64,000 nucleotides of DNA from a bacterium (GCA_013360215.1 JABWCP010000002.1:1-64000), one strand, 5' to 3'. Numbered from the stretch's first letter, positions 1 through 64,000 are shown. Notes: generated from the letters alone by a model not told the origin. Program-made: numbers and translations.

Positions 1-1758
1 GGCAATATAGTTATTCATCATTCAGCGGCGGCACGTTTTACGGTAGACACGGTAACGATCAATAATTTTAAGATCGACAATGTTCGCAGTCTTGCGGTGA
101 CATTGGTTGACAGTTTTGGTAACGGTGTTAAAGATACATCTATCGCTTTCCGTGTGATCAACGATGGCGGCGGCGGATCCATATTGAGCACCAATCCTAC
201 GCTTACGGATTCGACAGGCCGTGCCTTTGTACAATATCAATCCGGTTTGACAGTGGGTAGTAATGTTGTTACGGCACGTGCCAATTTTGGCGGGATCACA
301 TCTACGCCGGACAGTGTTGTATTTGATATAACCACGACACTTTTGGATGCGAATGCATCGTATGTGGATAGCAGTTTAGCGCCACGGGAGGTTAGTTTAG
401 GTCAGCGTGTAGGATTTAGAGTAAGTTTTGATAATACGCAGACGTTCCCGATCAATTTGATTGGTGATTCGACGTATATTGAGTTTTATAATGATGCGAG
501 TGGTTTGGTGTATCGTACGTATTTGGATACGAGTGTGAACCGTACGATAGGTGCAGAAGGGTTATCGCAGTTGACGTTCCGAGCGGATACGATGGATATA
601 GGTTTAGGCCGTTATCCGTCGGGATCGAATGACAGTGCTCAGGTGGTGTTGTATGGTGTGGTATTTGATTCTTCGGCGAATGATTATGATACGGTACGTG
701 TACGGTTTGGTAATTCGGAGATGGATACGCTGGTGGTGAAGAGTCCGGCGTTTATGGTATTGGATTCGGTGAAGATGGCGGTAACGCAGGCGGTGCAGGG
801 CGAGGATAGTTTGCGTGTGGATTATTATGTACGCAATACGGGTGAGGTGTTAGCACGTAGTTTTGCGGTATCGGATTCGTTTGCTAATGAGGGTGTCAAT
901 GTGACGAGTGATTGGATACTGGTTGGCGGTGATAAGCCGGACACGGTGCAGGGATTATCCTCGGCGAGTTTTACGCAGTATTATCGTTTGGGTGTGAATG
1001 CACGCAAGGGTATGGTGCAGATGAGTACGCGCGTATCGGGCACGGATGGTAATGATCCGGCGCAGGTGACACGGGATACGCTTTATAATGATGACAGTGT
1101 ACGGATATATCGCAAGGCACAGTTATTTGCGGTGGCGGACAGTTTTGCGGTGTACATGCAGGACACGGTGGTAACGACGCGTACGGTACGTGTGGGCGAT
1201 GTGTTTGAGCTTCGTATGCGGGTGAAGACCGATAGCGGCAGTGTGGTGACGGGCCTCACACCGAGTCCGCTGACGCCGGATAGTTCGGGTAGTGCTCAGG
1301 TGACGTTGCAGAGTGGACCGGTATTGAGTAAGACACGTTTGGATTCCGGTGAAGTGAGTACGGTGGTGTGGACGTACCGTGCGGATAATACGGGACTGGG
1401 GACGCTTAATTTTAGCAGCCAGGTACAGGGTTATGATTCGACGGATAATGACAGGCTGATTGCAAGTAACACGGTAACTAGACTTTTGACGGTGCGTAGC
1501 GGAGTGGCTGATACGGTGGTGACGGCGCAGGCGTTAATTGATACGATAGAAGTATACGGCAGTACGCTGATAGGTGTGGTGGTGAAGGATCGTTTTGGTA
1601 ATGTGGTGCCGGATGATACGGTACGATTTACACGCACGTTGGGTAATGTAGGATTCAATGACAGCAGCCGTAGTACGGTGGACACGCTGGTAGCGACGGA
1701 TGCATTGGGCCGGGCTGCAGAATGTGGTGAAGGCGAAGCTGGTGAGTACACTGGATGA
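1..1758 (+). CDS. Giant modular surface protein, upstream fragment (5' end outside window, frameshifted at 3' end)
   Basis: The reading frame is already open at base 1, so the true start lies to the left of the window. It encodes Ig-like/Big-type beta modules rich in Thr, Ser, Asp and Val, as expected for a secreted adhesin-like protein. The translation breaks near 1710-1735: the frame continues to a stop at 1758 with a poor tail, while the homologous continuation (residues LQNVVKAKLVSTLDDS) resumes one frame over in the next entry. The first ~340 bases use the same codons as the neighbourhood (AAA, CAA), but from about 345 nearly every Lys, Gln and Thr codon is AAG, CAG and ACG and Glu is mostly GAG. 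I infer that this fragment and the next entry are one gene separated by a genuine or sequencing frameshift. Molecular function unknown beyond a structural or adhesive surface role. Confidence 0.75.
   Translation, partial: GNIVIHHSAAARFTVDTVTINNFKIDNVRSLAVTLVDSFGNGVKDTSIAFRVINDGGGGSILSTNPTLTDSTGRAFVQYQSGLTVGSNVVTARANFGGITSTPDSVVFDITTTLLDANASYVDSSLAPREVSLGQRVGFRVSFDNTQTFPINLIGDSTYIEFYNDASGLVYRTYLDTSVNRTIGAEGLSQLTFRADTMDIGLGRYPSGSNDSAQVVLYGVVFDSSANDYDTVRVRFGNSEMDTLVVKSPAFMVLDSVKMAVTQAVQGEDSLRVDYYVRNTGEVLARSFAVSDSFANEGVNVTSDWILVGGDKPDTVQGLSSASFTQYYRLGVNARKGMVQMSTRVSGTDGNDPAQVTRDTLYNDDSVRIYRKAQLFAVADSFAVYMQDTVVTTRTVRVGDVFELRMRVKTDSGSVVTGLTPSPLTPDSSGSAQVTLQSGPVLSKTRLDSGEVSTVVWTYRADNTGLGTLNFSSQVQGYDSTDNDRLIASNTVTRLLTVRSGVADTVVTAQALIDTIEVYGSTLIGVVVKDRFGNVVPDDTVRFTRTLGNVGFNDSSRSTVDTLVATDALGRAAECGEGEAGEYTG
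97..1125 (+). repeat. Large duplicated module, copy A
   Basis: The protein encoded here, from LVDSFGNGVKDTS to the RKAQL segment, aligns along its whole length with 2170-3200 (VLDVYDNPVKDTL to VPAQL). The offset is about 2077 bases: the LDANA motif lies at about 343 and again at 2420. Shared landmarks include DANA, NLIGDSTYI, LTFRADT, VLYG, YYVRNTGE, DW and LSS...FTQYYR. DNA identity is much lower than protein similarity because copy A uses a different codon set from about 345 onward. Confidence 0.8.
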
Positions 1759-2215
1759 CAGTGTGAACTTTACGATTGAGAGTGAGCCTCGGGCGATCAG
1801 TTATCTGACGATGGGTGTGAATACGAACTGGATAGCCGGTAACAGTGAGGCGGTGACGGTACGGGGCTATGACAGGTACGGTAATTTAGCGACCAATAGT
1901 ACGAACAGTATACAGCTGAGCGGTGTGGTGACGAGTACGCTTAGGACGACACCGGCGAGCGGTGTATTGGCATTGACGAATGGTGTGGCGGTATTTACGG
2001 TGGTGGATACGTTGGCACAGGCGCTGATCCAACTCCGGGCACAGGTTCAGGGATTGGGAACGGAGGTATTGTCGCAGGCATTGAATGTGAAGCACAATCA
2101 GGCATATAAGTTTAAGGATAGTTTGATAACGATTGCCAATACGAAGATTGGCAATAGCCGCACGCTGACGGCAACAGTTCTTGACGTATATGATAATCCG
2201 GTGAAGGATACGTTA
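345..2215 (+). other. Island of G-ending codon use inside the surface-protein gene
   Basis: Across this stretch the Lys codons I read are AAG and Gln is almost always CAG; Glu is mostly GAG, Thr nearly always ACG and Val mainly GTG or GTA. Before ~340 and after ~2215 the same gene uses AAA, CAA, GAA, ACC and GTC like its neighbours. The island covers most of one ~2.08 kb repeat period and includes the frameshift. I read it as a module acquired or recombined from a differently biased source, or as an assembly chimera. Confidence 0.65.
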
Positions 2216-5200
2216 GTGACCTTCGTTGTTATTGATTCATCCGATGGCGGTCAATTGACCAGTACAATACCGGTACTTACCGACATCAACGGTCGAGCGA
2301 GCGCTGTGTATCAGACAGGAACAACCGTCGGAATTAATCGCGTGGCTGCCATTTCTTATATTCCCGGCAGTGTGATCGGTATGCCGGACAGTACGTATTT
2401 TGAACTTATTACTATACCGTTGGATGCCAACGCGCAACCTGTTGCTTCATCGTTGAACCCGACGGTTGTTTCGCGCAATCAAAATGTTTCCTTCAAATAT
2501 AGTTTCACCAATACAGGTACATTCCCGGTCAACTTGATCGGTGATTCGACTTATATTCAGATTACACATACGGGCAGCGGCACATCGTATCGCACCACAT
2601 TGGATACCAATGTCAATAAGACCATCGGTATTACCGGCGCAACCCAATTAACGTTCCGAGCCGATACGGTCAAATTACCATCCGGCGTTTACGGGACGGG
2701 CGGCGATAGCATGCGAATTGTACTCTACGGAACACTTTTTGACTCGGCCGCCGCAACATTGGATACCTTGAAGTTTACATTCTTTACGGATCAACTAGAT
2801 CCATTGACTGTTCAGACTCCGGCTTTCCTTGTAATCGACTCGGTATTGATTGATTCAGCTTTGGCGGTGCAAGGTCAGGATAGCATACCGGTTCGTTATT
2901 ATGTACGCAATACAGGCGAAGCGGATGCAATCAGTTTTACAATTACTGATTCGATCAGCAATGCCGGTGCAACTGTAACTAACGATTGGGTGCTTCTGGC
3001 AACCAACAAACCGTCAACCATTTCCGGATTGAGTTCACAAAATTTCACACAGTACTATCGCGTGAAAGGCAATGCAGTACTGGGTACGGATCGCATATCC
3101 AGTATGGTTCGAGCCGTAGACTATAATGATGCCGCGCAAATCAAGTACGATACTTTGTATACCTCTGATACATTGGGTATTCGCGTACCTGCACAACTCC
3201 AGATTACGCGCACGTATATTGATACGGTTTACAATACGGGCATCTTGAATCGTGACCAGATTGTTCGGATCAAATCACTGGTTAGAAATTTTGGTGAAGA
3301 GTCGGCTAATCTCCGCGTGCATTTCGAAAGCGACGCGGGTAATGCGGATCTCGACAGTATGTTGACGACGACGCTGAACGGAGGGGATTCGCTATGGGCC
3401 GTGTCGCGTTATTTCAGAACACGTAATGCATCCGGTGCAGAAAGTTATCGTGCTTTTGTTGATTCCGGTTACGGACTCATTTCCGGTAGACCGTTAGACA
3501 TCGTTGACCCGATTTCCGGAAATCAAGTTACATTTACGCTGCAGGATTCGGCTGAACTGAAATTGAATTTATTTGTTGATATACCCGGTGACTCGCTCGA
3601 AGTGTCGGATACGGCGAATTTTAATCTGCGTGTAACGGTCACGAATATTGGTGAAGCTTCGTTAAATACGGCATTGGTTCCTGTGCGTGTCCGATTACCG
3701 ATAAACAATATGTTCCGCTACCAGGCTTCACCCACATTAGATTCAGTTTATTTTGTGACGGTCGGAAGCACATTTACAATACCGATGAGTTCGTACCAAG
3801 AAACGCCGGATTATGACTCGGTAGTTGCGCTTTTGGATACCGCTAATTCCGCATTTCCATTAGACATTAATACCAATAGTAAATCCGCTATTCATAATGT
3901 GCGGGACTCGGTTTTCCTGAAAACCAGCAATACCGGAAATCTGATTGCTACGCGCATTCGTATTATAAGCCCGAATGGCGCCGTTGATGGGACGGTTTCG
4001 ACATTCCAAGGATTTACAGTCGAAACGGTAGTAAAAGATCTATCCCGTCTCTCAGGTATGCAAGCGCGGATGATTTTACCAAGTGAAGGTCTGTCTACCC
4101 GCGATAGTTTAGCGCAGGCATTTATACAAAATGTAAATGATTCGGTTGTTACGACATGGCGGATATTCTCCAATACGGATAACGACAGCGTCTATCCGCT
4201 ACGGGTTGTGTATTCAGGTATAGATTCTACAACCGGTGACACGGTCATAAGCGACACACTCAAACTGTCTGCGACGGTTGTACGCCGTGCAGAAATGACA
4301 ACGGCACTGCGTATCACCGGGCCTGTAGGCGCATTGGATGATACACTGTCCTTCGGTCAGGAACTTAGCGTCGAAGCGACGATCCGTAATTTAGGACAAG
4401 CGGCATTCTCCGGTGCCGGTCAGATTACGCTTAATGTTCCGGTCGGATTTGATGTAGTTGCGGCTCCTAATGTATATACTTTTACACGCGATACGATTAT
4501 CAACTGGACCTTACGCGCTAACGCATCCGGTTCATTACAAATGACAGCCGTGGTAAATGTATTACCCAATGACGAAAACACAGATCAACCCGTAGTTGTT
4601 TTCAGCAATGCGGATACACAAAATGTCATGGTTGTCAATCCGGCTGAAATTCTTAACGCGTCCATAACGATCCAAGGTGTTCCGGGTGATTCGGTTTCGA
4701 CAGATCAGATATTTGTTGTCAGTGCGCAATTTACCCAATCGCGTTCACTCACGGCGCGTTATGCTACGATACAATTTCCTAATAACTCCGCGTATCGCCT
4801 GAAAGATGGCGAAGTAGTACTCAAACAAATATCCGATCTGGATAATATTGTCCGCTGGAGTGTTGTGGCGCCTTCATCGCTTATCATTCCGACGGATAAC
4901 GAACAGATCGACTTGGCTCGGATTACATTTGTCGGCGTTGATCGTAACAACAAAGACAGCAATGTGACGGCGCAAGTTGATAAGAACTTTACTTTGCAAC
5001 GTAAAGCCGTTCTGCGTTTGCGTGCTGCGATCATCGAGCCGGTAGATGCTACCGACAATTTTGTCACAAAAAATCAAACATTCCGCATACAGGCAACGGT
5101 ATCCAATCTCGGTTATGCGTTACCACGCGGCCAAGGTATGTTGCTTTTGGATTCGTTAGATGCGGGCAATGGTTTGATCTTTACAGAGCAGGATGTGGCA

Positions 5201-6304
5201 AACCGGGATAACATTTTTGATTTTGACAATGGTGATTTTACCGCATCGTGGCTTGTTCGTGCTCCGGATGGTGTGGTTAACCATCCTTTGGTACTGCGCT
5301 TTGTTCATTTACCAACGGATACGAATACACGCGATACCGTGACAGTTGAATCGCGTTCATTCCGCCTTGCCGTTTCGACTGAAGCTAAACAACTTCGTGT
5401 GGAACGTATAGCAACGGATCCGGGTACAACGATTTACGTAAACGGTGTTGTTGACAGCATCATGGCATTGCGGTTGAAGAATAGTTCTTCCACGACCAAC
5501 ACCAACGGCATGATCGTTCAGGAATTTAAATTTGTAGTTGAAACTTTTGATTACAAAACGCGCACGTATAACGACACCAACTGGACTGCTTATTTCGATT
5601 CGATCACGGTGCGACTTATGGGTGAAGAAGTCAGTTTCGGTCGTGCAAACAATCTAGGTACCGATGAAGATACGGCGGTCGTCCGTGTGGACCAAAATGT
5701 AGGATTGAAGAAACTAGCTCGTGCGTTGGCTGTGGATTTAGACTACGGGTTGGCCATTCTTCCCGGAGTCGCCGAAGAAGTTGTATTCAAAGCGAGGGTA
5801 AAACCAGCTGTTGCAGGCAAAAACCCAAATTTCAGATTGATATTGGTGGGCGTGACAGCCTATGACAATGATGTACTGGGCTCGCAAGATGCCGGCATCA
5901 CGGATCTTCCGCTGCTTCCTGCCGTAGATGCTACAGGCAATCTTTTGGGTTCACCGGAAGCCAATGCGGGTAATACAACGCAACAAATGGGCATACAGGA
6001 TCCGGAGAACGGCGGCAAGGTTGCTCAATTTGGTAATTTCCCCAATCCGTTTGGCAGCAGCGGCAAAGAAAAGACGACTTTCCGTTTCAGAGGAACCGGC
6101 GAAAAAGCGGTTATCGAAATTTACACGTTAGCCGGTAATCTCGTAACCAAATTGACACAAAATACTGTAGACGATACACAAGTCGAAATGGTTTGGGATG
6201 GCCGCAACGGAAACGGTGAAAAAGTGCGTAACGGTGTTTACATTGCCGTACTGAAATCCGGCGGTGAAGGAAAATATACGACAAAAGTGATGGTCGTACG
6301 TTAA
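1700..6304 (+). CDS. Giant modular surface protein with T9SS type A C-terminal sorting domain (downstream part)
   Basis: This continues the preceding frame after a +1/-2 shift; the nominal ATG at 1700 is only the first Met in the new frame, not a real start. It begins with a module (about 2165-3210) that repeats the protein segment at 97-1125, including LIGDSTYI, QLTFRADT, VRYYVRNTGEA-like and FTQYYR motifs. CARDB/DUF11-like beta domains follow to about 5900. The last ~90 residues have the features of a type IX secretion sorting domain: FGNFPNPFG, a beta-rich FlgD-like segment, WDGRNGNGEKVRNGVYI and a final basic KVMVVR. The product is expected to be exported by T9SS and attached to the cell surface. 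A strong hairpin terminator follows. The first ~500 bases belong to the G-ending codon island; the rest uses normal local codons. Confidence 0.8.
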   Translation: MHWAGLQNVVKAKLVSTLDDSVNFTIESEPRAISYLTMGVNTNWIAGNSEAVTVRGYDRYGNLATNSTNSIQLSGVVTSTLRTTPASGVLALTNGVAVFTVVDTLAQALIQLRAQVQGLGTEVLSQALNVKHNQAYKFKDSLITIANTKIGNSRTLTATVLDVYDNPVKDTLVTFVVIDSSDGGQLTSTIPVLTDINGRASAVYQTGTTVGINRVAAISYIPGSVIGMPDSTYFELITIPLDANAQPVASSLNPTVVSRNQNVSFKYSFTNTGTFPVNLIGDSTYIQITHTGSGTSYRTTLDTNVNKTIGITGATQLTFRADTVKLPSGVYGTGGDSMRIVLYGTLFDSAAATLDTLKFTFFTDQLDPLTVQTPAFLVIDSVLIDSALAVQGQDSIPVRYYVRNTGEADAISFTITDSISNAGATVTNDWVLLATNKPSTISGLSSQNFTQYYRVKGNAVLGTDRISSMVRAVDYNDAAQIKYDTLYTSDTLGIRVPAQLQITRTYIDTVYNTGILNRDQIVRIKSLVRNFGEESANLRVHFESDAGNADLDSMLTTTLNGGDSLWAVSRYFRTRNASGAESYRAFVDSGYGLISGRPLDIVDPISGNQVTFTLQDSAELKLNLFVDIPGDSLEVSDTANFNLRVTVTNIGEASLNTALVPVRVRLPINNMFRYQASPTLDSVYFVTVGSTFTIPMSSYQETPDYDSVVALLDTANSAFPLDINTNSKSAIHNVRDSVFLKTSNTGNLIATRIRIISPNGAVDGTVSTFQGFTVETVVKDLSRLSGMQARMILPSEGLSTRDSLAQAFIQNVNDSVVTTWRIFSNTDNDSVYPLRVVYSGIDSTTGDTVISDTLKLSATVVRRAEMTTALRITGPVGALDDTLSFGQELSVEATIRNLGQAAFSGAGQITLNVPVGFDVVAAPNVYTFTRDTIINWTLRANASGSLQMTAVVNVLPNDENTDQPVVVFSNADTQNVMVVNPAEILNASITIQGVPGDSVSTDQIFVVSAQFTQSRSLTARYATIQFPNNSAYRLKDGEVVLKQISDLDNIVRWSVVAPSSLIIPTDNEQIDLARITFVGVDRNNKDSNVTAQVDKNFTLQRKAVLRLRAAIIEPVDATDNFVTKNQTFRIQATVSNLGYALPRGQGMLLLDSLDAGNGLIFTEQDVANRDNIFDFDNGDFTASWLVRAPDGVVNHPLVLRFVHLPTDTNTRDTVTVESRSFRLAVSTEAKQLRVERIATDPGTTIYVNGVVDSIMALRLKNSSSTTNTNGMIVQEFKFVVETFDYKTRTYNDTNWTAYFDSITVRLMGEEVSFGRANNLGTDEDTAVVRVDQNVGLKKLARALAVDLDYGLAILPGVAEEVVFKARVKPAVAGKNPNFRLILVGVTAYDNDVLGSQDAGITDLPLLPAVDATGNLLGSPEANAGNTTQQMGIQDPENGGKVAQFGNFPNPFGSSGKEKTTFRFRGTGEKAVIEIYTLAGNLVTKLTQNTVDDTQVEMVWDGRNGNGEKVRNGVYIAVLKSGGEGKYTTKVMVVR
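2170..3200 (+). repeat. Large duplicated module, copy B
   Basis: Second copy of the ~1 kb module described at 97-1125, in a period of about 2.08 kb that also includes the linker domains at 1125-2165. Copy B uses ordinary local codons (AAA, GAA, CAA, ACC, GTC) from about 2215, in contrast to copy A. Confidence 0.8.
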
Positions 6305-6323
6305 ACTCAAAATAAATTGTTCA

Positions 6324-6360
6324 AAAAAATCCTGATCACTACCGGTCAGGATTTTTTGTT
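6324..6360 (+). terminator. Rho-independent terminator after the surface-protein gene
   Basis: A 12-base perfect stem (6324-6335 pairing with 6346-6357; core ATCCTGA/TCAGGAT) has a 10-base loop and a run of six T at its 3' side, 20 bases after the stop codon. The A-tract/T-tract symmetry lets it act in both directions, but only the upstream + strand gene needs it. Confidence 0.85.
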
Positions 6361-6423
6361 ACCTTGCATTTCAATAGCTCGTTCTATACATTGCACGCGC
6401 CAAAAAATAAATAAGGAAAAAAT

Positions 6424-8706
6424 ATGTCCGGCGACGGTTTGACAACAAACCTCAACGATGCTCAAAAAATAGCAGTCCAAACTACCGATGGGCCGGTTTT
6501 GATTTTAGCCGGCGCAGGCAGTGGTAAAACGAGCGTTCTTACGCGACGTATTGCGTACCTTATAGCCGAAAAACAAATCAGCCCGTTTAATATTCTCGCC
6601 GTAACTTTCACCAATAAAGCCGCCGGTGAAATGAAACACCGTATCGAAAGATTAGTCGGGTATCATAGTCAAAAAATATGGATCGGCACCTTTCATTCCA
6701 TTTTCGGGAAAATCCTTCGGAATGAAGCTGAAAAAATCGGTTATTCTAAAAACTACACGATTTACGATTCGGATGATCAGCTCAATTTAGTCAAAATTTC
6801 GATGGAGTATTTGGGCATTTCTCAAGAATTATATTCGCCCAATATTATCCGCGCCAAAATCAATAAAGCCAAAAATACATTTCAAAATCCATCGCAGTTT
6901 CATAAGTCGGTTGATAATCCGATGGATGAAAAGGCGGCGCTAGTTTATACGGATTATGAAAAACGATTACGGCAAGCCAGCGCCTTTGACTTTGATGATT
7001 TGATCGTAAAACCGATTGAACTTTTCCAGCAATTTCCCGACACGCTGACTTTCTATCAGGAAAAATTTCACTACATCCATGTAGATGAATATCAAGATAC
7101 CAACCGGGCACAGTATATTCTTATGAAGATGCTTGCGGCCAAGTATCGCAATCTGTGCGTTGTAGGAGATGATGATCAGTCTATCTACGGATGGCGTCAT
7201 GCGGACATCGGTAATATTTTAAATTTTGAAAAAGATTACCCGGAAGCCAGCGTTTACAAGCTTGAGCAAAATTATCGATCTACAGCGAATATTCTTCAAG
7301 TCGCTAACGAAGTTGTTCGTAACAATGAAATACGCAAAGATAAATCGCTGTGGACAGATAAAGCCCAGGGTAAACTGATTACGGTGTTTGAATGCGATGA
7401 TGATCGCGCCGAAGCTAAGAACATCGCTCAAGTGATTCAAAAGAAAATTCAGCAGGAAAAAATTCGTTTTGCTGATTTTGCCGTTCTTTACCGTACGAAT
7501 GCACAAAGCCGCGTACTCGAAGATGCGTTACGTCAAATGTCCATCGCGTATGTCATCGTCGGCGGGGTTCGCTTTTATGATCGCAAAGAAGTAAAAGATG
7601 TGATGGCGTATCTCAAGTTGATATCCAATCCGGCCGATGTCATCAGTCTTCAGCGTGTGATCAATTTTCCTGCACGCGGCATCGGTAAAACGACATTGGA
7701 AAAGCTTGAGGAGTTTTCTCAGGTGAAAAACATGCCACTCTTTGATGCGTTTCGCAATGTGCGCTCTTTCGGTGCGGGGTTGATCCAGGAGCGAACGATG
7801 GCAGCGATCGTGTCATTTTGCGAATTTATTCAGAAGTATCAGGAATTACGCACGCAGATGGGTTTTGGCGAATGGGTGCGTATATTAATAGACGAACTCG
7901 GGTTGCTTAAAATGTATCAACAGGAAAATTCAGTAGAAGCGATTTCGCGTTACGAAAATATTGTCGAATTGCTCAACGCCGTATCTGAATTTTCTATGAA
8001 ATACGACGCCGAACAAGCTGAAGAACCGGTACTTGAAGCCTTTTTGAAAGAAGTGGCATTAGTTGCCGATGTAGATAAATATGATGAAAACAAAAATGCC
8101 GTTACCCTGATGACGATACACAGCGCTAAAGGTTTGGAATTCCCGTTAGTCGTAGTCGCGGGTCTTGAAGAAGGTTTGTTTCCTCTCGAGAATGCGCGCA
8201 ATAATGCACGCGAACTGGAGGAAGAACGACGGTTGTTTTATGTAAGCGCGACGCGTGCGCAGAGAGAATTATATTTATCATTTGCCAAACGACGTATGCG
8301 GTTTAATAACATTTATCAAACCGATCGTTCCCGTTTTATTGAAGAAGTGCCGGCTAAATTGCTTGATTGGCAGAAAATTTCAACCTATGAGCCGCGGCTA
8401 TTCGAAGGGTCGGGGAAATCCTGGCAATCCAAAAACTACTCCGGTTCTGAACGCGTTACAGCGTATGAAGACGGTCCTTCACGTGTCAAAAAATCGTTGA
8501 AAGATTTTTCAGATGAAATTGTCACATCGGCTGCGATCACTGAAACTAAATATCGTATCGGTCAGCAAGTTATCCATGCTTCGTTTGGAACCGGCACCAT
8601 AAAAAACAGCGAAGGCCAAGGCGACAAACAAAAACTCACGATTCTTTTTGGAGATGGAGTAGAACGTCGTTTGATGGTAAAATACGCCAACCTAATGGTC
8701 AAATAG
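6424..8706 (+). CDS. pcrA: UvrD/PcrA-type superfamily 1A DNA helicase
   Basis: ATP-driven 3'-5' DNA helicase acting in nucleotide excision repair, mismatch repair and clearing of protein-DNA roadblocks. At 760 residues it has the usual family length. The Walker A motif AGAGSGKT is at residues 29-36, with TFTNKAAGEM (motif Ia) following, DEYQDT at 221-226 (Walker B/motif II), GDDDQSIYGWR (motif III), QNYRS (motif IV), TIHSAKGLEF (motif V) and LFYVSATRA (motif VI). The C-terminus carries the small beta domain (residues ~705-760, with HASFGTGTI) that in PcrA/UvrD binds RNA polymerase. The start has an AAGGA-type ribosome site 6-7 bases upstream. It follows a terminator, so its promoter should lie in 6361-6415. 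PcrA and UvrD cannot be separated from sequence alone. Confidence 0.96.
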   Translation: MSGDGLTTNLNDAQKIAVQTTDGPVLILAGAGSGKTSVLTRRIAYLIAEKQISPFNILAVTFTNKAAGEMKHRIERLVGYHSQKIWIGTFHSIFGKILRNEAEKIGYSKNYTIYDSDDQLNLVKISMEYLGISQELYSPNIIRAKINKAKNTFQNPSQFHKSVDNPMDEKAALVYTDYEKRLRQASAFDFDDLIVKPIELFQQFPDTLTFYQEKFHYIHVDEYQDTNRAQYILMKMLAAKYRNLCVVGDDDQSIYGWRHADIGNILNFEKDYPEASVYKLEQNYRSTANILQVANEVVRNNEIRKDKSLWTDKAQGKLITVFECDDDRAEAKNIAQVIQKKIQQEKIRFADFAVLYRTNAQSRVLEDALRQMSIAYVIVGGVRFYDRKEVKDVMAYLKLISNPADVISLQRVINFPARGIGKTTLEKLEEFSQVKNMPLFDAFRNVRSFGAGLIQERTMAAIVSFCEFIQKYQELRTQMGFGEWVRILIDELGLLKMYQQENSVEAISRYENIVELLNAVSEFSMKYDAEQAEEPVLEAFLKEVALVADVDKYDENKNAVTLMTIHSAKGLEFPLVVVAGLEEGLFPLENARNNARELEEERRLFYVSATRAQRELYLSFAKRRMRFNNIYQTDRSRFIEEVPAKLLDWQKISTYEPRLFEGSGKSWQSKNYSGSERVTAYEDGPSRVKKSLKDFSDEIVTSAAITETKYRIGQQVIHASFGTGTIKNSEGQGDKQKLTILFGDGVERRLMVKYANLMVK

Positions 8707-8728
8707 TGTACATACGAAAGACTATGTT

Positions 8729-11700
8729 ATGAACATCCGTAATTCATCTATTCTGCTTACGATCATACTTTCGTTGATCCTTTCTACGCCGGCACATACA
8801 CAAGTGTCGAGCGCCGATACGGATTTTTTATATGCCCGTAAGCTGTATGATGATAAGCTCTATGCGCTCGCAGCGCAGGAATTCGGAAAATTTATACGAA
8901 ACTATCCTTCCGATATGCGCATCCCGGATGCCCGGTATTATTCGGGTATGGCGCAGTTTAATGAAAAAAATTATGAACAGGCGCGACGTGATTTTCAATT
9001 CCTTGCGATCGATTATCCCAAAGATAAACGTGCGCCGGATGCCTGGGCCAAGATAGCAGAATGTTATGCGGCAATGGGGGATTATTCCTCTGCGGCCAAT
9101 GCGCTTACGAGTATTGCAACATTTTATCCCACCGCACCCAATGCCGTGACGTCCATTATCGAAGCCAGTGAGTATTTTATCAAAGCGGGTGATCTGCGCA
9201 GCGCTAAAGATCGTTTGCAAAAACTCATCGCCGATCGTCCCGATATTCCGGAAGCTAATGTCAGCCGCTTCAAACTGGCGATGCTTCTCAAAAATGAAAA
9301 CGATTGGCCGGCCGCTTCCGGTGCACTGCAAACGGTCATTGAAAAATCAAAAGATCAGGAATTGGTGGCTTCGGCCATGTTTGAACAGGCGGGAATCGCG
9401 GATCGCCTTGGTAAATCCGATGAAGCGCGAAATGCTTATGTCCGAATCGTAACACGATACAGTAAGACCAAGGTCAACGTATATGCCTTGTTCGAATTAG
9501 GCAATATTCTATTCAGAGAACGTAATTTTATCGATGCGCGTAAAAACTTTGAAATCGTCATTTCCAATACACTTGCTCCGGAGCCACTCAAACATGCCGC
9601 GCAGATCAATCTTGGCGATATGCTTTTCGTCAATGAGAAATATACTCTGGCGCTTGATCTGTATAAACGTGTTTCATCCGAAAAAAACGATAGTCTAAAT
9701 GCATTAGAGGCCAATTTTAAATCCGGTTTAGCCTCGGAAAAACTAAATCTCCCGGTCGCCGCCGGTGATTATTATTATACTATCACAGAACAATATGCCG
9801 CAGCTTTTCAAACATCCGAATTTGTCAAATGGTCGACACTCAAGTTAGCGCAAATTTCATTTCAATTAAAACGCTATAAAGAAGCGGGTCGTTATTATGA
9901 AGATTATATCACTAAATACCCTAAATCCGGCGATTTAGATCGCGTCTTATATGATCGCGGTTTATTGCTCAAAGACCGGTTAGCTGATTATGCGGAAGCA
10001 TCGCGCATGTTTACGCGCCTGATCAGCGAATTTCCGAACAGTGAAAAAATAGATGACGCATACCTTGCTTTAGCGCAGTCGTTGCGTATGGATAATCAGA
10101 TATCTGAAGCTCTTGATGCATTAGAGAAACTTAAAAGTAATTATCCCGGAACATTACTTTGGAATGATGCGTTGAATGAGCGCCGACGTATCGAATATTT
10201 TCATCAATACGGTAATAATACGACCACGCAAAGTATAATATATCTGATCGGCAATCTTATCGAAGATAAGCCGAAAGACGAAATCACATTTGCTTACGCG
10301 CGTTTATTTTTTGAACAACTCAAAGATTATGAGGGTGCGGCTGGGTTATTCAAAAAAACCATCCTTTCAACTAAAAACCGCGCTTTGACGGAAGAAGCTT
10401 TATTTTATCTCGCTCAAACCTATGACCGTATATCAGAAATGAAGCCAACACAGGCCGGTTATGCGGACAGCGCTGTCGGTGTGTACAAACAATTAGCCGT
10501 AGGCAAATATGCCGATGTCGCCACGTTGCGTGTCATCGAAAGCACACTGAAAACGATTAGTAATTCTACCGATCGCCAGAGAAAAGCTAAAGAGATGTAC
10601 ACCGGATTGCTGGAACGATTTCCCGGTTCAACGCTAAAGCCGAACATGCTCAAAGGATTGGGTGATGCGATGATGGCGCTCGGTGAATTAAAACCTGTTA
10701 TTGTCCCACAGGTTCCTTTCGTTACCAAAAGTAAAGATAAATCACCCGTTACTGCAAAACCCGATTCACTGAAACCATTGAGTTCGGCGATGCAATGTTA
10801 TGAAGCGATTATAAAAGATTTTCCGGACAGCCCTGTGGCCGAAGATGCGTTTTATAGTATGGCCGAAGCGTATTGGTTTTCCAAACAACCGGATTTGTAT
10901 TATCAGACTTTGATCCGGTATGCGGCACAATATCCACGCGGGCGCTATATCGTCAAAACAAAAATGCTAATGGCACGCTATAAAGAGGAAAAATCTGATT
11001 ATGCGCTTGCTTTGAATAATCTCAATGAGATCATCACGCATTATTTTTACACACCGTATGCCGATAGTGCAGCTCAATCCGTAGGACATAACTATCTTTT
11101 GTCAGGCCAATATACCCAAGCGATCAAAGCGTACCTTAATGCACGCACACAGGGCGAGTCCGCATTGGAGCAGATGGATATTATTGCCGCGCAACAAAAA
11201 ATACATCATCCGCTTGATTACCGGTTGGCTTATTGCTACGACAAATCCGGTAATTTTACCAAAGCGGTGGAATACTACGAAGCGTATCTTTTTCCGGATA
11301 ACAAAGGCGAATACGCGTTGCATGCACTGACAGCGCTTGCACAGATGTATGAGAAGAAGCAAGATTTTCAGATTGCACTGCCTTATTATCAACGTATCGC
11401 GCAGTTATATCCGGAGACCGAAGCCGGATTTAAAGCGCTGGCACGGGCATCGGAGATGTACTTCAATTCCGAGCAATACGATTCGGCAAAAGTAGCGTTT
11501 ACGAAGCTAGCGTTATATACCAAAGATAAAATGCAGCAAATTGTTTTTGAGTCGCGCACGATCGTATGCGCATACCGTCTGGGTCAAATCGTCGAAACAG
11601 GAAAGTTGGAAAAAGACTTTAATAAAAAATACGAATCGGATAAAAACCTGAAACTTTTATTGTTGAATTATAACGCAGAATTTTTATTCGAATTAGGTCG

Positions 11701-12526
11701 TTATTATCAATACAATAAAACGCGTGCCGATTACGCTCAAGCTGTAAAAACATATACGCGTGTGATCGAAGATTATAAAACGGCGGCCATCATGCCTGAA
11801 GTTTTGTTTGAAATGGGAGTGATTAAGTTTAATGAAGGCAAGAGTAAAGAGGGTTTCGAATACTTTCAGCAAATTCCGCAAAAATGGCCGGATAGTGACA
11901 TACTTCCGCGTGTCCATCTGAGAACGGCATTTGAAGCTTTTCGCCTAGAAAATGTTCAGCTCGCTGTTGAGGCCTCTAAGTTGGCGCTTCAAAATCCACG
12001 TATCAAATTAGCCGATGCCAAATTGGGAACTAATTTTTTGATCAAAGTGTATAAAGCCGCGGGATATTATGAAAACGGGTTGATGCTTATGCAGCAATAT
12101 CTCGAACGTTTTCCGGACGACGATCCGGCAACGATTTGGGCCATGCGTATAGACATCGGCGCCATGCACAAAAACTTGAAGTCCTTTGATCGCGCGCTTG
12201 AGTATTTTAAAGATCTGATCAAAACGGCTTCCGGTGAAGACGAGGCGGAAATTCAATTTAATATCGCAGAAACGTATTGGGCGATGAATAATTTCGAACA
12301 GGCCTTGTTGGAATACTTACGCATCCCATATTTGACATTGGGGAAAAAATTCGATTGGTCCAGTGCTGCAAAAAGCCAAGCGGCGGAATGTTACGTGAAA
12401 TTGTCCAAATACGATGAAGCTATACGAATGTATAATGATATTATTCGTGTCAATGGTCCGCAAAGCGAATACAGTGCCTATGCCAAACAACGAATCGAAC
12501 AAATACAAGGCCTGAAAAAGAACTGA
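8729..12526 (+). CDS. Large secreted tetratricopeptide-repeat protein
   Basis: A 1265-residue protein with an N-terminal signal peptide (residues 1-25, hydrophobic core followed by THTQ-like cleavage region AHTQ) and then TPR-type helical pairs almost end to end. Recurrent signatures are A..F...YP.S....A.Y..A and Y..G....A...Y......YP, the BamD/YbgF-like pattern. No catalytic motif is visible. I expect a periplasmic or outer-membrane-associated scaffold for protein-protein contacts; similar very long TPR proteins are common in FCB genomes, and exact partners are unknown. It starts 22 bases after the helicase gene and its TGA overlaps the ATG of the next gene by one base (TGATG), so translation of the phosphatase is probably coupled to it. 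Confidence 0.85.
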   Translation: MNIRNSSILLTIILSLILSTPAHTQVSSADTDFLYARKLYDDKLYALAAQEFGKFIRNYPSDMRIPDARYYSGMAQFNEKNYEQARRDFQFLAIDYPKDKRAPDAWAKIAECYAAMGDYSSAANALTSIATFYPTAPNAVTSIIEASEYFIKAGDLRSAKDRLQKLIADRPDIPEANVSRFKLAMLLKNENDWPAASGALQTVIEKSKDQELVASAMFEQAGIADRLGKSDEARNAYVRIVTRYSKTKVNVYALFELGNILFRERNFIDARKNFEIVISNTLAPEPLKHAAQINLGDMLFVNEKYTLALDLYKRVSSEKNDSLNALEANFKSGLASEKLNLPVAAGDYYYTITEQYAAAFQTSEFVKWSTLKLAQISFQLKRYKEAGRYYEDYITKYPKSGDLDRVLYDRGLLLKDRLADYAEASRMFTRLISEFPNSEKIDDAYLALAQSLRMDNQISEALDALEKLKSNYPGTLLWNDALNERRRIEYFHQYGNNTTTQSIIYLIGNLIEDKPKDEITFAYARLFFEQLKDYEGAAGLFKKTILSTKNRALTEEALFYLAQTYDRISEMKPTQAGYADSAVGVYKQLAVGKYADVATLRVIESTLKTISNSTDRQRKAKEMYTGLLERFPGSTLKPNMLKGLGDAMMALGELKPVIVPQVPFVTKSKDKSPVTAKPDSLKPLSSAMQCYEAIIKDFPDSPVAEDAFYSMAEAYWFSKQPDLYYQTLIRYAAQYPRGRYIVKTKMLMARYKEEKSDYALALNNLNEIITHYFYTPYADSAAQSVGHNYLLSGQYTQAIKAYLNARTQGESALEQMDIIAAQQKIHHPLDYRLAYCYDKSGNFTKAVEYYEAYLFPDNKGEYALHALTALAQMYEKKQDFQIALPYYQRIAQLYPETEAGFKALARASEMYFNSEQYDSAKVAFTKLALYTKDKMQQIVFESRTIVCAYRLGQIVETGKLEKDFNKKYESDKNLKLLLLNYNAEFLFELGRYYQYNKTRADYAQAVKTYTRVIEDYKTAAIMPEVLFEMGVIKFNEGKSKEGFEYFQQIPQKWPDSDILPRVHLRTAFEAFRLENVQLAVEASKLALQNPRIKLADAKLGTNFLIKVYKAAGYYENGLMLMQQYLERFPDDDPATIWAMRIDIGAMHKNLKSFDRALEYFKDLIKTASGEDEAEIQFNIAETYWAMNNFEQALLEYLRIPYLTLGKKFDWSSAAKSQAAECYVKLSKYDEAIRMYNDIIRVNGPQSEYSAYAKQRIEQIQGLKKN

Positions 12527-13338
12527 TGATGACCGAAATTCCACGACAGGCGCGCAGCGTCGCTATTGGTGCGGCATTACAAGCGGCACGTATTATTACC
12601 GACTATTACGGGCGCGTATTTACGATTGATGCTAAGTTGCATAATGACTTTGTAACCGAAGTGGATCGTAAATCGGAAGAAGTTATCATACAGCACATTT
12701 TACGTGCTTTTCCGGATCATGCTATTTTAGCGGAAGAAACCGGTAAACATCGGAACGAAAGTCCTTTTCGATGGATTATAGACCCGTTGGATGGTACCAC
12801 TAATTTTATTCACGGGATGCCTATGTTTGCCGTAAGCATTGCGCTGGAAGTGTATGGTCAGTTAGCGGTGGGCGTTGTATATGAGCCGTTGCGCAAAGAA
12901 ATGTTTGTCGCCGAACGCGGTAAAGGCGCCTTTTTAAATGACCGCAAGATTCGGGTGTCTGTCACTACGGAGTATAATCGTTGTCTTTTAGCAACCGGAT
13001 TTCCTTTCAAAACGTTTGATTTTATTGACGACTATCTCAATATATTTAAAACATTCATGACGCAAACGGCGGGTATTCGAAGACCCGGCTCCGCCGCATT
13101 GGATCTATGTTATCTTGCCTGCGGTCGTTTTGACGGTTTTTGGGAACTCAACCTCAATCCTTGGGATATAGCTGCCGGTACGTTGATTATACAAGAAGCC
13201 GGCGGACGTATTACCGGTTTTGACGGGCAAAATAATTTTTTATACAAAGGTCATGTAATCGGTTCCAACGGTATTTTACATGACTGGATGCTTTCGAATA
13301 TTCAGAAATCACTCGGAGAGAAAATTAGTTTACTCTAA
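12526..13338 (+). CDS. suhB: Inositol-1-monophosphatase family protein
   Basis: Mg2+-dependent, Li+-sensitive phosphatase fold, 270 residues, the normal length. The metal-binding signatures are complete: AEETG with Glu70/Glu71, DPLDGTTNF beginning at Asp86 with Asp89, and NPWDIAAG with Asp214. In bacteria this family includes SuhB (inositol-1-phosphatase and an rRNA-transcription accessory factor), CysQ-like and histidinol-phosphatase-like members. The sequence best fits the SuhB/IMPase group, but substrate cannot be settled. Two consecutive ATG codons are present at the start; the first overlaps the TPR-gene stop codon. Confidence 0.9.
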   Translation: MMTEIPRQARSVAIGAALQAARIITDYYGRVFTIDAKLHNDFVTEVDRKSEEVIIQHILRAFPDHAILAEETGKHRNESPFRWIIDPLDGTTNFIHGMPMFAVSIALEVYGQLAVGVVYEPLRKEMFVAERGKGAFLNDRKIRVSVTTEYNRCLLATGFPFKTFDFIDDYLNIFKTFMTQTAGIRRPGSAALDLCYLACGRFDGFWELNLNPWDIAAGTLIIQEAGGRITGFDGQNNFLYKGHVIGSNGILHDWMLSNIQKSLGEKISLL

Positions 13339-13370
13339 ATATACATTCACTTAACTAAATGAGGTGTACT

Positions 13371-13727
13371 TTGAATCCAATAATGATGATGTGGTTGATG
13401 GGTGGTAATCCGGCTCCGGGCGGTGCAGCACCGAATCCTTTGCTGAGTTTTTTACCTTTTGTGTTTATCATTGCGATCATGTATTTCATGATGATTCGTC
13501 CTCAGCAAAAACGTCAAAAAGAACATCAAGCGATGGTGAGCGCTTTGGCGAAAGGGGATAAAGTAATTACGGTCGGCGGTATCCATGGTGTAGTCCAAGG
13601 TACCAAAGAGACGACGGTATTGGTAAAAATAGCTGATAATGTAAAAGTCGAAATCGAACGTTCGGCTGTAACCACCGTTGTCAAAGGTTCCGGCGAAGCA
13701 TCCGCTGAAGTAAAATCGGCCGAATAA
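13371..13727 (+). CDS. yajC: Preprotein translocase subunit YajC
   Basis: Small single-span inner-membrane protein that associates with SecDF and SecYEG. The transmembrane helix (FLPFVFIIAIMYFMMI) is followed by the diagnostic RPQQKRQKEHQ.MV..L.KGDKVITVGGI.G motif. An ATG at 13359 is in frame, but it lies inside the probable ribosome site GAGGTG (13361-13366), so I prefer the TTG at 13371, which sits six bases after GAGG; the ATG triplet at 13383 is a second possibility. SecD and SecF are not in the window. It is in the same transcriptional direction as def downstream, 11 bases away. Confidence 0.93.
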   Translation: MNPIMMMWLMGGNPAPGGAAPNPLLSFLPFVFIIAIMYFMMIRPQQKRQKEHQAMVSALAKGDKVITVGGIHGVVQGTKETTVLVKIADNVKVEIERSAVTTVVKGSGEASAEVKSAE

Positions 13728-13738
13728 CCGATTTCATT

Positions 13739-14239
13739 GTGAAAGTGGTTTTATACGGCGATCCCATTTTGCGCTCAGTTTGTAAACCGGTCATTGCTAT
13801 TACGGACACGTTACGCATGACGATCGCGAATATGATCGAAACGATTGCTGAACACCAAGGCGTCGGTTTGGCGGCACCGCAAGTGGGCATGAGTGAACGT
13901 TTTGTCGTCATTGATCCGCGCCTAATGGATCGCACCGAAGAAGTGATCGTGATGATCAATCCGGAAATACGCGAAAGCGACGGTTCCAATGTATTTCGCG
14001 AAGGTTGTCTGAGCCTTCCCGGGATTGAGGCTGAAATAAGGCGCCCTGCGGCAGTTACAGTTAGTTATACCGATATGGATAACTTATCACAGACGAAGCG
14101 TTTTATCGGAGTAAAGGCCCGTATCGTGCAGCACGAAATAGATCATCTCAACGGTGTCTTATTTACCGATTATTTGAATCCTGTGTGGCGGTGGCATTTA
14201 TTGCGAAAAGTAAAACGTCGGATTAACGGTAAGGCTTAG
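13739..14239 (+). CDS. def: Peptide deformylase
   Basis: Removes the formyl group from the N-terminal methionine of nascent proteins. All three metal-site motifs are present: GVGLAAPQVG (residues 41-50), EGCLS with Cys90, and QHEIDHLNG with His132, Glu133 and His136. Length 166 fits the type I enzymes. The start is GTG with no clear Shine-Dalgarno site, 11 bases after yajC, so it probably depends on read-through translation. thiS follows after 2 bases; a methionyl-tRNA formyltransferase gene, the usual neighbour, is not seen. Confidence 0.96.
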   Translation: MKVVLYGDPILRSVCKPVIAITDTLRMTIANMIETIAEHQGVGLAAPQVGMSERFVVIDPRLMDRTEEVIVMINPEIRESDGSNVFREGCLSLPGIEAEIRRPAAVTVSYTDMDNLSQTKRFIGVKARIVQHEIDHLNGVLFTDYLNPVWRWHLLRKVKRRINGKA

Positions 14240-14241
14240 CT

Positions 14242-14445
14242 ATGAAGATTAAAATCAATGGTACGGTTTACGAATTGGATTCTGTAACAACAATTGATGA
14301 TGTGCTCCAACATTTTGGTGTTTCATATGCACATGGTGTCGCTGTGGCTGTTAATTACGACGTAATTTCTAAAGATCGCATTCAAACACAAACGGTATGC
14401 GAGGGCGATGAAATCGAAATCATAAGAGCAACACAGGGCGGCTAA
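14242..14445 (+). CDS. thiS: Sulfur carrier protein ThiS
   Basis: A 67-residue beta-grasp protein ending in the required Gly-Gly (TQGG). The C-terminal glycine is adenylated by ThiF and converted to a thiocarboxylate that donates sulfur to thiazole synthase ThiG in thiamin synthesis. It lies 2 bases after def and is followed by a hairpin terminator and then thiG. No ThiF, ThiE, ThiC or ThiH is in the window. MoaD is an alternative for a GG-ending beta-grasp protein, but size and the adjacent thiG favour ThiS. Confidence 0.92.
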   Translation: MKIKINGTVYELDSVTTIDDVLQHFGVSYAHGVAVAVNYDVISKDRIQTQTVCEGDEIEIIRATQGG

Positions 14446-14459
14446 AGCTTAGTTTATAA

Positions 14460-14492
14460 AACCCCGCTTTACGGCGGGGTTTGCTATTTTTA
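14460..14492 (+). terminator. Hairpin terminator between thiS and thiG
   Basis: An 8-base GC-rich stem (AACCCCGC at 14460-14467 with GCGGGGTT at 14474-14481), 6-base loop, followed by a T-rich stretch at 14487-14491. The stem is strong; the T-tract is interrupted by GC, so some read-through to thiG is possible. Confidence 0.75.
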
Positions 14493-14508
14493 TTAAAACG
14501 CGTATATT
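14481..14508 (+). promoter_or_regulatory. Possible sigma-70 promoter for thiG
   Basis: TTGCTA (14481-14486) and TATATT (14503-14508) are separated by 16 bases, lie directly after the terminator hairpin and end 28 bases before the thiG start. This would let thiG be transcribed apart from def-thiS. I saw no TPP-riboswitch-like element in the 91-base gap. Confidence 0.4.
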
Positions 14509-14536
14509 CAAAAAAGAATGTTTAGGAAAATAAAAT

Positions 14537-15307
14537 ATGAGTGCGTTGGTAATTGGCAAATATTCCTTCAATTCACGGTTGATTGTCGGTACGGGAAAAT
14601 ATAAAGATTACGATGAAACCAAAAAAGCGCTTGAAGAGAGCGGTGCAGAAATGATTACCGTGGCGCTTCGACGTGTTGATCTCACTAAACCCGACGACAA
14701 GAATCTGCTCGATTATATCGGTTCAAAATACACGTTACTTCCTAATACAGCCGGTTGCTACACGGCTAAAGATGCGGTTCTGACCTGTAAATTGGCACGG
14801 GAAGCCTTAGGTGCGACATTGGTCAAGCTGGAGGTTTTGGGTGATCCGCGTACATTATTTCCGGATAATGAACAGCTTCTCGAAGCCGCACAAATTTTAG
14901 TCAAAGATGGTTTTACCGTTTTGCCATACTGTATTGATGACCCGATCGTTTGTAAAAAACTAGAAGACATCGGTTGTGCCGCCGTCATGCCCTTAGCTGC
15001 GCCGATCGGTTCCGGTTTAGGAATTCGTAATCCGTACAATCTTGCTATTATCATTGAACATTCCAAAGTGCCTGTCATCGTTGATGCGGGTGTCGGTACA
15101 GCGTCCGATGCAGCGATTGCAATGGAGCTTGGTTGCGATGGTATTCTCATGAATACCGCTATCGCCGGAGCAAAAAATCCCATCAAAATGGCACGCGCAA
15201 TGCGTTTGGCCGTCGAAGGGGGACGTTTGGCTTATGAAGCGGGGCGTATCCCGAAAAAACTTTATGCTACGGCTTCCAGTCCTATAGAGGGTGTTATTAA
15301 GACCTAA
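14537..15307 (+). CDS. thiG: Thiazole synthase
   Basis: Condenses 1-deoxy-xylulose 5-phosphate, dehydroglycine or glycine-derived imine and ThiS-thiocarboxylate to the thiazole phosphate of thiamin. TIM-barrel protein of 256 residues, the family length. The recognisable conserved segments are [10 protein letters not shown] near the N-terminus, LLPNTAGC, the Schiff-base lysine in [37 protein letters not shown] and [12 protein letters not shown]. The start is preceded by TAGGAAAA. It is separated from thiS by a terminator and a possible own promoter. Confidence 0.97.
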
Positions 15308-15375
15308 ATGCTTGCAAATGCCCTCAATAACAAATATGTTTCTACATAATTATTTTACCGAATACGGAACACCTT

Positions 15376-16578
15376 ATGTCCTCAGATGAGTACAAACTTA
15401 CATCGTTAGCGTCTTCTGCGCTTTTCAAAAATATATCCGAAGATGCGCTGCGCCGTTTATTACCGCATTTTACGCTCAAAGTGTATCCGACCAATACGGT
15501 GATTTTTGAAGACGGTAATACGCAACCGGACGGTATGTACATCATTGCCAAAGGGTTCGTAAAAATTTTCAAAAGCGTGCCGGGTGAAGAAGTGCGTCAA
15601 CAAGCTGTAGCTGTACTTCCCGCAGGCAGTTATTTCGGTGAAATGGCGTTATTGGATGAAGAAGTGCGGTCGGCCGGTGCGGTGACAATGTATGAAACGG
15701 AATTATTGTTTTTTCCCAAAGAATCGTTTCATGCATTAATGCATGAAGACTTAAAACTGTCGCATGAAATCATGACGCGTTTAGCAAAAGTGATGAGCAA
15801 ACGTTTGAGGGATACCAACAATCTTTTCCGCGAAGTCGTAAGTTGGGGGTATCGTGCGCGAAAGGAAGTCCGTGACCTAAAATCTAATTTTCTTTCGACC
15901 ATATCGCACGAACTTCGTACGCCGATTCATTCGATTCAAGGTTTCAGTACGTTGATGAAAGAATCCAAAGACGTAGATGATGAAACGAAACAACGTTTCG
16001 TCGAAGTTATTTTGCACGAAAGTAAGCGTTTGGCCGATCTTATCAATGATCTTATTTCATTAGCAGAGATCGAATACGGTTCCATCATAATTGAGCGCCA
16101 TCCCAATAATCTCAAAGAATTACTGAGCAAGGCGTTTGATGAATATAAAGACCTAGCTCGTGAAAAAAATATTAACTTAGAGATGAAAGTCGAAGATACA
16201 TTTCCTATCGTGGCCATGGATGGTCCTCGTTTTATTCAAGCCATTGGTCATTTGATCGAAAATGCAATTAAGTTTACGGGTTTTAGCGGTAACGTAGGTA
16301 TGCATGCGCTGATGACTACCGATGCCATTGAAATCCATGTGCACGACACCGGTTCAGGAATTCCGAGTAAATATGTTGAGCGTATTTTTGATAAATTTTA
16401 TCAAGTAGATCAGACCACGACGCGTTCGGCGGAAGGTGCCGGTATCGGATTATCTCTCGCACGAACTATCGTAGAATTGCATGGCGGAAAAATTATCGTA
16501 ACCAGCGTCGAAGGTAAAGGTTCGACATTTACCGTCACAGTACCGTTATCCCATATTGCATTTCAGGATGGCCGATAA
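15376..16578 (+). CDS. Sensor histidine kinase with N-terminal cyclic-nucleotide-binding domain
   Basis: 400 residues, no signal peptide or membrane span, so cytoplasmic. Residues ~15-130 form a cNMP-binding (CRP-like) barrel with the FGEMALLDEE...RSAGAV phosphate-binding cassette. Residues ~165-235 are the HisKA dimerisation domain with the H-box SHELRTP and phospho-acceptor His178, and ~280-395 is the HATPase_c domain with N-box HLIENAIKFTG, G1 box DTGSGIP and G2 box GAGIGLSLA. An alpha-helical linker (130-165) joins sensor and kinase. It should couple cAMP, c-di-GMP or a related ligand to phosphorelay output. No response regulator is adjacent; the receiver protein at 18449-19111 is three genes away on the other strand and has Glu where phosphorylation would occur. 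Confidence 0.92.
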   Translation: MSSDEYKLTSLASSALFKNISEDALRRLLPHFTLKVYPTNTVIFEDGNTQPDGMYIIAKGFVKIFKSVPGEEVRQQAVAVLPAGSYFGEMALLDEEVRSAGAVTMYETELLFFPKESFHALMHEDLKLSHEIMTRLAKVMSKRLRDTNNLFREVVSWGYRARKEVRDLKSNFLSTISHELRTPIHSIQGFSTLMKESKDVDDETKQRFVEVILHESKRLADLINDLISLAEIEYGSIIIERHPNNLKELLSKAFDEYKDLAREKNINLEMKVEDTFPIVAMDGPRFIQAIGHLIENAIKFTGFSGNVGMHALMTTDAIEIHVHDTGSGIPSKYVERIFDKFYQVDQTTTRSAEGAGIGLSLARTIVELHGGKIIVTSVEGKGSTFTVTVPLSHIAFQDGR

Positions 16579-16590
16579 CCGGTAGCACGT

Positions 16591-17448
16591 ATGCAAAGGC
16601 CGCATATTTTTGTAATCATCTTATCGTATAACGGACGGCATCTCACCGAAGCGTGCGTTCGCTCTTGCTTAGACTCCGATTTCACATCGTTTACTATCGT
16701 GCTGGTTGATAATGCGTCTCCTGACGGGAGCGGCGATTATCTTAAAGAAAAGTTTAGTTCTGAAATTCACTCCGGAAAAATCAAATACATCGGTAATGAA
16801 GCTAATCTTGGTTTTGCGGGAGGAAATAATGTCGGTATTCAATACGCGCTGGACAACAACGCCGACGCTGTTTTATTGTTGAATAACGATACGGTGATGG
16901 ACAAAAAGTGCCTTACTTATCTATCCGAGGGGCTGGCGCACTATCCGCAAGCCGGTATTTTGGGTCCTAAAATCTACTACTTTGAACCGAATGATCAGAT
17001 TTGGTTTGCCGGAGCCGAATTTAAATTATACAAAGGTACGGCGCGACATATTGGCATTCGTGAAAAAGAAAACCTACAATACGAAGAAGCAAAAACGTGC
17101 GATTACATCACCGGCTGTGCGATGCTGATTCGGCGCGATGTTTTTAAGAGCGTGCCGGGACTCAATACTTCATATCATATGTATTCGGAAGATGTAGATT
17201 TTTGCTTCCGAGCAAAACAGGCCGGCTTTGAATTGATGTATATTCCGCAGGCAAAAATTTGGCATAAAATATCTGCTTCAACGGGTGGGCAATTATCATT
17301 ACGAAAAATTCGGTTACGTTTTTTTAGTAATATGAAATTGCTCATCAAATATGCCCGTTGGTATCATTGGTTGACTATTCCGTTTTATTTTTTTGCCGAT
17401 CTGATGCGAATTGCTTTTCGTATTTTGACCGGGGCTATTCGAAATTAG
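16591..17448 (+). CDS. Family 2 glycosyltransferase
   Basis: GT-A fold glycosyltransferase of the rhamnosyltransferase-like GT2 group, 285 residues. N-terminal IFVIILSYNG, then LVDNASPDGSGDYL, NEANLGFAGGNNVG and the DXD-type LLNNDTVMD motif. Further on are GCAMLIRRDVF and MYSEDVDFCFRAKQAGF, which are typical of the acceptor side of this group. A hydrophobic or amphipathic stretch near the C-terminus (WLTIPFYFFADLMRIAF) suggests membrane association. The likely role is building lipopolysaccharide, capsule or another surface glycan; donor and acceptor are not predictable. It starts 12 bases after the kinase gene. Confidence 0.9.
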   Translation: MQRPHIFVIILSYNGRHLTEACVRSCLDSDFTSFTIVLVDNASPDGSGDYLKEKFSSEIHSGKIKYIGNEANLGFAGGNNVGIQYALDNNADAVLLLNNDTVMDKKCLTYLSEGLAHYPQAGILGPKIYYFEPNDQIWFAGAEFKLYKGTARHIGIREKENLQYEEAKTCDYITGCAMLIRRDVFKSVPGLNTSYHMYSEDVDFCFRAKQAGFELMYIPQAKIWHKISASTGGQLSLRKIRLRFFSNMKLLIKYARWYHWLTIPFYFFADLMRIAFRILTGAIRN

Positions 17449-17451
17449 CAT

Positions 17452-18438
17452 ATGAGTATCTCAATGGAACATATAGATGCCGTGCGTTTATTGGCGCATA
17501 ATGATCCTAAACGAAAACGTTATCTGTCCAGATTACTGTCGTCGGTAGAGAACGACGCGGAAAACGGCCCCGATATTTTGCGAGCGTTACTTCCCTATAC
17601 AGGACAAGCCTACCGGATCGGCATTACCGGCCCTCCGGGTGCCGGTAAAAGTACATTAGTCAATGCCGCTGCATTAGGATTGGCACAACAAGGGAAACGT
17701 GTCGGTATTATTGCCGTCGATCCGACCAGCGCATTTACGGGGGGTGCCATATTGGGTGACCGTTTTCGGATGCAAGCGATTTCTATGCATGAGAGTATTT
17801 TTATTCGCAGTATGGCTACCCGCGGGGCGATGGGCGGTCTGGTGCATACGGCACACGCCGCGGCAGACTTGTTGGATGCGTTTGGGTACGATGTTATTAT
17901 TTTTGAAACGGTCGGTGTAGGTCAATCGGAAATAGATATCGTCCAATTCACCGATACCGTAGTTGTTGTGCTTGTACCGGAATCAGGCGATGGGGTGCAG
18001 GCCATGAAAGCCGGCATTATGGAGATCGCGGATTTATTTGTAGTCAATAAATCCGATCGCGATCAGGCGGACATCCTCAAACGTGAATTAGAAGCTGCCG
18101 TACAAATTCGTTACGCCCATGCACCATGGATGCCGGTCGTTTTAAAAACAGTGGCAACGCAAAACGAAGGCATTGATGCCGCTTTAGAAACGGTTTTTAA
18201 GCACAGAGAATATTTGGAATCAAGCGGGGACATGGATATAAGAAGGAAGAGTCGTATTCGAAACGCATTACTTCGTGGCGTAAATAAAAAATTACACGAC
18301 CACCTTACTTCCGAAGGATATCGTGGCTTGGTAGATGAACAAATTGATGCTGTTTTTTACAAAAAAATTATCCTGCAAGACGCGGCCGATATGATTTTCC
18401 GATCAATGTATTCTTCCGCGATACCGTCCGGAAAATGA
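17452..18438 (+). CDS. meaB: MeaB/ArgK-family P-loop GTPase (methylmalonyl-CoA mutase chaperone)
   Basis: G3E-family GTPase that protects and reloads adenosylcobalamin-dependent methylmalonyl-CoA mutase. Length 328 is typical. The Walker A is GPPGAGKS at residues ~60-67, followed by AVDPTSAFTGGAILGDRFRM (the family signature), ETVGVGQSE and the base-recognition motif NKSD. C-terminal dimerisation region is present. The mutase subunits are not in this window, so the gene is separated from its usual partner here. It begins 3 bases after the glycosyltransferase and converges on the response-regulator gene with 10 bases between stop codons. Confidence 0.95.
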   Translation: MSISMEHIDAVRLLAHNDPKRKRYLSRLLSSVENDAENGPDILRALLPYTGQAYRIGITGPPGAGKSTLVNAAALGLAQQGKRVGIIAVDPTSAFTGGAILGDRFRMQAISMHESIFIRSMATRGAMGGLVHTAHAAADLLDAFGYDVIIFETVGVGQSEIDIVQFTDTVVVVLVPESGDGVQAMKAGIMEIADLFVVNKSDRDQADILKRELEAAVQIRYAHAPWMPVVLKTVATQNEGIDAALETVFKHREYLESSGDMDIRRKSRIRNALLRGVNKKLHDHLTSEGYRGLVDEQIDAVFYKKIILQDAADMIFRSMYSSAIPSGK

Positions 18439-18448
18439 CGTACCTCTA

Positions 18449-19111
18449 TCAGATGTTTCCACGTCGTATCAAAAATTCACCCTCCGACCAATCCGACATG
18501 GCTTCAAAAGCTTCCGATTCACTTTTAATGATTTTTTGCTGTGCATCCACGATAGCCATTTTTTCCGGTAGGCCTTTCACAAACGTGATCACTCCGATCC
18601 CATCGGCGTGTTTGATTCGTAAGTAGCCGTTTAAGGATTCGTTTTCACATACCGCCAGTAATTCCACTAATGGTTTATCGCTCAGTTGGCCGCTTAATAA
18701 CGTGTTGGCGCTTTGGAGTGTGCGCTCAAATGCGTCCACCATGGATTTGATTTTGGCAATAAATAACGATTCTTTGCGAATCGGTTTGATGAAATAATCA
18801 ACAGCACCTTGTTCGTAGGCATTCACCAGCACGGCTGTATCTTGGAGCTCGGACAAGAAAAGAAATGGCATCAGTTTGAGATGCGGTTTTTTTTGTATGG
18901 CTTTAAGGAACGTAAAACCGTCAGAGCCGGGGATATTCATCTCTGCGATGATCATGCGAATATCATGATTGTCCGGTTTTTCGATAAACTCCATCGCCAA
19001 GGTTGGTTTCTGGAAGCCGACAGGGGTAAAACCGGCTTTTTCCACCATAGCGGATAAATTAACTAATGACGCGGGATCATTGTCAACGATCAGTATTTTT
19101 TTGAGTTTCAT
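18449..19111 (-). CDS. Response-regulator-like protein with Glu at the phosphoacceptor site and a PATAN/DUF4388-like C-terminus
   Basis: 220 residues. The receiver domain (residues ~1-125) begins KKILIVDNDPAS with the acidic metal-binding pair (Asp10, Asp12), has Ser in place of the beta-4 Thr (LFLSEL) and keeps the lysine of the beta-5 IKPI motif. The phosphorylated Asp is replaced by Glu57 (IIAEMNIPG, four residues before Pro61), which suggests a permanently active-like or phosphorylation-independent receiver. Residues ~135-220 resemble the PATAN/DUF4388 module often fused to receivers in Deltaproteobacteria and related groups (LSDKPLVELLAVCENESLNGYLRI...G.ITFVKG). No DNA-binding domain is seen. 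It is divergently transcribed from pepD. Confidence 0.85.
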   Translation of the reverse strand: MKLKKILIVDNDPASLVNLSAMVEKAGFTPVGFQKPTLAMEFIEKPDNHDIRMIIAEMNIPGSDGFTFLKAIQKKPHLKLMPFLFLSELQDTAVLVNAYEQGAVDYFIKPIRKESLFIAKIKSMVDAFERTLQSANTLLSGQLSDKPLVELLAVCENESLNGYLRIKHADGIGVITFVKGLPEKMAIVDAQQKIIKSESEAFEAMSDWSEGEFLIRRGNI

Positions 19112-19167
19112 CGGCGTCCTTCCTTTTTTTTAAAGTAATTACCGCAATGCATATAAGCAAAACGAAT

Positions 19168-19180
19168 TTCCATATTGGAA
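19168..19180. promoter_or_regulatory. Palindrome in the divergent pepD/response-regulator gap
   Basis: A perfect inverted repeat TTCCA-TAT-TGGAA sits in the 129-base divergent spacer 19112-19240, 60 bases upstream of pepD and 56 upstream of the receiver gene. Such a site could be an operator serving both genes; no factor is identified. The spacer also holds a good GGAGAA ribosome site for pepD (19230-19235). Confidence 0.3.
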
Positions 19181-19240
19181 TTTTTAGTCGAATAACCTAA
19201 CTTGCCGTGCGGTTAATCATATGTATAACGGAGAAGAAAT

Positions 19241-20701
19241 ATGTCTGATCATGTATTAAAAGATCTCGAGCCTAAACGCGTTTTTGATTATTTTTATGAA
19301 ATAACTCAAGTCCCACGCCCTTCGAAAAAGGAAGAAAAAATCCGAGCGTATATTAAGGGAGTAGCACAAAAACTCAATTCGGACTGGAGTGAAGACGCCG
19401 CAGGGAATATTGTCATTCGTAAACCGGCCGCTCCCGGTTATGAGAATAAACCGGTTGTTGTTCTCCAAGGGCATTTGGATATGGTTTGCCAAAAAACGCC
19501 AGATACTCAAATTGATTTTGATAACGATCCGATCAAACCCCGCATTGACGGAGAATGGGTCAAAGCAACCGGCACGACGCTTGGCGCGGATAACGGAATT
19601 GCCGTAGCGACAATGCTGGCCATACTTGAAGACACGACCATGAAACATGGGGCGTTAGAATTACTATTTACCGTTGATGAAGAAACCGGTCTTACTGGCG
19701 CATTGAAATTGGAACCTTCCATGCTCAAAGGACGTTATTTACTCAATCTCGATTCGGAAGATGAAGGTGTGCTATTCATCGGTTGTTCAGGGGGGAAAGA
19801 CGGTGTTATTCATTTTCCGATCAAACGTAAACCGGCTAAAGAAAATGAAGCGCGCTGTCTTATCGCCATAGAAGGTGGTGTCGGTGGACATTCCGGTATG
19901 GATATTATTTTGGGCCGGGCTAATGCGAATAAAATTTTGACACGCGTGTTGTACGAATTAACCAAAGAGTTCAAATTTAAATTATCGGACATCAAAGGCG
20001 GAACCGTACGTAATGCCATTCCGCGTGACGCCGCTGCACATATAGCCGTACGCAAGGAAGATATCGGTGCATTTAAAGTACGCGTACAAAAAATGCATAA
20101 TTACCTCAGTGCGAAATATCAGAGTACCGATCCGGACCTGAAAATTATTTTTAAAGAAGCGCCCATTGCTCAGTTTACTACAATTAAACGCTCGCGTTCT
20201 GTTGAGCTGATCCGGCTTTTGAAATCATTGCCCAACGGCGTACAAGCTATGAGCAAAGATGTTGATGGTCTTGTCGAAACATCCGTCAATCTCGCAACAA
20301 TAGAAACACACGAAAAAGAGATCATAATAGGCTCCAGCCATCGCAGTGCGATCGAAGAGGAAAAACGAGACATTTTAGATCAAGTTGGCGCCATTTGTTC
20401 GTTGACGCATGCAACGGTGAAAGAAACCGACGGATATCCGGGATGGAAACCCAATCCACAGTCGAAGCTTCTGGCAATGACCAAAAAAGTTTTCAAAGAA
20501 ATTTACGGTAAAAATCCAAAGGTAACGGCTATTCATGCCGGTTTGGAGTGCGGTATTATCGGTGAAAAATTTACCGATATGGATATGATTTCTTTTGGGC
20601 CGACCCTTCGTAACGTTCACTCGCCGGATGAAGGTCTCCACATACCGACCGTAAAACCATTTTATACTGCGGTACAAAAGCTGTTGGAGACCATCGCGTA
20701 A
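19241..20701 (+). CDS. pepD: Aminoacyl-histidine dipeptidase (PepD, M20 family)
   Basis: Zinc-dependent cytosolic dipeptidase that cleaves Xaa-His and other unspecific dipeptides. 486 residues, as in E. coli PepD. Catalytic and metal-binding residues are visible: QGHLDMV with His78 and Asp80, GADNG with Asp117, DEETG with Glu147/Glu148, and LDSEDEG with its Asp. The lid-domain motif GGVGGHSGMDI and the C-terminal HAGLECG segment are also present. The family typically recycles peptides. Its TAA overlaps the ATG of the sirtuin gene by one base (TAATG), so the two are translationally coupled. Confidence 0.96.
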   Translation: MSDHVLKDLEPKRVFDYFYEITQVPRPSKKEEKIRAYIKGVAQKLNSDWSEDAAGNIVIRKPAAPGYENKPVVVLQGHLDMVCQKTPDTQIDFDNDPIKPRIDGEWVKATGTTLGADNGIAVATMLAILEDTTMKHGALELLFTVDEETGLTGALKLEPSMLKGRYLLNLDSEDEGVLFIGCSGGKDGVIHFPIKRKPAKENEARCLIAIEGGVGGHSGMDIILGRANANKILTRVLYELTKEFKFKLSDIKGGTVRNAIPRDAAAHIAVRKEDIGAFKVRVQKMHNYLSAKYQSTDPDLKIIFKEAPIAQFTTIKRSRSVELIRLLKSLPNGVQAMSKDVDGLVETSVNLATIETHEKEIIIGSSHRSAIEEEKRDILDQVGAICSLTHATVKETDGYPGWKPNPQSKLLAMTKKVFKEIYGKNPKVTAIHAGLECGIIGEKFTDMDMISFGPTLRNVHSPDEGLHIPTVKPFYTAVQKLLETIA

Positions 20702-21450
20702 TGATAGATGAAGCGCTTATTCGCCGTCTGCAACAAGCTAAGCGTTGGGTTTTTTTCACGGGCGCCGGGATGTCCGCCGAGAGCGGTGTTCCGACATTTC
20801 GGGACGCACAAAGCGGTCTATGGGCGCATTTTAAACCGGAAGAATTAGCCACCCCTCAGGCATTTAAACGTAATCCCAAAATGGTATGGGAATGGTACGC
20901 GATGCGACGTCAAATGATCGCAGCGGCTAAACCCAACGCGGGTCATTACGTGATTTCCAAACTGGAAAAACATTTTGAAGTGACGACAATCACTCAAAAT
21001 ATAGATAACTTACACACCATAGCCGGCAGTACACGTGTATTGGAACTTCATGGTAATATTTTTCGAACTAAGTGTTTTACGGATGATAAAATTGTAGAAC
21101 ATCCATTGGATACGGATGATATACCGCCGCTATGTCCCAGATGCGGTGGCTATGTAAGGCCGGACGTGGTTTGGTTTGGAGAATTATTACCCGAAAAAAT
21201 TTTTGAACAGTCTATGCAAGCGGCATCAAACACGGATGTTTTTTTATGTATCGGTACCAGCGGTGTCGTATATCCGGCGGCCGGGTTGCCGATACATGCG
21301 CGACAATCGGGGGCACTATTGATTGATATCAACCCTGAAACGACGCCTATCTCCGAACAAGCCGCATACCACCTTCAAGGCGCGTCGGGGCCTATTTTGT
21401 CACAACTATTTGAAAAAGTAACCGGCCATTTTATGGAATCACGCACATGA
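20701..21450 (+). CDS. cobB: NAD+-dependent sirtuin deacylase
   Basis: 249 residues with the Rossmann-type sirtuin core: FFTGAGMSAESGVPTFRDA, TQNIDNLH, catalytic His117 in LELHGN, and a zinc-ribbon with Cys145 and Cys148 but only one obvious Cys (Cys125) in the first pair. Tyr66 and Arg69 (WYAMR) reproduce the Tyr-x-x-Arg pair that in class III sirtuins such as SIRT5 and E. coli CobB binds the acidic acyl group, so desuccinylase/demalonylase activity is likely. Function: removal of lysine acyl groups, producing nicotinamide and O-acyl-ADP-ribose. It is packed between pepD (TAATG) and tmk (ATGA overlap) in a tight operon. Confidence 0.94.
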   Translation: MIDEALIRRLQQAKRWVFFTGAGMSAESGVPTFRDAQSGLWAHFKPEELATPQAFKRNPKMVWEWYAMRRQMIAAAKPNAGHYVISKLEKHFEVTTITQNIDNLHTIAGSTRVLELHGNIFRTKCFTDDKIVEHPLDTDDIPPLCPRCGGYVRPDVVWFGELLPEKIFEQSMQAASNTDVFLCIGTSGVVYPAAGLPIHARQSGALLIDINPETTPISEQAAYHLQGASGPILSQLFEKVTGHFMESRT

Positions 21451-22079
21451 ATCGTGGTATTTTTATTTCGTTCGAAGGTATTGACGGCTGCGGTAAATCC
21501 ACCCAGATTCGACGTTTGCAAATGCGTATCGAAGCCGAGGGACTGCCGGTCATCGCTATGCGTGATCCGGGAGGTACTGCCGTATCCGAAAAAATACGTC
21601 AAATTTTGTTATCTACCGAAAGCGTCATTGATCCGGTTACGGAATTATTACTCTACGAAGCGGCGCGAGCCCAGATCTTAGCGGAAAAGATCAGACCTTC
21701 GTTGGCCGAAGGACATGTCGTGTTAATTGACCGTTTTTTTGATTCGACGACGGCCTACCAAGGATATGGGCGAAAAATTGATTTGTCGCTGATCCACGCA
21801 GCTAACCATATCGCTACACAAGGCCTTTCACCGGATCGCACCTACCTGATCGATATTTCGTGGGATGAAAGCCAGAAACGACGCATTGCGTCGCAGAAAG
21901 ATCGAATGGAAAACGAAGGGCGGGATTTTTTTGAATACGTTCGTCAAGGATACTTAGCTCTCGCCGAAAAAGAATCCGGACGCGTATTACGTCTGGATGG
22001 AGATCAAAATATAGATCGTCTATCTAATCTCATATACCAAGATTTTCTTACTCTCCGCGATAGAACGAAGTCATCATAA
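21447..22079 (+). CDS. tmk: Thymidylate kinase
   Basis: Phosphorylates dTMP to dTDP for DNA synthesis. 210 residues with the P-loop FEGIDGCGKST (residues 9-19), the DR motif DRFFDST preceding TAYQGYGR, and the LID region SQKDRMENEG. Length and motifs match the bacterial family. The start codon overlaps the sirtuin stop (ATGA), and the gene's TAA overlaps the DUF445 start (TAATG). Confidence 0.97.
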   Translation: MNRGIFISFEGIDGCGKSTQIRRLQMRIEAEGLPVIAMRDPGGTAVSEKIRQILLSTESVIDPVTELLLYEAARAQILAEKIRPSLAEGHVVLIDRFFDSTTAYQGYGRKIDLSLIHAANHIATQGLSPDRTYLIDISWDESQKRRIASQKDRMENEGRDFFEYVRQGYLALAEKESGRVLRLDGDQNIDRLSNLIYQDFLTLRDRTKSS

Positions 22080-23326
22080 TGATCCCTTTGAAAAAAATCG
22101 AGCACTACAAAGGCGAATTGTCGCTGGGTATTATGGTGACCGGACTGTTGGCGTGTTTTTTTATCGCGGCTTCATATCCTCATTTTTCACCGATGCTGGT
22201 ATTTATTCTGCAGTCCGGTTTTGAAGCTGGTACAGTGGGCGGAGCAGCCGATTGGCTAGCTGTAAAGATGATTTTTGATGAAATCAAGATTGGTCGCTTT
22301 CGTATTGTGCCGGCTTCCGGTATTATTCCGCGAAAACAGAAATCTATTGCTGAAGGCGCCGGTAAATTAGTCGCAGAAGAATGGTTATCCAAGGACAGTA
22401 TAACCGGCTGGTTAAGCTCATTTGATGCCGCATCGGCATTAGCCGTTCATTTAAAAAAAATTGAGCAGAACGGTGAGTTGGATCGTTTTATCAATTGGGG
22501 ACGCGCACGAATTATTCAATGGCTGGATTCGCCTGGATCGGATTCATATTTTGAAATGTTATTGCGCGAAGGATTAAAAAATATCAAACCGATGCATTTT
22601 TTGGGGCACTCTGTACCGGACGAACAATTTACTAAAGTTCTTCACCGCTTACTTGATCACGCGCCTGAAAAAATAGCCGATACCATGACTTCACAAACCG
22701 TGTATGAACTCTTGCGCGATAATATTGAAAGAGAACAAGGTTTTTTTTCCAAGTTATTCTTTGACGCTGGCGAATTAACTGAACGCATCATTACCAAAGT
22801 GACATCTATATTGAGATCCATAGCTGCCGATGAAAATCATGAACTACGCCTGGAAATAATAAAACGCGCCTCGGTATGGAAACAAGCGCTTAAGGGTCAA
22901 GATAACAATACATGGGACACATGGATACAAGAGTTTATAGGTGAAACAGATTTGAAACAATACATACCAGGGATCAAAGTAAAATTAAAATCATTATTGG
23001 ATAGTGAAACGGATAGCGGAAAAAAAATAGATGAACTGTTAAAAAACATTTGGCAAAATACCATTTTTATGTTAGAATCAGATCGTAGCTTACAGGTAGC
23101 CGTCAACACCCGTTTTACTGAAATAGCGTCCGATATGCTGCAAGCGCATCACGGTAAGATTGCGGAATTGGTGACCTATAACATCAATAAATTATCTGTG
23201 CAGGAGATACGTGATCAATTCCGCTCGCGAACATATGATGATATGCAGTGGATTCGTGTCAACGGTGCCGTAGCCGGTTTTGTGATTGGAATTCTTATTG
23301 GTTTGTTTCGTTTAATTATCGGATAG
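22079..23326 (+). CDS. DUF445 family membrane protein
   Basis: 415 residues. An N-terminal transmembrane segment (residues ~15-38) is followed by the DUF445 signature GFEAGTVGGAADWLAVKMIFDE and IIPRKQKSIAEGAGKLVAEEWL; a long helical central region follows, and a C-terminal hydrophobic segment (GAVAGFVIGILIGLFRLIIG) closes the protein. This is the YheB/YjiN-like arrangement with both ends membrane-anchored. The biochemical role of the family is unknown. It is the last gene of the pepD-cobB-tmk-DUF445 overlap chain. Confidence 0.88.
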   Translation: MIPLKKIEHYKGELSLGIMVTGLLACFFIAASYPHFSPMLVFILQSGFEAGTVGGAADWLAVKMIFDEIKIGRFRIVPASGIIPRKQKSIAEGAGKLVAEEWLSKDSITGWLSSFDAASALAVHLKKIEQNGELDRFINWGRARIIQWLDSPGSDSYFEMLLREGLKNIKPMHFLGHSVPDEQFTKVLHRLLDHAPEKIADTMTSQTVYELLRDNIEREQGFFSKLFFDAGELTERIITKVTSILRSIAADENHELRLEIIKRASVWKQALKGQDNNTWDTWIQEFIGETDLKQYIPGIKVKLKSLLDSETDSGKKIDELLKNIWQNTIFMLESDRSLQVAVNTRFTEIASDMLQAHHGKIAELVTYNINKLSVQEIRDQFRSRTYDDMQWIRVNGAVAGFVIGILIGLFRLIIG

Positions 23327-23331
23327 ATTTC

Positions 23332-23343
23332 GTTATTAATAAC
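23332..23343. promoter_or_regulatory. 12-base palindrome before the LVIVD-type surface-protein gene
   Basis: GTTATTAATAAC is a perfect palindrome, flanked by TTTC and GAAA, 5 bases after the DUF445 stop and 19 bases before the next start. It may be an operator or a weak hairpin; no T-tract follows, so it is not a terminator. Confidence 0.25.
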
Positions 23344-23361
23344 AAAAGCGAAAGATCTGTT

Positions 23362-26193
23362 ATGCAAAAACTTTACGTGGCCGGGCTAGTTTTTCTGTTA
23401 AGTTTTTTCTCAGGCGTCATTGTCGCACAAACAAATATGACGTTCTTGAGTCAAAAAGACGATCACGGAAGCAACTATGCTAACCTCTGGGGGTATGTTG
23501 ACTCACTGGGAAATGAATATGCTATCGTGGGATGTTTCAACGGCACAGCGATAATCAATGTTACCAATCCCGCATCTCCCACTGAAATCGCATACATTCC
23601 TGCCCCCAGTTCGTCATGGCATGAAGTTCAGGTTTGGGATAAATATGCTTATGTCGTATCTGAAGGTGGTAACGGTTTGCAGGTAATTGATTTATCTCAA
23701 TTGCCGGCCTCGGCCTCATTAGTTCAAAACTGGACAACACCAAATTATTTCAGAACACACGCACTACAAGTGCGTGACGGGTATGCTTATCTAACCGGTG
23801 GTAATGTGACACAAGGTGTCCCCGGCGGCAAAGATATAGGTGGAATTAAAATCGTCAGTTTAGCGGATCCAAGAAATCCAGTGGAAGTGGGGAACTGGGC
23901 GGAAAATTATGTACATGACTGCTATGTACGCAATGATACGATCTACGCTGCTTCGATTTTTCAGGGCATTATTTATGTCATTGACACAAAAGTTAAATCT
24001 AAGCCACGTACCATTCATCAGTTTACTTATCCTAATGCATTTAGTCACAATACCGCATTATCTGACGACGGAAATTATCTTTTCACTACGGATGAAACTT
24101 CAAGCCCGGCAGGTCGTTTACGAATTTGGAATATTTCAACTCTGCGCGATGGAATTCCAAACAATACGAATATCTCGCAAGTCAAAGATTTTGGTACGAC
24201 GGCCATCGTTCACAATGTTTACGTCAAAGGGCGTTATGCCTATGCTTCCTACTATACCGAAGGCGTACGAATTTGGGATCTAAATAACATTTCGACCTTG
24301 CCTGTCGCCGGTGCATACGATACATATGATGCGGATAATTCGGCGAATTTTACCGGTGCGTGGGGTGTTTTTCCTTTTTTTCCTTCGGGTAACATTGCGA
24401 TCTCCGATATGGTACGGGGCTTGATCATGACCAGCTTTAGCGGTAAAGAAACTGGGCAAATCAATGGTACTATCAAGGACATAAACACGGACCTACCTTT
24501 AGCAGGGGTCAAGGTCGCCTTACTTGAGGATACCCAAACGCGTATGACGGATGTCTCCGGGCAATATAGTTTTTCAGCTCTGCGTGGTGCAACAACCGTA
24601 AGGCTTCGCAAATCGGGATACCGCACGGCATACCATAATACTACAGTACCGTTAAATAGCACCTCTACTTATAACTTTACGATGACACCGCTGCCTCTTG
24701 ATCCACCTTCTATGATTACAGCCATCGGAGATAGTGGCATTGCAACTTTGACATGGAATGTCATCGCACCGGATGACATAATCAAATATAGAATTTATTA
24801 CGGGACGTCGCCTAATCCTACAGCGCAGATGGATTCCGTCATTGATGCGCGGGATACGGTGCGTTTGTATTCAACGCTTACAGTTGGCGGAACATATTAC
24901 TTTAGAGTAAAAGCCGTGTATTGGGACGGCCAGGTAAGCGATTTTTCTCCTGAGGTAAGTACGTTTATTCCCAACAAAAAACCTGCCGCCACGACGATTT
25001 TGAGTTTGCAATCGGATAGCGCTCAGGCAACGTTGCGCTGGCTTAAAACCAACGATAGTGATTTCCTGCGATATCGTATATTCGCGGGCACTTCACCCAA
25101 TCCGACGACACAAGTAGACAGCGTTTCTACGCAAGCCGATACAGTACAAACGATATTCAATCTTACGAACGGGCAAATGTATTATTTTGCTGTCAGCGTT
25201 GTGGATGTGGACGGTCTTGTGAGTCGTTTGTCAAATGAGGTTTCAGTTGTTGTAAATCCAATTGCATTAAATTTGGTTACAGCCTTGTATCAGAATTCAA
25301 TTCTTCCCCAATATGTCAATGTTGTAGTGAATACGAATATTGCTTTGATCAATTCGCCCAGTGTAAGGGTGTGGCGAACCAACGATACGACGACGGTCGC
25401 ACTCAGTTCGTTACCCGGAACTACGAATACTTATTCCGGTAGTTATCAGCTTAAACAAAGCGGAACATACACAATCCAAACACGTGGGATTTCATTCAGA
25501 AATCAAGATTCTACAAAATTACGTTATCTCACGGCTACTTTGGCCAAACCAAGTTCGGATAACCGTTTAACTACTGAAGACGGGGCTTCCGTATTGATGA
25601 TTCCGGGTAGTGCTGTGACAACCGATATGTTTTTTACATGTTCGATAGAAAAAAATGAAGAAGCCGAACGAATTTACGCGTTTGGACCGGATATCAACTA
25701 TACTGCGCCACTGCAACTTCAATTCAAGTTGCCCGCTTTAACTAATGAACAGCCTAAAAAATGGTTTATTCTTCGCGAAGAAAATGGACAGTGGATCAAA
25801 CTAGAATCACATGTACTGGCCAATGAAAATATAATACGGACAAACACCTCCTCGTTAGGCCGATTTAAATTGCAATACGATCCGACGAGCGGTGACGAAT
25901 CGTTGATTGTGAAATCATTTGATCTAAAACAAAACTTTCCCAATCCGTTTAATCCGGAAACGACTATAGCCTTTACTTTGGAAAATAATTCTGATAGGTT
26001 GACGTTGGCGGTTTACAATGCACTTGGCCAAAAAATAAAAACATTATGGGATGGACCGAAAACTTCAGGCTACCATCGCGTTACTTGGGATGGAACTAAT
26101 GAAACCGGGCAACGGGTGAGCACGGGGATATATATATACCGTGTGAATACCGGCAAGTCCGTGTTTAGTAAAAAAATGCTTCTGATCAAATAA
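23362..26193 (+). CDS. Secreted choice-of-anchor B (LVIVD-type propeller) protein with FN3 repeats and T9SS sorting domain
   Basis: The frame opens at 23248, but that extension overlaps DUF445. The ATG at 23362 begins an evident signal peptide (MQKLYVAGLVFLLSFFSGVIVAQ), giving 943 residues. Residues ~25-365 form a propeller of LVIVD-like repeats (YAYVVSEGGNGLQVIDLS, GGIKIVSLADPRNPVEVG), as in choice-of-anchor B proteins. Next come a carboxypeptidase-regulatory-like domain (GTIKDINTDLPLAGVKVAL), two fibronectin type III domains (RIYYGTSPNPT and RIFAGTSPNPT) and a beta region. The C-terminus, FDLKQNFPNPFNPETTIAF with WDGTNETGQRVSTGIYIY and KKMLLIK, is a type A T9SS signal. Expected to be surface-exposed or released; ligand unknown. 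Confidence 0.88.
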   Translation: MQKLYVAGLVFLLSFFSGVIVAQTNMTFLSQKDDHGSNYANLWGYVDSLGNEYAIVGCFNGTAIINVTNPASPTEIAYIPAPSSSWHEVQVWDKYAYVVSEGGNGLQVIDLSQLPASASLVQNWTTPNYFRTHALQVRDGYAYLTGGNVTQGVPGGKDIGGIKIVSLADPRNPVEVGNWAENYVHDCYVRNDTIYAASIFQGIIYVIDTKVKSKPRTIHQFTYPNAFSHNTALSDDGNYLFTTDETSSPAGRLRIWNISTLRDGIPNNTNISQVKDFGTTAIVHNVYVKGRYAYASYYTEGVRIWDLNNISTLPVAGAYDTYDADNSANFTGAWGVFPFFPSGNIAISDMVRGLIMTSFSGKETGQINGTIKDINTDLPLAGVKVALLEDTQTRMTDVSGQYSFSALRGATTVRLRKSGYRTAYHNTTVPLNSTSTYNFTMTPLPLDPPSMITAIGDSGIATLTWNVIAPDDIIKYRIYYGTSPNPTAQMDSVIDARDTVRLYSTLTVGGTYYFRVKAVYWDGQVSDFSPEVSTFIPNKKPAATTILSLQSDSAQATLRWLKTNDSDFLRYRIFAGTSPNPTTQVDSVSTQADTVQTIFNLTNGQMYYFAVSVVDVDGLVSRLSNEVSVVVNPIALNLVTALYQNSILPQYVNVVVNTNIALINSPSVRVWRTNDTTTVALSSLPGTTNTYSGSYQLKQSGTYTIQTRGISFRNQDSTKLRYLTATLAKPSSDNRLTTEDGASVLMIPGSAVTTDMFFTCSIEKNEEAERIYAFGPDINYTAPLQLQFKLPALTNEQPKKWFILREENGQWIKLESHVLANENIIRTNTSSLGRFKLQYDPTSGDESLIVKSFDLKQNFPNPFNPETTIAFTLENNSDRLTLAVYNALGQKIKTLWDGPKTSGYHRVTWDGTNETGQRVSTGIYIYRVNTGKSVFSKKMLLIK

Positions 26194-26204
26194 GGGGAGA
26201 CAAC

Positions 26205-26792
26205 ATGAAACGTATAATATATTCATTATTAGTAGTTCTTACCGCGATGTCGTGCGATGTGGATGTGGAAGATACATCACCGAATTCGTATGCCGAATTT
26301 ATGTCGGAAGGATGGATTTTATTTAGCCAAACTTATTACGACTCTTCGTATCAAACATTTGTCGATGCCATAAAGAAATATCCGGATTCGGCCGATGTAT
26401 ATACGGGCGCCGGATGGGCATTGATGAAAATGGACAGTTTGAATAAAGCCGGTCAAACTTTTACAACAGGATCAACCAAAGTCGGTAAGGATGTTGACTT
26501 TTATGCCGGTTGGTCTTTTTGCGAAAATGCACGGCGTCAGTTTTCAAGTTCCAATGAAAAATTAATGACGGCACTCAGCCTTAAGCCAACCTGGTCATTT
26601 CCGTATGCCGGAAATATCGGAGCATCGGATCTTAAAGCAATGAAAGCAGAAAATTATTTTATGATGGGTGATTTTGTATCAAGCCTGGCTGCTGTACAAG
26701 TACTGGATCCTAATTTCACAGCCGATATACAATCTGATGTTGGTATAGGTGAATTGGCCGTTAAAATAGAAGCGCTAAAAAAGGCCAATTAG
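26205..26792 (+). CDS. Small TPR-like lipoprotein
   Basis: 195 residues with an N-terminal lipoprotein-type signal ending at Cys17 (LTAMSC, a relaxed lipobox as is common in FCB bacteria). The body has TPR-like helical pairs (ILFSQTYYDSSYQTFVDAIKKYPDSADVYTGAGWALMKM). It lies 11 bases after the T9SS-sorted propeller gene with a GGGGAG ribosome site, so the two are likely co-transcribed. Function unknown; a surface-assembly or scaffold role is only an inference. It converges with the transglycosylase gene; I see no clear terminator in the 56-base gap. Confidence 0.75.
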   Translation: MKRIIYSLLVVLTAMSCDVDVEDTSPNSYAEFMSEGWILFSQTYYDSSYQTFVDAIKKYPDSADVYTGAGWALMKMDSLNKAGQTFTTGSTKVGKDVDFYAGWSFCENARRQFSSSNEKLMTALSLKPTWSFPYAGNIGASDLKAMKAENYFMMGDFVSSLAAVQVLDPNFTADIQSDVGIGELAVKIEALKKAN

Positions 26793-26848
26793 TATCTACT
26801 AAAAACGACTCCATAATAAAAAAAAGCTCTATGTAGAAGGCCGGTATT

Positions 26849-28975
26849 TTACTGTTTGTCATTGAGGTAGATTTTTAGTTTGTCGCCGACCTTAATGGTA
26901 TTGGAAGAAAGTTTATTCCATCGTTTGATGTTGGACACTTCTACATTAAACATTTTTGCAATGCTGATCAGATTATCGTTATCCTGCACGACATATATTT
27001 TCATTCCCGGCTCTTCGGCCGTCACTTCTTTGGTGCGTTTATTGGTAGCGTTACGATAACCCTCGTCCGGCATATACTGATCAATATAAAGCGTCAATAC
27101 CTGGCCAGGGAATATCGGATCGCCGTAATAAAGCCCGTTCCAGTCGCGAATGTTTTGCGCGGTGATATTATACCACTCGGCAATATGACCTAATGTCTGA
27201 CCGGCTTCGACTTTAAAAGTCAATTTCTTCTTTCCTGCCATCCAGTTGGTATTGGTTTTACCGGTACCACCCGCATTAGTAGTCTTAGTTTGATTGGAAG
27301 TATTTGCCACGGGTGTATTTCGGACAGGTGTAGGCTCTTTGGTAGCTACATACGATTTGGGCGCCACCGGGATAAGAATCCATTGGCCCGTCGTTAAGTT
27401 AACACTGCTTTTTAACTGATTGGCCTGTTGTATGGCTTTGACGTCCGTCCCATAACGATTGGCAATTCCGGACAAGGTTTCGCCGTACTTGACCTGATAG
27501 CGTACCCATGAGCGTTTCTTGTCTTGTGGAATTTTGGCATAATTTTCAAGAAATGCAGTACGTGTTCCAAAGGGAATTTTCAACAGATAGTTTGGAACTG
27601 TCGGAGGTGTACACCAACGAAGAAGTGCAGGGTTGAGGTCGCGAATACTGTCCGGTGTCGAGTTGACGCATTGCGCGATAATCTCCAGATCAAGACATTC
27701 GGTCACAGTTACCGTATCCATGCGTGCAGCCGATTCGGTTTCCAAGGCAATACCGTATTTAGCCGGGTCGCGAACGATCTGTGTAGCGGCTATAAAATAG
27801 GGAACATAGTTACGTGTTTCCCTAGGTAATTTGGTCATTTCCCAATAATCGCGTGTATTATTTTTCTTCATTGCATTATATATACGACCCGATCCGGCGT
27901 TATAAGCGGCTAATGCCAAATACCAGTCGCCAAACTCATTAAACAGATCCTTGAGGTATTTGAAGGCATAACGCGTGGAAACGTATAAGTCCCGGCGATC
28001 GTCAACCCACCAGTCAACATTCATCCCATAACCGGTAGCTGTTTTTTTGACAAACTGCCAATGCCCGACAGCGTGAGCGTGCGAACGCGCCTGTGCGCTA
28101 TATCCGCTTTCGATCATCGCAAGGTATATCATATCGTCGGGAACACCTTCTTCACGAATGATCGTGCGAATCAAGTCGGCATCGCGGCCAAATTTGCGAT
28201 ATAGATATTTGATGTTTGCGCCGCCATTTTTGGTGAGGTAGTCCGTAAACTTACGAATCCGCTCGTTATCAATATTGATCGGAATAAAATCCATGGCGTG
28301 ACCCTTGGCGATCGGTGCTTTGATCGTACCGATGGAATTACTTCCGCTCAAACCGATATCATAAAATACCAACCGGCTTATCACGGTTTGTTGGAACGAA
28401 TCCTCTTTGTATTCATTTTGGATTTCAAGCAGATTTTTGTACTGATCGATGATGCCTGAGGCTAACCAATTGGGGTAATCCATTTTTCCATTGGTGCCAT
28501 TTTCTTCATTTTCAGTTTTAGTGTCATCCGCAGGAGCGGCTTCAGATAAGTCAATATTGGGATCGAAAAGATTATTGGCATTGTCATCGGTTGTTTCTTG
28601 TTTAGCCAATACATCGCCCCAGGCGACTAACGCGTCAATGGCTTTTTGATAATACGATTTGGCAAGCGATGCATTTTGATCAACATACCAGGCTTTGAGC
28701 GCCAAACTATAATTAGCCTTAACGGATGCTATAGCTGTAGTATCTTCGACGGAACCGTTACTAAGCCCTGAAACCGCCGGAGTCAATTCTAAAAACTGAA
28801 CCGGTTGTTCATTGATCTCAGGTTTGACAGTATCTTTCATCGTCAAACTATCGCGAACCGAAACGACAGAACTCATAGGGGACGAAGTTGCTTCTTTAGC
28901 AGAGGAACAGGAGGCAAGCGATATCAAAATAACAAAGCTCAACATCATAATACAAAAATTAAAAACGCGTAGCAT
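26849..28975 (-). CDS. mltD: Membrane-bound lytic murein transglycosylase (MltD-like) with three LysM domains
   Basis: Cleaves the MurNAc-GlcNAc bond of peptidoglycan with 1,6-anhydro-MurNAc formation. 708 residues: lipoprotein signal with lipobox LASC (Cys23), a low-complexity and helical N-terminal region (to ~255), then the SLT family 1 domain (~265-380) with catalytic Glu289 in AMIESGYSAQARS, GHWQF and LALAAYNAGSGRI. Three LysM modules follow near residues 495-540, 585-630 and 660-705, separated by a Pro/Thr/Asn-rich linker; they bind glycan strands. The product is predicted to be an outer-membrane lipoprotein acting in the periplasm. It has a near-consensus promoter and an AAGGAG ribosome site (28982-28987). 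Monocistronic. Confidence 0.94.
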   Translation of the reverse strand: MLRVFNFCIMMLSFVILISLASCSSAKEATSSPMSSVVSVRDSLTMKDTVKPEINEQPVQFLELTPAVSGLSNGSVEDTTAIASVKANYSLALKAWYVDQNASLAKSYYQKAIDALVAWGDVLAKQETTDDNANNLFDPNIDLSEAAPADDTKTENEENGTNGKMDYPNWLASGIIDQYKNLLEIQNEYKEDSFQQTVISRLVFYDIGLSGSNSIGTIKAPIAKGHAMDFIPINIDNERIRKFTDYLTKNGGANIKYLYRKFGRDADLIRTIIREEGVPDDMIYLAMIESGYSAQARSHAHAVGHWQFVKKTATGYGMNVDWWVDDRRDLYVSTRYAFKYLKDLFNEFGDWYLALAAYNAGSGRIYNAMKKNNTRDYWEMTKLPRETRNYVPYFIAATQIVRDPAKYGIALETESAARMDTVTVTECLDLEIIAQCVNSTPDSIRDLNPALLRWCTPPTVPNYLLKIPFGTRTAFLENYAKIPQDKKRSWVRYQVKYGETLSGIANRYGTDVKAIQQANQLKSSVNLTTGQWILIPVAPKSYVATKEPTPVRNTPVANTSNQTKTTNAGGTGKTNTNWMAGKKKLTFKVEAGQTLGHIAEWYNITAQNIRDWNGLYYGDPIFPGQVLTLYIDQYMPDEGYRNATNKRTKEVTAEEPGMKIYVVQDNDNLISIAKMFNVEVSNIKRWNKLSSNTIKVGDKLKIYLNDKQ

Positions 28976-29011
28976 TACAAACTCCTTAAATATACATTTT
29001 TAAACCGCGGC

Positions 29012-29040
29012 AATATAAAGCATAGGATAAGTATTGTCAA
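29012..29040 (-). promoter_or_regulatory. Sigma-70-type promoter for mltD
   Basis: Read on the minus strand: TTGACA (29040-29035), 17-base spacer, TATATT (29017-29012), ending about 37 bases before the mltD start codon and followed by AAGGAG. This is a near-perfect housekeeping promoter and suggests this organism uses E. coli-like sigma-70 elements. Confidence 0.75.
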
Positions 29041-29095
29041 CCAAAGTTTAACGAACACCGCTTTGTTTTTGAAAGACTTATCAAGGTGAGATATT

Positions 29096-29125
29096 TTGAC
29101 AATGCTTAACAAAGCGATTGTTAAT
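29096..29125 (+). promoter_or_regulatory. Possible promoter for rnpB
   Basis: TTGACA at 29096-29101 followed after 18 bases by GTTAAT (29120-29125), about 50 bases upstream of the RNase P RNA 5' end. The -35 is perfect, the -10 is weaker. The remaining divergent spacer (28976-29176) holds no gene that I can support. Confidence 0.4.
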
Positions 29126-29176
29126 GCATCAAAATATCATATATTGATTCGTCTCAAAAAGTTCTTTGAAAGCATG

Positions 29177-29625
29177 AAAAGCAGATGCGATGATCGTTCC
29201 GTATCGTAGTGATAACGGAAAGGAAAGTCCGAACTCCTTAAGGCGCGGAACTGGCCGAGATTTCCAAGAAATGCAAGGTCGGGTGATGATCGCGAAAGCG
29301 GTGATCAACGGATAGTGGAACAGAAAATAAACCGCCACGCCGATGGTGTGGTAAGGGTGAAACCGTGCGGTAAGAGCGCACGTGGTGTTTGCGCAAGCGG
29401 CGCCATGCTAAACCCTTCCGGGAGCAAGATCAAATAAGAAGAAGTCCCGCAAGGGGCGGGCCGCCTGCCTGATTCGCAAGAGCTTCTTCGGGTAGATCGC
29501 ATTCCGTCGCATGGTATCATGCCGGTCATGATGCCGTGAACGGGATTTCCGGCTTGCCGGAAAAGATAAATGATCATCCGTATGCTTCGGCGTACGAACA
29601 GAATTCGGCTTACGATCTGCTTTTC
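29177..29625 (+). ncRNA. rnpB: RNase P RNA, bacterial class A
   Basis: Catalytic RNA that matures the 5' ends of tRNAs. The ends pair as helix P1 (AAAAGCAGAT at 29177-29186 with ATCTGCTTTT at 29615-29624). Conserved core elements are in order: GGAAAGTCCGAAC (J3/4-P4 region, from ~29220), ACAGAAAATAAACCGCC (~29320), GGTAAGGGTGAAACCGTGCGG with AAGAGCGCAC (P10-P12 region), GGGTAGATCGC (~29490) and the 3' ACAGAATTCGGCTTA (from 29597). At ~449 nt it is long; extra length comes from hairpins between 29500 and 29596, including TTCCGGC-TTG-CCGGAA-like and a UUCG-capped GTATGC/GCGTAC stem. It lies between divergent mltD and the HNH gene. Confidence 0.93.
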
Positions 29626-29688
29626 AATTTTTATTTGATTGAATAGAGTTTTTGCTTTATCTTGCGCGGTTGTTAAGGTCATGTATTA

Positions 29689-29703
29689 AACCGGCTTCGA
29701 AAG
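29689..29703 (+). repeat. 15-base leader repeat, copy 1
   Basis: AACCGGCTTCGAAAG occurs here, 16 bases before the HNH gene start, and again at 30271-30285 before trpS. In this copy the downstream arm of the palindrome is not conserved. Confidence 0.6.
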
Positions 29704-29719
29704 TGAGTGTGGTGAAGGT

Positions 29720-30229
29720 ATGGCACTTAATGGACACGTTTTGGTGCTCAATCAGAATTATGAGCCGATGACGATATGTCATGTGAAAAAGGCGTTTGTT
29801 CTGGTTTTTTTGGGCAAGGCGGAGATCATCGAAATTGCCGAAGGGCGAAGTATTCGTTCGGTTTCGCACGAGTACCCGTTCCCGAGCATCGTACGACTGA
29901 TGAGTTTCGTTTACAAAAAACGTAAAGGCATAATGTTGTCCCGAAAAAATATTTTGAAACGGGATAATTACCAGTGCCAATACTGCGGAACACGTACCGA
30001 CGCGATGACGGTAGATCATATTTTACCGAAAGTGCGCGGCGGCAAAGATGCGTGGGAAAATCTGGTCACCGCGTGTATCACGTGCAATAATAAGAAAGGG
30101 GATCGCACCCCGGACGAAGCGCGGATGGTGCTGATGACAACACCCCGCAGGCCGCACCCGCTCAGTTTTATCCAAGGGCATGCGAGCGGCCACTATGATA
30201 ACTGGAAACAATATCTTTTTATGTCATGA
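29720..30229 (+). CDS. HNH endonuclease family protein
   Basis: 169 residues. The C-terminal half carries an HNH/zinc-knuckle module: Cys86 and Cys89 (CQYCG), the DHILPK.RGG motif with Asp99 and His100, WENLVTAC with Asn114, and Cys119/Cys122 followed by NNKKGDRTP. The N-terminal half (VLNQNYEPMTICHVKKAFVLVFLGKAEII) is conserved with a widespread family of stand-alone HNH proteins found in many bacterial phyla outside mobile elements. The exact substrate is unknown; a DNA repair or processing role is plausible. It sits between rnpB and trpS without any phage or restriction partner. Confidence 0.88.
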   Translation: MALNGHVLVLNQNYEPMTICHVKKAFVLVFLGKAEIIEIAEGRSIRSVSHEYPFPSIVRLMSFVYKKRKGIMLSRKNILKRDNYQCQYCGTRTDAMTVDHILPKVRGGKDAWENLVTACITCNNKKGDRTPDEARMVLMTTPRRPHPLSFIQGHASGHYDNWKQYLFMS

Positions 30230-30270
30230 TGCGCTTGTTATCACACATTACACAGGCGCGGCGACAGTGT

Positions 30271-30288
30271 AACCGGCTTCGAAAGCCG
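30271..30288 (+). repeat. 15-base leader repeat, copy 2, forming a palindrome
   Basis: AACCGGCTTCGAAAG (30271-30285) repeats 29689-29703. Here the sequence extends into CGGCTT-CGA-AAGCCG (30274-30288), a perfect 6-base-arm inverted repeat about 25 bases upstream of trpS. It could form a small RNA hairpin in the trpS leader or be a protein-binding site. Confidence 0.55.
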
Positions 30289-30313
30289 ATTTCTCAAACG
30301 GACGAAAGGTTGT

Positions 30314-31327
30314 ATGCCGAGAATTTTCAGCGGAATGCGCCCGACAGGGAAATTGCATCTGGGACATTTGGTCGGAGCATTGGAAAATTGGGTCAAATTT
30401 CAGGACTCGTATCAAACCGTTTACGGCATTGTTGATTGGCATGCACTGACGACCGGCTACAAAGACACCGCTTCACTTCGAAACTACATACTCGAAACGG
30501 CTATTGATTGGATTTCCGCCGGTATCGATCCGCAAAAAAGTATTATCATGCAACAGTCCCGCGTCAAAGAACACGCGGAGCTGCATTTGCTTTTTTCGAT
30601 GATCACACCAACGCCTTGGTTGATCCGCAATCCCGCTGTCAAAGAACAAGCGCGCGATATGGGACTTATCGAAACGACGCAAGACGAACAAATGATGCGC
30701 ATTGATTTCGGCCATCTCGGGTATCCTGTTTTGCAAACTGCGGATATATTGGTATATCAAGCGGATACCGTACCCGTCGGTGAGGATCAGGTACCGCATA
30801 TCGAACTATGTCGTGAAATCGCACGCCGCTTCAATTTTTTATACAGCGCATCCGGTTTTCAGTTCCCGGAGCCCCAACACAAGTTGACGGTCACACCGCG
30901 GCTTCCGGGTATTGACGGTAACGCCAAAATGAGCAAAAGCCTCGGAAATTGTATTTATCTTTCTGATGATGACGCAACAATCGAATCGCAGGTGCGAAAA
31001 ATGGTCACCGATCCTCAAAAGCTGCGTAAAAATGATCCCGGCCGTCCGGAAGTTTGTTCGGTTTATAGCTATCACAAAGTGTTTAATACCGACGAAACGC
31101 AGGGCATTGCATTGGGATGTACAACCGGCGAATTGGGATGCGTCGCATGCAAAAAAAATCTTGGACAAAAACTATCTCAACGTTTAGAACCTATGCGCCA
31201 AAAACGCGCCGAATTGGTATCGGATCTCCATGCGGTCGAAAAAATAATATCCGAGGGCTCCGACAAAGCCCGTGCTATCGCGTCCGATACGATGGTTTCG
31301 GTTCGCCGAGCTATGAAACTTGATTAA
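30314..31327 (+). CDS. trpS: Tryptophanyl-tRNA synthetase
   Basis: Class I aminoacyl-tRNA synthetase charging tRNA-Trp. 337 residues. The HIGH-type signature is HLGH (15-18) in SGMRPTGKLHLGHLVGAL, the KMSKS loop is exactly KMSKS at 205-209, and VGEDQVPHIE lies between. The C-terminal GCTTGELGCVACKKNL segment is the usual one for this subgroup. The ribosome site is AAAGG. A 15-base repeated palindromic leader precedes it. Confidence 0.97.
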   Translation: MPRIFSGMRPTGKLHLGHLVGALENWVKFQDSYQTVYGIVDWHALTTGYKDTASLRNYILETAIDWISAGIDPQKSIIMQQSRVKEHAELHLLFSMITPTPWLIRNPAVKEQARDMGLIETTQDEQMMRIDFGHLGYPVLQTADILVYQADTVPVGEDQVPHIELCREIARRFNFLYSASGFQFPEPQHKLTVTPRLPGIDGNAKMSKSLGNCIYLSDDDATIESQVRKMVTDPQKLRKNDPGRPEVCSVYSYHKVFNTDETQGIALGCTTGELGCVACKKNLGQKLSQRLEPMRQKRAELVSDLHAVEKIISEGSDKARAIASDTMVSVRRAMKLD

Positions 31328-31346
31328 CGCACGAAAGGAAAAAACT

Positions 31347-32786
31347 ATGCGTTACGTTTTGTTTTGGATACTCAGCATAAGTACACTGTGTGCGCAGGAT
31401 CAGATCCAACCGTACAAAGATTACGACAACGATTGGCTTTCACCGCAGTTTCACAAAGGACGTCGCGAGGCGTTGGCTCAGAAAATGAAACCCCACAGCA
31501 TCGCCGTGCTTTTTTCGTCGGAAGAACGCCTTCGCAGCAACGATACGTATTATCAATATAAACCCGAGAGCAATTTCTATTATCTGACCGGTTTCCGTGA
31601 ACCCAATGCGGCATTGATTTATTTGCCGGAGGGTTGGGTTGTCGGCGGAAAAACATATTCGACGGTTATGTTTGTGCCCAAACGAGATTACCGCTATGAA
31701 GTATATAACGGACGTCGCATGGGTACCGACGGCACACAGAAAATTCTCGGCATTGATACGGCGTTTACCAATGATGAATTCAGCACGCAGTTAAACAAAA
31801 TTTTACTCCAACAGCAGACTGCTTCGAAATTGGAAAATGTGTATTGTTTTAATTTACGTGAGCAATATGACACTAAGACGCTGCGTAACATGACGACGGC
31901 GTTTACGGATTTTCGTAATAATCCCCGAAGCCTTTTGGGATATATGAATTCGGCGGATTTTATCAATGTGGAACCGTTGATCGGCGAACTGCGTGCCGTA
32001 AAAACAGAAGAAGAAATCGTCTTACTTAAAAAATCCATTGAGATAACCAACGACGCCCATTTGCAAATGATGAAAAGCTGCGAACCGGGGCAAAAAGAGT
32101 TTGAAATCAAGGCGGTCGGTGAATATGTCTTTACGCGCCTGGGTGCGGAATACGAAGGTTATGGTAGTATCTGCGGTTCGGCCGAAAACAGTATTATTCT
32201 TCACTATACGACCGATCGTCGTCAAATGAAAGATGGTGACGTATTGCTCGTAGATATGGCCTCCGAATACCACGGTTATTCCGCCGATGTGACGCGTTCG
32301 TATCCGGTCAACGGCAAATTTACCAAAGAACAAGCCATCATTTACAATATCGTGCTCAAAGCTCAACAAGCCGGTATTGACCGCATTAAACCGAATGTAC
32401 CTTACCGTGAAGTAGCGGATGCCATTACCAAAACATTGGAAGATGGTCTTTTGGAAATCGGGTTGATTCAGGATCGCAAAGATGCAAAAAAATATACCGT
32501 GCACGGCTATATGCATTCGATCGGACTGGACGTACACGATCCGCAGTCGTATGACAGGCCGTTCGTTCCGGGTTTTTTTACGACGGTAGAACCGGGTATT
32601 TATATCCCTGAAAATGCACCGTGCGATAAAAAATGGTGGAATATCGGTATTCGCATCGAAGATGATATTTTGGTCACCGAAAGCGGCAATATCAATCTGT
32701 CTGAGCGTGTACCCCGCAAAATAGAAGACATCGAAAAACTTATGAAGAAAAAGGGTGTTGGTAATGTACCGTTGGATAATAATTGA
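31347..32786 (+). CDS. pepP: Secreted Xaa-Pro aminopeptidase (aminopeptidase P, M24B)
   Basis: Removes N-terminal residues preceding proline. The frame opens at 31320 inside trpS, but the ATG at 31347 follows a GAAAGGA ribosome site and begins a signal peptide (MRYVLFWILSISTLCAQ), giving 479 residues and a periplasmic or secreted enzyme. The N-terminal creatinase-like domain has FYYLTGFREPNAALIYLP. The pita-bread domain shows the dinuclear metal ligands Asp303 and Asp314 (VDMASEYHGYSADVTRSYP), His390 (MHSIGLDVHD), and the glutamates of TVEPGIYIPE and GIRIEDDILVT. Start 20 bases downstream of trpS. Confidence 0.93.
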   Translation: MRYVLFWILSISTLCAQDQIQPYKDYDNDWLSPQFHKGRREALAQKMKPHSIAVLFSSEERLRSNDTYYQYKPESNFYYLTGFREPNAALIYLPEGWVVGGKTYSTVMFVPKRDYRYEVYNGRRMGTDGTQKILGIDTAFTNDEFSTQLNKILLQQQTASKLENVYCFNLREQYDTKTLRNMTTAFTDFRNNPRSLLGYMNSADFINVEPLIGELRAVKTEEEIVLLKKSIEITNDAHLQMMKSCEPGQKEFEIKAVGEYVFTRLGAEYEGYGSICGSAENSIILHYTTDRRQMKDGDVLLVDMASEYHGYSADVTRSYPVNGKFTKEQAIIYNIVLKAQQAGIDRIKPNVPYREVADAITKTLEDGLLEIGLIQDRKDAKKYTVHGYMHSIGLDVHDPQSYDRPFVPGFFTTVEPGIYIPENAPCDKKWWNIGIRIEDDILVTESGNINLSERVPRKIEDIEKLMKKKGVGNVPLDNN

Positions 32787-32795
32787 GGGCGCATC

Positions 32796-35069
32796 GTGTA
32801 TCGTGTAAAGTTAGAACAATTTGAAGGCCCTTTGGATTTATTGTTATTCTTCGTTCGTAAGGACGAACTGAATATATACGATATTCCTATCGCATACATC
32901 ACCAAGCAGTATCTCGAATACCTGCATTTGATGCGTACGCTCAATCTGGACATTGCGGGTGAGTTTATTCTGATGGCCGCTACGTTGATGCGTATCAAGG
33001 CCAAAATGATGTTACCACCGGATCCGACGACCGAAGAAGAAGAGGAACTGATCGATCCGCGCCAGGAATTATCACGCCGGCTTGTCGAATACCGCCAGTT
33101 TAAAGAAGCTTCCAAATCATTGGCCGAGCTGGATGAGTATTGGCGCTCCGTATATCGCCGGAGCTATTTCAATTTTGATCTGATCCCTCAGCAAACCGAA
33201 GAAGCTGTTGGTTTAAAAGATATCTCCTTTTTTGATCTTTTGACGGCTTATAAAAATGCAATGGCCAAAAAGCCGGCTGTCATTTATCACAACGTGGAAC
33301 GTCTCAATGTTACGGTCGAAGAACAGCAGGAATACATCATGGATTTTTTCCGTGATCGCAATATGTACACGTTTCTGGAACTCGTCGAGGATATGAGCAA
33401 GATTGAGGTGGTAGTTACATTTTTAGCCTTGCTGGATCTCGTTAAAAAAGGAGAAATCGCAGCACGCCAAACCACCCTTTTTGATGATATATGGATTTAC
33501 AAAGCGTCCGCATATACGGATGAAATTCCCGATGAGTTACGCGCCGACGAATCCGAAACGAAACAGCCGATACCTTTAAACGAAGAAACTGTTCTCACAC
33601 CGTCCGATGCGGCTGTGTTGAATGAAGTTTCATCTGACGATACAACGTTTGCGGTGAATGAATCCGAAGATACGGCTTTGGATTCGTCATTAACTGAGGC
33701 CGCCACATCGCCCGATAGCGAATTAGCAAACGACCGCATTGATATGGCGCAAACGGATGACCCGGTGCAAGAAGTCGAACAAGCCACAGTTGATATGAAT
33801 ATTGAGGGTGTTACCGATGAAGCGAAAACCGATGCGGAAACGGTTGGATTGAATGAAGAAATTATAAATAACGAAGCCTTCGTTGCGATTCCCCAAGTCG
33901 AAGAACAACCGCAAACGGAATATACAGATACTTCTGAGGCGTTTGCTGATTCCGAAAATGATGAAATTATAGACGCAACAGCCGAAGAAAATTTAAATTC
34001 ACTTTCAAATGAAAACATTCATTCAGTTGAAAAAACTCAATCGAATTTGTCTTCAGATGAAACAATATCTGTATCGGTGAATGAATCAACGGAAGCTGAT
34101 TTTTATACCCAAGTACCATCGGAAAATATTTCTTCCGCACAAAATCAGTCTGAAATAAGCCATGTTAAAACGGAAAATATTGATTCACACGGTGACGAGT
34201 TTTCAAACGAAGAAACGGAATCATTGGATCGTACAATAGTAAATGCAGCCGATGATACGATCGCAACGGATTTAACCGCCTCAATAACCGAAGTGACTGT
34301 TGATGAAAATGTAACCGATGATGCCGTTTTTTTAGCAACCACGACAGAAGACCAAACGATAACAGAGCCCGTTCCCGTCGAGCGTATCAGAACAGTAATC
34401 GCCGAATCGCAAGTCAATGTAAATAATTCTGATGCCGAATCGGTGGATACAATCACGGATAATGCGGCTCTATCAGACACTGAAGATAAAGTGATTGCGC
34501 CAACGAATGAGCTGATCGTTGCGACGGCTGAAACAAATGCAGACGATGTTGATCAAACACCATCGCAGGTTAGTTCAAACGAAATCGGCAATAATAGTAA
34601 AACAGATCAAACTGAATCAGATACGATAATACCAGTCGGGGAAGATGAACCCGCATTAATTCGCGCAAACGATGTTTCGACGACGGATATTCAAGCTATT
34701 CACGAAAATGAATTAACCTCCGAGGATGTGATTGAACGTGCTGCGTCGGAACCATCACAGAACACCGATCCTGTTCATATCATTGAGGCGATTCACAATC
34801 AAAACTATGAAACGATTCAACCGGATTTAGTAAAACCGCTCGTTTCACAAGACGAACCAAGAACTGATGGCGCGTCTGTTGTCTCAGCTAAAATGGAAGA
34901 TGATGCAAGCAAACCCTTGACTGAACAGCATGAAACCGCCGATGCGACTCTTAGCCGCACCGTAACAAACGGAGAAAAACCATCGCTTGATGAAATGGAA
35001 AAACCGTCTATTATAACGGTATTTGTTCGGAAAATAGTATCTTTTGTCAAACGTTTTTTTGGAAAATGA
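32796..35069 (+). CDS. scpA: Segregation and condensation protein A (ScpA) with a ~500-residue acidic tail and C-terminal amphipathic helix
   Basis: Residues 1-240 are a full ScpA kleisin: VKLEQFEGPLDLLLFFVRKDELNIYDIPI at the N-terminus (the SMC-neck-binding part), LMAATLMRIKAKMMLP, and the C-terminal winged helix FLALLDLVKKGEIAARQ that contacts the SMC head. Normal ScpA ends about there (230-270 residues). Here the frame continues for ~500 residues of Glu/Asp/Thr/Ser/Asn-rich, Cys- and Trp-free sequence expected to be disordered, and ends with a basic hydrophobic helix (SIITVFVRKIVSFVKRFFGK) resembling membrane-targeting helices. The start is GTG with GAGGG upstream. scpB follows after 25 bases. 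ScpA acts with ScpB and SMC in chromosome compaction and segregation. Confidence 0.93.
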   Translation: MYRVKLEQFEGPLDLLLFFVRKDELNIYDIPIAYITKQYLEYLHLMRTLNLDIAGEFILMAATLMRIKAKMMLPPDPTTEEEEELIDPRQELSRRLVEYRQFKEASKSLAELDEYWRSVYRRSYFNFDLIPQQTEEAVGLKDISFFDLLTAYKNAMAKKPAVIYHNVERLNVTVEEQQEYIMDFFRDRNMYTFLELVEDMSKIEVVVTFLALLDLVKKGEIAARQTTLFDDIWIYKASAYTDEIPDELRADESETKQPIPLNEETVLTPSDAAVLNEVSSDDTTFAVNESEDTALDSSLTEAATSPDSELANDRIDMAQTDDPVQEVEQATVDMNIEGVTDEAKTDAETVGLNEEIINNEAFVAIPQVEEQPQTEYTDTSEAFADSENDEIIDATAEENLNSLSNENIHSVEKTQSNLSSDETISVSVNESTEADFYTQVPSENISSAQNQSEISHVKTENIDSHGDEFSNEETESLDRTIVNAADDTIATDLTASITEVTVDENVTDDAVFLATTTEDQTITEPVPVERIRTVIAESQVNVNNSDAESVDTITDNAALSDTEDKVIAPTNELIVATAETNADDVDQTPSQVSSNEIGNNSKTDQTESDTIIPVGEDEPALIRANDVSTTDIQAIHENELTSEDVIERAASEPSQNTDPVHIIEAIHNQNYETIQPDLVKPLVSQDEPRTDGASVVSAKMEDDASKPLTEQHETADATLSRTVTNGEKPSLDEMEKPSIITVFVRKIVSFVKRFFGK

Positions 35070-35094
35070 TAGATGATAGGTTATTAAAAAGATT

Positions 35095-35898
35095 ATGGAA
35101 GAACAGAATCAAAACGAATCCAACTTGGAACCCACGGAAGTACAGATTGATACCGAGACATCGGAGGTCCCTGCGGATCCGCGTATTGTGGACGGATTGC
35201 CGCTTCAAAATGTAGTTGAGTCCATTATTTTTGCATCGACGGAACCTTTGCCGATGGATCGTCTTTTGGAGTGTATTCAAAAAGATTACGTTCAGGCTTC
35301 GTTAGTTCGACAAGTGATAGATGAGATCAATAAACATTATCAGGCCAACAATTTACCGTTGCGAATTATCAAAATCGCCGGCGGTTATCAATACGCCACC
35401 CATCCGCAGTATGACAAATGGGTTAGTCGACTTTTCAAATCAAAAGCGGAAAAAAAATTATCCCAATCTTCGCTCGAAGTGCTGGCAATTGTGGCGTATC
35501 GCCAACCAATTTCACGTGCGGAGATTGAACGTATCCGAGGGGTAAACGCCGATTGGACATTGCGTTCACTGATGGAAAAAAATTTAATCACGGTGGTGGG
35601 TCGTGAAGATGCACCGGGAAAACCTTTACTTTTCGGCACGACCAAGCCGTTCTTGGAGCATTTCGGTTTGGATGCCATCAATGAACTTCCCAAACTCAAA
35701 GAGATCGAAGACATCATCAAAGAAGATAAAGAGTTTGCCGAGACGCTGGAATTTGATTTTGCCGATAAAAAAGCGGCGGAAGCGGCGGCTAAAACGGCTG
35801 ACGAAACAGCGAAGAACGAAGGGCTGTCTCAAGAATTCGCTGAAATCGATACGATGCTTAAAGAAAATAATTTTAATCCCGAAGATCATTTGAAGTGA
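35095..35898 (+). CDS. scpB: Segregation and condensation protein B (ScpB)
   Basis: Kleisin-associated tandem winged-helix protein of the SMC-ScpAB condensin. 267 residues. Conserved segments are VESIIFASTEPLPMDRL, GGYQYATHPQYDKWV, KLSQSSLEVLAIVAYRQPISRAEIERIRGV and the second winged helix ending TTKPFLEHFGLDAINELPKL. An acidic N-terminal lead (~30 residues) and a C-terminal Lys/Ala/Glu-rich tail lie outside the fold. It is directly downstream of scpA, as usual. SMC itself is not in this window. Confidence 0.96.
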   Translation: MEEQNQNESNLEPTEVQIDTETSEVPADPRIVDGLPLQNVVESIIFASTEPLPMDRLLECIQKDYVQASLVRQVIDEINKHYQANNLPLRIIKIAGGYQYATHPQYDKWVSRLFKSKAEKKLSQSSLEVLAIVAYRQPISRAEIERIRGVNADWTLRSLMEKNLITVVGREDAPGKPLLFGTTKPFLEHFGLDAINELPKLKEIEDIIKEDKEFAETLEFDFADKKAAEAAAKTADETAKNEGLSQEFAEIDTMLKENNFNPEDHLK

Positions 35899-35904
35899 GA
35901 GGCG

Positions 35905-36738
35905 ATGAATTTTGATTATTTAAATGACCAGGCTTGGATCGTCAATCAGGACATCCCATGGAAGCATTTGTCTAAAGATCTTTCCGAAGTGCGCATTGCG
36001 ATTATCACTACGGCGGGACTTTATATGTGGAAAACGCAAAAACCGTTTTCTTTTGAAGATGAGATACCGGATGTCTCATTTCGTGAAATTCCCAATTCCG
36101 TTACCCAGGAAACTGTTCGAGTGTCCCATCGTTACATGGATCTATTCGGGTCGGCCGGGGTGGATATCAATAGCGTGTTTCCTATCCATCGTTTACAAGA
36201 GATGGTATCCGAAAAACGTATCGGCGGTCTAGCGGAAACCCACTACAGCGTGATGGGCGAAGTCAGAGATCCGCGGTTGTTTATTGAAGATTGTATGCCC
36301 AAAATACTGAAATTACTCCAAAAACAATTGGTGGATGTTGTTTTGGTAACGCCGGGAGGCCCTTTGGGGCATCAAACAGCGGGGATGATCGCACGATTTC
36401 TGGAGGAAAACGATATTACGACGATAACTATCGGCGCGGTAAAAGCCATCGCGCAAAACGTTAAGTCGCCGCGTACATTACTGGTGCGTTATCCTTTCGG
36501 TATGTATTTCGGTGCGCCATTTGATGCCGATAATCAAAAAGAAATAGTCAACGAGTGCCTGGTCCATCTCAAAGCAATTCGCGAACCCGGTGAGGTGTCT
36601 GAACTGAGTGTACGGTGGCAGGATACGTTTAAAACAGCTTTGCAGATCAAACCGGAGTTACCGACGCTGATGGACACCGGCGCCATCATCGCGGAACCCG
36701 TGATCGAGAAGAAAAAAATTGCAGCGGACGAATTTTAA
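35905..36738 (+). CDS. Glycine/sarcosine/betaine reductase selenoprotein B (GrdB)-family protein lacking the redox residues
   Basis: 277 residues resembling the short GrdB-like family: VRIAIITTAGLY, SFREIPNSV, a DINSVFPIHRLQEM segment, GGLAETHYSVMGEV, and ...LVTP-x-x-PL-x-HQTAG-MIARFLEENDI. From memory, family members carry Sec or Cys in this last motif (TPxU/CPLCHQ). Here Gly151, Gly152 and Gly155 stand there (codons GGA, GGC, GGG), so neither redox residue remains. A redox-inactive or repurposed role is inferred. It starts 6 bases after scpB and 3 bases before rluB, inside a housekeeping operon; no GrdA, GrdE or Sec machinery is seen. Confidence 0.7.
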   Translation: MNFDYLNDQAWIVNQDIPWKHLSKDLSEVRIAIITTAGLYMWKTQKPFSFEDEIPDVSFREIPNSVTQETVRVSHRYMDLFGSAGVDINSVFPIHRLQEMVSEKRIGGLAETHYSVMGEVRDPRLFIEDCMPKILKLLQKQLVDVVLVTPGGPLGHQTAGMIARFLEENDITTITIGAVKAIAQNVKSPRTLLVRYPFGMYFGAPFDADNQKEIVNECLVHLKAIREPGEVSELSVRWQDTFKTALQIKPELPTLMDTGAIIAEPVIEKKKIAADEF

Positions 36739-36741
36739 ATT

Positions 36742-37455
36742 ATGATGCGACTTAATAAATTTATGGCTACGGCGGGGGTCGCCAGTCGCCGCAGTTGTGA
36801 CGAAATCATCGGCGAAGGGCGTGTTACTGTCAACGGACAAGCTGTTACGGATTTATCTTATCAGGTGGATGAGGCGTTAGATCGTGTCGAAGTGGACGGT
36901 CAACTTCTTTCGATCAAAGAAAAAGATGTGTACATTATCCTGCACAAACCGCTGCGGTATGTAACCACCGTCAAAGATGAGCGGGGCCGTGATTCGGTCG
37001 TGGATCTAGTCAAAATTACGGAACGTGTGTATCCCGTCGGCCGACTTGATTTCGATACGACCGGACTTCTGCTATTGACCAACGACGGTGAATTGGCTTT
37101 TCGTCTGGCCCATCCCAAGTTTGGCATTGAAAAAACATACATCGCTTTGCTCAATAAAAAAATCGGCGAATCGGAGTTGCAGCAATTGCGCCGGGGCGTC
37201 GTGCTGATTGACGGTAAAACAGCACCGTGTAAAGCCGAAAAATTGGGAAAAGAGCTTGTCAAAATTACCATCCACGAGGGTAAAAACAAACAAGTCAAGC
37301 GCATGTTTCGTAAACTGGGCTATAAAGTGAGGGAGCTGCACCGCTCGCAGTACGGTCCTATACAGCTGGGTAAACTCAAATACGGACAGTGGCGTAATCT
37401 CAAACCGGCTGAGGTGTTGGCGTTAAAAAAGGCCACGGGTTTGATAAAAAAATAG
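36742..37455 (+). CDS. rluB: 23S rRNA pseudouridine synthase (RluB/RsuA family)
   Basis: 237 residues. The N-terminal S4 RNA-binding domain (MRLNKFMATAGVASRRSCDEII...VTVNGQ) is followed by the RsuA/RluB catalytic domain with GRLDFDTTGLLLLTNDG, in which Asp103 is the catalytic residue, and NKQVKRMFRKLGYKVRELHRSQYGPI. Modifies uridine in 23S rRNA helix 90 region by analogy with RluB. The start is ATGATG; the second ATG is an equally possible initiator. The scpA-scpB-rluB-cmk order is common in bacteria. Confidence 0.94.
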   Translation: MMRLNKFMATAGVASRRSCDEIIGEGRVTVNGQAVTDLSYQVDEALDRVEVDGQLLSIKEKDVYIILHKPLRYVTTVKDERGRDSVVDLVKITERVYPVGRLDFDTTGLLLLTNDGELAFRLAHPKFGIEKTYIALLNKKIGESELQQLRRGVVLIDGKTAPCKAEKLGKELVKITIHEGKNKQVKRMFRKLGYKVRELHRSQYGPIQLGKLKYGQWRNLKPAEVLALKKATGLIKK

Positions 37456-37465
37456 TCATAGTGAA

Positions 37466-38140
37466 GTGAAAAAATTACTGATCACATTAGACGGTCCCGC
37501 GGGAAGCGGAAAAAGCACGACCGCTAAATTATTAGCTAAGCGGCTTGGTTATTGTTATCTTGATACCGGCGCTATGTACCGAGCGATAACATTGCAAGCC
37601 ATACATCACGGTATTTTTCCGACCGATCCTGAAAAAATCATTACGATGTTGCCGGACATCACACTGCATATTGATTACAAAGACGGACGCCAGCAAACCT
37701 TTCTCAATGGTTGGGATGTGTCCGAAGGTATCCGATCACCCGAAGTAACACGCCATGTCAGCGCCGTTTCGGCGATAGCCGAGGTACGAACTTTTTTGCG
37801 GCAACAACAGCAACATATCGGTAACCAGGGCGGTTACGTCGTAGATGGGCGTGACATCGGAACGGTGGTTTTTCCCAATGCGGATATCAAATTTTATATG
37901 ACGGCCAAAGTCGAAGAACGCGCACGCCGACGTTTGAAAGAAATGGCGGATACCGATGAATGGGATTTGCCCAAAATGATCGAAGATATACAAAAACGCG
38001 ATCACGCCGATATGACTCGCGCCGAAGCGCCTTTGCGGCAACCTCCCGACGCGATCGTAATAGACAATTCACTCATGACCTTGGATGAACAAATACAGGC
38101 CATCATCGCACATATCGAAAACCGATTTGGTAAGCAATAA
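37466..38140 (+). CDS. cmk: Cytidylate kinase
   Basis: Phosphorylates CMP and dCMP. 224 residues. P-loop GPAGSGKS at residues 10-17, LDTGAMYRAITL, VSAVSAIAEVR, VVDGRDIGTVVFPNAD, and the LID-type KRDHADMTRAEAPL. The start is GTG, 10 bases after rluB. It closes the usual scp-rluB-cmk block; the kinase gene begins 34 bases later. Confidence 0.96.
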   Translation: MKKLLITLDGPAGSGKSTTAKLLAKRLGYCYLDTGAMYRAITLQAIHHGIFPTDPEKIITMLPDITLHIDYKDGRQQTFLNGWDVSEGIRSPEVTRHVSAVSAIAEVRTFLRQQQQHIGNQGGYVVDGRDIGTVVFPNADIKFYMTAKVEERARRRLKEMADTDEWDLPKMIEDIQKRDHADMTRAEAPLRQPPDAIVIDNSLMTLDEQIQAIIAHIENRFGKQ

Positions 38141-38174
38141 TTCTGATTTTTTTTGAATTTATTCTAATGAGCCT

Positions 38175-40316
38175 ATGACAAACGAATCCTACCCTGAAAA
38201 AATCGGAAGGTATCAGATACTCAGCCTTTTGGGTGAAGGGGCCATGGCTAAAGTTTTTAAAGCTGTGGATACGCGTATTGACCGTGTCGTAGCTTTGAAA
38301 ATGTTGCAATTTCGTGAAGGGATGACCGATGAAATGATCCAGCAACTCAAGGATCGTTTTGTGCACGAAGCCAAATTTGCGGGTAAACTGACTCATCCGA
38401 ATATTGTTACCATCTATGACGCCGAAGAAGAAAATGGCGTATCGTATATGGCGATGGAGTATGTGGATGGCCGGACATTGGAATCCGTCATTGAAAACAA
38501 CGAAACCCTTACGGTTGAGCAGATTCTTGATATCCTGATCCAGCTCGCGCATGGTTTAGACTATGCCCATAAACATGATATTATACATCGCGATATCAAG
38601 CCCGGCAATATCATCCTCACATCGGAAGATATTCCTAAAATCATGGATTTCGGCATTGCTAAAATCACCACGTCCAGTACGACGGTGATCGGTACGATTT
38701 TAGGAACGCCCGGATATATGTCACCGGAACAGATAACCGGCAAATCGGTAGACCATCGGACAGACATCTTCGCTTTAGGTGCCGTTTTTTACGAATTGCT
38801 TACTCGCGAAAAAGCTTTTCCGGGAAAAAATCTAACGGAGATCATGTATCGCGTGGTCAGCGAAAATCCCATGCCGCCCAGCATGGTCAACCTCAATGTA
38901 CCGGAGATCATCAATCCTATCGTCATGCGGGCAATCGCCAAAGGCCCGGGAGAGCGTTATCAATCCGGGACCGAATTTGCCAAAGCGCTAGAGGCGACCA
39001 AAAAGCAATTATCATCGGGCGGCCACCGGACGACTATTTCTAAAAGTGCACCGCCGTCTGCCGATAAAAAAACAGAAATCGTAAGATTTTTTGAAAACCG
39101 ATATGTCGGCATGGTTTCGTTTGGTTGGGCGACATTAGCTACGATTTTGTTGCTTATCACATGGTCCGGCGGATTTGAGTTTAGCCGTATGGCACGTTCT
39201 TTGAGCGAAAAAGGCCCCGCTTCATTGATCATGAATCTCAATGTACCCGATGCCGAAATTATGATTGACGGTGATCGTTATACCCCGCAAAGTTCATTGT
39301 TTCGTCTCGATAGCGTGGGGGTCGGTGAACGCCGCATTACGGTAAAGCGCGATCATTACGAGTCGTACGAAACCGCGGTGATTTTCGGAAAAGGGGAACA
39401 GAAAAACATAGAAGTTCACCTTAAACCGTTACCGGTCGAAATACCGCCGGGAAGTGATACTTCTTTTGTTACTATTCGCTCATCGCCGGATATGGTCAAA
39501 GTGGAAACAAGCTACGGTAAGTTCTTGGGATTTACGCCGATAGACAGTTTGATTTTCCCCGGAGGTCGCTATACGTTGATTTTTTCACGTGAGGATTTTA
39601 TTTCGCGTAAACGCGACATTGCGCTTGGAAAAAAACGTCTGACGTATGTGGAGCAGTCATTAGAAAAACAACGCGGTACCGTTTCACTGGATCAAGTTTT
39701 TCCGGAACAAAGTTATCTTATGGTGAATGGAAGACGAGTTCAGAAAAATTATAGAAATAATTCGTATGTCTTGCCGGTCGGAAATCAAGTATTAACAATT
39801 AAAGCCGATGGTTATGACGATTTGGTCAAAACTTTGCGCGTGGAACCGGATTCGGTGCTTGTACTGACAGATTCCCTCAAAGCGCAATGGACATCCGTGC
39901 GCTTTGAAAGTAATCCCACAGGCGCGGACGTGTACTTAGACGGATCGGAGGAGTCGGCAGGTAAAACACCGGTTATTGTAAATGATTTGCTTGCCAATTC
40001 GCATAAATTACGAGCGGTATTGCGCAATGAAAAACGATTGATGAATTTCCGCGCTGTCAAAGGCGATACGGCTACTGTGCGTGTAGTTTTTGCAAACCCG
40101 AACGGGTATCTCAATTTGGTTAGCGATCCGCCCGGTGCCGAAATATTTCTTAATACTGTACGTGACGGTGACTACAAAACGCCGGTCAAGCGCGAATTGA
40201 AACCCGGTTTTTATAAAGTACGATTGACGCACCCGTCATTTAAAAAATATCACGAAATCACGGTAAGGGTAAGGCCTGACTTTACGACCGAGCTTGTACA
40301 TAAGTTTGAACCGTGA
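38175..40316 (+). CDS. Transmembrane Ser/Thr protein kinase with C-terminal PEGA domains
   Basis: Hanks-type kinase (residues ~11-270): glycine loop LLGEGAMAKV, Lys42 in VALK, Glu65, catalytic HRDIKPGNI with Asp140, DFG at 158-160 and GTPGYMSPEQ; all residues for activity are present. One transmembrane helix (about 311-334) leads to an extracytoplasmic part of ~380 residues made of several PEGA-type beta domains (e.g. NVPDAEIMIDGDRYTPQ, SNPTGADVYLDGSEESAGKTP, SDPPGAEIFLN). PEGA modules are thought to bind surface proteins or glycans. Its TGA overlaps the GTG of the following lipoprotein gene (GTGA), so the pair is coupled and may form a sensor-receptor unit. Confidence 0.93.
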   Translation: MTNESYPEKIGRYQILSLLGEGAMAKVFKAVDTRIDRVVALKMLQFREGMTDEMIQQLKDRFVHEAKFAGKLTHPNIVTIYDAEEENGVSYMAMEYVDGRTLESVIENNETLTVEQILDILIQLAHGLDYAHKHDIIHRDIKPGNIILTSEDIPKIMDFGIAKITTSSTTVIGTILGTPGYMSPEQITGKSVDHRTDIFALGAVFYELLTREKAFPGKNLTEIMYRVVSENPMPPSMVNLNVPEIINPIVMRAIAKGPGERYQSGTEFAKALEATKKQLSSGGHRTTISKSAPPSADKKTEIVRFFENRYVGMVSFGWATLATILLLITWSGGFEFSRMARSLSEKGPASLIMNLNVPDAEIMIDGDRYTPQSSLFRLDSVGVGERRITVKRDHYESYETAVIFGKGEQKNIEVHLKPLPVEIPPGSDTSFVTIRSSPDMVKVETSYGKFLGFTPIDSLIFPGGRYTLIFSREDFISRKRDIALGKKRLTYVEQSLEKQRGTVSLDQVFPEQSYLMVNGRRVQKNYRNNSYVLPVGNQVLTIKADGYDDLVKTLRVEPDSVLVLTDSLKAQWTSVRFESNPTGADVYLDGSEESAGKTPVIVNDLLANSHKLRAVLRNEKRLMNFRAVKGDTATVRVVFANPNGYLNLVSDPPGAEIFLNTVRDGDYKTPVKRELKPGFYKVRLTHPSFKKYHEITVRVRPDFTTELVHKFEP

Positions 40317-41185
40317 TTTCTAATAACCGATTCGTCGCTTTAGTTTGCATTCTATGGCTTATATCGGGTTTGGGATGCGAGAAAAATATCAAAATTATTC
40401 GCGACGGGTTTCGGTTGGAATACGCGATCAACAATCCCGCTCATGCCTTCCACGTACGTCTTGTTTTTGAGACCAATCCCCGCGACAGTTTGATAGGCCT
40501 GATGTATATTGCCAGAACGGCAAAAGAATCAGGCATTTTGGATTACCGTGAAGCGCATATGTTACGTCAATCCACCGGTGATACATTATTCCTGAATTCG
40601 TCTCAGTTTTCTGATTTATTAGAGTGTGTGGGTGATTTACACAATACGATAAAGCCGTCCAACGTGTATGGACAATCCGACGGGAAAATCGTTAACATCA
40701 ATCTAAGACATTCGGGAAAGAGTTATGATTGGCGGTTATTTGGTAAATCGGATCAATCTTCAGCCAAAAAGCTGACTGCTTATATAGAAATGATGTTTGA
40801 AGAGACGTATCCCGGCATTTCTTTATCGGCGGAAAACTCGCGTATTGATTTGTCACTTCGCGATCATGTAAACTCAAGAAACACAGAAACAAATTTTTCG
40901 ATCTATTCGAACAATAATATGATCCGTGTACATCAAGATAGTCTGAGTGTATACACATTGGATGTGGGAAAATATTTGTACCTTTGGCAGGTTTTGGAAG
41001 CAAACGATGTTTGGCGTCTTGATGATAATAAAGCCATGCAGGATAAGTATCCTAGCTTTTACGAATTGAAGATTCAGATGGGCAAGCGAACACACCGTTG
41101 GTCTGTTTACGCGCCGATCTATCTTGATGATCGCCGTTATCTGCGTATTGTACAAGCCATCGAGTCAACCGTGTTGAGCCGTTAA
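40313..41185 (+). CDS. Uncharacterised lipoprotein coupled to the PEGA kinase
   Basis: 290 residues. An N-terminal signal (FVALVCILWLISGLGC) ends at Cys22 with a relaxed lipobox, so I expect an envelope lipoprotein. The rest is alpha/beta with no motif I recognise; it contains pairs of segments such as LRQSTGDTLFLNSSQFSDLLECV and YDWRLFGKSDQSSAKKL that suggest a duplicated beta-rich domain (similar KIQMGKRTHRWSVY near the C-terminus). The GTG start is within the kinase stop codon. Its partner could be the kinase PEGA region or the metallopeptidase encoded next. Confidence 0.7.
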   Translation: MISNNRFVALVCILWLISGLGCEKNIKIIRDGFRLEYAINNPAHAFHVRLVFETNPRDSLIGLMYIARTAKESGILDYREAHMLRQSTGDTLFLNSSQFSDLLECVGDLHNTIKPSNVYGQSDGKIVNINLRHSGKSYDWRLFGKSDQSSAKKLTAYIEMMFEETYPGISLSAENSRIDLSLRDHVNSRNTETNFSIYSNNNMIRVHQDSLSVYTLDVGKYLYLWQVLEANDVWRLDDNKAMQDKYPSFYELKIQMGKRTHRWSVYAPIYLDDRRYLRIVQAIESTVLSR

Positions 41186-41195
41186 AAGGAAATAC

Positions 41196-43391
41196 ATGTT
41201 TAGTTTTTGGCTATCCAATAAACTTCGCGGGTCAATGCTAATATTACGGATCGTCGCACCCGCGATGATGGCATTTATACCTTTAACATCCGATTTGGAT
41301 TATGAATTTGCTGAGACATTAAACATTATTAATGTCATTTTCTTCGCCGTTTGGATGAGCACGGAAAGGGCACATTCCAATACTAGCTATCATTCCGGCG
41401 TCTTACGAACCGTTAATCGGTTGCTGTTGCCGATCATTTTTTTTGATTTTGTCATCATTTCGATTGCGATGATTGCCGGTCATCATTTGCATTGGTATCG
41501 TACTTTTGGTTTGTATTTTTTACTTCCCTTTGTAGGGAGTTGGATAGGTCTTACCCTTGGATATGTCTGTCGCTTTTTTATCCAAAGAAGGCCTTGGTTG
41601 GGGGTGGCGATAATCCTGTTATTCACCTTGATCCTAAATCTGATTTGGTTGCTTTTCACCGCGCCGATTTTCGTTTATAGCATTTGGTGGGGCTATTTTG
41701 CAGGTCCGATCTACGACGAATGGATTCCATTGACGGACACACTTGTATTTCATCGTTTATTCTCATTGGGGTTCGCGTTTGCCATTTTTATATCCGGTGA
41801 TTTAATCACACGAAAATTGAATAACACTATTACTTACAAGAAATTTATTTCTTTGATGGCTGCAGTATGGTTGGTCATTACGGGCCTATTTTATTGGCGC
41901 GATAACTGGGGCTGGGACACATCCTATGCGACGCTCGAACAAAAATTGAATGTGGTGTACGATGATGAACGACTTACAATTTATAGTGATACGACTTCCA
42001 AATTTGTAACACGTTATGTCAGTGCGAGAATAAAACAGGTCACGGATTGGCTTAATATCAATCCAGCTAAAGTTAAAATATTCATCTATCCCGATGCGCA
42101 AACAAAAAAAATACTCATGGGTGCCGGGGGAACAAATTTCGCCAAAGTATGGCGTAATGAGGTCCATGTCAATTCTGATGATGCTGAATTCACAATAAAA
42201 CATGAAGCGGTACACGTGCTGGCGTCTTCGTTTGGGCATCCGCTTTATAGTACTACCAAACCCGGCATGCTGGAAGGGCTTGCTGTAGCCGCGGCTTGGG
42301 ATGAATCGCAATTAACGCCGCATGAATGGTCCGCTGCGCTATACAAACTAAACAAACTGCCGGACATTACCGCCTTGATGGAACCGATGGGTTTTTGGAG
42401 CAGTTCATCCGGTTTGGCTTATACCGTTTCAGGCTCATTTGTACGATTTCTCGTAGATCAATATCCCATTCAAAATATACACCGCGTGTATGCTTCGGAA
42501 GATTTTAAAGATGTTTACGAACTGCCATTGGATACACTCCAGGAACGATGGAAGTTTTTTTTAAATACGATCGAACTTGATTCGCTTGACCTTCGCATTG
42601 CGACTACGCTATTACAGCCTTCAATATTCAGAAGACGGTGCCCGCATTATGTTGCTGATTTGCAAAAAGAATATTACACGTCAATTGAGATGAAAGAATG
42701 GGATAATGCACTTAAGCTTACAGAGCAGATTATATCAACAGGGACGTCGCCCGAACGCTGGGTATTGAGCCGTGCACGCATCCATTTTAAGCAAAAGAAA
42801 TATGATGCTGCGTTATCGAAAGTCGAAGAAGTATTAAATAAAAGCACGCTATCCTATACTATGCGAGGATGGGCTTTATTATTAAAAGCAGATATTGTAT
42901 TTTGCCAAGGTCAAAACCAAAAATCTATGGATTTGACGCATGAGATTATGACGCTCTATGACCAAACGACATCCGTATACGAAGCGGCGTTATGGTCCGA
43001 TCACTTGATGCGGCATCCGGATAACGGTACACTATACGCTTCTTGGTTGGACGCCGTTGATCAAAATAAAGCCGGCGAGTGGTATTCAGTGCATTACGAC
43101 AAAAAAGATGATGCGATTTTTTCGTATAAATTGATTTCCTATTTATATCAAACTTCGCAATATGATTCTATTTTTTCGTACATCAAAACACACCCTATGG
43201 CTATTACCGATAGCTCGGTATATCTAAAATATAATCAGTTATTGGGTGATGCCGCACAACGAATCGAGCTATGGAGCGAAGCCGAGCAATATTATCGCGC
43301 GGCGCAGCAGTACGCTAAACGAACAACTGAAAAAGTTCAGCTCAATGATCGCCTTGAATTGATCCATTACTTGAAAAATAAAATTGAATAA
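41196..43391 (+). CDS. Polytopic membrane metallopeptidase (HEAVH, MA clan-like) with C-terminal TPR region
   Basis: 731 residues. The first ~230 hold about six hydrophobic transmembrane segments. The following domain has HEAVH (His336, Glu337, His340) and, 19 residues later, Glu360 in MLEGLAVAAAW: the HExxH-x(n)-E pattern of gluzincin-type zinc peptidases, as in peptidase MA-like domains. C-terminal ~250 residues are TPR-like helices (ARIHFKQKKYDAALSKVEEVL, WSEAEQYYRAAQQYAK). I predict a membrane-bound protease or sheddase with its active site and TPRs outside the cytoplasm; the substrate is unknown. Starts 10 bases after the lipoprotein gene and 3 bases before the M23 gene. Confidence 0.78.
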   Translation: MFSFWLSNKLRGSMLILRIVAPAMMAFIPLTSDLDYEFAETLNIINVIFFAVWMSTERAHSNTSYHSGVLRTVNRLLLPIIFFDFVIISIAMIAGHHLHWYRTFGLYFLLPFVGSWIGLTLGYVCRFFIQRRPWLGVAIILLFTLILNLIWLLFTAPIFVYSIWWGYFAGPIYDEWIPLTDTLVFHRLFSLGFAFAIFISGDLITRKLNNTITYKKFISLMAAVWLVITGLFYWRDNWGWDTSYATLEQKLNVVYDDERLTIYSDTTSKFVTRYVSARIKQVTDWLNINPAKVKIFIYPDAQTKKILMGAGGTNFAKVWRNEVHVNSDDAEFTIKHEAVHVLASSFGHPLYSTTKPGMLEGLAVAAAWDESQLTPHEWSAALYKLNKLPDITALMEPMGFWSSSSGLAYTVSGSFVRFLVDQYPIQNIHRVYASEDFKDVYELPLDTLQERWKFFLNTIELDSLDLRIATTLLQPSIFRRRCPHYVADLQKEYYTSIEMKEWDNALKLTEQIISTGTSPERWVLSRARIHFKQKKYDAALSKVEEVLNKSTLSYTMRGWALLLKADIVFCQGQNQKSMDLTHEIMTLYDQTTSVYEAALWSDHLMRHPDNGTLYASWLDAVDQNKAGEWYSVHYDKKDDAIFSYKLISYLYQTSQYDSIFSYIKTHPMAITDSSVYLKYNQLLGDAAQRIELWSEAEQYYRAAQQYAKRTTEKVQLNDRLELIHYLKNKIE

Positions 43392-43394
43392 CGC

Positions 43395-46028
43395 ATGCAA
43401 CTTTTGATGAAATTATTTTTAACCCTGTCTTTTTTGGTTTACGGTGTTTGTATAAACACACTTAATGCAAAAGTAAAACCTCCCAAAAGCGCTGCTTCGC
43501 ATAAAGTACAATTTGTTTTTGCGGATAGCCTTACGGGATGGGCGATCGGATCCATTAAAACCGGTGGCGCATTAAAAGACAGCTTAAATCCCAAAGCACT
43601 TTTCATAACCGGTATTTTAAAAACATATGACGGGGGATTGAATTGGGAATTGCAAACCGTCCTCGGCGCTGAAGAAAACGGGTGGGAAGTGCGTGCAACG
43701 GCCAGTCTTAATAGAACGCACGTTTGGGCGATTTTAAGTAAACCCAATTCAGATCAAAATGTATTATTACGCACGACCGACGGTCGCCGCTGGACCATGC
43801 AATCATTGAAGCTTGCCGATGGCGATCCGATTCAAATTTGCTTTTCCGACCCGGTGAACGGGTTTATGATTCTGCGCGAATTTATGGGCAGTGCCATATT
43901 GCGCACGACGGATGGCGGCGCTACTTGGGCGGCATTTGAACCGGGGCTTGGATCCGATTATCGCGGCGTGGCGTTCGACGGTACATCATGGTATGTATTA
44001 GCCCAATCTCGTACTAAACCCGAAGTGGTTACAGTTTTACGCAGTGATGACAATGGTAATATTTTGATCGAAGCCGAAACTTTTAATCCTGAATCGAACG
44101 ATCATATATTAGAAGGATTCGGCATTCGTGCACACAAAAATAAAATCTCCTTAATGCTGCGCGATATTGATTCTAAAACTCGTGAGACTTCCCGGTGGAT
44201 TTGGATGCAGTCCGGAGATCGTTTTGTATCCCATACTTCACAAGCGTTTCAATATGAAAAAGAATTCAAATCGCCTTCAGATATTCAAAACTTCTCAATA
44301 GATCACTCGATTTATGTCATTGATCGCTCGGAAGAGTATGAACCGGGATTGCCGGACGCTAAAATAAGATATAATCTTATCCGTTCGGTTGACGAAGGAA
44401 AAAGTTGGATACCCATTCCCGAGTTTCGTTTCCCGGTACTAGCGCTCCAGACTGTCGGCGACGATGTGCTTATTAGCGCCAATGACGGCAATCTGTATAA
44501 GTTTAATTACATTACAGGTATTTATCAGACGGCATCCGTTGATCTGAAAAAAGCTTTTTTGAATCCGCCACAAGCCGGCACTGAAAGTGTCGCCGAGAAT
44601 GGAGAAAATATATTTGATCTCGGCCATGATGAGTTTGAAAAAGAATCGGTTTATGAAAGCAAATGGGAAAGCGCCAATGACAGTGCATTCGCTGAAAGTT
44701 TTAGTAGCGTACGGGATGCTAACAAATACAAACCGGATGCTAAAGCCGAGTTTTCTGTCGGTATTGATTCGATAACATCTATCGGCGTGGTCTTACATCG
44801 GCGCACACGTATGGGATCTAAACATCAGGCGATTAACCTGATCAACGAAGAACTTCAAAAAGGTGAAATACGCCTTCGTAAATATAAACCTATCACATTC
44901 AAAGGGACGGTTCGCAGCACGGGTACCCGTTTTCCTGTCAAATACAGTTGGAGTTCCAGTATTAGCGGCGAACTCAGCGATCAGATCGAGTTTACTACCA
45001 GTCCTCGTCAATTGCCGCCCGGTGTTCATTATGTATTTTTTAAGGCCCAGGATAATTTAGGCGCATGGTCCAATCCGGTAGTGGTAAAAGTTATCGTAGA
45101 TGATTTTCCTAAATACAAATTTCCTTTCCACGGAAATTGGGTGCTCGGTGGCGGCGGCAGTCATTATAATATCGGTCATCATATTCGTACGGTTCCGTAT
45201 GGTATTGACGTAAATAATATCGAACAAGGTTACGGCGGGGACGCTGACATCGGTTTTCCTATTCGCGCATCAACGGACGGTATTGTTTCTTTGGCCGGCT
45301 ACATCAAAGGTTATGGCCGAACCGTAAAAATAGATTATATGTACGGCGGGAAAAAATATACGACTTTAGTTTCACATCTATCGACCATCAGCGTGGAAGT
45401 CGGTGAATACGTTAAACAAGGACAAGAAGTCGGAACGGTAGGAAGCACCGGCCGATCCAGTGCGCCGCATATTCATTGGGAGTTGAGGGTGGATGGTGCC
45501 AATCTGCCACCGGAACCGATATTCGAAAACGATACGACCATTTTGCAGAAATTACCCAACGGTCTTCATGTTTCATCCGATAATATATATGAACCTGAGC
45601 ACATCGTGATCGTTCCTGAACCGGAGATACCCGGTACACAATGGGATCATCGCGGCTATCATCACGGATACCGGTATATGTGGATTACGAGAGGTAAACC
45701 GACGGTGGAAGCCGTATGGAAACCCAAACTTCCTAAGTCGGGTTCCTATAAAATCCAAGTACACATCCCCAAAAAATTTGCCGATGGCGTGGCCTTCTAT
45801 CGTGTAAGCACTAAAAACGGTATTGATACGGTTAAAGTAAATCAAAGCAAATATACTGACGAATGGATAACTTTGGGCGTGTATGAACTTGATAAAAATG
45901 ATGAAATATCGGTTATGCTTAATAATTCAACACCTCAGGGAAAAGGTTCCGTTGCATTCGACGATGTTCGATTTGTAGGTCAATGGGACACCTACAGTAA
46001 AAAAGGTTTTAATAAACCAATTCAATGA
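43395..46028 (+). CDS. Secreted M23 (LytM) peptidase with N-terminal YCF48-like propeller and C-terminal golvesin-like domain
   Basis: 877 residues with signal peptide (MQLLMKLFLTLSFLVYGVCINTLNA). Residues ~30-370 are BNR/YCF48-like repeats (LFITGILKTYDGGLNWE, LRTTDGGATWAAF, RSVDEGKSWIPI). A beta-sandwich of Y_Y_Y type follows (~505-570), then the M23 domain (~575-710) with HH...YGID, HLSTISVEVGEYVKQGQ and SSAPHIHWELRV, the zinc ligands of lysostaphin-type peptidases. The last ~130 residues (TVEAVWKPKLPKSGSYKIQVHIP...FDDVRFV) match golvesin-like carbohydrate-binding modules. It should cleave peptidoglycan cross-links or another envelope peptide. The spacer from ligand His to Asp is longer than in classical HxxxD enzymes. 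Confidence 0.87.
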   Translation: MQLLMKLFLTLSFLVYGVCINTLNAKVKPPKSAASHKVQFVFADSLTGWAIGSIKTGGALKDSLNPKALFITGILKTYDGGLNWELQTVLGAEENGWEVRATASLNRTHVWAILSKPNSDQNVLLRTTDGRRWTMQSLKLADGDPIQICFSDPVNGFMILREFMGSAILRTTDGGATWAAFEPGLGSDYRGVAFDGTSWYVLAQSRTKPEVVTVLRSDDNGNILIEAETFNPESNDHILEGFGIRAHKNKISLMLRDIDSKTRETSRWIWMQSGDRFVSHTSQAFQYEKEFKSPSDIQNFSIDHSIYVIDRSEEYEPGLPDAKIRYNLIRSVDEGKSWIPIPEFRFPVLALQTVGDDVLISANDGNLYKFNYITGIYQTASVDLKKAFLNPPQAGTESVAENGENIFDLGHDEFEKESVYESKWESANDSAFAESFSSVRDANKYKPDAKAEFSVGIDSITSIGVVLHRRTRMGSKHQAINLINEELQKGEIRLRKYKPITFKGTVRSTGTRFPVKYSWSSSISGELSDQIEFTTSPRQLPPGVHYVFFKAQDNLGAWSNPVVVKVIVDDFPKYKFPFHGNWVLGGGGSHYNIGHHIRTVPYGIDVNNIEQGYGGDADIGFPIRASTDGIVSLAGYIKGYGRTVKIDYMYGGKKYTTLVSHLSTISVEVGEYVKQGQEVGTVGSTGRSSAPHIHWELRVDGANLPPEPIFENDTTILQKLPNGLHVSSDNIYEPEHIVIVPEPEIPGTQWDHRGYHHGYRYMWITRGKPTVEAVWKPKLPKSGSYKIQVHIPKKFADGVAFYRVSTKNGIDTVKVNQSKYTDEWITLGVYELDKNDEISVMLNNSTPQGKGSVAFDDVRFVGQWDTYSKKGFNKPIQ

Positions 46029-46038
46029 AAGGCCTTTT

Positions 46039-47787
46039 GTGAAGTTTACATTTAATCGGGTGAAAACTCTGATCGTAATAAGCGCACTGAGTGTTACGTT
46101 CATCGGCGGCTGGTTTGCCGAGTCGCTTGTCGGTGATGATTATTATTACGAAGTCAAACGTTCGCTCAGGCTGTTTGGCGATGTGTACAAAAATGTCGGT
46201 GAAAAATATGTAGATGAAATATCACCCAAAGTAATCATGCGTACGGGTATTGACGCCATGCTTGAAACGCTCGATCCCTATACCATGTTTTATGAAGGTT
46301 CTGAGAGCAGTGATTTGGATGCTTTTATGAAGGGCAAATACGGCGGCATCGGCGTGACCGTCGGTATTCGACGCAATACGATCATGGTAATCACCGTGAC
46401 AGAAGGATCACCCGCATACAAAGCCGGTTTAAAACCGGGAGATCGTATCGTCGGCGTGGATGGTAAAACGACGCGTGATATACCGATACGTGATCTTTCT
46501 AATTCCGTAAAAGGCGAACCTGGGACATCATTGAAACTTGATGTTAAACGCGAAGGTCAAAGCAGCGCCTTGCAAATGACTATGATTCGTGAGATGATCG
46601 CCATAGAAAATATACCCTATTACGGCGTATTGGCCGGAGATATCGGGATTATCAAGCTTACTAAGTTCTCTAAAACATCTACATCCGATTTCACGCGTGC
46701 TTTAAAAGATTTAAGATCACAAGGCATCAAGGGGTTAATCATAGATCTGCGTGGGAATCCGGGAGGACTTCTTGATGCGGCCATTGATATTACCAATCAA
46801 TTTGTTCGTAAAGGCGAATTGATCACATACACAAAAGGTCGAATCCAAGATGCCAATCGTTCATACTATGCCAATAATGACCCTTTGATTCCACAATTGC
46901 CGGTAGCCGTCTTAGTTGACGGTAATAGCGCCAGTGCGTCGGAAATCGTGAGTGGGGCAATGCAGGATTTGGATCGCGGTATTTTAGTAGGTAGCACAAC
47001 TTTCGGTAAAGGCCTTGTGCAAACCGTATATCCATTGCAAGAGCGTGATGCGGTTCTCAAAATTACTACGGCTAAATACTATACGCCGTCCGGACGTTGT
47101 ATCCAGCGCGAACACTATGCCCATGATCGCTCAAACGCAATGCGTTTGGAATCGGAAGATGAGCCGAATGAATTTTATTACGATGTGTTTGGAGAAGAAG
47201 ATCAGGTACGGGATAGCCTGACCAATGATTCGTTGTCGTCGAAACGCCAGGAATTCAAAACTAAAACAGGACGTATCGTATATGCCGAAGGCGGCATCAC
47301 ACCGGATATCATAAAAGATGATTATAGTTTTTTGGGATATACACGAGAAATAGTACGTCGCGGGTACGTATTCGATTTTGCAACTCGTTTTTCGGCTCAA
47401 AATACCCGAATTGATACGGGATTTGTACCGGATGAAGAACTGTTAACCGAATTTTATAAATTTCTCAAAGATCATCATTTCAATTATAATTCAACCGCCG
47501 ATTCGCAGTTGACTGAATTACGCGCTTACGCCGAAAACAATGGTTATTCGGCACAGATACAGCAATCCATTCTACAACTTCAGAACAAATTTGATGAAGA
47601 AGAAGTGAAAGAGTTCGAGGCCGCTAAAACGGCGATACGAAATCTTTTGCAGCAAGAAATCATTTCCCGATATTACGGAAACCGACGCCGTTTCGAAATA
47701 ACGCTCAAGTCAGATTCGGTGGTCGAATCCGCTCGCAGCGTGCTTAAAGATGAAGTGTTGTATAAAAAGATATTAAAACAAAAATAA
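46039..47787 (+). CDS. ctpA: C-terminal processing peptidase (S41 family, CtpA-like)
   Basis: 582 residues, GTG start. An N-terminal membrane anchor or signal (VKTLIVISALSVTFIGGWF) precedes a PDZ domain (~85-180; GIGVTVGIRRNTIMVITVTEGSPAYKAGLKPGDRIVGVDG is read across it in parts) and the S41 catalytic domain with Ser299 in SASASEI and Lys324 in TTFGKGLVQ, the 25-residue Ser-Lys spacing of D1-processing peptidases. A C-terminal helical extension (~430-582) follows. It degrades or trims periplasmic proteins; in other bacteria CtpA/Prc controls peptidoglycan hydrolases, fitting its position directly downstream of an M23 peptidase. Confidence 0.95.
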   Translation: MKFTFNRVKTLIVISALSVTFIGGWFAESLVGDDYYYEVKRSLRLFGDVYKNVGEKYVDEISPKVIMRTGIDAMLETLDPYTMFYEGSESSDLDAFMKGKYGGIGVTVGIRRNTIMVITVTEGSPAYKAGLKPGDRIVGVDGKTTRDIPIRDLSNSVKGEPGTSLKLDVKREGQSSALQMTMIREMIAIENIPYYGVLAGDIGIIKLTKFSKTSTSDFTRALKDLRSQGIKGLIIDLRGNPGGLLDAAIDITNQFVRKGELITYTKGRIQDANRSYYANNDPLIPQLPVAVLVDGNSASASEIVSGAMQDLDRGILVGSTTFGKGLVQTVYPLQERDAVLKITTAKYYTPSGRCIQREHYAHDRSNAMRLESEDEPNEFYYDVFGEEDQVRDSLTNDSLSSKRQEFKTKTGRIVYAEGGITPDIIKDDYSFLGYTREIVRRGYVFDFATRFSAQNTRIDTGFVPDEELLTEFYKFLKDHHFNYNSTADSQLTELRAYAENNGYSAQIQQSILQLQNKFDEEEVKEFEAAKTAIRNLLQQEIISRYYGNRRRFEITLKSDSVVESARSVLKDEVLYKKILKQK

Positions 47788-47794
47788 GCATCCA

Positions 47795-48628
47795 TTGGAA
47801 ATTCTTGCATATTTAATCATTGGCTTTACAGCCGGAGCCGTCGGTTCGATGGTAGGTTTAGGCGGAGCGATCATCATGACACCGGCCTTAACGATCCTGC
47901 TGAATGTGCCGATCAAATCCGCGATCGGCGCCAGCCTTATTGCGCTGATTGCTACTTCGGTCATGTCAACGGCGGTTTATTCTAAAAAAGAATTGATTCA
48001 TTATCGTTACGGTATGCTTCTTTTGATACTCATGGTGTCCGGATCTTTTATCGGAAGCGCAATCGGCGTGATGATGGACGCCCGTTTGCTTTCTCTTTTT
48101 TTTGTAGCGTTGATGTTTTTTGCTGCAGGTTTTTTACTGTATCAGGTTTTTCAAAATGAAAACCCGGATGCCCGGGTTGAATGGCAAAACAATGAAGAAC
48201 CGCATCGTTTTCCTCCCAACGGTGTATTATTGGAAGCGCACAGCGGTATCCGCAAATTCTACCGGGTGCAGCATGGCGTCGTTATGATGTTTATTTCGGG
48301 TATTGCAGGGGTGATTTCGGGCATGTTGGGGGTCGGTGGCGGTATTATTCAGGTGCCTTTTATGCATGCGATCAATCGTATGCCCATCAAGGCGGCTACA
48401 GCAACATCAGGATTTATGATTGGTTATACAGGTATGGCCGGAGCTCTAGTCTATGTTATTTTTGGGCAATTTGAATTGATTATGACATCGGCGCTTGTTC
48501 TGGGTATTCTCACCGGATCCCAAGCCGGGGCACGTTTAGCAATTCGCCTCCATGCGCGATGGATCATATATTTAGTCATTGTTGTCTTGACCGTTGCGGC
48601 AATTCGACTCTTCATGAAAGTATTTTGA
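47795..48628 (+). CDS. TauE/SafE-family sulfite exporter-like permease
   Basis: 277 residues, TTG start. Two repeated halves of about four transmembrane helices each begin with the family motif: GAVGSMVGLGGAIIMTPAL near the N-terminus and AGVISGMLGVGGGIIQVPFM in the second half. A hydrophilic loop (~125-155) separates them. Family members export organic anions such as sulfite, sulfoacetate or related compounds; the substrate here is unknown. It is paired with DUF1634 (1 base gap), an arrangement seen repeatedly for this family, suggesting an accessory subunit. Confidence 0.9.
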   Translation: MEILAYLIIGFTAGAVGSMVGLGGAIIMTPALTILLNVPIKSAIGASLIALIATSVMSTAVYSKKELIHYRYGMLLLILMVSGSFIGSAIGVMMDARLLSLFFVALMFFAAGFLLYQVFQNENPDARVEWQNNEEPHRFPPNGVLLEAHSGIRKFYRVQHGVVMMFISGIAGVISGMLGVGGGIIQVPFMHAINRMPIKAATATSGFMIGYTGMAGALVYVIFGQFELIMTSALVLGILTGSQAGARLAIRLHARWIIYLVIVVLTVAAIRLFMKVF

Positions 48629-48629
48629 A

Positions 48630-48902
48630 ATGCAGCAATCAGGTTTGATGTTAAAAATCGGCGGTTGGTTCAGCGCGGTTCTTTTATCCGTCGGTTTGCT
48701 GATACGGTTGAGCGGTAATTTAGCTTTATCTCATTTTGTTTTGATCAGCGGCATTGTCGTAATGTTGATCAGTCCGTTAGCCGGCATGCTGGCAATGATT
48801 GTCAAATTTTGGAAAAACGGTGAAATCCGATTTGCATATATCGGGGTACTTATATTATTCTTATTAGCCGGTGGAACTTATATCCTTCATATTCTACAGT
48901 AA
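48630..48902 (+). CDS. DUF1634 family small membrane protein
   Basis: 90 residues with three predicted transmembrane helices (WFSAVLLSVGLLIRL, FVLISGIVVMLISPLAGMLAMIV, FAYIGVLILFLLAGGTYIL). Sequence and position directly after a TauE/SafE permease fit DUF1634, presumed accessory to the permease. No catalytic residues. Function unproven. Confidence 0.8.
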   Translation: MQQSGLMLKIGGWFSAVLLSVGLLIRLSGNLALSHFVLISGIVVMLISPLAGMLAMIVKFWKNGEIRFAYIGVLILFLLAGGTYILHILQ

Positions 48903-48912
48903 AGGGGTATCT

Positions 48913-49281
48913 ATGCAGCGTATATTTGGATTCTTAATTTTTAGTTTTTTAATGGCCGGATGCGGCAATACCAGCCGACTGATCGTTTATACCGATGCTA
49001 ATTATGCTATGGTCGAAAAAGGGAAAAATATACGCGTCAAACACGTGGACGGTAAATTTGTTCAGTTTTACAAGATGGTAATTGATAAAACAGATGATGA
49101 ATATATTTACGCCCGTTGCTGGAAAACTAAAAAAAGTACGCCGGAGGATCTACGTTTTAAGAAATCGGAAGTCATATTGGAAAGTACAGAGTTTAGTGTA
49201 TCCCGCACAACGGAATACGTCATGCTCATCGGTGTAACAATTTTATTGATATTTCTTTCAGATCGAATTTTGAGAGGGTAG
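48913..49281 (+). CDS. Small lipoprotein with C-terminal transmembrane helix
   Basis: The frame opens at 48871, overlapping DUF1634, but the ATG at 48913 has AAAGGGG upstream and begins a lipoprotein signal (FGFLIFSFLMAGC, Cys17), giving 122 residues. A short beta-rich domain (IRVKHVDGKFVQFYKMVIDKTDDEYIYARC) is followed by a hydrophobic segment (YVMLIGVTILLIFLSDRIL). The combination of lipid anchor and C-terminal helix is unusual. I do not recognise a family. Confidence 0.65.
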   Translation: MQRIFGFLIFSFLMAGCGNTSRLIVYTDANYAMVEKGKNIRVKHVDGKFVQFYKMVIDKTDDEYIYARCWKTKKSTPEDLRFKKSEVILESTEFSVSRTTEYVMLIGVTILLIFLSDRILRG

Positions 49282-49287
49282 TACATA

Positions 49288-50214
49288 ATGTCGGGTTCCT
49301 TACGTTTTGAAACCGTGCCGTGTCCGGTATGCTCGCATGATCAATATTCACCATGGATGCGATTTAATGATAAATATGCCGATCATATGCTGGTTCGATG
49401 CGTGCAATGCCAATTTGTATATCTCAACCCAAGACCGACAGAAGATACCATCGGGGTCTATTATTCCGCCGAAGAGTACACGCCGTTTGTAAGTTCGTCC
49501 GATAACCGCAGTTTATTTGCCAAAATTTATCATACGGTCCGCCGCTTTTCTGTACGATGGAAGCGTAAAAAAGTAGAAAATAAATCAAACAAAGGTTTAG
49601 TCATTGATTTAGGATGTGGCACAGCTGAATTTCTCAATGAAATGAAACAAAACGGGTGGCAGGTTGCCGGTATCGAACCTTCGCCGGAAGCATCAGAATT
49701 TGCACGTTCTAACTATGATGTTCCTGTCCTCACGGGTACTATTAATCGGGAGCTCATAGGGCAAACACCGGACAAGCCTGATGTTATTACCATGTGGCAT
49801 GTACTGGAGCACGTGCATCGTTTGGATGAAACACTGGATTTGATTTATAAAAAACTTAAACCGGGTGGCACTTTGGTTATCGCTGTACCTAATATTAGTT
49901 CATTGGATGCTCTTTTTTACGGACGCGATTGGGTGGCATTGGATGTACCGCGTCATTTGTACGATTTTGTTTTAGCTGATCTCCGATCGTTGCTAAATAA
50001 ACATCAGTTTCGGGTCTATCGCACGCATGGCATGCCTATTGATGCGGTATTCAATGTATTAATGAGTGAAAAAAATATTATTCAACGACGCGGTTTGTGG
50101 TTTCTCCCTCTGTCATTGGTACGTATCCCATTGGTTGTGTTTATCACTACGATTGCCGGATTGATACGCGGGAAAGCGTCGGCTATCGTGGTTTATGCTG
50201 AAAAACAAGGATAA
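49288..50214 (+). CDS. Class I SAM-dependent methyltransferase with N-terminal zinc-binding motif
   Basis: 308 residues. N-terminal zinc-knuckle CPVC...CVQC (residues ~11-40) followed by LNPRPTEDTIGVYY, then the Rossmann SAM-binding fold with motif I VIDLGCGTAEFLNEM, IEPSPEASEFA and the post-I region MWHVLEHVHRLDETL. This is the Methyltransf_23-type arrangement common in glycan- and cofactor-modifying enzymes; substrate not predictable. A hydrophobic C-terminal stretch (RIPLVVFITTIAGLI) suggests membrane contact. mutL begins 1 base after its stop. Confidence 0.87.
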   Translation: MSGSLRFETVPCPVCSHDQYSPWMRFNDKYADHMLVRCVQCQFVYLNPRPTEDTIGVYYSAEEYTPFVSSSDNRSLFAKIYHTVRRFSVRWKRKKVENKSNKGLVIDLGCGTAEFLNEMKQNGWQVAGIEPSPEASEFARSNYDVPVLTGTINRELIGQTPDKPDVITMWHVLEHVHRLDETLDLIYKKLKPGGTLVIAVPNISSLDALFYGRDWVALDVPRHLYDFVLADLRSLLNKHQFRVYRTHGMPIDAVFNVLMSEKNIIQRRGLWFLPLSLVRIPLVVFITTIAGLIRGKASAIVVYAEKQG

Positions 50215-50215
50215 C

Positions 50216-52027
50216 ATGGAAAATCGAATACAAATACTACCGGATCATATTGCCAATAAAATTGCGGCCGGCGAGGTTGTTGAACGCCCGGCTTCGGTAG
50301 TTAAGGAATTGGTTGAAAATAGTTTGGATGCCGGTGCGGATGAGGTTACGATCACGGTCCGATCCGGAGGAAAAGATCTTGTGCAGGTGATTGATAACGG
50401 TAAAGGTATGACACAAGACGATGCTGTGCTTTGTTTTGAAAGGCACGCGACCAGTAAAATACGCCAATGGGAAGATTTGCTCAAAGTACAGAGTTTCGGG
50501 TTTCGTGGGGAAGCCTTAGCCAGCATTGCTTCCGTCTCCGACATTGAGCTAAAAACACGTACGTCCGATCAGGAGGTTGGAACCCTAGTCCAATTGCACG
50601 CCGGAAAGTTGAATAACGTAACACAAGAAGCATCGCTACCGGGTACCACGATAACCGTCAAAAATTTGTTCTACAATGTACCGGCACGTCGTAATTTTTT
50701 AAAGACCAATACAACCGAGTTTCGGCATATTGCGGGCGTCATCAAACGATTTGCTATCGCATATCCCGCCGTTGAATTTACATTGATCCATGATGATGAA
50801 AAAATATTTCAATTGCGGAAAACGGATCTTTACGGGCGCTTGGAAAAAGTCATCGGTCGGGAAATCATGTCATATACATTGCCGCTAATGGCGGATCAGT
50901 TTGGCGTAAAAATTCATGGGTATGTTAGCAAACCCTCGTTCTCATATAAAACCAAAGGCGAACAATTTCTTTTTGTCAATGGAAGACCCATCGTGAACCG
51001 CACGGCGAATTTTTCTGTAGCGTCGGCGTACGGCCATACCATTCCCAAAGGTGATAAACCATTCTTCGTTTTATTTCTGGAGTGGAATTCAGAAGAGTTT
51101 GATGTCAACGTGCATCCGACAAAAGCCGAGGTCAAATTTAAAGACGAACAGCTTTTGTACCGTGTTGTATTTCATGCCGTAAGGGACACCATGAATACGG
51201 ATGTGATGATTCCCAGCCTGACCCAATCTCATCCGATGCATTCTTCTTCCAATGATATTCGTACCTCTGATGGTACGGCTATGATGCTGGAACTTAATAC
51301 ACAGCGTCAACCTTTGCAGTGGACGACACCGGCGCATTCCGACACCGCTCCGCAACCCACACCGGACGAAACCGTAGCGCAATTTTTCTCAGCTGAAGAA
51401 ACGGCTCCGAGCTCCAAAAGTTATATACAAGATCAATTGGTCAAACGTATCCCGGTCAACCTCAACAGCATGGTTTGGCAACTGCATAATCGGTATATCG
51501 TTTCGCAAATCAAAAGCGGTTTAGCCATCATCGATCAGCATGTGGCGCATGAGCGAATCCTCTATGAAAGAGCGCTGGATGCCTTTGAACATAATCCGAT
51601 TTTTTCACAACAATTACTTTTTCCTCAGACGATTGAGTTTTCTCCTGAAGATTTTTCCATTATTGAAAAACATATTGCTTTGATGGAGCGGCTTGGCTTT
51701 ATCGTGAAAGTATTCGGTAAACGGACGCTGGTCGTCGAAGCCGTTCCGGCCGATGTTCGTCTTGGTAATGAGCAAAAAATCCTTACGGAGATTATTCGTG
51801 AATACAAAGAGCACGAGCATGATGCTATGGATCCTCGTGATAATCTGGCCAAATCGTTTGCCTGCAAATCGGCTATCAAATCGGGCGATCCATTGAACGT
51901 GGATGAAATGAACGGGCTTATAGACCAATTATTTGCCTGCAAATTCCCTTACGTATGTCCGCACGGACGACCTATTATCATCCAATTGACGTTGGATGAA
52001 TTAGACAAACGTTTTATGCGCACCTGA
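50216..52027 (+). CDS. mutL: DNA mismatch repair protein MutL (endonuclease type)
   Basis: Links MutS mismatch recognition to strand incision. The ATG at 50216 (MENRIQILPDHIANKIAAGEVV) is the conserved start, not the in-frame ATG at 50195. 603 residues. GHKL ATPase: ELVENSLDAGAD, DNGKGM, FGFRGEALASI. After a variable linker (~330-405) the C-terminal domain has the metal-binding endonuclease motif DQHVAHERILYE (Asp440-Glu451; usual DQHA is DQHV here), ACKSAIKSGD and CPHGRPI, so the protein should nick DNA itself, as expected in organisms without MutH. MutS is not in the window. Confidence 0.96.
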   Translation: MENRIQILPDHIANKIAAGEVVERPASVVKELVENSLDAGADEVTITVRSGGKDLVQVIDNGKGMTQDDAVLCFERHATSKIRQWEDLLKVQSFGFRGEALASIASVSDIELKTRTSDQEVGTLVQLHAGKLNNVTQEASLPGTTITVKNLFYNVPARRNFLKTNTTEFRHIAGVIKRFAIAYPAVEFTLIHDDEKIFQLRKTDLYGRLEKVIGREIMSYTLPLMADQFGVKIHGYVSKPSFSYKTKGEQFLFVNGRPIVNRTANFSVASAYGHTIPKGDKPFFVLFLEWNSEEFDVNVHPTKAEVKFKDEQLLYRVVFHAVRDTMNTDVMIPSLTQSHPMHSSSNDIRTSDGTAMMLELNTQRQPLQWTTPAHSDTAPQPTPDETVAQFFSAEETAPSSKSYIQDQLVKRIPVNLNSMVWQLHNRYIVSQIKSGLAIIDQHVAHERILYERALDAFEHNPIFSQQLLFPQTIEFSPEDFSIIEKHIALMERLGFIVKVFGKRTLVVEAVPADVRLGNEQKILTEIIREYKEHEHDAMDPRDNLAKSFACKSAIKSGDPLNVDEMNGLIDQLFACKFPYVCPHGRPIIIQLTLDELDKRFMRT

Positions 52028-52043
52028 GCAAGGCGCATCCTTT

Positions 52044-52979
52044 ATGAACGATTTGAATCCTAATGTATTAGTGATTGTCGGACCGACGGCGATCGGTAAA
52101 ACAGCTTTGGGCATAGAACTGTCAGAATATTCTGATGTTGAAATCGTTTCCGCCGATTCCCGCCAGCTTTACCGCTATATGGATATATGTACGGCCAAGC
52201 CGGATAACACACAACGCCTTCGTGTCCCGCACCATTTTATTGATCATATCAACCCGGACGAGACCTATAATGCAGCGCAATATGCGCGTGAAGCACTTCC
52301 CGTTATTCAATCCATCTTTGATCGCGGCAAGCTACCCGTGATTGTGGGAGGGTCGGGCTTGTATATTCGTGCTTTGATTGATGGATTTTTTGAAGGCGTA
52401 GATAACAACGAAACCGTACGTGACGAGATACGAAAGCAAATAGATTCTGAAGGTATCGTATCTGTTTTTGAAGAGTTACGGCAAAATGACCCCGAAACGG
52501 CGAACCGGTTGCATATCGGTGATATTCAAAGAATTGAGCGCGCATTGGAGGTTTTTCGTGTAACCGGTAAACCGCTGTCCCAATGGCACAAGGAAACCCA
52601 ATCCAAGTTTCCTTGGAATTCACTATGGGTTGGCTTGGATTGCGACCGTACAAAGTTGTATCAACGTATTGAAATGCGTGTGGATCAAATGATCGAGCAA
52701 GGGGTGATCGGTGAAACCGAGATGCTGCTTGAACGGGGATATTCGGAAAATCTGATCTCGATGCAAAGTTTGGGATATAGAGAGATTATCGCTTATCTGA
52801 AGGGAACAATGGATCGCGATACAATGGTGCGTTTATTTAAACAAGGGTCGCGTAATTACGCTAAACGTCAGTTGACGTGGTTTAGGAAGAACGAACGCAT
52901 TCGATGGATTATGACAGATAAAAATAGCCCGGAGAAAATATTGGACGATACATTAAAGCATTTCAACTTGAACAAATAA
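52044..52979 (+). CDS. miaA: tRNA dimethylallyltransferase
   Basis: Adds a dimethylallyl group to A37 of tRNAs reading UNN codons. 311 residues. P-loop GPTAIGKT (13-20), SADSRQLYRYMDICTAKP, the DEX motif region INPDETYNAAQYAREA, and GGSGLYIRALIDGF. The mutL-miaA order is widespread. It is the last gene of the long co-directional run and ends at a hairpin terminator. Starts 16 bases after mutL. Confidence 0.97.
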   Translation: MNDLNPNVLVIVGPTAIGKTALGIELSEYSDVEIVSADSRQLYRYMDICTAKPDNTQRLRVPHHFIDHINPDETYNAAQYAREALPVIQSIFDRGKLPVIVGGSGLYIRALIDGFFEGVDNNETVRDEIRKQIDSEGIVSVFEELRQNDPETANRLHIGDIQRIERALEVFRVTGKPLSQWHKETQSKFPWNSLWVGLDCDRTKLYQRIEMRVDQMIEQGVIGETEMLLERGYSENLISMQSLGYREIIAYLKGTMDRDTMVRLFKQGSRNYAKRQLTWFRKNERIRWIMTDKNSPEKILDDTLKHFNLNK

Positions 52980-53003
52980 GGATAAAATTTATACTAAATA
53001 AGT

Positions 53004-53056
53004 AACGGCCACCCGGGTCATGTCAATAACATATACCGGAGTGGCCGTTTTAATTT
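53004..53056. terminator. Bidirectional terminator between miaA and the cyclophilin gene
   Basis: AACGGCCAC (53004-53012) pairs with GTGGCCGTT (53041-53049), with a 28-base loop; a T-rich tract follows on the + strand (TTTTAATTTTTATT). Serves miaA on the + strand and possibly the convergent cyclophilin gene, which ends at 53057. Confidence 0.7.
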
Positions 53057-53800
53057 TTATTCTTCGATCTCCATCGTCTGTATGGAAACTTTTTTCATAA
53101 TTACGTTCTGAACAGGGCGATTATTGCGTGGGTCGGTTTGCACCATAGCAATTTTATCTATGACATCAAGACCGCTGACAACTTCACCATACACGGTATA
53201 TTCGCCGTCTAAGAAAGGCGTACCGCCCAAGGTGGTGTAGGTATCAATTTGTTCATTAGTAAAATAAAATCCCGGTTTCGCGGCTTTAAATTGAGCTTCC
53301 ATCTGTTTGAGTACATCCAGAGATACCGGGCCGTTTTGTACGATATAAAATTGTGAACCGCTGGATTCTTTTCGCGGATTGACCTGATCGGCTTGACGCG
53401 CTGCAGCTAATGCGCCACGTTTGTGAAAACGTTTTTTGTTAAACTCTGCAGGTACGGTATAACCCGGGCCGCCGCGACCGTCATTATAAGGGTCATTATC
53501 TTTGGAATTGGGGTCACCGGCCTGAATCATAAAACCGGGTATAACGCGGTGAAATGTCAGCGTATCATAAAAACCGGCGCGAGCCAATTTTTTAAAATTT
53601 TCTGTATGTTTCGGCGCTTCTTTATCGTAAAATTTGAGTATAATATTGCCAAAATCAGTTTCGATCACGGCGACTTCCGCATTTATTTTTTTCTTCTCAG
53701 TGGTTTTGGCCGATTGCGTACAAGCCGTATTAGCTAATGTAAGGCCTAATAACAGCATGGATATGTTTTTACTCAACGATATGAAATTACGGAACAGCAA
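53057..53800 (-). CDS. Peptidyl-prolyl cis-trans isomerase, cyclophilin type, secreted
   Basis: 247 residues. Hydrophobic N-terminus ending at ANTAC (Cys27) indicates export, perhaps as a lipoprotein; Met15 is an alternative start. The cyclophilin domain carries FHRVIPGFMIQAGDP (with the catalytic Arg), the GGPGYTVPAEF segment, SGSQFYIV and a divergent final part LDGEYTVYGEVVSGLDVIDKI. An insertion (~155-195, QMEAQFKAAKPGFYFTNEQI) separates two parts of the fold, seen in several bacterial homologues. Folding catalyst for exported proteins. It is divergent from the NHL gene, with about 50 bases between starts. Confidence 0.92.
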   Translation of the reverse strand: MLFRNFISLSKNISMLLLGLTLANTACTQSAKTTEKKKINAEVAVIETDFGNIILKFYDKEAPKHTENFKKLARAGFYDTLTFHRVIPGFMIQAGDPNSKDNDPYNDGRGGPGYTVPAEFNKKRFHKRGALAAARQADQVNPRKESSGSQFYIVQNGPVSLDVLKQMEAQFKAAKPGFYFTNEQIDTYTTLGGTPFLDGEYTVYGEVVSGLDVIDKIAMVQTDPRNNRPVQNVIMKKVSIQTMEIEE

Positions 53801-53852
53801 GGGAACCTCCTTTATTAATTATTTAAGCGATCCCAATCTATCGGAAAAAAAC

Positions 53853-54773
53853 GTGAAATTCAAAACGATTTGTATCTTCTTACTGATATGCTGCGTTCCT
53901 GCTTTCGGACAAGCGGAAATACGTTTTCAGATTAAACAGGTATTTCCCATCAAAACGTCGGATGGTAACAATGTTACACAGATCAACGCCGTATGTGTTA
54001 CTCCTTTGCGCGATGTGTATATGACGGAATCGTCCGGGCATCGTGTCATTCGAATGAATGCTGAAGGTCAAATGCTTGGTTTGTTTGGTGGGTTAGGCTG
54101 GAGCGGTGAAATGCTGGATTTTCCGACAGGGATTACCACTCATGATGGACTCAACCTTTATGTGGCCGATATGAATAATCAGCGGATTATCCGGCTAAAT
54201 AGGCGATTGGAATGGGTGGCTTCCATCGGCGGACATAATCTCGATTACTCCGGTCAAGAATCCGTTCATAGCGTGGCTTATCCCTTGTCACTAACCCAAA
54301 GCAAACAGGGTGATCTTTTTTATATATCGCAGGCGACACATCGTGTGTACAAAGTCAATTCGGTCACGGGCACTATAACGGAATGGAATAGTTTTACTAC
54401 AGGCGGCGGTTATCTGGACGATCCAAAACAGATCGTTATCGGTAAAAAAAATCTATTTATCAAAGACCGAACCGGTGTCAAAATTTTCGATATTTTTGGA
54501 AATTATATCCGAACCATAAGCGATGCGGTGTTTTCGGCAAATTTACTTCTAGCCGCCGATGAACGGGATCGTGTGTTGGTATGGGATGCCGACAAAAAAT
54601 CGTTAACGATATGGAATGCCGAAGGGCAGAGAGTGGCTTTGACAATAGCTTTTGCATTTGAAAATCCTACCGCAATGACTTGTTTCGGTCACTCGCTTTG
54701 GATAGTAGACCAGTCATCGACTGTCGGGGAATCAAAGCTCTATCAAATCGAAATTACCGAGGAATTGCGATAG
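53853..54773 (+). CDS. Secreted NHL-repeat beta-propeller protein
   Basis: The frame extends back to 53634 through the cyclophilin gene on the other strand, but GTG at 53853 begins a clear signal peptide (MKFKTICIFLLICCVPAFGQ), giving 306 residues. Repeats of NHL type are visible: DVYMTESSGHRVIRMNAEGQ, LYVADMNNQRIIRLNRR, LFYISQATHRVYKV, and LWIVDQS. Such six-bladed propellers bind protein or glycan partners; no enzymatic residues are evident. Its TAG is immediately followed by the ATG of the outer-membrane protein gene (TAGATG), so the two are very likely co-expressed and may work together. Confidence 0.82.
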   Translation: MKFKTICIFLLICCVPAFGQAEIRFQIKQVFPIKTSDGNNVTQINAVCVTPLRDVYMTESSGHRVIRMNAEGQMLGLFGGLGWSGEMLDFPTGITTHDGLNLYVADMNNQRIIRLNRRLEWVASIGGHNLDYSGQESVHSVAYPLSLTQSKQGDLFYISQATHRVYKVNSVTGTITEWNSFTTGGGYLDDPKQIVIGKKNLFIKDRTGVKIFDIFGNYIRTISDAVFSANLLLAADERDRVLVWDADKKSLTIWNAEGQRVALTIAFAFENPTAMTCFGHSLWIVDQSSTVGESKLYQIEITEELR

Positions 54774-57700
54774 ATGCTTTATCGTTTTGCCGTTATATTT
54801 CTATCGGCCATTGTTATCGATTTATCTGTGGCGAGAGCACAGGATGAGACGTCTCCTTATATTTCGGCAGACTCCTCACTACAGCATACCTTGCTATCCA
54901 AAAATATTAACTACTTTCAAAGTGCACACACGATTCGCGGATATTCTTCCGACACATTGTACCATCTTCCGTTTCGCCGCATCATACCCGAAAGTGAAGT
55001 TTTTACCATCGGATATCAGACATTAATCCGCGAAAAGGATTATACGATACGTTATTCCGACGGCGTCGTTCGTTTTTCATTTGTCGTAGATTCTTCGATT
55101 ACGGTTGAGTGCCGTTTTTTAGTTTCACGTTTAGGCATAGATGACTCGTACGCCCGCCGTGATCTGCCGATCATTCGATCAAATATCGTTTCATCCAAAT
55201 CTGATACATTGCCGCGATGGACACCGCCTAATCCGTCATCGGATTTTACCAACGATCTGAATGGCCGTGGTACAATAACGCGCGGATTTACGATCGGAAA
55301 CAATCAGGATTTTACTCTAAACTCCGGATTGAATGTGCAAGTTACAGGTCAAATCGGGGAAGACGTAACGCTGGAAGCGGTAATAACAGACGAACAAACG
55401 CCGATCCAGCCCGAAGGAAATACCGAACACCTTCAGGAAATCGATAAAATCTATATCGAAGTACGTAAAGCGGATAAATTTACCGCGACCCTCGGTGACT
55501 TTGAAATACAAACAACAGGTACTCAGTTTGGCAATTTTCATCGTTCGCTTCAGGGCGTTCGCAGTTTGTACAACGATGGGCGTACCGACGCAGCTGCAGC
55601 TTATGGTACGGCAAAAGGCAAATATCACAGTAATACGCTAACCATAACCGAAGGCGTTCAAGGACCTTACGAATTAACCGGAAAAAACGGTGAGCGAAAC
55701 CCGATCATCGTTGCCGGTAGCGAAAGAGTGTGGCTTAATGGCGTAGCTTTGACTCGAGGGGAAAATAATGATTATGTGATGGATTATAATGCAGGTCAGA
55801 TCACCTTTACACGAAAACGTTTGGTGACGCCCGAATCAAGAATCGTTGTCGATTTTGAATATTCCAATGAAGTATTTAGACGTAATACAGCTTCAGCATC
55901 GGTGCGATCACAATTTTTTGACCGACGTTTAACTGTAGGAGGCGCATTTATATCAGAGTCCGATGATAAGAATAATCCGCTTAATCTGTCTATTAACCAA
56001 CAGTTACGCGATTCGCTTGCCTCGTTGGATGATCGGGGGCTGCAAGGCAATGGGAATACAATCCTGGTAGAGGGAGGACGATGGGTCGGGGAAGGGCGCG
56101 GTGCTTATTACAAAGTTTATGACGCGATTTCCGATGATAGCATTTACGTTTATTCCGGATCGGATAGCTCCGGTTCGTACAATGTACGTTTTACTGATGT
56201 CGGGTTTGGACGCGGTGATTATGTTCGCGGTAATATTATGGGTGAATTTATCTATGCCGGATCGGGTTTGGGTTATTATTTACCGCTTGTACCGATGGAT
56301 TTGCCTACACGGCAGAAAACGGGAATATGGTATGCAGCATGGAACCCGTTTCAGAATCTGCGGTTGCAAACAGAATTTGCATTGAGTCAATTTGATAAAA
56401 ATCTTTATTCCCCGCGCCAATCGCAAGGTTACGCCTACCAATTGGAAGCTTCCGTCGCAGATCAGGACATCCGGTTATTTAAAACGAAACTTGGAAAATT
56501 TGATTTACAAATTACACGTCGTAATCAGGATAGCAATTTTACTGCGCCCGATCGCACACAAGATGCTGAATACGGTCGCCAATGGAATATCTCCAATCTT
56601 GCGACGTCTGTATACTCAGTAACCGCGCCCGGATTACAAGAAACCGTGAATGATTTCAGATTGGCATATAAGCCGTGGAAAGGCGTACAAACTGATTTTT
56701 TTACGGGTGAATTAACGCGCGGCGATCATCAATTTGTATCCACTAAATCCGGTTCGGGTTTAAAAATAGATCGGAAAAATATTTTCATATCGGGCAGCAT
56801 TTATGATATACAGATTATGGATCGGACACAGTCCGTCATATTGAATAACCATACACAAAGGAAATTCTTTGATTTCAATGGTTCGTGGCGGATGTGGCGC
56901 CCGGGTTTGTATTACGAAGACGAATCGCAAAAGAACAGACAATCGGATTCGGTTTACGGCGCATCGTATCAGGTGATTCGCCCCAATTTAAGTATCATTA
57001 CCGGTCAATATCTTACGCTTGGCGCAAGTTATGAAATGCGATCGGACCGCATTCGAAATGATGCCGTGGACTCCCTCAATGGAAGGGTATCAAAATCTGT
57101 AAACCAACGTTATTATTGGCAATGGACGGAATGGCATAATCTCAATCACACGTTCGAGTGGCAACGAAGAAAAAGAGAATATTTTGGAAGTAAGAAAACG
57201 ATAGCCAATCCGGATCGCATCAGTAATCTGGTAAACGCAAGTGCCGATTATCATCCTTTTTCCAGAGCCGTGCAAGTCACCGTAGATTATCAGATATCTC
57301 AGGAACAACTTCAAAACCGAAAAATCGTTTTTATTCCGGTGCCGCCCAATACAGGCAATTTTGTTCAAGTCAGTCAAGATAGTTTCAGGCAGGTTCCGCA
57401 AGGGCAGGGTGATTGGATCCAAAGTGCCGTTCGCGGTCAAGGATTTACCCCTGTGGTGGAACTAAAATCAGGAATTCGGCTACGTTTGGAAATTGGTCAC
57501 TTATGGAGTCGCGCTTCAAAAGACTCAATAAGTGATAGATGGCAATCTCGATTTATAGAACGTTTGATTTATGAAGGCTTTTTTCGGATCGAAGAAAATC
57601 AAACAGATCCCGATCGTAGTTTTTATTGGCTCCAAGCGGTTCAAAACAAAAATACACAACGGGGGAATCTCCTTTTGCGGCAAGAGTTGAGCGGCTACGA

Positions 57701-58313
57701 TCGAATCTACGATATGCTCTGGCGGTTACGCTATGAAACCAACCGTACACGTAATCGTCTTTTGAATGACGGCCAGGATAAGAATCAGCGTGATATCTAT
57801 TATGTGCGCATTCAAAAACAAGTAAATCTGTTTTGGTCATGGGAACAAGAAGGAGAAGTCACGATCGCCCAAAGACAATCTTCGATCAATGTAAGCGGCC
57901 TCAATATCCAGTATGACATTCATAAAAGCAGATATTCGCCAAGTATCGTATTCAAACCAAAGCCGACGATGGAGTATCATTTACGAACCGATTGGCTGTT
58001 GGCGAAGGACTATGAAACCGGAAGTCGCGCTAAAATCATGAATTGGCAGCCGACGATAGTTTTTTCATGGCTCAACCGCGGGCGATGGACTAATTCCCTC
58101 GAACTGACACGCCTCTGGTTGAAAGGCGGATTAGGTTATACTCCGTTTGAAGTAACCGATGGCCGTGTACGAGGATGGAATTGGGTATGGATTTCCGCTG
58201 TGGATTACAGGGCCGGTGAGCACGTGATCATGCGGACAAATTATACAGGGCGAAAATACCCCGGACAAAAGATCATTCATCTCGGAACGGCCGAAGTACA
58301 GGCGTTTTTTTAA
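54774..58313 (+). CDS. Large outer-membrane beta-barrel protein, SprA-like family
   Basis: 1179 residues with a signal peptide (MLYRFAVIFLSAIVIDLSVARAQ). The N-terminal ~400 residues contain GRGTITRGFTIGNNQDFTLNSG, then QIGEDVTLEAVITDEQTP and QPEGNTEHLQEIDKIYIEV followed by LGDFEI; this string recurs in large outer-membrane proteins of FCB bacteria, and I associate it with SprA-like proteins of the type IX system. The C-terminal two thirds alternate aromatic and polar residues (WQTRFIERLIYEGFF-type strands) as in a many-stranded barrel and the chain ends with AEVQAFF, a terminal aromatic. Exact function unproven; transport of surface proteins is a candidate. Much shorter than true SprA (~2400 residues). 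Confidence 0.75.
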   Translation: MLYRFAVIFLSAIVIDLSVARAQDETSPYISADSSLQHTLLSKNINYFQSAHTIRGYSSDTLYHLPFRRIIPESEVFTIGYQTLIREKDYTIRYSDGVVRFSFVVDSSITVECRFLVSRLGIDDSYARRDLPIIRSNIVSSKSDTLPRWTPPNPSSDFTNDLNGRGTITRGFTIGNNQDFTLNSGLNVQVTGQIGEDVTLEAVITDEQTPIQPEGNTEHLQEIDKIYIEVRKADKFTATLGDFEIQTTGTQFGNFHRSLQGVRSLYNDGRTDAAAAYGTAKGKYHSNTLTITEGVQGPYELTGKNGERNPIIVAGSERVWLNGVALTRGENNDYVMDYNAGQITFTRKRLVTPESRIVVDFEYSNEVFRRNTASASVRSQFFDRRLTVGGAFISESDDKNNPLNLSINQQLRDSLASLDDRGLQGNGNTILVEGGRWVGEGRGAYYKVYDAISDDSIYVYSGSDSSGSYNVRFTDVGFGRGDYVRGNIMGEFIYAGSGLGYYLPLVPMDLPTRQKTGIWYAAWNPFQNLRLQTEFALSQFDKNLYSPRQSQGYAYQLEASVADQDIRLFKTKLGKFDLQITRRNQDSNFTAPDRTQDAEYGRQWNISNLATSVYSVTAPGLQETVNDFRLAYKPWKGVQTDFFTGELTRGDHQFVSTKSGSGLKIDRKNIFISGSIYDIQIMDRTQSVILNNHTQRKFFDFNGSWRMWRPGLYYEDESQKNRQSDSVYGASYQVIRPNLSIITGQYLTLGASYEMRSDRIRNDAVDSLNGRVSKSVNQRYYWQWTEWHNLNHTFEWQRRKREYFGSKKTIANPDRISNLVNASADYHPFSRAVQVTVDYQISQEQLQNRKIVFIPVPPNTGNFVQVSQDSFRQVPQGQGDWIQSAVRGQGFTPVVELKSGIRLRLEIGHLWSRASKDSISDRWQSRFIERLIYEGFFRIEENQTDPDRSFYWLQAVQNKNTQRGNLLLRQELSGYDRIYDMLWRLRYETNRTRNRLLNDGQDKNQRDIYYVRIQKQVNLFWSWEQEGEVTIAQRQSSINVSGLNIQYDIHKSRYSPSIVFKPKPTMEYHLRTDWLLAKDYETGSRAKIMNWQPTIVFSWLNRGRWTNSLELTRLWLKGGLGYTPFEVTDGRVRGWNWVWISAVDYRAGEHVIMRTNYTGRKYPGQKIIHLGTAEVQAFF

Positions 58314-58324
58314 TAAATGCTAAT

Positions 58325-59380
58325 CTAAGACGCGAGTTCGTTTTTCAACCGCGTGATGATATCTACCGGCGTGGGGTCCGTATTTCGGGCAATTGCCATA
58401 TAGTAGCTGAGCCAATCGCCGCGATATATGAGATTATAATAGCGCTCCATCAATGTCCCGCCGTCGGACGTGTATTCCGTCCAATGGGCTTTCCCTTTGA
58501 GCAATCGCATCAATATTTCAAAGCGTTTTTGTACCTGTGGATGATCTTCGCGATCTCGTAATAAGATCACATGACAGGGAGCATGATGGGCTTCGTGTAC
58601 GCTTTCCCAACCGACGATTTCATTGTGATTCATTTCGGGAACGGCATAACCAAAGGCTAATAGTTTAGCATTTTCCGTGATTTGCCCTTTGAGTCGCAAT
58701 GCCGCAGGAAACATACGTTCCGACGCATAGATGATTACCGGCTTGTCATGTAGTATTTTGCTATCGTGAATATAGGGATTATTATCGTGTATGGTTTTGA
58801 GGATGGTTGCGAGGTGCTTCATTTGAAAGACGATGTGAGACATCTCTTCACGAACCGAGGCGGATTTGAATATTTCGCTGAAAACCGCATGGAGTGTCGT
58901 AAGTGCATAACCGATGGCTTGGCGTGGCTGCAAACCACCCTGTATAGTGATATGCGATAATCCATGTTGAGTTGCGATGGACTGGACCTTACCACCGGTT
59001 GCAATAGTAAGAATCTGCGCTTGCGCTTCCATGGCTTCGTGTAAGGCTGCAATGGTTTCTTCCGTATTGCCTGAATAACTGCACGCTATAACTAAGCTTT
59101 CTTTATTGACCCAACGCGGAATATGATAATCACGGCAAACTTGAATCGGCAAACCTAAAACTTCTGTCCAAACGTTTTTAATAAAATCACCGGCTATGGC
59201 CGAACCGCCCATACCGCAAATTAAGATATTACGAAAACCAGCACGGCTCTTTGATAAACCGGAAAGGTTGCTTTTTTGACCGTCAAACCTATCTAGTGCA
59301 TCCGTAATGTGCTGATCAAAATGGCAGAGGACATCATAATAATTAGACTTATCAATTACGCGCAGGGATTCCTGATTCAA
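58325..59380 (-). CDS. Bifunctional phosphoglucose/phosphomannose isomerase
   Basis: 351 residues with tandem SIS domains: ILICGMGGSAIAGDFIKNV, CSYSGNTEETIAAL, and MNHNEIVGWE in the second domain. Archaeal and FCB-type short PGI/PMI enzymes of this length interconvert fructose 6-phosphate with glucose 6-phosphate and mannose 6-phosphate. It is the last gene of the minus-strand ccm operon (4 bases after ccmA) and converges with the barrel gene (11 bases). Confidence 0.92.
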   Translation of the reverse strand: MNQESLRVIDKSNYYDVLCHFDQHITDALDRFDGQKSNLSGLSKSRAGFRNILICGMGGSAIAGDFIKNVWTEVLGLPIQVCRDYHIPRWVNKESLVIACSYSGNTEETIAALHEAMEAQAQILTIATGGKVQSIATQHGLSHITIQGGLQPRQAIGYALTTLHAVFSEIFKSASVREEMSHIVFQMKHLATILKTIHDNNPYIHDSKILHDKPVIIYASERMFPAALRLKGQITENAKLLAFGYAVPEMNHNEIVGWESVHEAHHAPCHVILLRDREDHPQVQKRFEILMRLLKGKAHWTEYTSDGGTLMERYYNLIYRGDWLSYYMAIARNTDPTPVDIITRLKNELAS

Positions 59381-59384
59381 AGCT

Positions 59385-60068
59385 TTAATTCCTTATATAA
59401 TTTTTAAAAGTAGAAAATTCCGATTCCGCCGATCGCCGGTCAAATACGGCACGCCCATTATCAAGAACGACGATACGGTTGCTCAATCCAAGGATTCGGT
59501 CCAGATCGTGCGTTATCATTACGATGCTATGGCCGCTAGCATGGTATTCTTTAAGCACTTCATCTAAAAAGCGGCAACCATGCACATCCAGTCCGGTATA
59601 AGGTTCATCCAAAAGTAACATCTGCGGCTCATGCAAAAGTGCTCGTGCAATAGACAGGCGCTGCAGCATGCCGCGTGAGAAGGTGCGAACTATATCATCA
59701 CCCCGTGCACCCAATCCGACACGTTTTAAAAGTGAGACCATGCGTGCCGAGGCATTGGAAACATTATACATATTAGCGTAAAAACGCAAATTTTCAATAG
59801 CCGTAAGATCATTGTATAAAAAAGATTGGTGGGATACCATGCCGATGGATTGTAAAAAAACGGAGCGACTGTTTTTTTCCATACTGTCCACCTGGATGGT
59901 GCCGGAAGACGGGCGTATCAATCCTGCAAGTAGTTTGAGTGTGGTCGTTTTGCCTGCACCGTTAGGACCAAGCAATGCCATAAAGTCACCCGGAGGGATT
60001 TCTATCGAAAGGTCATCCAGCGCTTTAAAACGGCCAAATTGTTTCGAAATGTGCTGTAATCGGATCAT
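59385..60068 (-). CDS. ccmA: ABC transporter ATP-binding protein, CcmA-like (heme exporter, cytochrome c maturation)
   Basis: 227 residues. Walker A LLGPNGAGKTTTLKLLAGL, Q-loop MVSHQSFLYNDL, signature FSRGMLQRLSIARALL, Walker B LLLDEPYTGLD and the H-loop ITHD. CcmA works with CcmB (and CcmCDE) to release heme-loaded CcmE. The assignment to CcmA and not to another ABC ATPase rests on the neighbouring ccmF and ccmH genes. No membrane partner follows it here; downstream is an isomerase gene. Its start overlaps the upstream gene by 4 bases. Confidence 0.85.
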   Translation of the reverse strand: MIRLQHISKQFGRFKALDDLSIEIPPGDFMALLGPNGAGKTTTLKLLAGLIRPSSGTIQVDSMEKNSRSVFLQSIGMVSHQSFLYNDLTAIENLRFYANMYNVSNASARMVSLLKRVGLGARGDDIVRTFSRGMLQRLSIARALLHEPQMLLLDEPYTGLDVHGCRFLDEVLKEYHASGHSIVMITHDLDRILGLSNRIVVLDNGRAVFDRRSAESEFSTFKNYIRN

Positions 60069-61243
60069 GCGCCGGCACGTTGGATGCGCTTTGAAACATC
60101 GCGCAGCTGATGCTTGAGATCGCGTCGCCGGTCTACATACTCACTGTTGTCCGAATTCTCAGCATATTCATCATCTAATCGAGCGATGGATGCGATCAGG
60201 TTTTCTTGCTCAGCCATCCAGTGTGCTTTTTGTTGCGCACCGCCGCCATCGGATTGATGTTTTCGATTGAGTGCGATATACAAAGCAAAAAGAAGAAATG
60301 ACATCAAAAGGGGAGCAAGAAAAAATACATTTCGTTGAATTTCGTTGGCGGCGGCATTTATCGGATGATCATCTTCTTGTGGCGCGCCGCCGCGTGCACT
60401 GCCGCCTTTAAAGCTAATACCTATCGTACTGCCGGATTTCAGGTTAGCAGCAGCCGTAATCGAAAAGTTATTCGCTTCCAATTGTTCATCATGAATATGT
60501 TGGAAATTCTCACCGCTGACTTCGATGTCTTTGGGCGTGACGAAGATACGAAATTCCGATACATCATAATACATCGGTTGCGCCCATGTTAAAGACTGCG
60601 AAGCATACGGTGCCGAAGCCGTGATTTGTATCTGTGTAGTGCCGGGGCGTAATGGAAAAGCGATACCTTGCTTGTCTTTATAGTTTACCACCGAAGCAGG
60701 TATTGGCATGCTTTTGTCAAAAGAGGTGGTTACCGCTTCCAATTTTACCCCGTCCGGAAGCTTAAACAAAAATGAAGGAGCATTGGGATCTTTGGGATTA
60801 AAAGTATTGGCGCCGTTATTGGTTATTTCAAAAGTTTGTTCGATTTCCAGTTTATCATCCGTACGAGCGACGATCATATGCGGAACGCGAACATCTATAT
60901 CGCGCCATTGATCGCTGACACCGGCTACGGATACATCGGCGGTATACAGTTTGTTTTCATTGATCATCACATTTTGTGTGTATAGGATGCCTTTGTATGA
61001 AGCTCGAATAAGATACGGAGCCATAGGATTGAGCGGAATATCTTTGAACGCATATTCCGATACATTGTCTAATTGCTGCAATGTTTGTAATCCTTGGCCG
61101 GATTTGATAAGTGTAACCCAATCTGCTTTTACAGGTTGTTTGGTCGAACCGAGTATAACTTTACCGCTTACCGAGGCCTGCGCAAAAAAACTGCGGGGGA
61201 CAAGTAAAGCCGATAAAACCATAAAGAGAAGCCAGCGTTTCAT
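60065..61243 (-). CDS. Unknown membrane protein of the ccm cluster with exported beta domains
   Basis: About 392 residues from the ATG at 61243 (MKRWLLFMVLSALLVPRSFFAQ, a signal peptide); an in-frame ATG at 61270 would add nine residues. The N-terminal ~90 residues resemble a carboxypeptidase-regulatory-like beta domain (ASVSGKVILGSTKQPVKADWVTL), followed by another exported beta region containing paired segments around PHMIVARTDDKLEIEQTFEI. One transmembrane helix (NVFFLAPLLMSFLLFALYIALN, near residue 320) and a cytoplasmic helical tail of ~60 residues (LDDEYAENSDNSEYVDRRRDLKHQL) complete it. I do not recognise a family. The gene lies between ccmA and the CcmI-like gene, which suggests a role in cytochrome c assembly. 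Confidence 0.7.
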   Translation of the reverse strand: MKRWLLFMVLSALLVPRSFFAQASVSGKVILGSTKQPVKADWVTLIKSGQGLQTLQQLDNVSEYAFKDIPLNPMAPYLIRASYKGILYTQNVMINENKLYTADVSVAGVSDQWRDIDVRVPHMIVARTDDKLEIEQTFEITNNGANTFNPKDPNAPSFLFKLPDGVKLEAVTTSFDKSMPIPASVVNYKDKQGIAFPLRPGTTQIQITASAPYASQSLTWAQPMYYDVSEFRIFVTPKDIEVSGENFQHIHDEQLEANNFSITAAANLKSGSTIGISFKGGSARGGAPQEDDHPINAAANEIQRNVFFLAPLLMSFLLFALYIALNRKHQSDGGGAQQKAHWMAEQENLIASIARLDDEYAENSDNSEYVDRRRDLKHQLRDVSKRIQRAGA

Positions 61244-61262
61244 ATAGGATTCCATAGGATAA

Positions 61263-61709
61263 TTATGCATTCAGTTTGGCTCCGCATTCGGAGCAAAATT
61301 TAGCCGTTTTCATATTTTCATGTTGGCAAGAAGGACATGTGACCTTTTGTACAACAATGGTTTTGGTGCGTCGGGATTGTATGAGATGCTCCAGATATTC
61401 GTCCGATACCTTTCCATTACCGTTGTCGCCTTGCTCGATAGCATCCATTCGTTTGAGAACATCGGCGAGCTCTTTGAGCGTAGCTTGACGCAAGTTTTGG
61501 TAATCAGCCTCGGCGATTTTGCCGATACCATACTCAAAATCCAAATCCTTGATGTCGGTATAAAGTTTTTGCTTCATATTAGCCAAATCGTCGCGATGCT
61601 GATCCTTGATCGGTTTGAGTCCGTAAGGCATCACATTTTTCGAAAAAAGCGGATACAGTACATATCCGAAAGTTGCTGCAGAAAGTAAAATCATCAATAA
61701 CGATAACAT
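61263..61709 (-). CDS. CcmI-like membrane protein with C-terminal zinc ribbon
   Basis: 148 residues. One N-terminal transmembrane helix (LSLLMILLSAATFGYVLYPLF), a helical middle (ANMKQKLYTDIKDLDFEYGIGKI, LKELADVLKRMDAIEQGD) similar to the region after the first helix of CcmI, then a zinc-ribbon with two Cys-x2-Cys pairs, CPSC and CSEC, near residues 125-145. Its position directly after the ccmH-like gene (3 bases) supports a cytochrome c maturation function such as apocytochrome handling. The zinc ribbon is not part of classical CcmI. Confidence 0.75.
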   Translation of the reverse strand: MLSLLMILLSAATFGYVLYPLFSKNVMPYGLKPIKDQHRDDLANMKQKLYTDIKDLDFEYGIGKIAEADYQNLRQATLKELADVLKRMDAIEQGDNGNGKVSDEYLEHLIQSRRTKTIVVQKVTCPSCQHENMKTAKFCSECGAKLNA

Positions 61710-61712
61710 AAA

Positions 61713-62237
61713 TCACCGATCCATTTTTTTGAGTTCTTCTTCGATGCGTTGCGCGTACGGGTCGTCGGCGGGATGGGCCGGTGAAACCGTAACCGGAGCC
61801 GTTTTACCGGCCGTAATTTTTTTAATGAGAAAAACCACAACGATGATAAATATAACGAACAACAGAAAAGGCATGATCCACGCCAGAAGATCAAATCCTT
61901 TGGTTTCAGGTTGTGAAAGAATGGCTTTTCCCGCCGGGGGATTGTCACGAAACGAATATTCGGTCATAAAATATTGGATGATTGCATCGTGGGATTTACC
62001 TGCAACGATCATGTCTTCGATCGTATTGCGCATCGGCACAGCCGAAGGGCAGTTGATATGCCCGCATGTCCCGAGCACCAGATTGCAACCGCATTGGCAA
62101 ATCAATTCGCCCGATATCTTATTAAACATCTCATTTTGTTCGGCATTCAGTTTGGTCGTGTGTGCCGATCCGCCTTGGGAATAAAGTACGGAGGTTATTA
62201 AAAGCGAAGCGATACAATAAATCTTAAGCTTTTTCAA
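61713..62237 (-). CDS. ccmH: Cytochrome c biogenesis protein, CcmH-like
   Basis: 174 residues. Signal peptide (MKKLKIYCIASLLITSVLYSQ), then the CcmH core with GELICQCGCNLVLGTCGHINCPSAVPMRNTIEDMI, the CxCGC variant of the LRCxxC motif typical of non-proteobacterial CcmH, which reduces the heme-binding thiols of apocytochrome. A C-terminal transmembrane helix (LLAWIMPFLLFVIFIIVVVFLI) anchors it and is followed by a short cytoplasmic tail. It overlaps the end of ccmF by 14 bases. Confidence 0.9.
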   Translation of the reverse strand: MKKLKIYCIASLLITSVLYSQGGSAHTTKLNAEQNEMFNKISGELICQCGCNLVLGTCGHINCPSAVPMRNTIEDMIVAGKSHDAIIQYFMTEYSFRDNPPAGKAILSQPETKGFDLLAWIMPFLLFVIFIIVVVFLIKKITAGKTAPVTVSPAHPADDPYAQRIEEELKKMDR

Positions 62238-64000
62238 GCGTTTTTTCCTTTCGCATAGATTTGACGGATTTGCGATCTTCCTGATAAGCGGGGAGCAAAC
62301 AAATCAAAGTTCCAAAAACAAGTATCTCGGTGCCGAGCCAAACCAATGAAACCAGCGGATTGACATAAATCTGTAAAACGGCTTTTTTCTCGGTATCATC
62401 CAACCCGGTAAAAACGAGATATAAATCTTCTTTGAGTGTTTTATGTAACGCCACTTCTGTCGTAGGTTGTTGGCTGGAGCGATACATACGATATTCGGGC
62501 TTCAATTCATCAATCTTCTTATCATCTTTAAATACGGAAACGACCGCATAAGACGATTGATAGTTCGGCGTATTGGTAAAGTCCACTTTATCAACCTTCA
62601 AAAGGTAATCTTTCACCTGTCGGGATTCGCCCTGACCCAGCTCCGTTTTGGTTTCATAGTTAAAAATGCTGCCCGTAATACCTACGAAAATCACGACAAT
62701 GCCGAAGTGTACGATGTAGCCTCCGTAACGGCGCTTGTTTTTGAGTGTTAAGTTTTTGAGTGCGATTAATACATTTTCACCATTGGAACGCATACGCGCA
62801 CTTGTTCCTTTGGCAAATTCAATCACAATAACCGCCGCAACAAAAATATTGAGCACAAACGACATTAATCCGTAAAAATGCTGCGTAACAAACATGAATA
62901 TGACAACACCGCCGGCCAGGGCAATGATCGTGGGTAATAAGAAAGCTTTCCGCAAACTCGCAGCCGAAGTCTTACGCCATGCAAAGAGCGGTCCCGCGCC
63001 GGTAAGGAACAGAAGAAATAGCGCGATCGGAATATTTACTTTATTGAAAAACGGCGCACCCACGACAATTTTTTCACCGGTGACGGCTTCTGAAATGATA
63101 GGGAACACCGTACCCCATAATACGGCAAAACAAGAAATCAAAAGCACGAGGTTATTAAACAAAAAACTGCTTTCACGCGATAAGGCCGAATCAAGCTGCC
63201 CTTCGCTCTTAAGCATTGGCAAGCGCTTTACAACAAACCAAACCGAAACCAGTAAAGTCAACGTGATGAAGGATATAAAATAGATTCCTATCGAACCTTG
63301 CGCAAAGGCGTGTACCGAGGAAACAACGCCGGAACGGGTGAGAAATGTACCGAAAATACACAGAAGGTACGTGGCAATGATCAAAGAAACGTTCCAAACT
63401 TTGAACATATTCTTTTTTTCCTGAATCATCACCGAATGTAAAAAAGCCGTTCCGGTAAGCCAAGGCATCAGCGATGCGTTTTCAACCGGATCCCAAGCCC
63501 AATATCCGCCCCAACCGAGCTCTTCGTAAGCCCACCAACCGCCCATCATGATACCGGCGCTTTGAAAAAGCCACGCAAAAAGAGTCCAACGGCGCGATAG
63601 CTTGATCCATTCGTCATTGAGTTGTCCGGAAATCAAAGCTGCCATAGCAAAAGCAAACGGAATAGCAAACCCGACATAACCCACAAAAAGTGTAGGCGGG
63701 TGGATTACCATCGCGGGATGTTGCAAAAGCGGATTTAAACCACGACCGTCCTGCGGGCGGAACATGGTTTCACTCCCGTCACCATGATGGGTTACAAGGA
63801 CATCAAACGGGTTGGAAGAAAAAAGATTGAGAGCCAGAAAAAAAACTTGTGTGATCATCGTGACGACGATAACCCACGGCATGAGCTCACCAAAACTATT
63901 GCGGTATCTGTACACGACGGCAAAACTATATGCCGCTAGCAACAGCGACCACAAAAGCAGTGACCCGGCCTGACCTGCCCAAAATGTATATTTGTAAAAA
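62224..64000 (-). CDS. ccmF: Heme lyase CcmF, N-terminus cut by the window edge
   Basis: Polytopic membrane protein of the c-type cytochrome system I that joins heme to apocytochrome with CcmH. The minus-strand frame is open from base 64000, reading ...WAGQAGSLLLW at 63982-63949, which is the conserved early segment of CcmF, so only a first portion is missing to the right. Visible landmarks: HPPTLFVGYVGF (a heme-ligand His region), the WWD domain GGYWAWDPVENASLMPWL with an earlier GGWWAYEELGWG, FGTFLTRSGVVSSVHAF, and a C-terminal periplasmic domain with many beta strands (residues ~480-540 of the visible part). The C-terminal tail is basic. Multiple transmembrane helices are evident. Confidence 0.94.
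   Translation of the reverse strand, partial: FYKYTFWAGQAGSLLLWSLLLAAYSFAVVYRYRNSFGELMPWVIVVTMITQVFFLALNLFSSNPFDVLVTHHGDGSETMFRPQDGRGLNPLLQHPAMVIHPPTLFVGYVGFAIPFAFAMAALISGQLNDEWIKLSRRWTLFAWLFQSAGIMMGGWWAYEELGWGGYWAWDPVENASLMPWLTGTAFLHSVMIQEKKNMFKVWNVSLIIATYLLCIFGTFLTRSGVVSSVHAFAQGSIGIYFISFITLTLLVSVWFVVKRLPMLKSEGQLDSALSRESSFLFNNLVLLISCFAVLWGTVFPIISEAVTGEKIVVGAPFFNKVNIPIALFLLFLTGAGPLFAWRKTSAASLRKAFLLPTIIALAGGVVIFMFVTQHFYGLMSFVLNIFVAAVIVIEFAKGTSARMRSNGENVLIALKNLTLKNKRRYGGYIVHFGIVVIFVGITGSIFNYETKTELGQGESRQVKDYLLKVDKVDFTNTPNYQSSYAVVSVFKDDKKIDELKPEYRMYRSSQQPTTEVALHKTLKEDLYLVFTGLDDTEKKAVLQIYVNPLVSLVWLGTEILVFGTLICLLPAYQEDRKSVKSMRKEKTLEKA

Follow-up and report, generated by a model that had tools for sequence, protein, structure and literature searches.

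Genes at the locus and extent of the run

The window analyzed here, a 64-kb stretch of bacterial DNA, contains between positions 38175 and 47787 five predicted open reading frames (ORFs), all on the plus strand and separated by -4, 10, 3, and 10 nt. These coordinates, orientations, and gaps reproduce those of a preliminary description of this DNA, which had read the five genes as one pathway linking an external signal to cell wall hydrolysis. The five genes and their direct neighbors are as follows.

37466..38140, +, cmk, cytidylate kinase (PF02224, 1.9e-68), in the same run, directly 5′ of the kinase gene
38175..40316, +, Hanks-type Ser/Thr kinase with PEGA repeats, 713 aa (PF00069, PEGA matches, motifs, transmembrane segment)
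40313..41185, +, LIPO, lipoprotein with tandem Emfourin-like domain, 290 aa (7-sequence alignment, AlphaFold topology, Emfourin profile tests)
41196..43391, +, HEAVH, membrane gluzincin with TPR, 731 aa (48-sequence alignment, AlphaFold, positive-inside count, Foldseek)
43395..46028, +, M23 protein, exported, with YCF48-like propeller, M23, and Golvesin_C domains, 877 aa (Pfam, alignment)
46039..47787, +, CtpA/Prc, S41 carboxyl-terminal processing protease with PDZ domain, 582 aa (PF03572, 1e-52; TIGR00225)
47795..48628, +, TauE/SafE permease (PF01925, 4e-47), 7 nt 3′ of CtpA

LIPO starts with GTG and overlaps the kinase gene by 4 nt (GTGA). The gap between CtpA and TauE/SafE is 6 to 8 nt in the relatives measured, and because the permease gene is as close as the others, the gene run extends past CtpA. 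The gap between cmk and the kinase gene is 34 nt here and 5 nt in three relatives. Limits drawn around the five genes are therefore arbitrary, since cmk and TauE/SafE adjoin them. A pattern scan for promoters and terminators gave no clear excess over shuffled sequences (29 versus 38.6; 20 versus 18.9).

Pfam and NCBIfam searches bear out the gene identities first proposed (protein kinase with five PEGA repeats, weak Peptidase_MA_2 with TPR, M23 with YCF48-like and Golvesin_C domains, and S41 with PDZ), and the predicted envelope localization of the products is likewise supported. The kinase (PF00069, 1.4e-52; PEGA, 9.5e-31, in five Pfam stretches) has a complete set of motifs (G-loop, Lys, HRD, and DFG) and one transmembrane segment at about residues 311 to 329; it is predicted to place its kinase domain in the cytoplasm and its five PEGA repeats outside. 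CtpA exceeds the TIGR00225 cutoff (293.5 versus 218.6 bits) and carries a PDZ domain and the Ser-Lys motifs, including TFGK and a SASASE motif read in the sequence.

The M23 protein scores well above the Pfam cutoff (80.4 versus 28.7 bits) and contains the second zinc motif, HxH; D605, H661, H692, and H694 are kept in all seven family proteins described below. The first zinc motif, HxxxD, is absent in 7/7: the protein of this locus has Pro (P601) in place of its His, and the relatives have Arg. Another histidine, H596, lies nine residues ahead of D605 and is the same in all seven proteins; it may be a shifted zinc ligand, or the zinc site may be degenerate. Wall hydrolysis by this protein is uncertain because the canonical first zinc-ligand position has been lost.

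Conservation of gene order in relatives

Seven genomes from the family of the source bacterium were found among the relatives searched, and all ORFs in the window were mapped onto these relatives. LIPO, HEAVH, and M23 are present in 7/7 family genomes, and the order LIPO-HEAVH-M23-CtpA is the same in all seven, with the run spanning two contigs in G001. The wider family order is scpB, GRDB-like, rluB, cmk, kinase, LIPO, HEAVH, M23, CtpA, TauE, a 136-aa lipoprotein, a methyltransferase, mutL, and miaA; on the longest relative contig, conserved genes continue beyond miaA, reaching window position 63954. Gene-order conservation, which the preliminary description had proposed as a check, holds for four of its genes in order; the fifth, the kinase, is variable, and the shared order is not specific to the five because the scpB-mutL neighbors are equally conserved. 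Scattering in related genomes, named there as a sign against an operon, is not seen for these four genes within the family; outside it, HEAVH lies among unrelated genes.

Several neighbors in the window have features of their own. ScpA (32796-35069; 757 aa) carries an acidic C-terminal extension that is very long and probably disordered; its alignment with the G005 relative covers only about residues 1 to 244. In the family, a conserved gene for a PrdB/GrdB-like protein (35905-36738; TIGR04483, E = 4.7e-37, below cutoff) separates scpB from rluB, with no obvious proline-reductase context. The putative 136-aa lipoprotein (48871-49281), kept before the methyltransferase gene and mutL, has a C-terminal hydrophobic helix and no Pfam match. 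A 1,179-aa protein (54774-58313), also without a Pfam match, occupies the same place in relatives at 42 to 44% identity. The protein at 23248-26193 ends in a Por_Secre_tail/FlgD_ig region that suggests a type IX secretion-like sorting domain, and similar tails occur elsewhere in the genome.

LIPO and HEAVH are the constant unit of the run. In all seven family genomes LIPO lies immediately 5′ of HEAVH, at a distance of -32 to +10 nt, and although both proteins diverge fast (26 to 35% identity within the family), the pair remains tight. The kinase is the most loosely attached of the five genes: in G001 an intact cmk-LIPO-HEAVH stretch has no kinase, with cmk and LIPO 115 nt apart, and in G002 to G006 a gene of about 111 aa, shown in G005 to belong to the CMD family (PF02627), lies between the kinase and LIPO. 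In two genomes of one genus, the PEGA kinase gene is present in tandem upstream of LIPO (G002:C38 and G004:C65).

One account of this pattern is that the genes simply share a long housekeeping neighborhood and have no pairwise functional link. The scpB-mutL block and the genes beyond it are indeed kept whole in relatives, and a sister family of the same class (G007 and G008), which has no LIPO or HEAVH matches, carries cmk and CtpA in different surroundings. We nevertheless regard purely neutral synteny as unlikely, given that LIPO and HEAVH stay together despite fast divergence while kinase and CMD genes are gained and lost, and that pairing of Emfourin and protease genes recurs in other genomes.

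The lipoprotein and the adjacent membrane metalloprotease

Among 84,980 species genomes scanned, 162 relatives of HEAVH were found, of which 80 were kept, and 48 sequences were aligned; they come mainly from Poribacteria and also from Latescibacterota, Myxococcota, and others. The ligands H336, E337, H340, and E360 (HExxH plus a downstream Glu) are invariant in the 48 aligned sequences, and R187, C482, and most of a GY..GP.YD loop (GYFxGPIYD at 166-174) are invariant or nearly so. HEAVH proteins of the family have HExxH-x19-E spacing, and the same spacing can be read in M4 proteases near Emfourins. The Peptidase_MA_2 (PF13485) match of the locus protein is weak and below the gathering cutoff (E = 5e-4; 20.4 versus 32.4 bits); 26/48 relatives match this profile at E ≤ 0.1 (best, 1.2e-7). 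No M48 Pfam match was found for the locus protein, nor among the 25 families listed for the 48 relatives. Structure prediction, to which the preliminary description had looked for both LIPO and HEAVH, was confident for HEAVH (pLDDT, 90.3; pTM, 0.90) and showed seven long helices in the N-terminal part, followed by a mixed domain (244-472) and then by a helical array that resembles TPR (TPR, 483-730). Loop charges in a positive-inside count are consistent with an inner N terminus and with catalytic and TPR parts on the outer side, and the HExxH domain is accordingly predicted to be periplasmic. Foldseek returned BepA as the best match (6ait, E = 6e-4), followed by TPR proteins. HEAVH relatives apparently form a so far undescribed family of periplasmic metalloproteases that have seven helices, a TPR part, and the signature GYFPGPIYD / HExxH / EGxA.

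Outside the family, none of the HEAVH relatives among the 80 fetched has LIPO, M23, or the cmk/mutL block nearby; neighbors whose names were read from sequence include sugar-kinase- and nucleotidyltransferase-like genes in Poribacteria and a PilZ-like gene in Myxococcota. Because these relatives occur without LIPO, HEAVH-type proteases do not generally need an inhibitor. Linkage of a kinase to HEAVH was rejected as a general rule, a close kinase occurring in only one Bdellovibrionales-like lineage among the 80 relatives. In a distant genome of that kind, a HEAVH-type gene shares 16 nt with the gene of a kinase whose tail is PEGA-like (L028:7287-10870), and a kinase is also near a HEAVH-type gene in L097.

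In 7/7 family proteins, LIPO has an invariant Cys22 at the end of a hydrophobic segment. The AlphaFold model (pLDDT, 70) has two halves with strands and helices in like order, corresponding to repeats at about residues 62 to 165 and 176 to 288, and the halves align with each other in register, albeit weakly. Structure prediction gave no assignment here: Foldseek found no significant structure (best, Mago nashi, E = 2.4e-3). Searches of the PDB gave no match to the LIPO profile and, by sequence, no Emfourin structure. A TPR profile search of LIPO also had no match, and an adaptor role like that of LbcA, which is a TPR lipoprotein, was rejected on this ground. Among minor matches, DUF6438 (E = 0.045) and SH3b_P2 (E = 0.006) were each found in one family member; DUF6438 is not separated from Emfourin as a LIPO relative because only one sequence of it was collected.

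Profile comparisons nonetheless give LIPO, left unassigned in the preliminary description, a remote relationship to Emfourin. Pfam Emfourin (PF20242) matches 3/7 LIPO proteins (E = 0.013 to 0.04) over 61 to 74 residues, covering up to positions 12 to 87 of 91; the best family member stays below the gathering cutoff (16.3 versus 27 bits), and LIPO of the locus itself has no direct match. When compared by hhalign with Emfourin proteins gathered from other genomes, the N half scored 28.6 to 29.7 and the C half 25.9 to 28.2 in the same register, versus 17.4 for the best decoy (n = 24) and 18.8 for the best column shuffle (n = 150), and both halves were also far above the reversed profile. LIPO proteins ranked at the top when the Emfourin HMM was run against 7,843 ORFs (E = 0.1 to 0.5), and in the reciprocal search of 880 ORFs both LIPO half-profiles ranked the same three Emfourins highest. 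A standard profile-profile tool gave a probability of 47% for LIPO-Emfourin, versus 1% for HEAVH. On these profile scores, LIPO is probably homologous to Emfourin, though the GG[FLI]xG motif near the start, present in Emfourin loci, is absent from the 7-sequence LIPO alignment.

In other genomes, Emfourin genes adjoin genes for M4 proteases. For 16 strong Emfourins, the gene directly upstream encodes an M4-type protease with a HELTH/HELCH site. Four lipoprotein-type Emfourins from other bacteria (L235, L237, L243, and L245) are encoded immediately upstream of an M4-type protease gene, an apparent tethered-inhibitor arrangement with the same gene order (lipoprotein, then protease) as LIPO-HEAVH. 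Emfourin inhibits the protealysin encoded in the same operon (PMC9505478). The remote relationship of LIPO to metalloprotease inhibitors points to HEAVH, not the kinase, as its partner, and we give inhibition of HEAVH by LIPO slightly less than an even chance. Counterpoints are that LIPO lacks the GG motif and scores below the curated Emfourin cutoff, that HEAVH is not an M4 protease, and that the pairing is seen in seven genomes of one family, where synteny is generally high. Alternatively, LIPO could be an assembly factor or a substrate-delivery adaptor of HEAVH, with an Emfourin-like fold used for binding only. The missing GG motif, the two repeats, and invariant residues of its own would suit such a role; we judge it improbable, as the experimentally studied Emfourin-protease pair is an enzyme and its inhibitor.

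Proposed organization and comparison with known systems

With domains, predicted topology, synteny, and the Emfourin similarity of both LIPO halves obtained by computation, we infer how the products may bind, inhibit, select substrates, and act in vivo. In our preferred reading, to which as a whole we assign an even chance, the locus is a housekeeping neighborhood containing three separate envelope units. The first would be a PEGA-domain sensor kinase with no specific tie to the remaining genes. In the second, lipid-anchored LIPO would use its two Emfourin-like repeats to bind and restrain the periplasmic gluzincin domain of HEAVH, which would be translated directly after it, and the TPR tail of HEAVH would recruit envelope-protein substrates, which would amount to a BepA-like protease for quality control whose inhibitor is tethered. 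More tentatively, this membrane-tethered, duplicated Emfourin-like protein could be a dedicated inhibitor of HEAVH, acting as an on-site brake on envelope quality control. The third unit would be the exported M23-fold protein, with its altered zinc site, paired with CtpA as in envC-ctpA.

The single pathway of the preliminary description, in which the PEGA array senses an outside signal, LIPO and HEAVH relay it, and M23 and CtpA remodel the wall, can draw on the conserved adjacency in the family and on Pseudomonas aeruginosa CtpA, which degrades wall hydrolases with its lipoprotein partner LbcA (PMC6050968), but it is quite improbable given that housekeeping genes are conserved equally, the G001 stretch has no kinase and a CMD gene sets the kinase apart in five genomes, HEAVH has no link to wall genes elsewhere among the 80 relatives fetched, LIPO is Emfourin-like and, unlike LbcA, has no TPR profile, and the canonical first zinc-ligand position of M23 is lost. 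The reading of the operon as a wall-signaling pathway is corrected accordingly, and the part of the locus worth testing is the LIPO-HEAVH pair, a candidate for an envelope protease with its inhibitor tethered beside it.

Each of the three proposed units has known counterparts. The kinase resembles PASTA kinases (PknB/Stk1) in being a Hanks kinase that spans the membrane and carries repeated domains on the outside; unlike them, it carries PEGA rather than PASTA and scores 317.6 against a PASTA-kinase cutoff of 450. The M23-CtpA pair is the most ordinary part of the locus, because envC-ctpA and LbcA-CtpA are already known. In the P. aeruginosa envC-ctpA operon (envC-ctpA-PA5135), an M23-fold gene lies immediately 5′ of ctpA (PMC12569750), and the two loci share an exported M23/LytM-fold protein with an altered M23 zinc site encoded directly before CtpA. 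The M23 protein here differs in having a propeller and Golvesin_C and in keeping D605 and HxH, and it scores 35.7 against the NF008644 equivalog cutoff of 270 for EnvC. The LbcA-CtpA and NlpI-Prc complexes likewise combine CtpA with an envelope lipoprotein, but no TPR profile was found in LIPO.

HEAVH resembles BepA (YfgC), an M48 periplasmic metalloprotease, in having a gluzincin-type protease followed by TPR on the predicted periplasmic side; it differs in its seven membrane helices, its lack of an M48 Pfam match, and its lipoprotein gene partner. Compared with the protealysin-emfourin (pln-m4in) operon of Serratia proteamaculans, LIPO has two repeats, no GG motif, and a score below the PF20242 cutoff, and its partner is a 7-TM, TPR-bearing gluzincin instead of an M4 protease; in both systems, a small protein of related profile adjoins a gluzincin metalloprotease. 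If the preferred reading of this pair is true, the range of Emfourin-class inhibitors would no longer stop at those with M4 partners but would take in a lipid-anchored protein that regulates a polytopic protease of the envelope. Both the orphan LIPO and a widespread, uncharacterized family of membrane gluzincins would then have a function that can be tested.
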